From: a virus
Reading direction: 5' to 3' (one strand)
IMG/VR virus record: IMGVR_UViG_3300043409_000558
Coordinates: 1 to 25,881 of that record
DNA: 25,881 nt
How positions within the stretch are numbered: position 1 is the first letter of the stretch; every line of letters begins with the position of its first letter. The notes under the pieces are model-generated. The model searched no databases, was not told the origin of the DNA, and saw only the letters and a program-made list of their open reading frames with translations. Of the stretch, positions 1-25,881 are shown in pieces. Both the position numbers and the translations under genes were made by a program.

Positions 1-999
1 CCCTGATATGCCAGAGAACCCCGAATAACCAGAAATACCTGAAAATCCTGAGTATCCTGAAATCCCTGAATAACCGCTGATCCCTGAAAATCCTGAGTAT
101 CCTGAAATCCCTGAATAACCGCTGATACCCGAAAAACCTGAGTATCCTGAGATACCTGAAAATCCTGAGATTCCTGAGTATCCTGAAATACCAGAAAAGC
201 CACTGTATCCACTTACGCCAGAACCTGAAAAACCAGATATACCTGAAAAACCAGAATAACCAGATATACCAGAAAACCCGCTAATACCAGAATAGCCAGA
301 AATTCCGCTGTAACCAGAAATTCCAGAAAAACCACTGATCCCAGAAAACCCTGAATACCCAGATATGCCTGAAAATCCGCTATACCCAGAAATGCCAGAA
401 AAACCGCTGTATCCTGATATTCCGCTGTAGCCAGATATTCCTGAATAACCTGATATTCCTGAAAAACCTGAGTAACCAGAGATGCCTGAATAACCACTAA
501 TGCCAGAGTATCCAGAGATTCCCGAAAAGCCAGAGTACCCTGAAATACCTGAAAACCCCGAATAACCACTGATACCAGACCCGCTATATCCCGATATCCC
601 CGAAAAACCGCTAATTCCAGAAAAGCCAGAATACCCAGAAATTCCTGAAAATCCAGAAATTCCACTGAAGCCAGAAATTCCAGAGTAACCGCTTATACCT
701 GAATAACCTGATATTCCAGAGAAACCGCTATAACCAGAAATACCTGAAAAACCAGAATACCCAGAATTGCCTGAAAATCCAGAGATTCCAGAAAAACCAG
801 AATAACCAGAAACCCCTGACCCAGAATATCCTGATATTCCTGAACCAGAATAACCAGAAATTCCTGAGTAACCAGAAATTCCGCTATACCCTGAAATTCC
901 AGAATAACCAGAAATTCCAGAATAACCAGAAATGCCTGAGTTCCCAGAGATACCCGAATAACCAGAAAAGCCTGAGTACCCAGAGACTCCAGAATAGCC
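1..999 (-). repeat. about 333-residue Gly-X-Ser triplet repeat array in the tail fibre
   Basis: Each 9-base step encodes Gly-X-Ser, often pairing into 18-base units (Ser-Gly-Ile-Ser-Gly-Tyr or Ser-Gly-Phe). At least three places (two near 815-850, one near 575) lose one residue to give Ser-Gly-Ser-Gly, resembling interruptions in collagen. X is bulky and hydrophobic rather than proline, which is unusual for a collagen triple helix. The array continues past the left edge. Confidence 0.85.
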
Positions 1000-1716
1000 T
1001 GAAGCGCCAATAAGGCTTACCCAATTGCCATTGATGTATGTTTCAACCTGAGCTAAATCTGTGTTGTAACGCGTGGAGCCGTTGGTGCCAACGCCACGCT
1101 GTGCAATGGTTCCGCTTGGTATGGTGATCGAGGCATTACCCGGCACGATGGGGTTATTCGCCAACCCCACCGTCGGGTTACCTGTACTTCCATCTGGGTT
1201 TGCAATTGACGTTTGGTTAGGCACATTTGCAATTGACAAAGCGCTGACCAGCCCAGCATTTACACCAACCAAGCCAGTCGATCCCGACATGGATTGAAAG
1301 TTAGTAAGGAAGGCACCAAGCGTTATTTGAGGGTTTGCAGACACCCCATTACCATTGGCAACACCTAACCCTGTACCAACCGTAATTTGACGCGCTGTGA
1401 GCGTGTTTGCGTCCGTTTTGACCTGTATTCCAACACCAGATGCATTTAAACTTGATGCCGCACCAGTTAAATTAATTTGTACGGTGCCTTGAGCACCAGT
1501 ATCAACTGTTTGGAGCCCACTTCCAACTGCCAAATAACGTGAATTTGGCAACCCAGCCTGTTGTGTGGCAGTCAAAAACGTGTATTGCAGGTTTGGTTGT
1601 GCCGCAATATTGCCAGTCGTAGTCTGAACAGTTACTCCATTTTGGACAATAGGTACCGATTCACCGCCAGTTAAAGCAAGTGCCGTGGGTAAATCAGTTA
1701 TTTTTACTTGTGCCAT
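1..1716 (-). CDS. tail fibre with collagen-like Gly-X-Ser repeats, C-terminus cut by window edge
   Basis: The frame opens with ATG at 1714-1716, sharing one base with the stop of the upstream Cys4 gene (TAATG), and stays open for 572 codons to base 1, so the C-terminus is missing. Residues 1-239 are a Gly/Ala/Thr/Asn-rich beta-type domain ending in the segment RYNTDLAQVETYINGNW, a pattern common in phage fibre and virion proteins just before the shaft. Residues 240-572 are almost pure Gly-X-Ser triplets with X mostly Tyr, Phe or Ile and occasionally Val or Asn. I infer a trimeric fibre shaft, with the receptor-binding tip beyond the window. Position at the end of the structural cluster, after the adaptor, fits a receptor-binding fibre. 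No strong Shine-Dalgarno is seen, so translation is probably coupled to the upstream gene. Confidence 0.8.
   Translation of the reverse strand, partial: MAQVKITDLPTALALTGGESVPIVQNGVTVQTTTGNIAAQPNLQYTFLTATQQAGLPNSRYLAVGSGLQTVDTGAQGTVQINLTGAASSLNASGVGIQVKTDANTLTARQITVGTGLGVANGNGVSANPQITLGAFLTNFQSMSGSTGLVGVNAGLVSALSIANVPNQTSIANPDGSTGNPTVGLANNPIVPGNASITIPSGTIAQRGVGTNGSTRYNTDLAQVETYINGNWVSLIGASGYSGVSGYSGFSGYSGISGNSGISGYSGISGYSGISGYSGISGYSGISGYSGSGISGYSGSGVSGYSGFSGISGFSGNSGYSGFSGISGYSGFSGISGYSGISGYSGISGFSGISGFSGISGYSGFSGISGFSGISGYSGSGISGYSGFSGISGYSGFSGISGYSGISGYSGISGYSGFSGISGYSGISGYSGISGYSGFSGISGYSGFSGISGYSGFSGISGFSGISGYSGISGYSGISGFSGISGYSGFSGISGFSGSGVSGYSGFSGISGYSGISGFSGISGYSGFSGISGYSGISGYSGFSGISGYSGISGYSGFSGISGYSGFSGISG
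38..127 (-). repeat. 45-bp tandem duplication inside the fibre repeat
   Basis: Bases 38-82 and 83-127 are identical except for the last base (44 of 45). The unit keeps the reading frame and adds 15 residues (five Gly-X-Ser triplets). Neighbouring repeats are much more diverged at the DNA level, so this looks like a recent expansion by slippage or unequal recombination. Confidence 0.85.
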
Positions 1717-2057
1717 TACGGTTGTAGATCAATTATGTCAATGTTTCCATCGTTTTCAGGATTGTTGGTGTTTTGTTCCGTACTGAGTATGGAGCTACCA
1801 TATCCACCCGTGGCAATGTCGTTTGGATCAGTTGCCACGCTGACATCAGGGCGCGGAAAGCGCAAAGAAATTTTTTCAGTCTTTCTTGCTGGCAGGCGAT
1901 ATGGGTCAATTTGATCGGCGCAGTTTTGCTGGCAGACTTTTAGACCGGGAAAATTGGGATCTGGCATTGCCTCATCAATAGCTCTTTTCATGCGACATCT
2001 ATCGCATATAAAGATCGCTACCGATGCGTTACCTACTGTATCAAGGAAACGAGGCAT
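1716..2057 (-). CDS. conserved phage protein with four-cysteine motif, probable head-tail or tail component
   Basis: 113 residues, ATG at 2057 with GAGG six bases upstream, three bases after the adaptor stop. Cys18-X2-Cys21 and Cys42-X3-Cys46 flank an N-terminal domain and could bind zinc. The segments DPNFPGLKVC (residues 33-42) and DPYRLPAR (51-58) match a small protein family I recognise from many tailed phages, usually next to the head-tail adaptor, although its exact function is unknown to me. The C-terminal half is acidic and Asn/Asp-rich and probably flexible. It overlaps the fibre start codon by one base. A zinc-stabilised virion or tail-completion role is inference from motif and position. 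Confidence 0.7.
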   Translation of the reverse strand: MPRFLDTVGNASVAIFICDRCRMKRAIDEAMPDPNFPGLKVCQQNCADQIDPYRLPARKTEKISLRFPRPDVSVATDPNDIATGGYGSSILSTEQNTNNPENDGNIDIIDLQP

Positions 2058-2060
2058 AAA

Positions 2061-3131
2061 TTACCTCGTATAAACAGAAATATTCGGAGCGTAATAAATG
2101 GGTGATTTGTCGCGGTTTTCGCTCTCAGCCATTTGGAAGTATTTTTCCGCTTGAGCCTCCAAATATTGGATTTTTGGCATGTCCACACTGGGCAACAACA
2201 AACTCATTTGATGGCTCAGCATCATTTGTATTGCTTGGTAAAAATACTGGGGAATTTCCAGTTCGCCATTTAAGTCGCCCACATCCATAACTTGGCGCGA
2301 GTACCAAATGGTCATTTGCACAAATGGATCGGATGGTGTTGGCCACAACACAATCTTAGACTGTGGCAAAGTGCGATTAAACCAATACTGATACGGCTGG
2401 TTGGCTGTAAAGTTTTTGTTTGGCAAATTGGTGTAGTCGTCGCGGTTCAAGCGAGACATAGTGACTTCTGTCGAGTTGTTGCCAATGTAGAACTCGGACA
2501 CGTTGAGGGTGCCGCCGCCAGTCTCGCGCATGCGGTAATACTGCGCAGTAACGCCGGGGTCAATGTCGTACCACAACCACTGGCCACTTACCCATGTTGT
2601 TACGCCCGTATTTTCAAGCAAATTCCACGTCACGTTATCCGAAGACCATTCCAGCAAAATGTGAAAACTGCCAGACGTTGCAGGCAAGATACCAATTGAG
2701 CCAGCATAGACTGGATAGTTATCGCCAAAATTTATGCCAATATTTCCATTTGGACTTGTCTGTGCAGTAGACGTCAATACGTTGTTGTCAAACGCCAATC
2801 CAGTTACGCCAGACGAAGAAAAGTATGACCCGCCTGCCGCAGGCGTTGGACGCGTCATATAACGGTATAAAGCGTTTAAAACGTCATTGCCACCCAAAGG
2901 AAGCAGGTACTCAAACTGGTCAGGCTGGAGGCCGTAAACCTTTTTGTCAATCGCCCAGTAATTGATGCCTTGATTAATCAGGTTAGACAAAATGAAAAAC
3001 AGCGCCTGCTTAGACGCCTGCACTTGTTCAACCGTCAGTTCCTCAGCCAACTTGCCCGAATGACGAGCGCCTTGGTCAATGAACTGCTGAACGGTAACAA
3101 CTGTCTGACCGACGGTGCCGCTGTATGCCAT
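2061..3131 (-). CDS. head-tail adaptor (podovirus gp4/gp11-type) with inserted discoidin-like domain
   Basis: 356 residues, ATG at 3131 preceded by AAAGGA five bases upstream. The N-terminal (residues 1-95, helical: VVTVQQFIDQGARHSGKLAE onward) and C-terminal (225-356) parts resemble the helical adaptor proteins that sit under the portal in podovirus-like phages. The segments MSRLNRDDYTNLPNK and LPQSKIVLWPTPSD are typical of that family. Between them, roughly residues 105-220 form a separate beta-rich module: ILLEWSSDNVTW (158-169) and YYRMRETGGGTLNVSEFYIG (198-217) match the pattern of F5/8 type C (discoidin) carbohydrate-binding domains. Adaptors of this type normally lack such an insertion. 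Position between small head-region genes and the Cys4 and fibre genes agrees with a neck role. The adaptor assignment is fairly sure; the discoidin call rests on motif likeness. Confidence 0.72.
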   Translation of the reverse strand: MAYSGTVGQTVVTVQQFIDQGARHSGKLAEELTVEQVQASKQALFFILSNLINQGINYWAIDKKVYGLQPDQFEYLLPLGGNDVLNALYRYMTRPTPAAGGSYFSSSGVTGLAFDNNVLTSTAQTSPNGNIGINFGDNYPVYAGSIGILPATSGSFHILLEWSSDNVTWNLLENTGVTTWVSGQWLWYDIDPGVTAQYYRMRETGGGTLNVSEFYIGNNSTEVTMSRLNRDDYTNLPNKNFTANQPYQYWFNRTLPQSKIVLWPTPSDPFVQMTIWYSRQVMDVGDLNGELEIPQYFYQAIQMMLSHQMSLLLPSVDMPKIQYLEAQAEKYFQMAESENRDKSPIYYAPNISVYTR

Positions 3132-3140
3132 TTTATTCCT

Positions 3141-3536
3141 TTACCATCCAGAGCAGTTCCAACGCTTCAAAGAGGCTTTTGCCCTTGGTGCATCGCCCTT
3201 AGCGTGCTCCACAACTCCACTCATTCGGGCACAAAAAGAATCTTTACGTGCGCCGCCTTGAGGTTGAGGTGCCTTGAGGTTAGAACCTGTTTCTCGATTG
3301 TACTTTTCTCTGCCTTTTTTTGTAAGTCCTGCGCCTTGTTTTACGGAAAGTTTTTCACCACGGCCAACTGCAAGACTTACGCCGCCTTCTTTTAATTTGG
3401 CGGTTTTTGCTGACTCTCGGAAGGCTTCAGCCGTTGGCGCACCTTTGCTACCAACTCGGCGCATCTTTTCGCCAGAGCCTTCAGCAATTCTTTCGCGTTT
3501 TGCATTAAGGTTTGCATACAAGCCCTTCTTAATCAT
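3141..3536 (-). CDS. small basic conserved viral protein (DUF6321-like C-terminus)
   Basis: 131 residues. I chose ATG at 3536, two bases after the upstream stop (TAA AT ATG); the Shine-Dalgarno is weak, so coupling is likely. The N-terminal half (KKGLYANLNAKRERI, then GSGEKMRR and SKGAPTAEAF) and the C-terminal half (GLTKKGREKYNRETGSNL, then QPQGGARKDSFCARM, GDAPRAKASLKRW) are both motifs I remember from many aquatic phages and also from large algal viruses; the second resembles the uncharacterised DUF6321 family. A central KLKEGGVSLAVGRGEK stretch carries the Gly-Gly motif seen in neighbouring proteins. It ends in Ser-Gly-Trp, and its stop codon region TGGTAAAGGA supplies the adaptor's ribosome-binding site. 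Strongly basic, so nucleic-acid contact is possible; function unknown. Confidence 0.75.
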   Translation of the reverse strand: MIKKGLYANLNAKRERIAEGSGEKMRRVGSKGAPTAEAFRESAKTAKLKEGGVSLAVGRGEKLSVKQGAGLTKKGREKYNRETGSNLKAPQPQGGARKDSFCARMSGVVEHAKGDAPRAKASLKRWNCSGW

Positions 3537-3538
3537 AT

Positions 3539-3877
3539 TTACCAATCAGAATTCTTTTTGCCCTTTGATGCTGTAGAAACACCGCAAGCTCCAAGATTAA
3601 TTTTCCCACCAGTGGTGTAACTTTTCTTGGCCGCTCCACCTTTTTTATACATTGCCGTGTTTGGTGGTGAGCTACCACCACCACCACCCAAAGCACTTTG
3701 GGCTTGTCCAATAGCATTACCAATCGTAGAAGCTCCAGAATTGACTTGACCAAGTCCGTCTTGCGCGCTACCGCCACCGCCACCCAAACCTTTGCCGCCG
3801 GGATTAGGCATTGGCACTGTAGGCGTGTCAGATGGACTAGGATCCGTCATTCCGCCAAGTGTTGCAATTGATGTCAT
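3539..3877 (-). CDS. Gly-rich small protein with KKGG-type motifs, unknown function
   Basis: 112 residues, ATG at 3877 with AAAGGA eight bases upstream, the AAAGGA being built from the upstream gene's stop codon. The protein is low in complexity: a Pro/Ser/Thr-rich start, two poly-Gly runs (residues about 32-36 and 65-69), then a basic tail with the motif pair MYKKGGAAKKSYTTGGKINLG and the end KKNSDW. These Gly-Gly motifs resemble those of the 447-residue protein and the large polyvalent protein nearby. I do not recognise a folded domain. Position between head-region genes suggests a minor virion or assembly protein, which is inference only. Confidence 0.65.
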   Translation of the reverse strand: MTSIATLGGMTDPSPSDTPTVPMPNPGGKGLGGGGGSAQDGLGQVNSGASTIGNAIGQAQSALGGGGGSSPPNTAMYKKGGAAKKSYTTGGKINLGACGVSTASKGKKNSDW

Positions 3878-3887
3878 TTTTTTTCCT

Positions 3888-4325
3888 TTACCAGTTAGAC
3901 TTTACTTTGCCGCCAGCTTTAAATGGCGCAACTTTTCCTTTGCCAATTTTTTCTGACCACTCTTTGCGATGACTTGCGGCCTTGTCGGATGCGCCACGTT
4001 TTTCGGCATGTTCAGTAAAATTGCGCAGTCGGTTTGACTCACCGCGGCGTTGCAAGCGGCCCAATTGCTTTTCAGACTCTGCAGTTTTTCCAGAGGCTTT
4101 TGCAATGTCAAACATTTTGCGATTAGCAGTAAGTTTATTTACAAGTTTTTTGCTTTTGTGTTGTTGAGTGCGAGTCATTTGACTAGCAGTGTCATCGCCA
4201 TCATCGTCCTCATTACCACGAGGGTCGCCAATAGCTTTGTAATAATCCACATCACTGTCGTAGTCCATTGGATTTGTGGACATTGCACGTCCACCCATGG
4301 CTTTTTTTGATTTGATGTGTGTCAT
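3888..4325 (-). CDS. basic protein of unknown function, structural module
   Basis: 145 residues. ATG at 4325 lies two bases after the upstream stop; a longer frame exists upstream but has no better start signal. The N-terminus contains KKAMGGRAMS, followed by an Asp-rich acidic stretch, then a Lys/Arg-rich helical half (QHKSKKLVNKLTANRKMFDI, then LQRRGESNRLRNFTEHAEKR). It ends APFKAGGKVKSNW, combining the Gly-Gly-X-Val motif with a Ser-X-Trp end shared with the next two genes. High charge and helix content suggest nucleic-acid binding or a packaged internal protein, but no known family is recognised. Confidence 0.65.
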   Translation of the reverse strand: MTHIKSKKAMGGRAMSTNPMDYDSDVDYYKAIGDPRGNEDDDGDDTASQMTRTQQHKSKKLVNKLTANRKMFDIAKASGKTAESEKQLGRLQRRGESNRLRNFTEHAEKRGASDKAASHRKEWSEKIGKGKVAPFKAGGKVKSNW

Positions 4326-4327
4326 GA

Positions 4328-4732
4328 TTAGTTGTACCCTTTGGTCATCTCCAAAATGCACCAATAAGTGTCGCCAGACGAAGCATCAGCCGTGCTAAAC
4401 ACAATGTCGCCAGTAACGCCAGTTCCGCCGTTGTTGGTGATACCACCAAAAGCGCTCATGTCAAGCGTTTGCGTTGCACCGGGCGACGACAGAAAGAACG
4501 GCACATCGGTTGTGGCATCCCAAAACATTCTGACTTCCATGCCGTGGTTGGCAATGTAGATTTTGGTAACCGTTACTCTGGTACAAGTTTGCCCAGAAGC
4601 GCTAGGGTTTAACGCAGAAACGTCTACCTTCAAAACCGCACTTTCACCAGTGCCATCACTGATGTTTGTAAATTTCATAATGACCGTGCGCTCACCATCA
4701 ATAAGCGTTTGGCTCGTAACTGCATCAGCCAT
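4328..4732 (-). CDS. small conserved phage virion protein
   Basis: 134 residues, ATG at 4732 with GGAG six bases upstream, just after a terminator. The start MADAVTSQTLIDGERTVIMK and the segments FTNISDGTGESAVLKVDVSA and VRMFWDATTDVPFF match a small beta-rich protein family I recognise from many environmental tailed phages, normally encoded among head and neck genes. It may be a decoration, neck or fibre-base protein; the precise role is unknown to me. The whole protein looks like one beta-sandwich, without signal peptide or membrane segment. The terminator just upstream suggests this gene and those after it are expressed at a lower level than the capsid genes or from a separate start. Confidence 0.68.
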   Translation of the reverse strand: MADAVTSQTLIDGERTVIMKFTNISDGTGESAVLKVDVSALNPSASGQTCTRVTVTKIYIANHGMEVRMFWDATTDVPFFLSSPGATQTLDMSAFGGITNNGGTGVTGDIVFSTADASSGDTYWCILEMTKGYN

Positions 4733-4746
4733 ATTTTTCTCCAATT

Positions 4747-4768
4747 AAAAGCAGGGGCCGAAGCCCCT
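4747..4768 (-). terminator. rho-independent terminator with UUCG loop
   Basis: On the minus strand AGGGGC, loop TTCG, GCCCCT, then GC and TTTT. The six-pair GC-rich stem with the very stable UUCG loop lies between the stop of the 447-residue protein (4776) and the start at 4732. The U-run is short, so some readthrough is expected. Confidence 0.75.
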
Positions 4769-4775
4769 ACTCAGT

Positions 4776-6119
4776 TCAGCACATTGCTCTTCCGCCGCTC
4801 CGTTTAGGCGCTACAGTAACTGATTTTTCAGTTTTTGTAACGCTACCCGCTGGTGCTGGCTTGCTAGTAAAGTAATCCTTCATCTTTTGATAACCCTCTT
4901 TGGCCATACTCAAAGGATTCAGCGCCTCTTCAAGCTCACGGCTTGCTTTGTCTGTAATCACTTTGGGATCGCCAGTTGGGGTAACACGAGATTCATTTTC
5001 ATACTTTTTTGCTTCGCCACCATTTTGGTAACGGTTTAATTGACCCTTTGCGGTGTCATGCGCGTCTCCTTTGTCATCCGTGTGGTAGTCGGCATCTTTG
5101 TAATGCTTACCCTTTGGATCAAAAAATTTGACTCGATGCTCACCGTAATCTACGTCTTTATAAACTTTGGCAACGTGACCCTTCGGGCCTGTATGGGTCT
5201 TCAATAAACGCAAAGGAGTGGAACCCCCCCAAGTGCTAGTTCCACCCTTAGCCTTTTTTGAAACTTCTCCGCCATCCTTAAAAGTACCAGAAACACGATT
5301 AGTGCTTACAGGAGACGAAACTGGCTTTTTGGGCATCGCGACGGGTTTGCCTGTATCAACAGTTCCCCCCGTCGCGTAGGCTTTTTTTGTTGAACCACCC
5401 ATCTTGTAGCCGCCACCGTTGGCTTTTTTTACGCCACCAGTGGTGGTGTTGGTCACGCCGGGTTTGGCCGTATCAGCAGGGCGGTTTTCCCAATTGACGT
5501 TTCCGCCATCTTTAAAACCCGCGCCGTTACCCATCCTGACGCCACCAGTGCCGCCTTTGGCTTTAGAACCATGTTCAGCGGTTCCTATGTCACCATTTAA
5601 ATACTTGCCTGCGTTGCCTTTGATAGTGCCGCCGTTGGCATAGCCACCTGCATTACCCATCTTGACACCGCCAGTACCGCCTTTTGACTTAGAACCGTGT
5701 TCAGCAGTTTCCATGTCAGTGTTTACGTACTTGCCAGCATTACCCTTGACAGTAGTTTTTGCCATGGATGCAGTAACACCGCCGCCATCAGCAAACTTCT
5801 TACCAGCCATAGCCTTCTTGATCATTTTGCGATCTTGAGCGGCGTCGTCATGCATCTCAGCTTTGCCACCTTTTTTGGCCATCATCATAGGGTTCATCAT
5901 TTTGGGGCTCATCGCTTTACGACGAGCCATCATTGACGGACGCTTAGGTGCCATGCCCATTGGGGCACTTGCCATTGCTGGTGCTTGAGCAGGCATAGTG
6001 GACTGCATAGGCATGTAACCGCCGTCTGCTTTTTTCTCAACTTTGCCGCCCTTTTTAAGCTTCAGAATTACTGAAGGCTCCGTGGTCATCATTTTGACCA
6101 TTGGTTTGAATTGGCCCAT
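4776..6119 (-). CDS. Met- and Gly-Gly-rich repeat protein, structural module, unknown function
   Basis: 447 residues, ATG at 6119 with AAGGAG six bases upstream. A Met-rich stretch (residues 36-80) and about ten Lys/Ala-X-Gly-Gly-X motifs (for example KKGGKV 22-27, KKGGKA 82-87, ADGGGV 110-115, KDGGNV 203-208, ATGGTV 249-254, KDGGEV 281-286, QNGGEA 365-370) dominate the sequence. Residues 123-164 and 165-206 are a 42-residue tandem repeat (30 identical), with a decayed third copy to about 252. Residues 312-362 look folded, with HVAKVYKDVDYGEHRVKFFD and DADYHTDD, a short module I associate with other aquatic phage proteins. It follows the capsid cluster and is followed by a terminator. It may be a virion-internal or surface protein; no enzymatic motif is seen. 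Confidence 0.7.
   Translation of the reverse strand: MGQFKPMVKMMTTEPSVILKLKKGGKVEKKADGGYMPMQSTMPAQAPAMASAPMGMAPKRPSMMARRKAMSPKMMNPMMMAKKGGKAEMHDDAAQDRKMIKKAMAGKKFADGGGVTASMAKTTVKGNAGKYVNTDMETAEHGSKSKGGTGGVKMGNAGGYANGGTIKGNAGKYLNGDIGTAEHGSKAKGGTGGVRMGNGAGFKDGGNVNWENRPADTAKPGVTNTTTGGVKKANGGGYKMGGSTKKAYATGGTVDTGKPVAMPKKPVSSPVSTNRVSGTFKDGGEVSKKAKGGTSTWGGSTPLRLLKTHTGPKGHVAKVYKDVDYGEHRVKFFDPKGKHYKDADYHTDDKGDAHDTAKGQLNRYQNGGEAKKYENESRVTPTGDPKVITDKASRELEEALNPLSMAKEGYQKMKDYFTSKPAPAGSVTKTEKSVTVAPKRSGGRAMC
5502..5753 (-). repeat. two tandem 42-residue repeats in the Gly-Gly-rich protein
   Basis: Bases 5628-5753 and 5502-5627 encode consecutive 42-residue units starting TVKGNAGKYV and TIKGNAGKYL and sharing TAEHGSK and KGGTGGV. 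Thirty of 42 residues agree. Both units end in a Gly-Gly pair, so the motif marks the unit boundary. Confidence 0.85.
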
Positions 6120-6129
6120 GTTGTTCTCC

Positions 6130-7107
6130 TTATGCTTGTGTGACGCCAAGAGCGCCAGCACGGGTTGCATTCGGGCCTGCCGCAATTGCTGGCAGGGCTA
6201 TCCCCATCACGAGGCGCTTGATGCCGTCACAAGCCGATGAGGGCAAATAAGTACCCCTCACATCGCCCGTGGTTGTGGTGGCTGTCAAAGTGGCGGCGGC
6301 GGCAAAAGTACCAGCATCTTCTGCTAGAGTGTTATTCCAACCAGCGCGAGTGATGTATCCAGCATCAGTGATGCGCAGTGGCGCACCCAAGATGTCGGTT
6401 GTACCCACCGCAACGGTTACCACGCTTGCGCCAGAGGCGGTAACACTGGCAATTTGGTAAAAAGCTTTTTTACCATTGACGGTTGTTGATGCTACTGCTC
6501 CTGTTGCAATTACTTCGCTCATGGCCTGACCGTAGTAGTCATAGCCAGAGACGGTAATGTTGACAGTAGTTGGAGAGCCAGCGCCTGTAGTTGTAGATAC
6601 AGCACGAGGACAGTCAAGTTGCAGACCTGTACCACCACCAGTAATGGTTGTTGATGTAACACCAGCACCTGCGGCAAGCGTGAGCGTGGTAGCAGTTGTG
6701 ATAACAGCGGCAACAATGTTGGTTGTCACTTTTGCTTGTGGTACAGCGTCCCAAATATAAACGCGCCCTAATGGGCCAACGCCTACGCTCATTGGAGATG
6801 GGTTTTGCAAAAAAGCATTACCAGAACCAACGATGGTGGAGCTTGCTACAGTTTGTGAGGCGCTTACGGTGTAAGTGCCAATACCGCCAGAACCCGTACC
6901 CAAAGCGGTAATGTAGGTTCCGTTGGTGAGTGAAGTTGAACTGTCAATAAACATACCCACAGTAATTGGGTCACCCGAAAGCATCTCGGTAACGGTCAAT
7001 GTAGTGGAAGCAATTGAACCAGTAAAAGTTGCAACAGCAGGGTATTGATCTGTACCCTGAGTCGTAATAGCAGTACCTAAAAATAGGTCGTCGGAAAATT
7101 GAGGCAT
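6130..7107 (-). CDS. phage structural protein downstream of the capsid gene
   Basis: 325 residues, ATG at 7107 with AAGGAG eight bases upstream; the longer open frame upstream runs through the terminator and is not used. The protein starts [20 protein letters not shown] and is made of Thr/Ser/Gly/Ala-rich beta-type sequence without Cys-rich or catalytic motifs. The segment [20 protein letters not shown] (about residues 62-81) is a pattern common in virion proteins of large environmental phages. [16 protein letters not shown] follows. Directly after the major capsid protein it is probably a head-associated or fibre-type virion protein. Ten bases separate it from the next gene. Confidence 0.7.
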
Positions 7108-7138
7108 TTGATCTTCTCCTTGAAAAGCTTGATCAGTT

Positions 7139-7169
7139 AAAAAAAAGGGCTGGCTTTTTAGACCAGCCC
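7139..7169 (-). terminator. strong rho-independent terminator after the major capsid gene
   Basis: Minus-strand stem GGGCTGG and CCAGCCC with a nine-base loop, followed by eight T residues. It starts nine bases after the capsid stop codon (7178) and precedes the structural gene at 7107. It probably sets capsid mRNA level above that of the genes further left. Confidence 0.9.
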
Positions 7170-7177
7170 TGTTTGCT

Positions 7178-8092
7178 TTAGACGCCAGCAGTGCCGTAAA
7201 CAGCACGCGGGTCAGTGAAGCCAACTGTATAACGCTCCGTAGCCTTGTAACGCATGGAGTCGGTTTCAAAGTCACCTTCCATGGTTTTCTCAAGACGACG
7301 ACGCATCAACAATTTCAACCCTTCTGGGGCGTCAGTCTGCACCCAAAATGCAGTAGATGAGGTCAAGCGACTGATAACAGCGGCACCTTCGTCCAACAAG
7401 CCAATTGACTTGACGGGGTTGATGTCGTTGTTTGCATTACCAGTACGCAAAACGCTCTTTAACAACACTTCGGCTTGGAAAATATTGCCGGGTGCCACAA
7501 TCAATTGACGTGGAACCAAACGAATTTTCTTACCGTTGTTGTCAACTGCTTGACGGACTTGAATCAGCATTTGCTCTAGTGAAGTCTGCGACAAGTTAGC
7601 GGCAGTTGCCAACTGGTTGCTAAACGTACCATTCACAATTGGGTGAGCAGTGTTGACCAAAGAAACGCCATCGCCACCGGGGAAGCTAGAGTTAAACGCA
7701 GTGTTCAGCACGTTAGCCGACAACAGTTCTTTGGTTTCCACCAAAGACTGTGCCAAATGGCGCGCATAAACTTGACCGATACGAATATGGTCACCGTCTT
7801 CAACAAGCACTTTGGTCAAAGCGAAGGCCAAGCCATACACTCGGTACACATAGCGTTGCAAGAAGAGTACGCCACCTTGCTGATAGGTCACCGGGGTGCC
7901 ATCGGGCAATTGGGGCGCGGCTCCAAATCCATAAAGGACGGGCTCTTCGTGATAGTTACGGGGAATGCCGTCTTCTTCGCGGAACACACGGCTCCACTCG
8001 TCGGCTCTTTGGTCATAGACTCCGTCAAAACACTCGTTGAGAATTGGCTCAACGATGGAACGGAAGTCCGTACTTCGCATTGGTGCGGCCAT
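7178..8092 (-). CDS. major capsid protein (HK97 fold, Mu gpT-like)
   Basis: 304 residues, ATG at 8092 with AAGGAG nine bases upstream. It forms the icosahedral shell. The segments [20 protein letters not shown] (N-terminal arm and E-loop area), [17 protein letters not shown] (residues 144-160), [20 protein letters not shown] and the C-terminal [16 protein letters not shown] follow the order of Mu gpT-like HK97-fold capsid proteins; the VNTAHP and LIVAP stretches are typical. Length is normal for the family. No N-terminal delta domain is visible, in line with a separate scaffold upstream (9322-10305). It is followed by the strongest terminator of the window. Confidence 0.87.
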
Positions 8093-8105
8093 AGTAATTT
8101 ACTCC

Positions 8106-8738
8106 TTAAACGACAGCAGTAGTTGCCGCAACAAATTGCACATATGGCAATGTTACGCGAACAATCACGTATGCATCACCCCAGTTGTTGTCCACGTATG
8201 GTGCAATATCAACAACGCGCATTTGACCTTGAGCACCGTTCGTTTGAGCGGATGCAACAGCCAAAGTTGCTTGCGACAAACCAGTGGTTGTGGAACCAGC
8301 GGTAATGTTGCTGAAGTTGTACTCGTTACCAATTGAGGTTTGAGCCAAAGTACCATCACCTTGAATTTCATAAACGATGTTTTGGTCGTTGTAGAAATAA
8401 GCGATGCAGGAACCCGTTTGGAATGCGGTACCAGTTGGCCAATAATTGGATATGCGACGACGACCCGTGGTATCAGTCCACTCAGTACCAGCAAATGCAC
8501 CTGCGACTTGATAGCCAGAAGATGCGGCGCTGTTACCGGGGGTACCCGCGGGGATGATAGTGCCGTTGGCGGCACCAGTAGAACCGACTGTGGCGGCGGT
8601 TGCGTATGTAACAGGCTGACCCTTCAAAATATTGACGGCCAAACCTGACGTGATACCGTTAGCAAGCGCCTGTGCGCGATCCAGACCAGAGGGATGGAAC
8701 GCAGGACGCAAGCCAAACGGAGCAGAGGATGAACTCAT
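8106..8738 (-). CDS. probable capsid decoration or minor head protein
   Basis: 210 residues, ATG at 8738 with AAGGAG five bases upstream. The N-terminus SSSSAPFGLRPAFHPSGLDR followed by a Gly/Thr/Ala-rich beta domain (ILKGQPVTYATAATVG, then YQVAGAFAGTEWTDTTGRRR) matches a family I know from phages in which it is encoded immediately before the capsid protein. The likely role is a shell-stabilising decoration or second head protein. It has no membrane segment, cysteine motif or enzyme signature. Fourteen bases separate it from the capsid start, so both are probably made from one message. Confidence 0.68.
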   Translation of the reverse strand: MSSSSAPFGLRPAFHPSGLDRAQALANGITSGLAVNILKGQPVTYATAATVGSTGAANGTIIPAGTPGNSAASSGYQVAGAFAGTEWTDTTGRRRISNYWPTGTAFQTGSCIAYFYNDQNIVYEIQGDGTLAQTSIGNEYNFSNITAGSTTTGLSQATLAVASAQTNGAQGQMRVVDIAPYVDNNWGDAYVIVRVTLPYVQFVAATTAVV

Positions 8739-8758
8739 GAAAACTCCTTAGTTAAAGA

Positions 8759-9304
8759 TTACCCAGAAAAAACTGGGACTTTGCTTGGTTGCTGATCAAA
8801 AGAGCCAATACCTTCGCCTTCAACATTTACTAGCGACTTGCCATTGCTATCTCTTTGCCCTTGAAGATTTTCGATCTGAACGCGAACTTTGTCGCTTTCC
8901 TCACGAGGTTTATCATGGTGGTGATACAACATGAGATCCTGATAAATATCCATTGGCAATTTAAATAGCAACATTTCGTTGCAGGAAATATGCCCAATAT
9001 GCTCTCCAGATTTGACTCGATAGTCTTCATAGCCCGGTAACTCTTCAGATTTAACTGGAACGTACCCATTGCGTATCCGCTTATCGATTGAATCGTAGCT
9101 ATTGGTTGTCGAAAGCCAGCAAAGGTGCCACCCATCTAAATTGGGCAGTTTCGGCAATGCTGATTGCGTCCATTCCTCGTCCCACATCTTGCGACGTTCT
9201 TGCGTAGAAATGAACTTTGTCTCTGGGGCTGAACGGGTTGCGTCCTCACTTGCGCGATCATCGCGTCCACCAGCTTTGAGAGATTTTTTTAAACGTGAAT
9301 CCAT
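8759..9304 (-). CDS. conserved phage head-module protein
   Basis: 181 residues, ATG at 9304 with GGAG eight bases upstream. The order LDGWHLCWLSTTNSYDSIDK, then GYVPVKSEELPGYEDYRV and GHISCNEMLLFKLPMDIYQD matches a conserved family that I associate with the slot between scaffold and capsid genes in podovirus-like environmental phages. The first 40 residues are charged (SLKAGGRDDRASED) and probably disordered; the last 30 are Gly/Ser-rich. No enzyme motif is seen. A structural or head-assembly role is inferred from position. Confidence 0.65.
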   Translation of the reverse strand: MDSRLKKSLKAGGRDDRASEDATRSAPETKFISTQERRKMWDEEWTQSALPKLPNLDGWHLCWLSTTNSYDSIDKRIRNGYVPVKSEELPGYEDYRVKSGEHIGHISCNEMLLFKLPMDIYQDLMLYHHHDKPREESDKVRVQIENLQGQRDSNGKSLVNVEGEGIGSFDQQPSKVPVFSG

Positions 9305-9321
9305 GTTAGTTGCTCCAAGTA

Positions 9322-10305
9322 TTAGTTACGGGTTTGGTTCTGACGATCATATTTTCTGAATTCGTCAATCATTCGCTTCTTGCGGTCTGGGTTATCCCAT
9401 GCGCCTACTTCCTTCATTGCCTTAACCCTTTCAGGAGAAAGAATGAATTGAGAACTGTTACGTCCTCCGTATGCCGCCGAAGCTTCACGACCTGAACTTC
9501 CCACAACGTTCCTCGGTTTTCTAACAGCAAAATCGCCGTTCGATGTTTGATTGTAACGGTGTGGCAATGATTTTTGCAAGCGGCTGTCAAGTTCATCCCA
9601 ATAATCGGGATCAGAAGGATTCCATCCCTCTGTAACTAACAGTTCGTCCACCTTCTTTGCAACTTTGCTATCACTGTCACTTGCGTCTGGGTTATACCAA
9701 GAATTGCGCTTCATCCAATCTGCCGCATTACGCTGAACGGTTGGATTAGGCATCTCTTGATGAGCAGGTGCTTGCGCTTCTTGCGATGCGCGGTGCTTCA
9801 TTCCCTGCAATTTGTTGATTTGATCTTCAGCCTGACGCCATAACGTCTGGGCTTCAACCATTGCTTCGCCGTCACTGTTATCCGCGGCCTCTTTAAGCTT
9901 CATCTTGGCGTATTCCAAGCGTACTTGGCTGTCCTCAATGTTCTTGTCTATGCGCGAGATCTGACCTTGCTTGGTTTCACGCTCAACATTTGACAAGCGG
10001 CGCTTAAATTCTTCGTTTTCGCGCTGTAACACTTGCAAACGGACGTCTTTTTCCTTGTTTTCAGCCCTAAAAGCTTGTCTTTTGGCCTTGCGACGGTTGC
10101 GTTTGGCCTCTCTAAGCTCTTGATCGTCGTCTGGATGGTCTAAATCCTCACGATCTAAGCCTTCATTGTCTGCTTTTGCCGGGGCAAAATCATCTTTTTG
10201 CTCGTGATCGTCATCAATCATGCTTTCTGGTAAATCAACGACTGCGGAACCGTCTTTTTCCTCTTGCACCATTAATTCAATCTTTTCTTTGGTATCTGTG
10301 CTCAT
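9322..10305 (-). CDS. putative scaffolding protein
   Basis: 327 residues, ATG at 10305 with AAGGGA six bases upstream. Acidic N-terminus with the motif DGSAVVDLPE at residues 18-27, which also occurs in the portal N-terminus. Residues about 65-165 are highly charged heptad-like helix (REAKRNRRKAKRQAFRAENK onward, QVLQRENEEFKRRLSNVER), a probable coiled coil. The C-terminal region has a Trp/Asp-rich segment (WNPSDPDYWDELDSRLQKSL) and a basic end (RKKRMIDEFRKYDRQNQTRN), as expected for a capsid-binding tail of a scaffold. The location between portal and capsid, the length and the helix content all fit. No protease motif is visible, so scaffold removal may need a factor outside this window. Confidence 0.72.
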   Translation of the reverse strand: MSTDTKEKIELMVQEEKDGSAVVDLPESMIDDDHEQKDDFAPAKADNEGLDREDLDHPDDDQELREAKRNRRKAKRQAFRAENKEKDVRLQVLQRENEEFKRRLSNVERETKQGQISRIDKNIEDSQVRLEYAKMKLKEAADNSDGEAMVEAQTLWRQAEDQINKLQGMKHRASQEAQAPAHQEMPNPTVQRNAADWMKRNSWYNPDASDSDSKVAKKVDELLVTEGWNPSDPDYWDELDSRLQKSLPHRYNQTSNGDFAVRKPRNVVGSSGREASAAYGGRNSSQFILSPERVKAMKEVGAWDNPDRKKRMIDEFRKYDRQNQTRN

Positions 10306-10315
10306 TTTTTATCCC

Positions 10316-10771
10316 TTAAACATAGGCTTTAAACGACAAAGGATCGTCAGTGATTTTTGCTATCACTTCGTGATCATTAATCGTCATGAATAGCACTTGG
10401 TCTTCGTTAGATTCTTCGCTTGGAACATTGCGCTCCCAACGATCGCCGCCCCATCGAGGTACGCGAACAAAATCTCCAACCTGTGCCCAAGTTCCCTCTG
10501 GCCAAGACTCCATGGTTTCACGGTTCTTGTACGCCAAAGGCCCAAGTGCCACGACCCTACCGATCATGTTGTTCCACTTTTCGTTTTCTTTGGTTTCATC
10601 CACGATGATGATCATTCCAGCCTTCTTTTTGATGCGACGTAATTGAACTATTACGCGCCCTCCAAGAGGTGCCTGCCCCGGATTTACATCAGGGAACGCC
10701 CATGCCAACTCTTTAGGGTCAGACGCTTGCGCGCTTCCCCCGATCGTTGGGATCTTTTCTCTTTCACTCAT
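10316..10771 (-). CDS. phage GroES-like co-chaperonin
   Basis: 151 residues, ATG at 10771 with TAGGAG five bases upstream. Residues 35-140 follow the Cpn10 pattern: PLGGRVIVQLRRIKKKAGMIII, where the usual GroES mobile loop carries GGI-V-L and this protein has AGMIII (51-56); IGRVVALGPLA (70-80); VGDFVRVPRWGGDRW (98-112); and the closing beta strand INDHEVIAKI (131-140). An extra 34-residue N-terminus and a short C-terminal tail distinguish it from host GroES. Co-chaperonins of phages (for example T4 gp31) replace GroES on host GroEL to fold the capsid protein, which fits this gene's place between portal and scaffold/capsid. It is preceded by a hairpin-rich leader. Confidence 0.8.
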   Translation of the reverse strand: MSEREKIPTIGGSAQASDPKELAWAFPDVNPGQAPLGGRVIVQLRRIKKKAGMIIIVDETKENEKWNNMIGRVVALGPLAYKNRETMESWPEGTWAQVGDFVRVPRWGGDRWERNVPSEESNEDQVLFMTINDHEVIAKITDDPLSFKAYV

Positions 10772-10813
10772 ACTAACTCCTAAAACACACCATATTTCAG
10801 GTGCAACATTTAA

Positions 10814-10850
10814 GCGCTTTTCAGCGCGGCCTCAGTCCTTTAGGGGGACT
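10814..10850 (-). other. two tandem RNA hairpins in the leader of the co-chaperonin gene
   Basis: The 78-base gap 10772-10849 contains, on the minus strand, AGTCC with GGACT around a seven-base loop (10834-10850) and GCGCT-GAAA-AGCGC (10814-10827), a five-pair stem with a GNRA tetraloop. Neither is followed by a U-run, so they are not canonical terminators. They could protect a processed mRNA end or tune readthrough from the portal operon. Confidence 0.5.
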
Positions 10851-11029
10851 TATTCTTGATTCTTTTCTTCGTCTAACATTCTGTTAATGGAGTCAAGGAC
10901 ATATTGAATTCCTTGATTTTCACCAACCATGCGTTGGTACGCTTCCCACGTATTTGCGTTGCCATTAGCAAGAGATAAGGCGATCTCTCCTTGTCGCAAC
11001 CTGATTACGTGCAATATTGCTCCAATCAT
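10850..11029 (-). CDS. small conserved post-portal protein
   Basis: 59 residues, MIGAILHVIRLRQGEIALSL at the start. ATG at 11029 overlaps the stop of the preceding 52-residue gene (ATGA). The pattern NTWEAYQRMVGENQGIQYVL resembles small helical proteins encoded just after the portal in many tailed phages (Trp-x-x-Tyr-x-x-x-x-Gly-x-x-x-Gly-hydrophobic). It is predicted to be all helical and soluble. Function is unknown; a head-completion or chaperone role would be a guess. The stop lies at the base of the first leader hairpin of the next gene. Confidence 0.65.
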   Translation of the reverse strand: MIGAILHVIRLRQGEIALSLANGNANTWEAYQRMVGENQGIQYVLDSINRMLDEEKNQE

Positions 11030-11184
11030 TTTTTCTTTGCTTGTGACAAACCGCCAACAGGTTTCTTGGAATTGCTACTTCCGCCTTTGGGTTGCATTGC
11101 GGTGCCATCAAGTTTTTCGCCCATGGCGATACGCTTGTGTTGTGGCACGTTGATGGTTCTTTGTTCGTATTCACTGGTAGACAT
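11026..11184 (-). CDS. small basic protein after the portal, unknown function
   Basis: 52 residues starting MSTSEYEQRTINVPQHKRIA. ATG at 11184 has an excellent AAGGAG six bases upstream that lies inside the 3' end of the portal gene; the portal stop (11186-11188) is one base away. The C-terminal half, MQPKGGSSNSKKPVGGL then SQAKKK, is Lys-rich with two Gly-Gly motifs like those in the left-hand structural proteins. No domain recognised. It overlaps the next small gene by four bases. Confidence 0.62.
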   Translation of the reverse strand: MSTSEYEQRTINVPQHKRIAMGEKLDGTAMQPKGGSSNSKKPVGGLSQAKKK

Positions 11185-11185
11185 T

Positions 11186-13687
11186 TCATACTCCTTGGGG
11201 TCGAGGCATTGGCTCGGGTGGTGGTGGTGGCGCTGACATCGCAGGCGGTGCCTTTGGTGCGGGTGGTAGCGCAGGGGGTTGCTGTGGAGTTGCCGCCACA
11301 TCATTCGCATGTTGAATCGTTTGGTGAGTCAACTTTGAATTTTCAATATCGATCTTGGTTTGGTTATCCATCGCATGCTTTTGCATATCTGCCTGCAATT
11401 TGGCTTGATCGTATTGGATATCCGCTTGGTCTTTTGCCGCACGTCGCTGAGTTTCTGCCATGCTCGTATCGTGGACAACTTGTGCATCAGGCGGCAATGT
11501 TTGCTTGGCTTGTTGTTGACGCTTCTGAGCTTGCTGAATCAATTGCTGGAATGCAGGCGCAAACTGTTGGAACGTATCTTGTACATCCAAGTTTACATGG
11601 GCACCAACTGTGGCATACATCTGGTCAATCGTTGCCGTCAGCCTTGGATCATCATAGTTATCTACAGGTTTTCCACCGCGGGTTTGAGCCACATAACCAT
11701 TAGAACGGTTCAAGTACCACAACGTCATGTGTTGCTTGATGTGCTCGATTAAATGGTTGAGGTAACTTGGATCTGCAAATGGCGACTGGCCCAAGAATGG
11801 GTTTAAGCCAAATTGCAAGTGATCCTGAATGTGCGCAATGTGATCTTGTTGCATGTACGCATAGGCAGGCTGGCCAATCAGCATGGCCGCGTTTTCATCA
11901 GCAGAGGTGCGTTGTTCAGGCGCAGGCACATCCTTCATCAATTCATTAATGTTGGGCACCTTCATCTGCTTGAGTGAACGAGACAACACAGCGCCCATGT
12001 TGAACTGGTCAGGGTGCTTTTCCGCCAACTGCATCACAGCCTGCATCTGGGCCATGCGCTGTGTCTCAGAGAAGATGTGCGGGTCAGACACTGGCACAAC
12101 GTCCGTGTTCTTGGCAAAGTCTTGGCGATTGATATCCAAGTCAACCACCACATCAGACTTGCGCATATCGTCAAAGTGCCAACGGTTCAATCGGCAAAGA
12201 ATTCTTAAAACGCGTGCTTGGCTTTCGTGCAGTCGCGCATGAATAGCGCTAAACACCGCGGCCCCTTGTTCAATCAGAGCCTGCGTGGTGCCCACAGGAG
12301 CCTGTGCAGACACGTCAGCGATCTTTTCTTCGCTGGTGGTCACTACCCCCTTAGCCGCGGTATCAAGCCAGCCTAGGAGCTTAAATAAGACCTCGCTGGG
12401 TGGGTTGAACGGCATGGGCATGGCAATCTGGCGAATATCGGAAACGCCGGGTGCGCCCTCGATCTCCACAATCTGCGTCACTTCCACTTGCTGGCTCTGG
12501 CCACTAATCTTTGCTCCTTTGAGCTTTAGCATCGTGGCCGCGTTGTTAATGTGAGCCGAATCCATCAAGGCACGCAAAGCACCCGTCAAAGCCGCACTGA
12601 GTCCACCAATTAAGTGGGGGAGGCCAATTGCATATGCACCACGCCACGGAATAAATTTAAACTCCACGATCCAATCTAACTTGGTCATCGTGTCGTCTGT
12701 TTCCTCCCAATTGCGATACAGGCCAACAACCTCGTTGTCTAACTCGTCAATCATCAGGATGTACGGAGCCATCTCGCCCTTGCTGTACTCGTCCTCTTCC
12801 AATTCTAAGAACGCGTAGATGTGATACACCTTGCGCAGGCCATCGCTGTTGTCTTCGTACTTCTTGCCTTCAATCTTGTCGTTGGCTTTTTGCGCTTTGG
12901 TTGGCTCGACTTCCGTCGTTGCCTTGACTAGCGTAACGTCACGGTACATGCCGCTGGTAATCCGACGATTAAACTCCCAGTGCGTAATCTCGTGCATCTC
13001 AGCGGCACGTTCTGCGGTGTAGAAATTACTGGCCGCAAAGGGCAATATTACTCTGTCAATTGGCAAGAACTCCACGCATGGGCGCTTCTTCTGCTCGTCA
13101 AACCATAACTTAAAGTATTGCGATCCACCCAAAGGCAATTGCGTCAGCATCTGCTCTTGCTCATCACGGAACTCTTGTATCTGCTCCGTAATCTGCCAGT
13201 TCAAGTAGTCACGCTTGCGCTCAGCACGATCAGCTTTAACGTCGTCCATCTTGCCCAAGATTTTTGTACGTACAGGGCCATCAGGTGGAAACATTTCTTT
13301 AATTGCACGAGCGGCAAAGTCAACACAACCCTCAGCCATGGCCGGGTGCACAACTTTGCTGGCACCCATAAACGTTGCACCACCGGGGGCGTCGTTGCCC
13401 ATACCAGTGCGCTTGATGCCCTCTTCGTACTGCTTGTCACGTTGTTCGCGTGCATCCTTATCGCTCTTTAGCAAATCGATATAACGACCCGACATCGACG
13501 TCAATTCCATAGGGTCATACGACTCTGCCATGTTGGCGTAGAAATCTGGATTGACCTCTGGGCCATCATCCTCAACAGTAACAATGGCACTGCCGTCTGG
13601 CTGTTCTTCCGTCTGCATCTCAGGCAGATCTACAACCGCGCTACCGTCTTCGTTCTCAGTAATCTGTGGGTCTAATTCATCCATCAT
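11186..13687 (-). CDS. portal protein
   Basis: 833 residues, ATG at 13687 overlapping the stop of the upstream large gene (ATGA). Portal proteins form the dodecameric ring at the packaging vertex and dock terminase. The acidic N-terminus carries DGSAVVDLPE (14-23) and a second form DGSAIVTVED (31-40). The core follows podovirus-type portals: NDAPGGATFMGASKVVHPAM, GGSQYFKLWFDEQKKRPCVE, a wing domain, FKFIPWRGAYAIGLPHLIGG, then LTGALRALMDSAHINNAATM and VTTSEEKIADVSAQAPVGTT. From about residue 600 on, the C-terminus is Gln/Ala-rich helix, expected for the barrel, ending in a Pro-rich tail. The length fits a large podovirus portal with barrel extension. Confidence 0.85.
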   Translation of the reverse strand: MMDELDPQITENEDGSAVVDLPEMQTEEQPDGSAIVTVEDDGPEVNPDFYANMAESYDPMELTSMSGRYIDLLKSDKDAREQRDKQYEEGIKRTGMGNDAPGGATFMGASKVVHPAMAEGCVDFAARAIKEMFPPDGPVRTKILGKMDDVKADRAERKRDYLNWQITEQIQEFRDEQEQMLTQLPLGGSQYFKLWFDEQKKRPCVEFLPIDRVILPFAASNFYTAERAAEMHEITHWEFNRRITSGMYRDVTLVKATTEVEPTKAQKANDKIEGKKYEDNSDGLRKVYHIYAFLELEEDEYSKGEMAPYILMIDELDNEVVGLYRNWEETDDTMTKLDWIVEFKFIPWRGAYAIGLPHLIGGLSAALTGALRALMDSAHINNAATMLKLKGAKISGQSQQVEVTQIVEIEGAPGVSDIRQIAMPMPFNPPSEVLFKLLGWLDTAAKGVVTTSEEKIADVSAQAPVGTTQALIEQGAAVFSAIHARLHESQARVLRILCRLNRWHFDDMRKSDVVVDLDINRQDFAKNTDVVPVSDPHIFSETQRMAQMQAVMQLAEKHPDQFNMGAVLSRSLKQMKVPNINELMKDVPAPEQRTSADENAAMLIGQPAYAYMQQDHIAHIQDHLQFGLNPFLGQSPFADPSYLNHLIEHIKQHMTLWYLNRSNGYVAQTRGGKPVDNYDDPRLTATIDQMYATVGAHVNLDVQDTFQQFAPAFQQLIQQAQKRQQQAKQTLPPDAQVVHDTSMAETQRRAAKDQADIQYDQAKLQADMQKHAMDNQTKIDIENSKLTHQTIQHANDVAATPQQPPALPPAPKAPPAMSAPPPPPEPMPRPQGV

Positions 13688-16600
13688 TTAGCCTTCTTTG
13701 ATTTGCGGCTTAATTCTAAGTTCATGATATCCATATTTGTGGATAGGTTCACTTTGCCGCCTTTTTTGTAACCCAAGCGCTTCTTCATTGCAAGCTCGTA
13801 TTCGCCCATCTGATTGATGTATTGCTCATCGATTGGCTCACGAATAATGTTCATCTTTGCTTGGTTGAACGGAACAACTTTCTTGCCCATCCGCGCAATC
13901 TCTTGTCTAGCATTGTGCATTGAACGTGGTGCCAAGATATCGGCAGGCGTAGTGTAACGAGTACGTCCCACTAATTTTGATGGTATGTCGTGACCATACG
14001 TCGGGTGAGGGGAAATGCTTTCCTTCAAGCTACGGTTTGGATCAAACTTAATGATTGACGATCCGCCTGCACCAGTCTCAATGTCGCGCAACTCAGGATG
14101 GCTAATTGCATAGATGATGTCATCTAGCTTTTGCTTACCGCCAGCCATGTACTTCTCTTTGCCCAGCATGCTAATAATTTTCTTGCGCATGCCTGAATTA
14201 AACGGCGCTTGCAATCTGATGTCCGACGGATTTTCAAAACCGGGAAAGTCAGGATAGGGCTTGTCATTCTTGTTGGTGGTCAACTTTACATTGCGCATTA
14301 AATGGTTAAGTTGCTCAATTTGCTCTTTAGGCAACTTGTGCGGCTGATGGTGCGCTAACACTGAGTCCAGCATATGCACTGCGTGATACAACGCCTCTGG
14401 TGACATCTTGTGGTAGTGGCCATAGACATCCATCTCAGGATTATCTTTAGCCAAACGCTTCACCACGTTAAACATGCCTCGGCTGGCACCCAAGTCACTT
14501 GCCCAGCCAGCAGGATGGCCATAGGCACCATAGTCTTTGCCACCGTACAAACCAACAGGTTGCTCCAAAGTTTCAAAGCCAATTGATTTGAGATACTCGC
14601 CTGCTTCAGGTGATTCCATATTTGAATTCTTGCTGGGCATTACGCCACCGCGGCTTGTGTCACCGGGTACGCCTACCGAGTACGAACCCTTCAGGTTTCC
14701 GTAATCAATGATTGGCGTCTCATTCTTCTTTGAGCTTTCAATTCCAACTTGCAAATCCTTTTCACGCGCTATCTGTTGCAGTGTCTTACCCGTTGGGTTT
14801 TCTTGTCCAGAAGTTTGACGCGCCATACGCTCAGCATGCGCCTCAATGTCCGCCTTACTTAATGTTGGCGATGGGCCGTAGTACAAGGGCTTTGCAGGCT
14901 TTGCTGGCTTAGCAGATCCACCCTTGGCATACACCTCACGCTTGCCGTACTTGGGATTCTTGGCCAGCACCAACGGGCCAATCTGCACAACGTGCTCAGC
15001 ATGGGTAATGGGTTCCATCGTCTCGCGGTCATAGAAGTCACCATGACGGCGTGGGTCGTAGCCCACCTGACGATAATCAGGGTGATTAAAATACTTCTGA
15101 AAATGCTTGACAGCCTGATCTTCAGTCATGTGCTCGAGATCACCTATGATCTTGGCAAATGGCGCTTTGTTCTGCTCGCCAGTAGCCACGCGAACCGCTT
15201 TGTGTGGCGAGCCGTGGAACTCAGCATTGCGCACTGAGGAGACGGGGCCGTAGGACGTTGCAAGTTTTTTCTCGCCGCCTGACTCATCATGTACAGAATT
15301 TACCCACACACCATGATCTTCATATGCCGGGATGTCCAACCTCAAACCAACGCGGTGGCCAGCAGGCCATGACTCATGACCACGCCATTTTGCTTTCTTC
15401 GGCTCATGTAGTGCGCGCATTGCGTCTTTATCAGTGGCAGGCTTGGGAATGAACTCATAAGGCTTGACAGGCTTTTCTTTGGCCACAACCTTGGCATACG
15501 CCTTTTGCTTCATGTCGCCTTCCATCAAGGCACGAGCCGCGGCTTCAATCTTTGGGTTACGACGTGATGCCTTGTCATCAAACACAGTAGGGCGCACGTC
15601 AACTTTAGGCGGTTGCCCACCATCTTTTAACAATTTATCATCATTGATATCAAATGGGGCATTGTTGTCAGGCATCCAAGAAACCGATCCACCATCAGCC
15701 ATCTTAGGTGGCGCTTTGGGTGGCGTCATGGCGTTCATAGCCTGCCCTTGTGGCGTCATCTGTAAGATGTTGCTTGGCGCTTGTGGAGGAGGCGCTCCAC
15801 CACCCAATGGGGAAGGCATGCCCTGTTGCTCTGCGCCCTGCGGTGGCTGGCCTTCTGGTGGTTGCTTAGGCACCAAGCTCTGAGGTAGCAACTGATGCCC
15901 CTCCTGTAATTGGCTCATGTCAACACCGCCAACTGGCATTGGACTGCCATCATTCTTGGGCGGCAGATATTCTTTGATATCCATGTTAGGCGCTTCTTTA
16001 GCCCCTATCTTTGTCATATCTGAAAGTGATGTGGGATTCTTAGTGGCCAACTCAGCGCGCATTTCATTGACTGATGGCACAGCACCGCCAACCGCCTTCT
16101 TGATCACATTGGGCGTCAATGGGTGCATTTTCTTGCCAGTCTTCTCTCGCACGTAGTAAGCGTTGTGGCCAGCCTTGCGCATGCCCTGCTGGACTCGTGA
16201 GTCTTCCAAATACTTATGGGTACCCGCTGACAGCATCTCGCCCATGTGCTTATGCACGTCAGGGATCTTGTTGAAATCTTTGTGCTTGGCAACATGCCCA
16301 GCCACCGACGTTACGTGCTCAGGGTTCTCATAGTCGAATGGATTATTCACATCGCCTCCTTCAGCGTATCCGCGCATGGCTTTAATAATGTCATTGTGCG
16401 TTGTTTGATTATTACCCGAGGCATCCCATACTGCATGGTGTGCCAAGTGTTGGTAGTGCGGTTGCATGGCCGGGTCTATCTTTAGATTCATGGCCGACTG
16501 CCTTGACGCTAATCGATCTACGGCTTCACGAGCCCCTTGACCTTTGCCTCGATTCATGATAGAGCCAATGCCAACATTTGCAGGCAATGAATGCAGATTT

Positions 16601-17343
16601 AATTGGCGCGCATCGAGCGTCGGCAGATCGCCACGGCCAAGCATCGATCCAATGAATCCAGACTTTGCCCCGGCCACACCCTTCATCTTCTCCGCAAAAT
16701 CGCGGTAGTCATCCTTCGACCCGGTAATCGCTTGGTTCAATTTCCGCGACATGGCAGGCATGTTCTGAGCCGCATAGATCATCTGGTCTGTCAATTGATT
16801 GTGCTTGCCAAACGGCGCGAATTTCTGTCGTATGTCATTAAGTGCAGGCTGATGCACCATACCGCGCTCTGCCGCGTTTAAATAGTTCTGCCCCATGGGT
16901 GACCCCAGCCATTCAGCAAAGGCACCTTCTGGCCTCACCTCGTCGCCCGTGTTGGGTAGCTTCATGCCAGTCTTGGTGGCCGTAGCATGGGACAGCCCAC
17001 CGCGTCCAATGCTAGATTGTGTGATGGTGAATGCCTTCAGCAAGTCTCGTGGTGTCAGCCCCGCCTCTCGCGCTCGAGCCAATTGCTGGTTCATGAACTC
17101 GCCATAGTTCTTCTGAACGTAGTCGGGCACCTCGATGATAGGCATGTCCTTGCGGACGTCCTGCATCTTGCGCCACTTCCAATCTTCAATCTTTGTCGTC
17201 TTGGGATCGCGATACTTAGAGACGTCGCCACCACCCTTCATCAACGAAAGGCGCATCATATCCATGTCTGTTGGTGTTTCCACGGCTATTCTTTCATTGT
17301 GGTATGCATGGATTATGCCTTCGGTAATGCGGTAAGTCCACAA
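13684..17343 (-). CDS. very large polyvalent-type phage protein between terminase and portal
   Basis: Up to 1219 residues. The start is unresolved: TTG at 17343 (GGA nine bases upstream) gives the longest form, GTG at 17283 or ATG at 17265 are alternatives without good Shine-Dalgarno. Residues 60-325 hold one domain with FAPFGKH and AKSGFIGSMLGRGD then PTLDAR (226-246), recalling the helix-hairpin-helix plus Asp arrangement of HhH-GPD glycosylases. Residues 490-550 are a Pro/Gln linker. Residues 653-800 (GHRVGLRLDIPAYEDHGVWV, RHGDFYDRETMEPI, IGPLVLAKN) and 873-1140 (YSVGVPGDTSRGG, YAISHPELRDIETG, HPTYGHDI) match regions of giant polyvalent phage proteins. Gly-Gly motifs punctuate domain borders. 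Such proteins are thought to be injected with DNA. Overlaps the portal by four bases. Confidence 0.75.
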   Translation of the reverse strand: MWTYRITEGIIHAYHNERIAVETPTDMDMMRLSLMKGGGDVSKYRDPKTTKIEDWKWRKMQDVRKDMPIIEVPDYVQKNYGEFMNQQLARAREAGLTPRDLLKAFTITQSSIGRGGLSHATATKTGMKLPNTGDEVRPEGAFAEWLGSPMGQNYLNAAERGMVHQPALNDIRQKFAPFGKHNQLTDQMIYAAQNMPAMSRKLNQAITGSKDDYRDFAEKMKGVAGAKSGFIGSMLGRGDLPTLDARQLNLHSLPANVGIGSIMNRGKGQGAREAVDRLASRQSAMNLKIDPAMQPHYQHLAHHAVWDASGNNQTTHNDIIKAMRGYAEGGDVNNPFDYENPEHVTSVAGHVAKHKDFNKIPDVHKHMGEMLSAGTHKYLEDSRVQQGMRKAGHNAYYVREKTGKKMHPLTPNVIKKAVGGAVPSVNEMRAELATKNPTSLSDMTKIGAKEAPNMDIKEYLPPKNDGSPMPVGGVDMSQLQEGHQLLPQSLVPKQPPEGQPPQGAEQQGMPSPLGGGAPPPQAPSNILQMTPQGQAMNAMTPPKAPPKMADGGSVSWMPDNNAPFDINDDKLLKDGGQPPKVDVRPTVFDDKASRRNPKIEAAARALMEGDMKQKAYAKVVAKEKPVKPYEFIPKPATDKDAMRALHEPKKAKWRGHESWPAGHRVGLRLDIPAYEDHGVWVNSVHDESGGEKKLATSYGPVSSVRNAEFHGSPHKAVRVATGEQNKAPFAKIIGDLEHMTEDQAVKHFQKYFNHPDYRQVGYDPRRHGDFYDRETMEPITHAEHVVQIGPLVLAKNPKYGKREVYAKGGSAKPAKPAKPLYYGPSPTLSKADIEAHAERMARQTSGQENPTGKTLQQIAREKDLQVGIESSKKNETPIIDYGNLKGSYSVGVPGDTSRGGVMPSKNSNMESPEAGEYLKSIGFETLEQPVGLYGGKDYGAYGHPAGWASDLGASRGMFNVVKRLAKDNPEMDVYGHYHKMSPEALYHAVHMLDSVLAHHQPHKLPKEQIEQLNHLMRNVKLTTNKNDKPYPDFPGFENPSDIRLQAPFNSGMRKKIISMLGKEKYMAGGKQKLDDIIYAISHPELRDIETGAGGSSIIKFDPNRSLKESISPHPTYGHDIPSKLVGRTRYTTPADILAPRSMHNARQEIARMGKKVVPFNQAKMNIIREPIDEQYINQMGEYELAMKKRLGYKKGGKVNLSTNMDIMNLELSRKSKKAK

Positions 17344-17348
17344 CCTGC

Positions 17349-17373
17349 TAGTTCCATACCCGGTATGGAACTA
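17349..17373. other. 25-bp perfect palindrome over the terminase large-subunit stop codon
   Basis: TAGTTCCATACC (17349-17360), one central C, and GGTATGGAACTA (17362-17373) are exact inverted repeats. Bases 17371-17373 are the terminase stop codon. No T-run follows on either strand, so it is not a standard terminator. A protein-binding site or an RNA hairpin separating two genes in the same frame are the likely options. Confidence 0.85.
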
Positions 17374-18801
17374 AGCCGCATATGGATTTCCTTTGCGCTT
17401 CTTGTTGTGCTCGTCGGCATCGAAGATGTCATCGTCGTCGTAGTCGTCCCGCGGTGGAATATCAATGCTGATCCAGCCATAGTCGCGCAGGTATCTGAGC
17501 CCTTGGCTGATGCAGTCAACGAACTCGTCATGCGCCGTCTCAGGGAACGAACAGATCTGCGACACCATGCCCTCAGCCCAGTCACGCACGTAGCCGCGCT
17601 TCTTGCCGTGCTCTGGCACCCACACTCTTCCAGCTTTGATAATGTTAGCAACAATGCTAAGTCTCTGGGTCTTGTCGGCCCTGCCGGGGTTGTACCCGAA
17701 CACTGGCAAGTGAGCACGCTCCAAGTCCTGAATGAGCGAGATACCCGCGGCTTTGTCCTCCACCAGCAGTAAGTCCACGCGTTTCTTTTCCTTGCCTTCG
17801 CCGTACACCACCTCGTACTCTTCAATGATCTTGGGCCGCAGGTCTGGATACGTTAGCTTGTCCTGCCAGCAATCGATCACCATGACGCACATACCGCCGT
17901 CTAGGGGCTTGAAAGCACCAAGGGTGATACATCCAGTAGGGTCGTTCTCTTTGCCGTCCTTGTAGCCGCAATCGTAGCTCTGGATGATGTACTCAAAGCG
18001 TGGGAATGGTTTGCCGTCTGGCCACAGTCTGAACCAGTCACGCTTGACGATGCCGAACTCCTCACCGTCCAGAATTTCTGCGTGGATCTCTTGCCGTCCC
18101 AAGCGGGTGCCTTCGTACTGCAGGATCTGCTTCTGGAAGCTCACCGCCAAGTTTTTCAGGTTGTCATACGTGCTGGCGCGTGTGATCACCACATCGTCGC
18201 CTTCACGCTCGATCAGATTAAGCACCACTTCCTTTGGCTTGGGCGTGGTGGAGCATATGAGCTTAGTGCGCTTACCCAGTCGGATGCCGAATTGAATCAT
18301 GTCCCACGATTCTTGCAGGTAGTCCCAAGCGGCCAACTCATCGAGCCACCCGCCATGGAACTGTGGGCCGCGGAAGCGATCAGGCTCCGACGCCGGGATA
18401 CCCTTGATGAACGAGCCATTGATCAGCTTGATCTCGTGCAGTGCCTTGTTGTAGTCGGCCACCAGTTCTTTGGGGATTACGTTGAGAAGCCCTGAGTCGC
18501 CCTCAAAGCAGGTGCCCTTCACGTCACCGCTAGTAGGCGCGCTAACGAGCCAGCGTGTGTTGGGTTGCTCCCATGCCCACATGGCCAGCGTCTCAGCCGC
18601 CGCTCTGGTCTTCCCGGCACCACGGCCAGCCAGCATGAGCCATATGTTCCACCATTCACCTGCAGGCTCAATCTGGTGCTTGTGTGCTTCACTGCTGAGC
18701 CAGCGTAACTGCCAGTTGATGACGATCTGGTCTATTAGCGGACTGTTAGCGAACTCCTCACTGATCTGTGGGTCAGCAAGGATCTCGTCGAGGACACTCA
18801 T
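17371..18801 (-). CDS. terL: terminase large subunit (packaging ATPase and nuclease)
   Basis: 476 residues, ATG at 18801 overlapping the small-subunit stop (ATGA). The ATPase domain has Walker A AGRGAGKT (58-65), Walker B GGWLDEL with Asp154/Glu155, and the coupling segment STTPKP (184-189). The RNase-H-fold nuclease has SYDCGYKD (Asp277), VEDKAAG (Glu348/Asp349) and HDEFVD (Asp425 and Asp429). It pumps DNA into the prohead through the portal and cuts the concatemer. The LAGRGAGKTRAAAE form recalls GTA-like and other headful packaging terminases, although the packaging mode cannot be read from this alone. The C-terminus is acidic then basic (DDYDDDDIFDADEHNKKRKG). Its stop lies within a 25-bp palindrome. 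Confidence 0.93.
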   Translation of the reverse strand: MSVLDEILADPQISEEFANSPLIDQIVINWQLRWLSSEAHKHQIEPAGEWWNIWLMLAGRGAGKTRAAAETLAMWAWEQPNTRWLVSAPTSGDVKGTCFEGDSGLLNVIPKELVADYNKALHEIKLINGSFIKGIPASEPDRFRGPQFHGGWLDELAAWDYLQESWDMIQFGIRLGKRTKLICSTTPKPKEVVLNLIEREGDDVVITRASTYDNLKNLAVSFQKQILQYEGTRLGRQEIHAEILDGEEFGIVKRDWFRLWPDGKPFPRFEYIIQSYDCGYKDGKENDPTGCITLGAFKPLDGGMCVMVIDCWQDKLTYPDLRPKIIEEYEVVYGEGKEKKRVDLLLVEDKAAGISLIQDLERAHLPVFGYNPGRADKTQRLSIVANIIKAGRVWVPEHGKKRGYVRDWAEGMVSQICSFPETAHDEFVDCISQGLRYLRDYGWISIDIPPRDDYDDDDIFDADEHNKKRKGNPYAA

Positions 18802-19103
18802 TCCGCTTGTCGCTGTAACTTAATGCTCTTGAGCAACTCGCCAAACACATTGACGTTGTTCTCTACCACCAGTGGCTGTGTATCGTCACCACTGATTTGT
18901 ATGCTACTCAGGTCAGGTAATGACTTGCTTAGCAGTATCTGTATTGCCCTCATCTTGCTCGACGATATTTCTGTGTCATCTGCATCATTAAGTGCATGAT
19001 CTTCTAGTTTTTTTATCAATAGACTAACTTGGATCTTTTTGCGCACGTCGTCCTGATGGAGTTTGCCCATTGGGCGTCCAACTTTCTTTTTGTCTTCGGT
19101 CAT
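18798..19103 (-). CDS. terS: terminase small subunit
   Basis: 101 residues, ATG at 19103 with AAAGGA seven bases upstream. The start KKKVGRPMGKL is a basic GRP-type DNA-binding tail, followed by VRKKIQVSLLIKKLEDHALN and MRAIQILLSKSLPDLSSIQI, a helical pattern I recognise from small terminase or packaging proteins of podovirus-like phages. It would recognise the packaging site and load the large subunit. Direct adjacency and the four-base overlap with terL strongly support the call. It is shorter than many TerS proteins but normal for this subgroup. Confidence 0.75.
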   Translation of the reverse strand: MTEDKKKVGRPMGKLHQDDVRKKIQVSLLIKKLEDHALNDADDTEISSSKMRAIQILLSKSLPDLSSIQISGDDTQPLVVENNVNVFGELLKSIKLQRQAE

Positions 19104-19136
19104 GTTGCAGTCCTTTAACGCGCATACTTACAGCGC

Positions 19137-19322
19137 TTACAGGTCTAAGTTTAACAACATGTTTATGAGATTGTCTAGCTCTGGCTGTACCAGCAATGCT
19201 TGGTGTTCTTTGTCTTCGACTACCAGTGCCCATGCCTTCATGCTCTTGCACCAATACAGCCCAGCGTTGTCATAGCCCATCATTAGGCTTTGTAGCTGGG
19301 TGTAGTTGTCTAGATTACTCAA
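19137..19322 (-). CDS. small protein of unknown function upstream of terS
   Basis: 61 residues if started at TTG 19322 (SNLDNYTQLQSLMMGYDNAG), which overlaps the end of the coiled-coil gene; the next ATG pair near 19281-19286 would leave about 48 residues and has no better ribosome site. The rest, LYWCKSMKAWALVVEDKEHQ and a Leu/Asn-rich C-terminal helix, looks like a small alpha/beta domain. I do not recognise it. Its stop codon lies inside a short direct repeat ahead of terS. Confidence 0.5.
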   Translation of the reverse strand: MSNLDNYTQLQSLMMGYDNAGLYWCKSMKAWALVVEDKEHQALLVQPELDNLINMLLNLDL

Positions 19323-19518
19323 GGCTCATGCCCATGACGCGTTGCTCCATGAGTTTGTGTGAGCGGCGCAGTTGCTTGTTTTCTTCTTTGAGGCGATCGA
19401 TCTCTGAGCGCATGTGGTTCATGCGGCTGGAGGCTTGGTCGATCCAGTCCTTTACTTCTACGGGCATAGCAAATGTTTGTTCTTCTTTCTTTGCCGCGGG
19501 TTTTTTAGCTGTGGCCAT
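19315..19518 (-). CDS. small coiled-coil protein with Lys/Ala-rich tail
   Basis: 67 residues, ATG at 19518 with AGGA six bases upstream, the AGGA following directly on the stop of the previous gene. The N-terminus ATAKKPAAKKEEQ resembles basic histone-like tails; residues about 25-62 (DWIDQASSRMNHMRSEIDRL, KEENKQLRRSHKLMEQRV) form a clear heptad coiled coil. It may bind DNA or act as an oligomeric cofactor; no family is recognised. It overlaps the next gene by eight bases. Confidence 0.65.
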   Translation of the reverse strand: MATAKKPAAKKEEQTFAMPVEVKDWIDQASSRMNHMRSEIDRLKEENKQLRRSHKLMEQRVMGMSLE

Positions 19519-19525
19519 GATGATC

Positions 19526-19747
19526 CTAATAATGACGGTGGTGGGTGACGGCAACTTCTTGTGCGCGCATGAACTGAGAGCGGTTTAACTCGTAGGTCAG
19601 ATTCTCTTCGCCATTGAAGATGTACACGTCGAAGTATTCGCCCTGATTGTGCTCAGGGTCTGGCTCGATGCGATCATATGCCACAGTCACTGGGCCGAAG
19701 CCCAGATCTGTTGGCACACAGTGTTGGAATTGTTCTTGTGTGACCAT
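19526..19747 (-). CDS. small protein of unknown function
   Basis: 73 residues starting MVTQEQFQHCVPTDLGFGPV. ATG at 19747 is preceded by GAGGAGA five bases upstream; a longer frame in the same phase runs back through the preceding gene and is not used. The sequence is acidic and mixed alpha/beta (VAYDRIEPDPEHNQGEYFDV, FNGEENLTYELNRSQFMRAQ). No known domain. It sits ten bases after a 52-residue gene and seven bases before the coiled-coil gene. Confidence 0.6.
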   Translation of the reverse strand: MVTQEQFQHCVPTDLGFGPVTVAYDRIEPDPEHNQGEYFDVYIFNGEENLTYELNRSQFMRAQEVAVTHHRHY

Positions 19748-19757
19748 GGGCGTCTCC

Positions 19758-19916
19758 TCAGCAAATGATGATTTCGTCGTCGGTGTGGATCTCGCGCACG
19801 TCGTAGCTGATCTTGTCCAGCATTTTGTCGATAGCGGCATCCAAGGTGGCGGCGTACACCACGTAGTCGTGGCTGTGGCCAGTTTTGCTGATGACAGTGA
19901 GTGTGTAGTCTTGCAT
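19758..19916 (-). CDS. 52-residue protein of unknown function
   Basis: The frame MQDYTLTVISKTGHSHDYVV to EIHTDDEIIIC starts at ATG 19916 with AAAGGA seven bases upstream and stops at 19758, eliminating most of the apparent gap between its neighbours. The pattern beta-strand, VVYAATLDAAIDKMLDKI helix, beta-strand is that of a tiny alpha/beta phage protein. A good ribosome site and snug fit between neighbours support it as real; function is unknown. Confidence 0.65.
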   Translation of the reverse strand: MQDYTLTVISKTGHSHDYVVYAATLDAAIDKMLDKISYDVREIHTDDEIIIC

Positions 19917-19955
19917 GATGTTTTCCTTTGTTGTGTGTTTAATGATGGTGCCAAT

Positions 19956-20342
19956 TTAAAACGAAAAGTCGTGATACTTCTTGCGCTCACCAACACGCAA
20001 GCCGCCAACACCTGAGTAGACAAGGCGTCCGTTTTCATTGAAACGCATGCCACGCCATTGGCCATTTTTGTCTTTGCGGAAGTAACGCTTGTAACCGTCT
20101 GGGTTGGTGGTGTACTCGTAGTCTTGTGACTCGCTCATGCCGTTGTCATCAGTGCGCTTGTACGTGTCATCAGTGGCCACGATGTAGCGCTTCTTCATGT
20201 TGACCTCAACAATGGTGCCGGGGCTACGGTCAGTCCACGACAAGAAAGTCACGCCCATGCCTACAAACAATTCTGGTTCTCCCACCGTCATGCGGCTGTA
20301 GAGATGGTTCATTACGCTACCAGTTTGTGATCCGAGTTTCAT
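19956..20342 (-). CDS. conserved phage protein of unknown function
   Basis: 128 residues from ATG 20342, chosen over ATG 20348 because AAAGGA then lies seven bases upstream rather than two. The segments GSVMNHLYSRMTVGEPE, VGMGVTFLSWTDRSPGTIVE, DDNGMSESQDYEYTTNPDG and FRKDKNGQWRGMRFNENGR belong to a small phage protein family I have seen in many proteobacterial phages, without known function. It is the first gene after the promoter at 20384-20427, so it heads a transcription unit, with an expected leader of about 30 bases. Confidence 0.72.
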   Translation of the reverse strand: MKLGSQTGSVMNHLYSRMTVGEPELFVGMGVTFLSWTDRSPGTIVEVNMKKRYIVATDDTYKRTDDNGMSESQDYEYTTNPDGYKRYFRKDKNGQWRGMRFNENGRLVYSGVGGLRVGERKKYHDFSF

Positions 20343-20383
20343 TTTCATTTCCTTTAATAAACCTGCGACTTTGCAGTGATATC

Positions 20384-20427
20384 AGTATAACAAAAAATTA
20401 GAGTATTTTATAGGTGTTTGCCCTAAT
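20384..20427 (-). promoter_or_regulatory. extended -10 promoter with CYCTAAT element
   Basis: Reading the minus strand: ATTAGGG (20421-20427), then CTCTAAT (20397-20403), then TGTTATACT (20384-20392), which is an extended -10 (TGnTATACT). No good -35 hexamer is present, as is usual for extended -10 promoters. Expected start of transcription is near 20377, upstream of the gene at 20342. The same elements with identical CTCTAAT to -10 spacing occur at 24564-24583. Confidence 0.7.
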
Positions 20428-20524
20428 AATCGTTGTCCAGCAAGATCATGATCACAATGACGCCCATGAATATGATTCCACCCAAAGTCATTAGCAACAC
20501 GACCCAAGCAATTGTTTCAAACAT
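20423..20524 (-). CDS. 33-residue single-span membrane protein
   Basis: MFETIAWVVLLMTLGGIIFM followed by GVIVIMILLDNDY. ATG at 20524 has AGGAG seven bases upstream. Nearly the whole protein is one hydrophobic helix of about 25 residues with an acidic C-terminus (LLDNDY). It could be a membrane-active helper such as a lysis or exclusion peptide, but nothing beyond the helix supports a function. Its TAG stop is part of the ATTAGGG element of the downstream promoter. Confidence 0.65.
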   Translation of the reverse strand: MFETIAWVVLLMTLGGIIFMGVIVIMILLDNDY

Positions 20525-20533
20525 GTAATGCTC

Positions 20534-20938
20534 CTAGAGTTGCAGTTCCAACTGCCTGCTTTGCACAGGGCTTTTTTGCCACCAGCAAATGCGTGTTTTG
20601 AGGGCGCTCACGTCCCTCTGGCTAAGGTACTGAGTCTTGGCCTGTTTCGACTTCCTGACGCCATTTAGTTCAAATTTACGCCTCTCCATTGCCCTTAGAA
20701 AGCTGTTTGCGTCTATTCCAATAAAGCTTGCGTACAAAGGAAATATTGACTTTGAACTAAAAAAGAATCTCAACGAGTTAATTGCGTTGTTGTTCAAATT
20801 GCAATTGTTTTTTGTTTCCTCTTCCGTAGGCTTCATGCATAGGTCTTCGACGGCCATTGCAATTACACCTGCAATCAAATGTGCCGCACACCTTACTTCT
20901 TCTTCTACGCCTTCATGTGTGCTTGTTAAATCAATCAT
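20534..20938 (-). CDS. phage protein of unknown function
   Basis: 134 residues, ATG at 20938 with AAGGAG five bases upstream and an ATGA overlap with the 36-residue ORF before it. An N-terminal helix (EVRCAAHLIAGVIAMAVEDL), a polar Asn-rich linker, then RFFFSSKSIFPLYASFIGID and ANSFLRAMERRKFELNG, and a basic C-terminus. The middle segment resembles a helical module I have seen in phage proteins of unknown role and could be a DNA-binding helix-turn-helix. This is weak. Codons here are more A+T-rich than in the structural genes. Confidence 0.6.
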   Translation of the reverse strand: MIDLTSTHEGVEEEVRCAAHLIAGVIAMAVEDLCMKPTEEETKNNCNLNNNAINSLRFFFSSKSIFPLYASFIGIDANSFLRAMERRKFELNGVRKSKQAKTQYLSQRDVSALKTRICWWQKSPVQSRQLELQL

Positions 20939-21045
20939 GTGTTCTCCTTCTTTAATCTATCACTCAATTCCTGCAACGCATCGGTGTACTCTTTGAGGGA
21001 ACTACCGGGCCACCATGCTCTGGCTGTTTCTTGTTTCTCAATCAT
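20935..21045 (-). CDS. 36-residue ORF with overlaps at both ends
   Basis: MIEKQETARAWWPGSSLKEY followed by TDALQELSDRLKKENT. ATG at 21045 overlaps the previous stop (ATGA) and uses the AGGGGA five bases upstream; its own stop overlaps the next ATG (ATGA). It fills exactly the gap between two genes. The sequence is a short helix-rich charged peptide. Function unknown; the double overlap is the main evidence that it is translated. Confidence 0.65.
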   Translation of the reverse strand: MIEKQETARAWWPGSSLKEYTDALQELSDRLKKENT

Positions 21046-21749
21046 GCTTGTCCCCTTATGCTGTAATCTTTAAAAACTGTGCCTTTGGTTATATCGCCAA
21101 CTTTGTGCGCTTTAACCCAACAAGTCTTGCCTGTTGTTAGCCTTCGTAAATGCCCTCTACGGTCATGTTGCCTTGGGCTTGCGTGCGTACCTCCTTGATG
21201 TTCATTTTTAGGTTTAGAGGCTTCAACAACCACCGTAGTCCAATCGTAAACAGGCATCTTGCCTTCTTTAATTTTGCGTTGATTGGTAAAAGTTGTTTTG
21301 ATTGCTGGCTTATGTGATTGCACTGATTGAGACAAAGACTCAAGCCAATTGCCACAAAACCCAAGCAAGGTTTCTGCCATCTCTTTAGATATTTTTTCGC
21401 TGTCATTTACTGGGCCATACCGCAACATATCTCCTTCAATCAAATAAACCATTAGCGGAAATCTGATAGGCTTCTGCCCTGTTACTCCTTTCCATGTTGA
21501 AATAGTAATGCCCTCTTCGGGGTCAGTGCCAACAACCATAATAATAATGTCGTAAGAAACATGGCTTTTTGTTTTGCCACGCCAAACCACAATGTTTTTT
21601 TCAAACGGTGGGCGGTACTTCATCAGTGGTTCAGTTACAGCATGGCTTCTATCGTCAACGTAACCCGACAAGTCAAACCATTGAAGTTCGGTAGGGTCTA
21701 TGCCACCATCAAAAGCCATTTTTATGGTTTCACGAATTAAAGGTGTCAT
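21042..21749 (-). CDS. conserved phage protein with C-terminal SPRQHDRRGH motif
   Basis: 235 residues, ATG at 21749 in an ATGA overlap with AAGGGA five bases upstream. Residues 1-150 form a mixed domain starting MTPLIRETIKMAFDGGIDPT with an apparent beta core (NIVVWRGKTKSHVSYDIIIM). The C-terminus, HASPRQHDRRGHLRRLTTGK then CWVKAHKVGDITKGTVFKDY, is a signature I recognise from many phages of different hosts; its function is not known to me. It is basic, with potential nucleic-acid or metal contact through the His/Arg cluster. The last residues RGQA are encoded by the reused coupling junction. Confidence 0.7.
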   Translation of the reverse strand: MTPLIRETIKMAFDGGIDPTELQWFDLSGYVDDRSHAVTEPLMKYRPPFEKNIVVWRGKTKSHVSYDIIIMVVGTDPEEGITISTWKGVTGQKPIRFPLMVYLIEGDMLRYGPVNDSEKISKEMAETLLGFCGNWLESLSQSVQSHKPAIKTTFTNQRKIKEGKMPVYDWTTVVVEASKPKNEHQGGTHASPRQHDRRGHLRRLTTGKTCWVKAHKVGDITKGTVFKDYSIRGQA

Positions 21750-21994
21750 GCTTGTCCCTTTACCAAAAATTGTTTTATCTGTTCGTACACACCGTTTCTT
21801 GCGCTGTTGTCGTTTTCGTACTTTGTCCAGCCTGCATAACGCATCTCTGTTTCTGCTCGGCGTAGCAAGTCAAACGCCCTGTCAGCGTCTTTGACGATTG
21901 CGTCAACTTCATCTTGATGTGACCGCTTGAGGGCTTTAGTCAACGGGCTTGCCGACCATGCCTCAAAGTTTGCAGTTGAAAGTTTTTGATTCAT
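21746..21994 (-). CDS. small helical protein of unknown function
   Basis: 82 residues, MNQKLSTANFEAWSASPLTK at the start; ATG at 21994 overlaps the stop of a 16-residue ORF (ATGA). The body (RSHQDEVDAIVKDADRAFDL, then LRRAETEMRYAGWTKYENDN) is helical and charged. It ends LVKGQA, encoded by the GGGACAAGCATGA junction that also starts the next gene. No known family is recognised. Confidence 0.65.
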   Translation of the reverse strand: MNQKLSTANFEAWSASPLTKALKRSHQDEVDAIVKDADRAFDLLRRAETEMRYAGWTKYENDNSARNGVYEQIKQFLVKGQA

Positions 21995-22041
21995 ACATAC
22001 CCATCCATTTGAAATTTGAGTTTTGCTTCTTTTTCAGTCAT
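21991..22041 (-). CDS. 16-residue micro-ORF coupled at both ends
   Basis: MTEKEAKLKFQMDGYV. ATG at 22041 forms an ATGA with the upstream stop and has AGGGGA five bases upstream; the stop at 21991-21993 forms an ATGA with the next gene's start. It occupies the only gap between the two genes. It may be translated to carry ribosomes to the next start, or encode a functional peptide. Confidence 0.55.
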   Translation of the reverse strand: MTEKEAKLKFQMDGYV

Positions 22042-22256
22042 GCTTGTCCCCTTGCTCTGATTGCATCGCCCCATGTGCCACCACCTTCTTTAAGCATGTG
22101 GTCTACCAACTTTGCATTCGCCTCACGCTCATCAGCAACAGCCATTTCAACAAGGGTCATCAGGTGCTTGGTGCTTACATGCCAAGACTTGTACTCTCGG
22201 TCTTTGTCTATGGCATCAGCCAACATATAGGTAATCTGCTCTGCGTTGTAGGTCAT
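22038..22256 (-). CDS. small helical protein of unknown function
   Basis: 72 residues from ATG 22256, in an ATGA overlap, with GGAG eight bases upstream. MTYNAEQITYMLADAIDKDR, then SWHVSTKHLMTLVEMAVADE: helical, charged, with a C-terminal DAIRARGQA. The pattern EREANAKLVDHMLKEGG then AIRARG resembles the conserved C-terminus of its neighbour at 22728-22973 (EREECAKLADE then AIRNRI), so the two may be distant paralogues. Function unknown. Confidence 0.65.
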   Translation of the reverse strand: MTYNAEQITYMLADAIDKDREYKSWHVSTKHLMTLVEMAVADEREANAKLVDHMLKEGGGTWGDAIRARGQA

Positions 22257-22510
22257 CGCTTCATCTCCAGTTGTGGTTGCGGTAGCTTGTCAATGAACGC
22301 CTGACCCATGCGAATACTGTCTGCGTCCCAAATGTCCATGTCGCTGAGAAACGCTTCCTCCGTTTGTCCGTGGCAGTACACACGAAACCGCTTTTGGTAT
22401 GTGTTGATATCATATTCGGATTCCATGCGCTCAACACGCTTGTTGCATACGGCGCACATCGGCACATCGTGCAAAGCCAATTCAAACTTGTTTTGTGCGG
22501 AGAGTTTCAT
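22253..22510 (-). CDS. small CxxC protein with CHG motif
   Basis: 85 residues from ATG 22510 in an ATGA overlap, with GAGG five bases upstream. MCAVCNKRVERMESEYD (residues about 18-34) and FRVYCHGQTEEAFLS contain Cys-X2-Cys and Cys-His-Gly, which together could hold a zinc ion. Similar small proteins with VxCHGxTE occur in phages of Burkholderiales and related bacteria as I recall; no function is known. The C-terminus QPQLEMKR overlaps the next start. Confidence 0.65.
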   Translation of the reverse strand: MKLSAQNKFELALHDVPMCAVCNKRVERMESEYDINTYQKRFRVYCHGQTEEAFLSDMDIWDADSIRMGQAFIDKLPQPQLEMKR

Positions 22511-22728
22511 GCTCCCCTCGCTTTCAGCATTGCGTCTGCTAGTCGGTATGCGCCTTCTGCAATTTGGTCAAACCATTCTTGGTCAGATTGAGAACCAACT
22601 TGATCTCTAAAGTTTTGCAAAGCCCTTGCCGCAAAGTAGTCCCGCAGGGTCATGCCTGTCATGTCGGTGCGGTGTGGGTTGGGGAATGCTTGTTCCATGA
22701 TTTGTTTCTTTCTCCATCCTGATTGCAT
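22507..22728 (-). CDS. small conserved phage protein with TLRDYFAARAL motif
   Basis: 73 residues from ATG 22728, which shares one base with the upstream stop (TGATG) and has GAGG five bases upstream; an internal ATG at 22698 is a weaker alternative. The motif GMTLRDYFAARALQNF is widespread in small phage and prophage proteins of unknown function, usually followed, as here, by YRLADAMLKAR. It is predicted to be helical and soluble. The end KARGA is a variant of the RGQA junction found nearby. Confidence 0.7.
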   Translation of the reverse strand: MQSGWRKKQIMEQAFPNPHRTDMTGMTLRDYFAARALQNFRDQVGSQSDQEWFDQIAEGAYRLADAMLKARGA

Positions 22729-22973
22729 CACTGCCTCTGAGTTGGTATGCGGTTACGAATAGCGTCGCCTAGCTTCTCTATGTCTACACATTCATCTGCC
22801 AGTTTGGCGCACTCTTCACGCTCGATCATGATGGCGCGCTTGGTCGTCTCAATGGCCACCGTCATAATCTCCGCCTTTGCAATGGCCAGTGCACCATCAA
22901 ATTCCTGTTGAGTAAAGAACTTCACATGCTCTTGGCCAAGCATTAGCCGTGCGAGTTGACTTGGTTCTTTCAT
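22728..22973 (-). CDS. small helical phage protein of unknown function
   Basis: 81 residues from ATG 22973, overlapping the preceding stop by one base (TAATG). MKEPSQLARLMLGQEHVKFF and a long helix with TTKRAIMIEREECAKLADEC, then GDAIRNRIPT. The EREECAK...A..IRxR pattern is frequent in small proteins of proteobacterial phages. No catalytic motif. It is part of the overlapping string of small genes from 23489 to 20535. Confidence 0.68.
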   Translation of the reverse strand: MKEPSQLARLMLGQEHVKFFTQQEFDGALAIAKAEIMTVAIETTKRAIMIEREECAKLADECVDIEKLGDAIRNRIPTQRQ

Positions 22974-23137
22974 TACGGCCTCCAGATAAATACATCAAGC
23001 ACAACAACAACAAACGCAATAATTGCAATGATCGCCATCAAAATGGCAAAATCAGATGGCTGTTTATGGAACGGGCCTTCGATCACCGGGTGATTTTCTA
23101 CAGTGCGCCGAAATACTTTGGTGGTTTGGTTAAGCAT
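22973..23137 (-). CDS. 54-residue single-span membrane protein
   Basis: ATG at 23137 has a near-perfect AAAGGAGG six bases upstream. MLNQTTKVFRRTVENHPVIE is a polar basic N-terminal part; residues about 30-51 (FAILMAIIAIIAFVVVVLDV) form one strong transmembrane helix, ending FIWRP. The N-terminus should face the cytoplasm by the positive-inside rule. Holin, superinfection-exclusion or other membrane roles are all possible; nothing decides between them. It overlaps the upstream gene by eight bases. Confidence 0.7.
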   Translation of the reverse strand: MLNQTTKVFRRTVENHPVIEGPFHKQPSDFAILMAIIAIIAFVVVVLDVFIWRP

Positions 23138-23489
23138 GGGTTTCCTCCTTTGCTTTGATGTTTCCAAGTGCAACTTGCTCTTTATACGCCAGTAAAACGT
23201 ACTCGTCCATGGTGATATCGATAGCACGCCGGGTGCCGTCGCTCAATTCACCGTAACGCATTACTTCACGCAAACCGTAAAACTTGAACAGGTTGGCAAA
23301 CTCACGAGCCCGGTTCCACAGCCCGTTGTTGTACAGGTCATAGTAAGCGTTCATAGCCTTACGAAACCGTTCTAGGTGCTTGTTTTTTGAACGGGGGTAG
23401 GCTACGGAGCCAGAGCGCGGAATAAGCTCTTGTAGGGCGTTAATTTCCTCGTTGTAACGACCCTTGTCGTCCCAGTATGTATCAGACAT
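23130..23489 (-). CDS. conserved phage protein of unknown function
   Basis: 119 residues. I chose ATG 23489 (MSDTYWDDKGRYNEEINALQ), which overlaps the previous stop by eight bases; an in-frame extension upstream would overlap the previous gene much further. The pattern Tyr-Trp-Asp-x-Lys-Gly-x-Tyr, then ELIPRSGSVAY and AMNAYYDLYNNGLWNRAREF, is one I know from small phage proteins, where the AYYDLYNNG part is conserved; function is not established. Predicted soluble and mostly helical. Confidence 0.68.
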   Translation of the reverse strand: MSDTYWDDKGRYNEEINALQELIPRSGSVAYPRSKNKHLERFRKAMNAYYDLYNNGLWNRAREFANLFKFYGLREVMRYGELSDGTRRAIDITMDEYVLLAYKEQVALGNIKAKEETHA

Positions 23490-23754
23490 ATTCAACCCCA
23501 TAAAAATTAGAAAGAATCTTGTTGAGCACATGCATTGGCTCAGTGTCGGTGGCACCCACATGGGACATGCGCTTCATGAACGAATAGCACAGGTCGTATG
23601 CCTCAGATGCCTCGTCTGTTGTGTTGAGCACCGTGGCAATGTTTAAGTTAAGAAAGTTAGCGCAATTGCTAAGGTTCTTTGCACTGGAATACAAGTCCCA
23701 GTCTTCGCCAGTTAACTCGAGCTTGATGTTTTTTGTGATGATTACGTTTTTCAT
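23482..23754 (-). CDS. small protein of unknown function
   Basis: 90 residues from ATG 23754 with GAGG six bases upstream inside the end of the previous gene; the in-frame extension upstream overlaps that gene and lacks support. MKNVIITKNIKLELTGEDWD, then a helical section (LYSSAKNLSNCANFLNLNIA, EASEAYDLCYSFMKRMSHVG). No recognised family. Eight-base overlap with the next gene. Confidence 0.62.
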   Translation of the reverse strand: MKNVIITKNIKLELTGEDWDLYSSAKNLSNCANFLNLNIATVLNTTDEASEAYDLCYSFMKRMSHVGATDTEPMHVLNKILSNFYGVEYV

Positions 23755-23755
23755 A

Positions 23756-24013
23756 TTAAGCCTCGTATACGCCAAGTTCACCGGGGTTGATCCACTCGCA
23801 AAACAATCCAGACTTGCGCAATGTTTCATCTATTTTTGGGTTTACGCCAAAGATCCAATCTTTGTGCACGTTACCGTCGTAGTAGTCAGCCCACCGATAA
23901 GACTCTGGATCTTCAGCGCTGATCTGGAACCGTCCATCCATGTCGTCACGGACGTAGACAGGTACCCCCATCTTTTTTAAAGCGTTGTACGCTTTGATGT
24001 ACATGCGTTTCAT
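23756..24013 (-). CDS. small acidic protein of unknown function
   Basis: 85 residues from ATG 24013, ATGA overlap, with AAGGA six bases upstream. MKRMYIKAYNALKKMGVPVY, then VRDDMDGRFQISAEDPESYR, WADYYDGN and KIDETLRKSGLFCEWINPGE. Aromatic- and Asp-rich, mixed alpha/beta. No known motif; I cannot assign a role. Confidence 0.63.
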   Translation of the reverse strand: MKRMYIKAYNALKKMGVPVYVRDDMDGRFQISAEDPESYRWADYYDGNVHKDWIFGVNPKIDETLRKSGLFCEWINPGELGVYEA

Positions 24014-24192
24014 GCTGTTTCCTTTTCTTTGGCTGGTTTTTTAAAATGGGCGTAACGCTCAGGCCACCACAAGTACATTCCAACCTCTGCCACGGTATCA
24101 AACTGCGCGTTGGCGGTGCTATTGATGACATCAAGTGCCAACTTCAAACCTGCACCCAAGCCGCGTGCGTAATCGCTTTTGTTGTCTTCCAT
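24010..24192 (-). CDS. small protein of unknown function
   Basis: 60 residues from ATG 24192 with GGAG six bases upstream; the frame extends four codons further to a TTG, which I reject because the ribosome site fits the ATG. MEDNKSDYARGLGAGLKLAL, then DVINSTANAQFDTVAEVGMY and a basic end (FKKPAKEKETA). A GLGAGLKLALDVI helix is amphipathic to hydrophobic. No family recognised. It lies downstream of a UUCG hairpin. Confidence 0.6.
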   Translation of the reverse strand: MEDNKSDYARGLGAGLKLALDVINSTANAQFDTVAEVGMYLWWPERYAHFKKPAKEKETA

Positions 24193-24209
24193 GATGATCT
24201 CCAAGTGAT

Positions 24210-24223
24210 GGGGCCGAAGCCCC
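24210..24223 (-). other. GGGGC-UUCG-GCCCC hairpin between two small genes
   Basis: On the minus strand GGGGC, TTCG, GCCCC, with no U-run after it. The same 14 bases form the core of the terminator at 4753-4768. Here it more likely stabilises the upstream mRNA or reduces readthrough. Confidence 0.65.
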
Positions 24224-24229
24224 GTGGGT

Positions 24230-24520
24230 TTAGTTGGACAGGGGTTCGGTGGTGGCCGACATGATGTTGTAAGTGATCTTGGTGTGCTTGGTCACCAACT
24301 CAGCAGGAGCATTCAACTCCTTGGCCACAGCAGACCATGCTGTGCTTTTCTTTTCTGGGGTCACCTTAATAATGGTCACGTACATGGTACCAGCGTAGGT
24401 GCCTGCGCCTAACAATTTGATCTGGTCTTTTAAAGACTCTGCTTGCTCATTCAAGGCGTCGATCTGGTCTTGGATCAGGCCGAGTTGGTCAACGATCTTG
24501 AGGGTGGTGGCTACTGTCAT
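24230..24520 (-). CDS. small phage protein, helical N-terminus
   Basis: 96 residues from ATG 24520 with AAAGGA seven bases upstream; the frame continues upstream into the promoter region and is not used there. TLKIVDQLGLIQDQIDALNE and QAESLKDQIKLLG form a coiled-coil-like helix, followed by GTYAGTMYVTIIKVTPEKKS and WSAVAKELNAP, an alpha/beta section. Similar helix-plus-strand proteins are common in phages, often near recombination genes, but no role is established. First gene after the promoter at 24564-24628. Confidence 0.66.
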   Translation of the reverse strand: MTVATTLKIVDQLGLIQDQIDALNEQAESLKDQIKLLGAGTYAGTMYVTIIKVTPEKKSTAWSAVAKELNAPAELVTKHTKITYNIMSATTEPLSN

Positions 24521-24563
24521 GATGATTTCCTTTAAGTTAAACCCGCTTTGTTGCGGTAGGAGA

Positions 24564-24628
24564 ATCATAACAAGAAATTAGAGTTTCAAACACCCTAAAC
24601 AGACTATTTTTCTAAGGAAAACCCTAAT
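24564..24628 (-). promoter_or_regulatory. extended -10 promoter with repeated CYCTAAT/TTAGGG elements
   Basis: Minus strand: ATTAGGG (24622-24628), TTTAGGG (24593-24599), CTCTAAT (24577-24583) and the extended -10 TGTTATGAT (24564-24572). The distance from CTCTAAT to the -10 equals that at 20384-20403. The region lies in the longest gene-free gap (24521-24657) and should drive the small-gene operon beginning at 24520. The inverted TTAGGG and CYCTAA words look like operator half-sites. Confidence 0.7.
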
Positions 24629-24657
24629 ACGCCACCCATACATGAATACTTGTGTTT

Positions 24658-24930
24658 TCAATTTTGCTTGATGTGCTCAATGACGTTCTTGATTGTTTTG
24701 TTCAACGCATCGATTTCGTCCATCTTTGCAATGGCCCACGCACGTTTTTCTCCGTGCCAGCCCATTTTGCTCCCCTGATGACATGATTTACACAGGGCCA
24801 CCACGGTGTATTGCCTGTGCTGTTTAACGTGGTGTGCATCGCTTGGGCCTTCGGCGTCGCACACAGCGCAGGGCATGAGTTTCACAAGCCCTACGTATGC
24901 GCGCTCCTTCGCGGTCATGGTGTTGTTCAC
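24658..24930 (-). CDS. Ref-like HNH (RecA-dependent nuclease family) protein
   Basis: 90 residues. GTG at 24930 overlaps the upstream stop (GTGA) and has AAGG seven bases upstream; the ATG four codons later has none, so I take GTG. Cys21-X2-Cys24, His33-His34 (DAHHVKQHRQ), Cys47-X2-Cys50-His51 (VALCKSCHQG) and GWHG with His59 reproduce the metal-binding and HNH pattern of phage P1 Ref-like proteins. Ref cuts DNA at RecA-made displacement loops. The family has longer members, so this is a minimal version. Neighbour to a RuvC-like resolvase, which supports a recombination role. Confidence 0.65.
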   Translation of the reverse strand: MNNTMTAKERAYVGLVKLMPCAVCDAEGPSDAHHVKQHRQYTVVALCKSCHQGSKMGWHGEKRAWAIAKMDEIDALNKTIKNVIEHIKQN

Positions 24931-25265
24931 GCCACCGCCTTATCCATTGTGCGATTGGACGCCTCGAGCGAACGCCAGACGTCTACACGGGCCTGCGCAG
25001 ATACCAACCCCCACCGATACCCTTCAGACTGCTCTACAGCCGTTCTGAGGGACTCTAAGTGCTTGACGTACTTGGCGTCTGCGTAGGCTTCCATCTCAGC
25101 CACCACGGCTGATTTAGCGCCATCTGCAAGGGCTTGCTTCATGAGTATGGCTTTGAGTGTCTTGCGGTACTCTTCCATGTACGTCAGTTCGGCCTTTGCT
25201 TGGGCGTACTTTTGTCCGTGGGTGTAGATGTAATCTACTGCGTCGTTAATTTCTTTTTGACTCAT
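24927..25265 (-). CDS. conserved small phage protein of the recombination region
   Basis: 112 residues from ATG 25265, ATGA overlap with the resolvase. KYAQAKAELTYMEEYRKTLK, then ILMKQALADGAK, and the C-terminal GLVSAQARVDVWRSLEASNR form a long helical protein whose last part (a VWRSL-x-A-N/S-R ending) I recognise as widespread in phages, commonly beside recombination genes. The exact function is unknown; a cofactor of single-strand annealing or nuclease functions would be plausible. Overlaps the HNH gene by four bases. Confidence 0.68.
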   Translation of the reverse strand: MSQKEINDAVDYIYTHGQKYAQAKAELTYMEEYRKTLKAILMKQALADGAKSAVVAEMEAYADAKYVKHLESLRTAVEQSEGYRWGLVSAQARVDVWRSLEASNRTMDKAVA

Positions 25266-25723
25266 ATTCCGTACCTCGCAATTAATGCCGCATCCGCCAA
25301 GGCTTGGCCCTGACCCTTCTTATCTAACTCGCGCCAGTGTGGCCACATCTGTATGGCCAGTGAGCGAGACGCATCTTTGTCTTTGTTTGTCAGGTGTGCG
25401 CGTGTCTTCCACATCTGTGGGGTGACGTAGGTCACAGGTATCTCAAACGCACCCAGCACGCCTGCAATGACACCACACGAATGCCCAAAGCTGTACATGC
25501 TAGTAACGCCCTGACCGGGTCGAGCACCCACAAGCTCTACATATGCGTGGACTTGTCGGTAGCTGTGCCCGTACACGCGAAGCAATGCCGACAATGCAAC
25601 AGCATTTACGCGGTTATGCGATCCAATCTTCATGGTGGGCATCAAAGCCCACTCGATGGGCGTGTCGTCTTCTAACATCACGACAGCCCCTTTAATACCG
25701 GGGTCAATTCCTATGCGTCTCAT
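25262..25723 (-). CDS. RuvC-like Holliday junction resolvase
   Basis: 153 residues from ATG 25723 with AGG seven bases upstream; a TTG 24 bases further upstream would place the start inside the previous gene. RRIGIDPGIKGAVVML (catalytic Asp7), YVELVGARPGQGVTSMYSFG (Glu63), TPQMWKTRAHL with KDKDASRSLAIQMWP, and ALADAALIARYG (Asp144) give the acidic residues and order of the RuvC/RNase-H fold. It would resolve branched DNA during phage recombination and before packaging. Length is close to bacterial RuvC (about 170). Flanked by ATGA overlaps on both sides. Confidence 0.85.
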   Translation of the reverse strand: MRRIGIDPGIKGAVVMLEDDTPIEWALMPTMKIGSHNRVNAVALSALLRVYGHSYRQVHAYVELVGARPGQGVTSMYSFGHSCGVIAGVLGAFEIPVTYVTPQMWKTRAHLTNKDKDASRSLAIQMWPHWRELDKKGQGQALADAALIARYGI

Positions 25724-25881
25724 TTTTTTCCTTTCAGTTGTATCCAATCACATCTTTGCAAAATAAATCTCGCTGGTATTTGTGGCTTACCCTTGCGATC
25801 AACAATTTTGGGACATGTCCCATTTTTGACGTCGTACCTCTTGCATTCAAAGCAGAGACGCCTGTCGTCTTGTGGGTCTTC
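25720..25881 (-). CDS. C-terminal part of a Cys-rich protein, cut by window edge
   Basis: The minus-strand frame from the window edge codes 53 residues (EDPQDDRRLCFECKRYDVKN onward) and stops in an ATGA overlap with the resolvase start. Four cysteines in the pattern CFEC, GTCPK, and RCDW (numbers 10, 13, 23, 44 of the visible part) could bind a metal ion. The N-terminus lies outside the window, so the full protein cannot be identified. Confidence 0.6.
   Translation of the reverse strand, partial: EDPQDDRRLCFECKRYDVKNGTCPKIVDRKGKPQIPARFILQRCDWIQLKGKK

Follow-up and report, generated by a model that had tools for sequence, protein, structure and literature searches.

The window, the whole 25,881-nucleotide stretch of IMG/VR virus record IMGVR_UViG_3300043409_000558, encodes several otherwise unlike proteins that share a short Gly-Gly motif, every copy of which lies on the minus strand. 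The genes and motif sites concerned are as follows.

3141..3536, minus strand: 131-residue DUF6321 protein with a weak motif, LKEGGVS; last residue tryptophan
3539..3877, minus strand: 112-residue protein with YKKGGAA and YTTGGKI; last residue tryptophan
3599..3649, minus strand: the YKKGGAA and YTTGGKI pair of the 112-residue protein (motif scan)
3888..4325, minus strand: 145-residue basic protein with AMGGRA near its N-terminus and a C-terminal FKAGGKV; last residue tryptophan
3903..3923, minus strand: FKAGGKV of the 145-residue protein (motif scan)
4776..6119, minus strand: motif-array protein, 447 residues, Gly/Lys-rich, with 7 strict motifs and 12 of [KA]xGG
6039..6059, minus strand: LKKGGKV, the array protein's first motif, invariant in the alignment
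7178..8092, minus strand: major capsid protein (MCP), without the motif, upstream of the second carrier slot
11186..13687, minus strand: portal (phrog_1216), without the motif, adjoining the large polyvalent protein; a candidate partner
13684..17343, minus strand: large polyvalent protein (LPP), of polyvalent type, up to 1219 residues (residue 27 is the likely start), encoded between terL and portal; 5 strict motifs, 6-7 looser

The first-pass annotation had described a Lys/Ala-X-Gly-Gly-X motif in at least six proteins. We sharpened this to a seven-residue consensus, hydrophobic-[A/K]-x-G-G-x-[V/I/A], in which the Ala/Lys is now preceded by a hydrophobic or aromatic residue and a Val, Ile or Ala stands second after the glycines. 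Scanning with the strict pattern [FYMLIVW][AKTQ]xGGx[VAI] found 15 copies over the 447-, 1219-, 112- and 145-residue proteins; shuffling gave 0.34 for whole proteins, 0.4 within 20-residue blocks and 1.0 with every GG fixed, figures that take in the 131-residue protein, which contributes no strict copy. The looser pattern [KA]xGGx[VAI] occurred 16 times in the carriers against 1.1 expected. The remaining window proteins tested, pooled, held no strict motif (0.5 expected) and no looser one. The motif is far above chance, and the local and GG-fixed shuffles rule out chance or low complexity as its origin.

Four proteins thus carry the motif firmly and the 131-residue protein weakly; the 52-residue protein, also named at first, has only PKGGSS and PVGGLS and drops out. 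The original estimates of about ten copies in the 447-residue protein and about eight in the large one come down to seven and five strict copies, or at most 12 and at most seven looser ones. The two comparisons proposed at that stage, with shuffled sequence (15 against 0.3-1.0 expected) and with non-structural genes, were run and left the motif standing, confined to its carrier slots and extending more widely than had been seen. Neither NCBIfam nor Pfam held a named family or motif of this kind, papers with FAEGG, YAEGG, FADGG or like strings included none on phages, and the open literature searched gave no earlier description; a Gly-Gly motif shared by probable phage cargo appears new, as does the LPP cassette described below.

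Within the LPP, the motif sites and the core cassette lie as follows.

17221..17241, minus strand: MKGGGDV motif copy, LPP residue 35 (motif scan)
16348..16368, minus strand: YAEGGDV motif copy, residue 326 (motif scan)
16078..16098, minus strand: KAVGGAV motif variant at the N-side border of the cassette, residue 416
15658..16119, minus strand: LPP core cassette, residues 409-562 (alignment), predicted disordered, pLDDT 25-35
15682..15702, minus strand: MADGGSV motif copy at the C-side border of the cassette, residue 548
15610..15630, minus strand: LKDGGQP motif variant, residue 572
14911..14931, minus strand: YAKGGSA motif copy, residue 805
13750..13770, minus strand: YKKGGKV motif copy near the C-terminus, residue 1192

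A domain search with this LPP returned only a sub-threshold match to Phage_L5_gp82, and its AlphaFold model has several folded blocks; a PDB fold search with the whole protein gave no match at E < 1, and a BFVD search gave mostly uncharacterised phage proteins, a few of them named PcfJ, ART or zeta toxin. Six of its seven motif sites fall in blocks of mean pLDDT 25-46; the remaining one, YKKGGKV, lies on the margin of the final folded block (pLDDT 64). The LPPs of relatives carry ART, ASCH, GNAT, PcfJ-like and GP88 domains, which are swapped from one LPP to another with the motifs at the junctions, in segments predicted to be disordered; homology between relatives ends at the motif sites. The low pLDDT at these sites and the homology breaks bear out the earlier observation that the motif keeps to borders and linkers, not cores. 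The disordered cassette, of about 145 residues, is itself present in all LPP slots of the clade (68/68 loci with terL and portal).

Such placement raises the main rival explanation: proteins that have to unfold or be threaded through portal and tail would favour the motif as a flexible hinge or turn joining their modules, and it would bind nothing, only its flexibility counting. Its position at module borders, in linkers predicted to be disordered, and a charge that is free to vary, are as this would have it. Flexibility, however, does not explain a fixed hydrophobic residue at -3 or the Val, Ile or Ala at +3, and shuffles that fix GG and keep local composition fall far short of the counts, in the window carriers (1.0 versus 15 observed) and in the array proteins (15 versus 283). 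Moreover, the small proteins carry the motif near the C-terminus, where there is nothing to join. We regard a passive linker as rather unlikely, though it is the alternative to be taken most seriously; even then, the motif would be useful for marking where modules meet in polyvalent proteins.

Across 80 relatives the motif is found only in two slots that flank the head-assembly block: the LPP, between terminase and portal, and the motif-array and small basic proteins, between MCP and tail adaptor. Its density there is 1.58 and 6.1 per 1000 residues, compared with 0.011 from portal to MCP; the terL, portal, GroES, 181-residue, decoration, MCP and 323-residue proteins of the clade hold no motif in 154,229 residues. 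The carriers belong to a family of freshwater phages and are otherwise unrelated proteins that are probably loaded into the head. In an independent sample collected by motif, a motif ORF lay upstream of or adjoining the portal gene in 18 of 19 contigs with this portal superfamily; the portals are 27-52% identical and the motif proteins hold the same positions. In a sample drawn by portal, the stretch from terL to portal held 46 motifs against 5 on shuffling, and the 5 kb following MCP held 32 against 0. The motif is not obligatory, because 9 of the 26 LPP-like ORFs in this sample are nearly without it and it is almost missing from Caulobacter, Roseobacter and Pelagibacter isolates whose portals are related. 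Some motif proteins are tail-side. The motif-dense part of the array, searched by tblastn against 50,697 phage records, matched only the environmental genome MW202545 and one further record weakly. The stretches examined of the model phages N4, P22, SU10 and HTVC010P have 0-1 motif copies; therefore no experimental literature could be linked.

The pattern persists across changes in charge and codons, which places selection on the protein. Mean net charge of the motif is +1.5 in the array, +0.3 in LPPs and -0.1 in unrelated phages, with the hydrophobic-GG-V pattern retained throughout; a role as a DNA binder is ruled out, as charge is not conserved. The Gly-Gly codon pairs are as diverse in motifs (3.18 bits) as in other GG pairs (3.04 bits), and the Ala and Val codons are mixed. 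This diversity disfavours a DNA-level recombination signal, in which the GGN-GGN stretch would serve as short homology for module shuffling: LPP homology does break at motif sites, but the array protein is dense in motifs as well and small proteins have them near the C-terminus, and we consider this origin very improbable.

In the alignment of array proteins, which have 7-11 motif copies each, the motif GG pairs are the invariant columns and the spacers vary. These repeated, invariant rows, together with the several copies per LPP, would suit a multivalent sticker, the motifs binding one another or the array protein and so collecting cargo within the prohead as an inner body or condensate. The choice of Ala or Lys is weakly correlated between LPP and array (rho 0.42, P 0.016, uncorrected for phylogeny), which points the same way. 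However, many phages of the wider sample have a motif LPP and no visible array protein, albeit on partial contigs, and we think a sticker improbable.

The first-pass annotation had also suggested a processing site. Cleavage after Gly-Gly could free modules, either inside the head or once injected; the position of the motif sites, exposed and between modules, agrees with this, and DdrB-type polyvalent proteins of P1 are processed (PMC5512222). Neither a prohead S78 nor a ClpP-type protease was found in seven relatives of 48-58 kb; for Peptidase_S78 the controls gave signal, other types of protease being conceivable, and the C48 family was not found in a search whose positive control gave no signal. 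Cutting at all motifs would fragment the carriers, and the array protein would yield more than seven pieces. In GG sites of adenain or PLpro type the hydrophobic residue is at P4, whereas that of the motif would stand at P5. We hold processing to be highly unlikely.

Of the functions first suggested, a loading or docking signal is favoured, because the motif is confined to two slots, persists through domain swaps and co-occurs widely with one portal superfamily. We propose, with a probability of about 0.48, that it is a short linear docking peptide that recruits cargo to a head protein during assembly. The motif would sit in the flexible linkers and tails of head-bound proteins: the effector LPP encoded beside the portal, the disordered array protein encoded after MCP, and the small basic proteins. 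During prohead assembly the exposed stretch of hydrophobic residue, Gly-Gly turn and Val could lie extended along a groove in a single head component common to all carriers, perhaps the portal, the scaffold, the inner capsid face or the array protein as hub; multiple weak contacts would recruit cargo of unrelated domains, which would later be ejected along with the DNA. A short glycine motif in disordered linkers resembles a hinge too, and we counted this against docking.

Short loading peptides have precedents. In T4, a sequence of about ten residues loads diverse proteins into heads (PMC9026906); this capsid targeting sequence (CTS) is likewise short and common to otherwise unlike, often basic internal proteins, and alone loads foreign proteins into the head (PMC9026906). 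It is, however, one N-terminal peptide cleaved by gp21, whereas the present motif is internal or C-terminal, in up to 11 copies per protein and of other sequence, and the relatives searched lack a detectable S78 protease for such cleavage. Encapsulin cargo loading peptides (PMC11190991) are also short and linear and bring diverse cargo to an HK97-fold shell; that of T. maritima, GGSENTGGDLGIRKL, has GG followed by hydrophobic residues (PMC11190991), a likeness by resemblance only, and encapsulin peptides are single terminal copies that bind the shell's inner surface in a cellular compartment, the motif being multi-copy and mostly internal. The LPPs of relatives, encoded next to the portal and bearing ART-PolyVal, ASCH, GNAT and PcfJ-like domains, match the polyvalent proteins of phages and conjugative elements (PMC5512222), and in window and relatives alike the gene lies beside the portal-terminase packaging genes; a text search of PMC5512222 turned up no mention of glycine, linkers or low complexity.

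More tentatively, environmental phages of a large portal superfamily may share a previously undescribed head-loading code, in which an internal Gly-Gly docking peptide present in multiple copies acts with lineage-specific helpers (perhaps the mobile disordered LPP cassette and the C-terminal tryptophan of the small basic proteins) so that effector domains are swapped freely while delivery to virion and host is kept. How the non-structural effectors that enter the head are chosen is understood in very few phage systems; if the proposal is true, the motif may be a reusable docking peptide that brings different effectors into the virus particle, and a tag readable from sequence would allow candidate injected effectors to be listed for environmental phages with such portals and make polyvalent-protein delivery directly testable.

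Similar strings occur in F116-like phages (Hollowayvirus F116 and phiC725A), where a 695/720-residue protein with LAEGGRV or FADGGRV and FADGGVV adjoins a giant protein with MAMGGPA, annotated as internal virion polymerase in phiC725A; motif copies are few there and the roles are known from annotation alone. The C-terminal tryptophan of the small carrier proteins is a further signal beside the motif.

The 25.9-kb record comes from a tailed phage whose minus strand holds most of the genes. Running downstream, small early genes are followed by terL, a large polyvalent-type protein (LPP), the portal, a GroES-like protein and a putative scaffold; then by a 181-residue protein, a 210-residue putative decoration protein, the major capsid protein (MCP), a 323-residue protein and a 447-residue protein (the array protein); and finally by four small proteins, an SU10-adaptor-like protein and a GYSG-repeat fibre. 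The scaffold, decoration and GroES names derive from gene position and the annotation of relatives.

17371-18801 (-), terL
13684-17343 (-), the large protein (LPP)
11186-13687 (-), portal, phrog_1216
10316-10771 (-), protein in the portal-scaffold interval, where relatives have an annotated GroES co-chaperonin
7178-8092 (-), MCP, Phage_capsid_4
2061-3131 (-), SU10-adaptor-like protein
1-1716 (-), tail-fibre-like protein, truncated by the record end, containing a long collagen-like GYSGISGYSGFSG repeat

A portal 98% identical to the window's lies on a 58-kb contig; among annotated relatives MW202545 is nearest by portal identity (78%), followed by Caulobacter phages such as KcrB (47%) and by Roseobacter CRP-901/902 and Pelagibacter HTVC023P/027P (about 30-35%). 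The protein at 10316-10771 (-) is conserved throughout the clade of portal-found relatives, and also in KcrB, CRP-901 and HTVC phages.

The strict form of the Gly-Gly motif, [FYMLIVW][AKTQ]xGGx[VAI], occurs 15 times in the window, always in the 447-, 1219-, 112- and 145-residue proteins and nowhere else, against 0.34 copies expected from whole-protein shuffles, 0.4 from block shuffles and 1.0 when each GG is held fixed; the 52-residue protein, listed as a carrier in the first-pass annotation, does not have it. With GG-fixed shuffles an excess was found across the clade, in LPPs (173 motifs versus 27 expected), array proteins (283 versus 15) and small proteins (35 versus 7), counts that are not independent events because the loci are related.

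Its distribution is confined. Among 80 portal-found loci plus MW202545, often partial contigs with ORFs predicted mechanically by a simple script and classified through BLAST, strict motifs numbered 138 in LPPs and 283 in array proteins, and none was found in the 154,229 residues of clade terL, portal, GroES, 181-residue, decoration, MCP and 323-residue proteins. Clade motif density per 1000 residues was 1.58 between terL and portal and 6.1 between MCP and adaptor, compared with 0.011 between portal and MCP and 0.085 upstream of terL; five genomes of 55-58 kb showed a like pattern, plus a few matches in tail-side proteins.

Within the LPP, which ranges from about 550 to 1965 residues and whose domains vary among relatives (ART-PolyVal, ASCH, GNAT, PcfJ-like, GP88), the motif marks module junctions. 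When 78 non-redundant LPP-slot proteins were compared all against all by BLAST, after masking of every GG context, ends of homology within 25 residues were 2.9-fold enriched at motifs versus 1.5-fold at other GG (P 8e-15); motif sites were crossed by 27% of local alignments, the figures being 53% for other GG and 66% for random sites. AlphaFold2 places the motifs of the window LPP in low-confidence segments separating folded blocks, one of them at a segment edge (mean pLDDT 56 from 33 sequences, with low confidence wherever homologues are sparse). Disorder is predicted for most of the array protein except for an optional domain at about residues 300-365, and many invariant columns of its alignment are motif GG pairs (24-25, 205-206, 236-237, 241-242, 251-252, 283-284), separated by spacers that differ in length and composition. 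That optional folded domain (gene 4776-6119, -) matches phrog_7884 and is inserted between two motifs; Pseudomonas phages have related stretches, some of which carry a putative lysis protein annotation. In the portal-found loci, spacers are often His-rich, and the C-terminus of most array proteins is K(R)RGG plus a short tail whose last residue is usually Cys.

GG motifs also border, at both ends, a Pro/Gln/Gly-rich LPP cassette of about 145 residues (window copy 15658-16119, -), with the consensus IxKAxGGxVxPSxxQMRAEL...IGANEAPxMxxKxY...PVGGVDM...QPGxQLMP...SNILQMTPQGQAMxAM...MAxGGx. The cassette is strictly linked to the clade's portal type: it was present in 68/68 loci showing terL and portal, and searching with the cassette added 72 loci, some on contigs already counted, of which all 60 with the region in view had a portal of 61-98% identity following the cassette. 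Neither the isolates whose portals are more distant nor the motif sample of other phages contained it. Its position varies, the extremes being the N-terminus and a point past residue 1500, and many LPPs have weaker second part-copies after it. Two metagenome-assembled contigs carrying it are labelled Rubrivivax and Betaproteobacteria, a weak hint of the hosts.

The motif itself reaches further. A scan for FAEGGEV-encoding DNA yielded 80 loci among the matches listed, whose ORFs, with the seed masked, held 60 further motifs versus 1 after shuffling and gave the same consensus (F/Y at -3, A at -2, V at +3). Also among the matches listed, terminase and portal phrog_1216 (12 each) were the commonest PHROG matches of 72 large neighbours of multi-motif ORFs, with a DNA ejection protein family at 3/72. 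At least 19 motif-sample contigs carried a portal of the window's superfamily, sharing, where measurable, 27-52% identity with the window's own; the motif ORF lay upstream of it, between terL and portal, in 15 of the 19 (13 of them immediately beside the portal), immediately after the portal in 3 and farther downstream in 1, and with GG contexts masked these ORFs fell into eight unlinked groups, again among the matches listed. A separate sample, drawn by means of an alignment of portals in which some rows derived from motif contigs, had 46 motifs versus 5 shuffled between terL and portal and 32 versus 0 in the 5 kb after MCP, with near-chance counts elsewhere; the motif occurred in 17/26 loci with an LPP-like ORF, and 27 loci had no LPP. 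The association with the portal is strong, yet not obligatory, since the motif is almost missing from Caulobacter, Roseobacter and Pelagibacter isolates whose portals are related. In several unlike phages a recurrent SD(D/S)(I/V)PAM(L/I)..GE/D(F/Y)V module stands beside it, as in the C-terminal part of long proteins at loci L100 (7614-13346, +), L139 and L150.

Conservation covers a hydrophobic residue, A or K, GG and V/I/A, with charge free and codons no less varied than elsewhere, a pattern that fits a peptide lying in a groove better than nucleic acid binding or a DNA-level signal. The carriers are of types expected as head cargo, because polyvalent proteins are regarded as packaged and then injected (PMC5512222) and the small proteins are basic (net +0.11 per residue), as are T4 internal proteins; gene position and domain type likewise suggest a virion location. 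T4 offers a precedent: there, a tag of about 10 residues brings a variety of proteins into the head (PMC9026906). Searches of seven relatives for an S78 or ClpP-type protease found none. The carrier genes flank those of portal and scaffold, which makes these two candidate partners; alternatively, the array protein could serve as the hub.

A second shared feature marks the small basic proteins, which form four clusters by BLAST single linkage in the array-adaptor slot. There, a C-terminal Trp was found in 27/28 DUF6321 proteins, 7/7 of the 145-residue and 3/3 of the 112-residue family and 23/67 unassigned ORFs, versus 0-1% in the remaining classified zones, 4% of unclassified ORFs (a set with members of some of these families) and 0/86 motif-bearing ORFs of other phages. 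In the window, three adjoining small proteins of different families (3141-4325, -) end in KSNW, NSDW and CSGW. Small motif-bearing proteins of two other phages (L134, L151) have in place of Trp another tail that they share, KRADG..(Q/K)RGKTKGR or similar. Relatives of the DUF6321 protein (3141-3536, -) occur in 529 phage records, for the most part from cyanophages and pelagiphages of several morphologies.

Follow-up and report, generated by a model that had tools for sequence, protein, structure and literature searches.

The gene between terminase and portal

The window analysed here, 25,881 nucleotides of the virus record IMGVR_UViG_3300043409_000558, contains an uninterrupted frame of 1219 codons on the minus strand (17343..13684). 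As stated in the initial annotation, this frame lies between the genes for the terminase large subunit (TerL; 17371..18801, minus strand) upstream and the portal protein (11186..13687, minus strand) downstream, both of which were identified by profile matches (Terminase_6N, E = 4.5e-24, and phrog_1216, E = 1.8e-22, respectively). The TGA stop codon of the gene (13686-13684, minus strand) and the portal ATG share four bases, confirming the overlap originally described. Because each of its modules is also encoded by relatives, many at 60-98% identity, the open frame is not a product of chance. Among the relatives that share a module with it are cultured Roseobacter phages, CRP-207 (gp58) and CRP-9.

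The start of the gene, however, probably lies further downstream than the annotated TTG at 17343. A promoter-like site, TGGACT-N17-CATAAT (17312..17340, minus strand), with a single match in the window, is located inside the 1219-codon frame and upstream of a GTG codon at 17283. When 96 distinct complete TerL-portal slots from related phages were compared, the same type of site was found in 26, at most 330 nt from the TerL stop, against a background of 0.005 per 360-nt stretch over all loci. Since this conserved site falls within the annotated start, the GTG is favoured; the TTG is probably not used, and the gene likely begins at 17283 and has its final sense codon at 13687 (13687..17283, minus strand), encoding 1199 rather than 1219 residues. 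Upstream of the start lies AAAGAA in the window, and AAGGA in the relatives L023 and L099. The presence of a conserved promoter-like site directly upstream of the gene also weakens the earlier suggestion that its position ensures late synthesis. Between the TerL stop and the promoter-like site is a perfect 19-bp inverted repeat, TTCCATACC-G-GGTATGGAA (17352..17370), and relatives carry other palindromes at this location; an Rfam scan of the window gave no match.

Modules and their predicted folds

Five modules follow one another in the order D1, D3, core C, D4 and D5, all on the minus strand (residues are numbered in the 1219-codon frame). An N-terminal tail with the junction helix PTDMDMMRLSLMKGGGDV (17227..17283) precedes D1 (residues 40-332; 16348..17226) and D3 (residues 327-415; 16099..16365), which are followed by the Pro/Gln-rich core C (residues 416-560; 15664..16098), terminating in SNILQMTPQGQAMNAM...KMADGGSV. 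D4 (residues 590-806; 14926..15576) and D5 (residues 807-1195; 13759..14925), the latter comprising three subfamilies with 23-30% identity between them, lead to a C-terminal tail with the junction helix STNMDIMNLELSRKSKKAK (13687..13758). Several distinct domains are present in one polypeptide, namely the core and three or more globular modules with confident models (D1, D4 and D5). The two segments singled out in the initial annotation, residues 653-800 and 873-1140, proved to be the cores of D4 and D5; D1, D3 and core C had been overlooked.

The sole library match of the window protein was that of D4 to phrog_586 (residues 682-786, E = 4.4e-7). D4 is related to phrog_586/Phage_L5_gp82, although its Pfam L5_gp82 score (19.5 bits) falls under the 27-bit cut-off and it is here one module of a long chain. 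Sequence searches of the PDB with D1, D4 and D5 yielded nothing significant. A fold match to an ordinary enzyme, to which the initial annotation had drawn attention, did not emerge: the D4 and D5 models matched no fold in the PDB, and D1 was weakly glycosylase-like. In BFVD, the fold matches to D4-D5 included proteins named ART-PolyVal-like, PcfJ-like, Zeta toxin and lysozyme, as well as a Flavobacterium phage protein labelled 'structural protein'. We did not take this last label as proof, because the literature searched yielded no proteomic study of either Flavobacterium phage elemoC or the Roseobacter phages that carry a D4 module. The D4-D5 model also matched short stand-alone proteins of Bacillus phage Staley and of a Streptomyces phage. 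Within residues 590-1219, the only places where AF2 confidence fell under 50 were the extreme N-terminus and the GG linkers or the residues directly following them.

By its predicted fold, the all-helical D1 most resembles, if weakly, the HhH-GPD DNA glycosylases (OGG2, MagIII and EndoIII), whereas the sequence tests were negative. Nearly all of its top 12 Foldseek matches in the PDB were HhH-GPD enzymes; for 3knt, 3fhg and 1pu7, the target-normalised TM-scores were 0.47-0.62 (0.61-0.62 for OGG2), with probabilities of 0.94-0.98 and E-values of 0.1-0.5. The model runs helix, loop, helix, loop, Asp, helix, and, as judged by eye from its sequence and secondary structure, contains a helix-hairpin-helix (hairpin KGVAGAK, with G222 and K227) followed by a catalytic-type Asp (D244). 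The motif GI[GA]xAK-17-[LF]DARQ, or a close variant, is kept in all 61 D1 copies, some of which read PGIGPAK. The spacing from the first hairpin Gly to the Asp is 22, as in EndoIII.

An unrelated helical bundle with a fortuitous HhH resemblance, which would be compatible with any of the readings of the whole protein considered below, seems to us only slightly short of an even chance. Such a bundle would explain the modest Foldseek E-values, the displacement of the Lys one position beyond the usual lyase Lys and the lack of any sequence or profile match to PF00730, OGG2 or Nth/MutY (hhalign probability 0.1-0.2% against OGG2 and Nth/MutY); the near-uniform HhH-GPD identity of the top PDB matches, their high probabilities, the TM-scores to OGG2 and the invariably retained hairpin-Asp motif argue against it. 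In a D1-OGG2 profile alignment, the hairpin and the Asp did co-align, but the alignment was not significant and D4, used as a negative control, scored alike.

Module exchange at a repeated junction peptide

Where modules meet, a junction peptide of the form [YFM]AxGGxVxPSxxQMRxEL recurs along the chain (all on the minus strand): MKGGGDV at residue 35 (17221..17241), YAEGGDV at residue 326 between D1 and D3 (16348..16368), KAVGGAV-PSVNEMRAEL at residue 416 between D3 and C (16078..16098), MADGGSV at residue 548 at the end of C (15682..15702), YAKGGSA at residue 805 between D4 and D5 (14911..14931) and YKKGGKV at residue 1192 at the end of D5 (13750..13770). YAKGGSA lies within a stretch of the model with pLDDT below 50, and another such stretch (about residues 1195-1211) starts three residues after YKKGGKV.

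Across the 96 slots, the flanks are conserved, whereas slot length ranges from 678 to 7461 nt and both these modules and others unrelated to them are acquired, lost and rearranged. The five modules form 65 architectures in 163 distinct ORFs, and two slots may share as little as 0-10% although TerL and portal are both at least 80% identical in the pair. The exchange of individual modules within this slot, proposed in the initial annotation as a check, was therefore strongly evident, and its boundaries coincided with the junctions: 67% of alignment breakpoints lay at most 10 residues from an AxGG junction (16% for random positions), as did 65% of those from recent exchanges with at least 85% nucleotide identity (versus 14%), and 74% of AxGG sites were at alignment breakpoints compared with 21% of other GG sites. 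We considered whether the junctions are DNA recombination sites and rejected this, as third codon positions were barely more alike than random (identity 0.39 versus 0.35), indicating that the junctions are conserved at the protein level.

In TerL-related phages, the placement of the slot between TerL and portal is fixed, and the proline-rich core C was present in all 35 complete slots drawn by TerL alone; it was not found in 22 of the 96, which are more distant. The slot of L053 consists of little else than the core and a short tail.

Many slot modules match no described family; others carry domains known from polyvalent proteins. ART-PolyVal was found in the slots of 25 of 89 representatives, and LPD23, PcfJ, GP88, GNAT and ParB-type nuclease domains also occur, often fused to D1, D4 or D5; ART-PolyVal itself is in frame with one of these modules in L002, L005, L039, L087, L092 and L110. 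Matches to the AcrIF11-family anti-CRISPR ART were rare (one relative above the cut-off and one below), and PADLOC defence models had no match among 30 slot proteins. The slot can thus serve as an inventory of candidate counter-defence proteins. For the window protein itself, neither Pfam nor PHROGs detected a named polyvalent domain (LPD or ART-PolyVal), and no plasmid relatives of it were found. The earlier description of a polyvalent-type multidomain protein therefore holds for the slot and not for any named domain of this protein, which, because such domains are fused to the same modules in relatives, is polyvalent-type by association and is not filed as a proven member.

These enzyme domains also bear on whether the product is a structural or assembly protein (an internal core, portal-vertex or scaffold-like protein) in which the modules would be a variable decoration and would not act as effectors. 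The near-universal Pro/Gln-rich core, the adjoining portal and the fold relative named 'structural protein' would suit such a role, but a slot reducible to core and tail, and ART, AcrIF11-type ART and ParB nuclease domains, which are non-structural, make it improbable.

A putative virion-delivered cargo protein

We lean towards the interpretation that the gene encodes a polyvalent-type cargo protein of plug-in modules, which would be packaged and ejected with the virion DNA. This reading draws on the position of the gene and its translational coupling to portal, on the variable slot with its breakpoints at junctions and its core in every TerL-drawn slot, on the polyvalent-protein enzymes, AcrIF11-family ART and ART-PolyVal fusions of relatives, on the names of the BFVD matches to D4-D5 and on the dips of model confidence at GG linkers. 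In addition, the gene is encoded by a terminase-portal phage beside virion genes, and proteins for which packaging has been predicted contain the same domain families (Iyer et al. 2017, PMC5512222). Independently folding modules would be strung on flexible junction peptides around the core, with the junctions as sites of unit-wise exchange, so that every phage would have its own set of host- or DNA-directed activities. The core and junction peptides may dock the chain inside the procapsid or at the portal, and the chain, whole or cut at GG sites, would be packaged and then exit with the DNA; the delivered modules might act against host defences or tune the incoming DNA and the host, with D1 possibly acting on DNA bases as an HhH-GPD-like glycosylase. 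A more specific version, in which a protein-level junction code (AxGGxV-PSxxQMRxEL) and the core form a cargo bay that can load any module into the head, delivering the glycosylase-like D1 and two folds unseen in the PDB, is put forward tentatively, as somewhat doubtful.

Several observations weigh against the cargo interpretation. The window protein has no named effector domain, the core was not found in the more distant slots, the anti-CRISPR-family match is rare, and cleavage at GG sites is speculative because the window genes that were scanned included none recognisable as a head-maturation protease. The dedicated promoter-like site would also suit a stand-alone moron gene, that is, an accessory gene with its own promoter whose product acts inside the infected cell (in superinfection exclusion, counter-defence or host takeover), is never packaged and uses its core and junctions for stability or host targeting. 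Although retention of that site, host-modifying enzymes in the slots and varying module presence are all in keeping with a moron, we regard it as rather unlikely, given the fixed TerL-portal position in TerL-related phages, the translational coupling to portal and the fact that further late genes in the window (4776-6185, 3888-4364 and 3539-3877) have GG linkers resembling these.

How accessory proteins are loaded into phage heads, and how quickly such a payload can change, are poorly understood; a conserved carrier with dozens of natural arrangements makes the packaging address and the entry role of each module directly testable. The head-packed DarA, DarB and DdrB proteins of P1 and the Alt and internal proteins of T4, which are injected against restriction or to modify the host (PMC5512222), provide a working analogy for the cargo protein, but no sequence relation was detected and none of them forms a chain that is reshuffled within a TerL-portal slot. 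Polyvalent proteins are likewise large multidomain phage proteins encoded with terminase and portal genes, and cassette-like recombination has been suggested at a Verrucomicrobium locus (PMC5512222); here, by contrast, a single fixed slot concentrates the variation, its proteins sharing an almost universal core and a recurring junction peptide, and neither a TerL-portal slot nor a junction peptide of the present kind was found in the text of that study. The arrangement works like polymorphic toxin or Rhs-type cassettes in that effector modules can be exchanged on a conserved carrier, but it is phage-encoded and junction-delimited, with modules flanking the core on either side and variation that is not confined to the C-terminus.

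The proposed cargo gene and its module exchange

In the window, a virus record of 25.9 kb, the cargo gene occupies 17343..13684 on the minus strand as a frame of 1219 open codons between TerL and portal. Its TGA overlaps the portal ATG by 4 bases, and downstream of both genes lie those for a GroES-like co-chaperonin, a probable scaffold and the major capsid protein (Phage_capsid_4 / Mu gpT type). The initial annotation, a 1219-residue protein between terminase and portal, thus stands as to frame, place and overlap, but probably not as to start. Because a promoter-like site (TGGACT-N17-CATAAT, 17340-17312, the sole match of its type in the window) precedes it and translation in the relatives L023 and L099 starts at AAGGAATAGCC-GTG, the equivalent GTG 17283 is the likely start, predicting a product of 1199 residues; residue numbers here follow the 1219-residue frame, so that the likely protein has each number minus 20. 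Of the 96 related slots, 26 had a promoter-like site just past the TerL stop, a frequency about fifty times that over all loci. Such a site would also fit the main rival reading, in which a moron-like gene is transcribed from a promoter of its own and acts solely within the infected cell. We consider it most likely that the product is instead a carrier, in which a core and junction peptides hold interchangeable modules, and whose chain would be synthesised with or near the head genes.

Profiles divided the protein into the modules D1 (residues 40-332), D3 (327-415), C, the core (416-560), D4 (590-806) and D5 (807-1195). Compared with the window, related viral contigs kept the flanking genes, whereas pieces of the cargo protein were rearranged; TerL-, D4- and D1-based scans enlarged the set to about 250 loci. 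By the five profiles, the 163 distinct complete ORFs fell into 65 different architectures. Across the 96 distinct complete slots, length spanned 678 to 7461 nt, and one to a few ORFs encoded the cargo. Even at identities of at least 80-85% in both TerL and portal, a median of 37% of the slot could be aligned, and some pairs shared nothing; for example, L001, the near-twin of the window, had 27% of its slot in common with L099, although their TerL and portal were 88% and 87% identical. Slot content is therefore poorly predicted by the flanks, and the search that the initial annotation had proposed, for single modules being swapped at this position, thus has a positive outcome.

Junction peptides and the core

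Modules meet at a repeated short peptide. Six [YFMK][AK]xGG-type sites lie at module boundaries of the window protein (residues 35, 326, 416, 548, 805 and 1192; that at 416 is a variant, KAVGG), and two further GG matches lie off the boundaries (469 and 1065). Over the whole set, 67% of alignment ends fell within 10 residues of a junction site, compared with 16% for random positions; for recent exchanges (at least 85% nucleotide identity) the values were 65% and 14%. A breakpoint lay within 12 residues of 74% of AxGG sites, 21% of other GG sites and 17% of random positions; these counts, which share ancestry, are not independent, with AxGG versus other GG sites serving as a fair internal control. 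Synonymous positions at the junction were almost unconstrained (0.39 versus 0.35), so that the junction is conserved as a peptide rather than as a DNA crossover site. When residues 590-1219 were modelled with AF2 (mean pLDDT 91), runs with confidence below 50 were limited to the extreme N-terminus, to 806-814, coinciding with the YAKGG junction, and to about 1195-1211, directly past the YKKGG junction.

The motif P[ST][IVL][DE][QE]M[RK]x[EA]L occurred within 22 residues after a GG site in 20% of cases, compared with 4%; related stretches start many slot ORFs, and many end with DxMRLELxxKKxK. The junction peptide also occurs beyond the cargo slot: downstream of the capsid gene, late ORFs at 4776-6185, 3888-4364 and 3539-3877 contain 13, 2 and 4 [YFMK]xxGG-type sites, respectively.

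Module C is Pro/Gln-rich, ends SNILQMTPQGQAMxAM...MAxGGxV and, judged by composition, would be disordered. Every one of the 35 complete slots recruited solely by TerL similarity contained it, and overall 74 of the 96 slots did; its profile did not recognise it in the remaining 22, which are more distant relatives. In L053, a 215-residue ORF consists of the core and a short tail, with nothing else. Because it is kept while everything else is swapped, the core is the best candidate for an address tying the chain to the particle. The carrier would dock, enter the procapsid and exit with the DNA, with possible cleavage at GG, and its modules would take effect immediately once in the new host. Polyvalent proteins, the nearest described class, have been predicted to be packaged (PMC5512222).

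Predicted folds and slot domains

The D1 model was all helical (mean pLDDT 90.3), and nearly all of its top dozen PDB matches were HhH-GPD DNA glycosylases, including the OGG2 structures 3knt and 3fhg (target-normalised TM 0.61-0.62, probability 0.94-0.98, E 0.1-0.5). A hairpin-K-17-[LF]DARQ signature was present in 61 of 61 distinct D1 copies, the hairpin being most commonly GI[GA]xAK and in some PGIGPAK; the model here forms helix, hairpin, helix, loop, Asp and helix, and an OGG2 alignment, itself not significant, brings hairpin and Asp into register together. Since comparison of the D1 profile with OGG2-like and EndoIII/MutY families was not significant despite the fold resemblance, we call the modelled D1 glycosylase-like and do not assign it to HhH-GPD; in the carrier, it is predicted to act on DNA bases. 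D4 and D5 were modelled with high confidence and had no match among solved structures in a PDB fold search (best probability 0.06). Among viral models, the matches were many large phage proteins, some of them annotated as ART-PolyVal-like, PcfJ-like, Zeta toxin and lysozyme, together with some short stand-alone proteins.

In 89 slot representatives, Pfam identified ART-PolyVal (25), GP88 (15), ASCH (8), PcfJ (7), LPD23 (3), GNAT (2), DUF3990 (2) and GDSL lipase (1), to which PHROGs added ParB-type nucleases, a giant family named endolysin and a transglycosylase. ART-PolyVal shares an open frame with D1, D4 or D5 in six loci (L002, L005, L039, L087, L092 and L110). The AcrIF11 anti-CRISPR ADP-ribosyltransferase family (NCBIfam) matched 2 of 59, one above the cut-off (L067, record G431:C1:4932-5357; 60.9 bits, cut-off 50). 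Because the window protein had none of these named domains in Pfam or PHROGs, an effector role for it is suggested through association.

A limited literature search turned up no account of either the slot or the junction, although this does not prove that none exists; as far as searched, the fixed TerL-portal slot, the near-universal core and the protein-level junction peptide with breakpoint statistics are new, as are the two confidently predicted folds (D4 and D5) without a PDB relative.

Features around the slot

Directly past the TerL stop, the window has a short perfect palindrome (17352-17370), and relatives such as L035, L044, L077 and L013 have palindromes of their own at this place. 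These palindromes measure 14-23 bp; arms of at least 7 occurred in 33% of slots, compared with 3-5% in controls, and vary between phages (22 distinct arms, some repeated, such as TTACTAGTTTAACTAGTAA). Many relatives (L003, L004, L005, L013 and L035-L044) carry a short ORF, about 70-85 codons long, between TerL and cargo, and have no promoter-like site there. In L053 (774-2716), the TerL match covers 1943 nt for 474 residues, a span suggesting that an intron or homing element has inserted into the terminase gene.

The portal (N-terminus at 13687) and probable scaffold (10305) have the N-terminal pattern E-x-DGSAVVDLPE in common, which may be a shared docking or processing signal. Relatives of D1 on short contigs binned with genomes of Burkholderiales and other Betaproteobacteria give a weak hint of such hosts. 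A tail-fibre-like ORF (1-1716) with long collagen-like GYSGxSG repeats extends past the window end.
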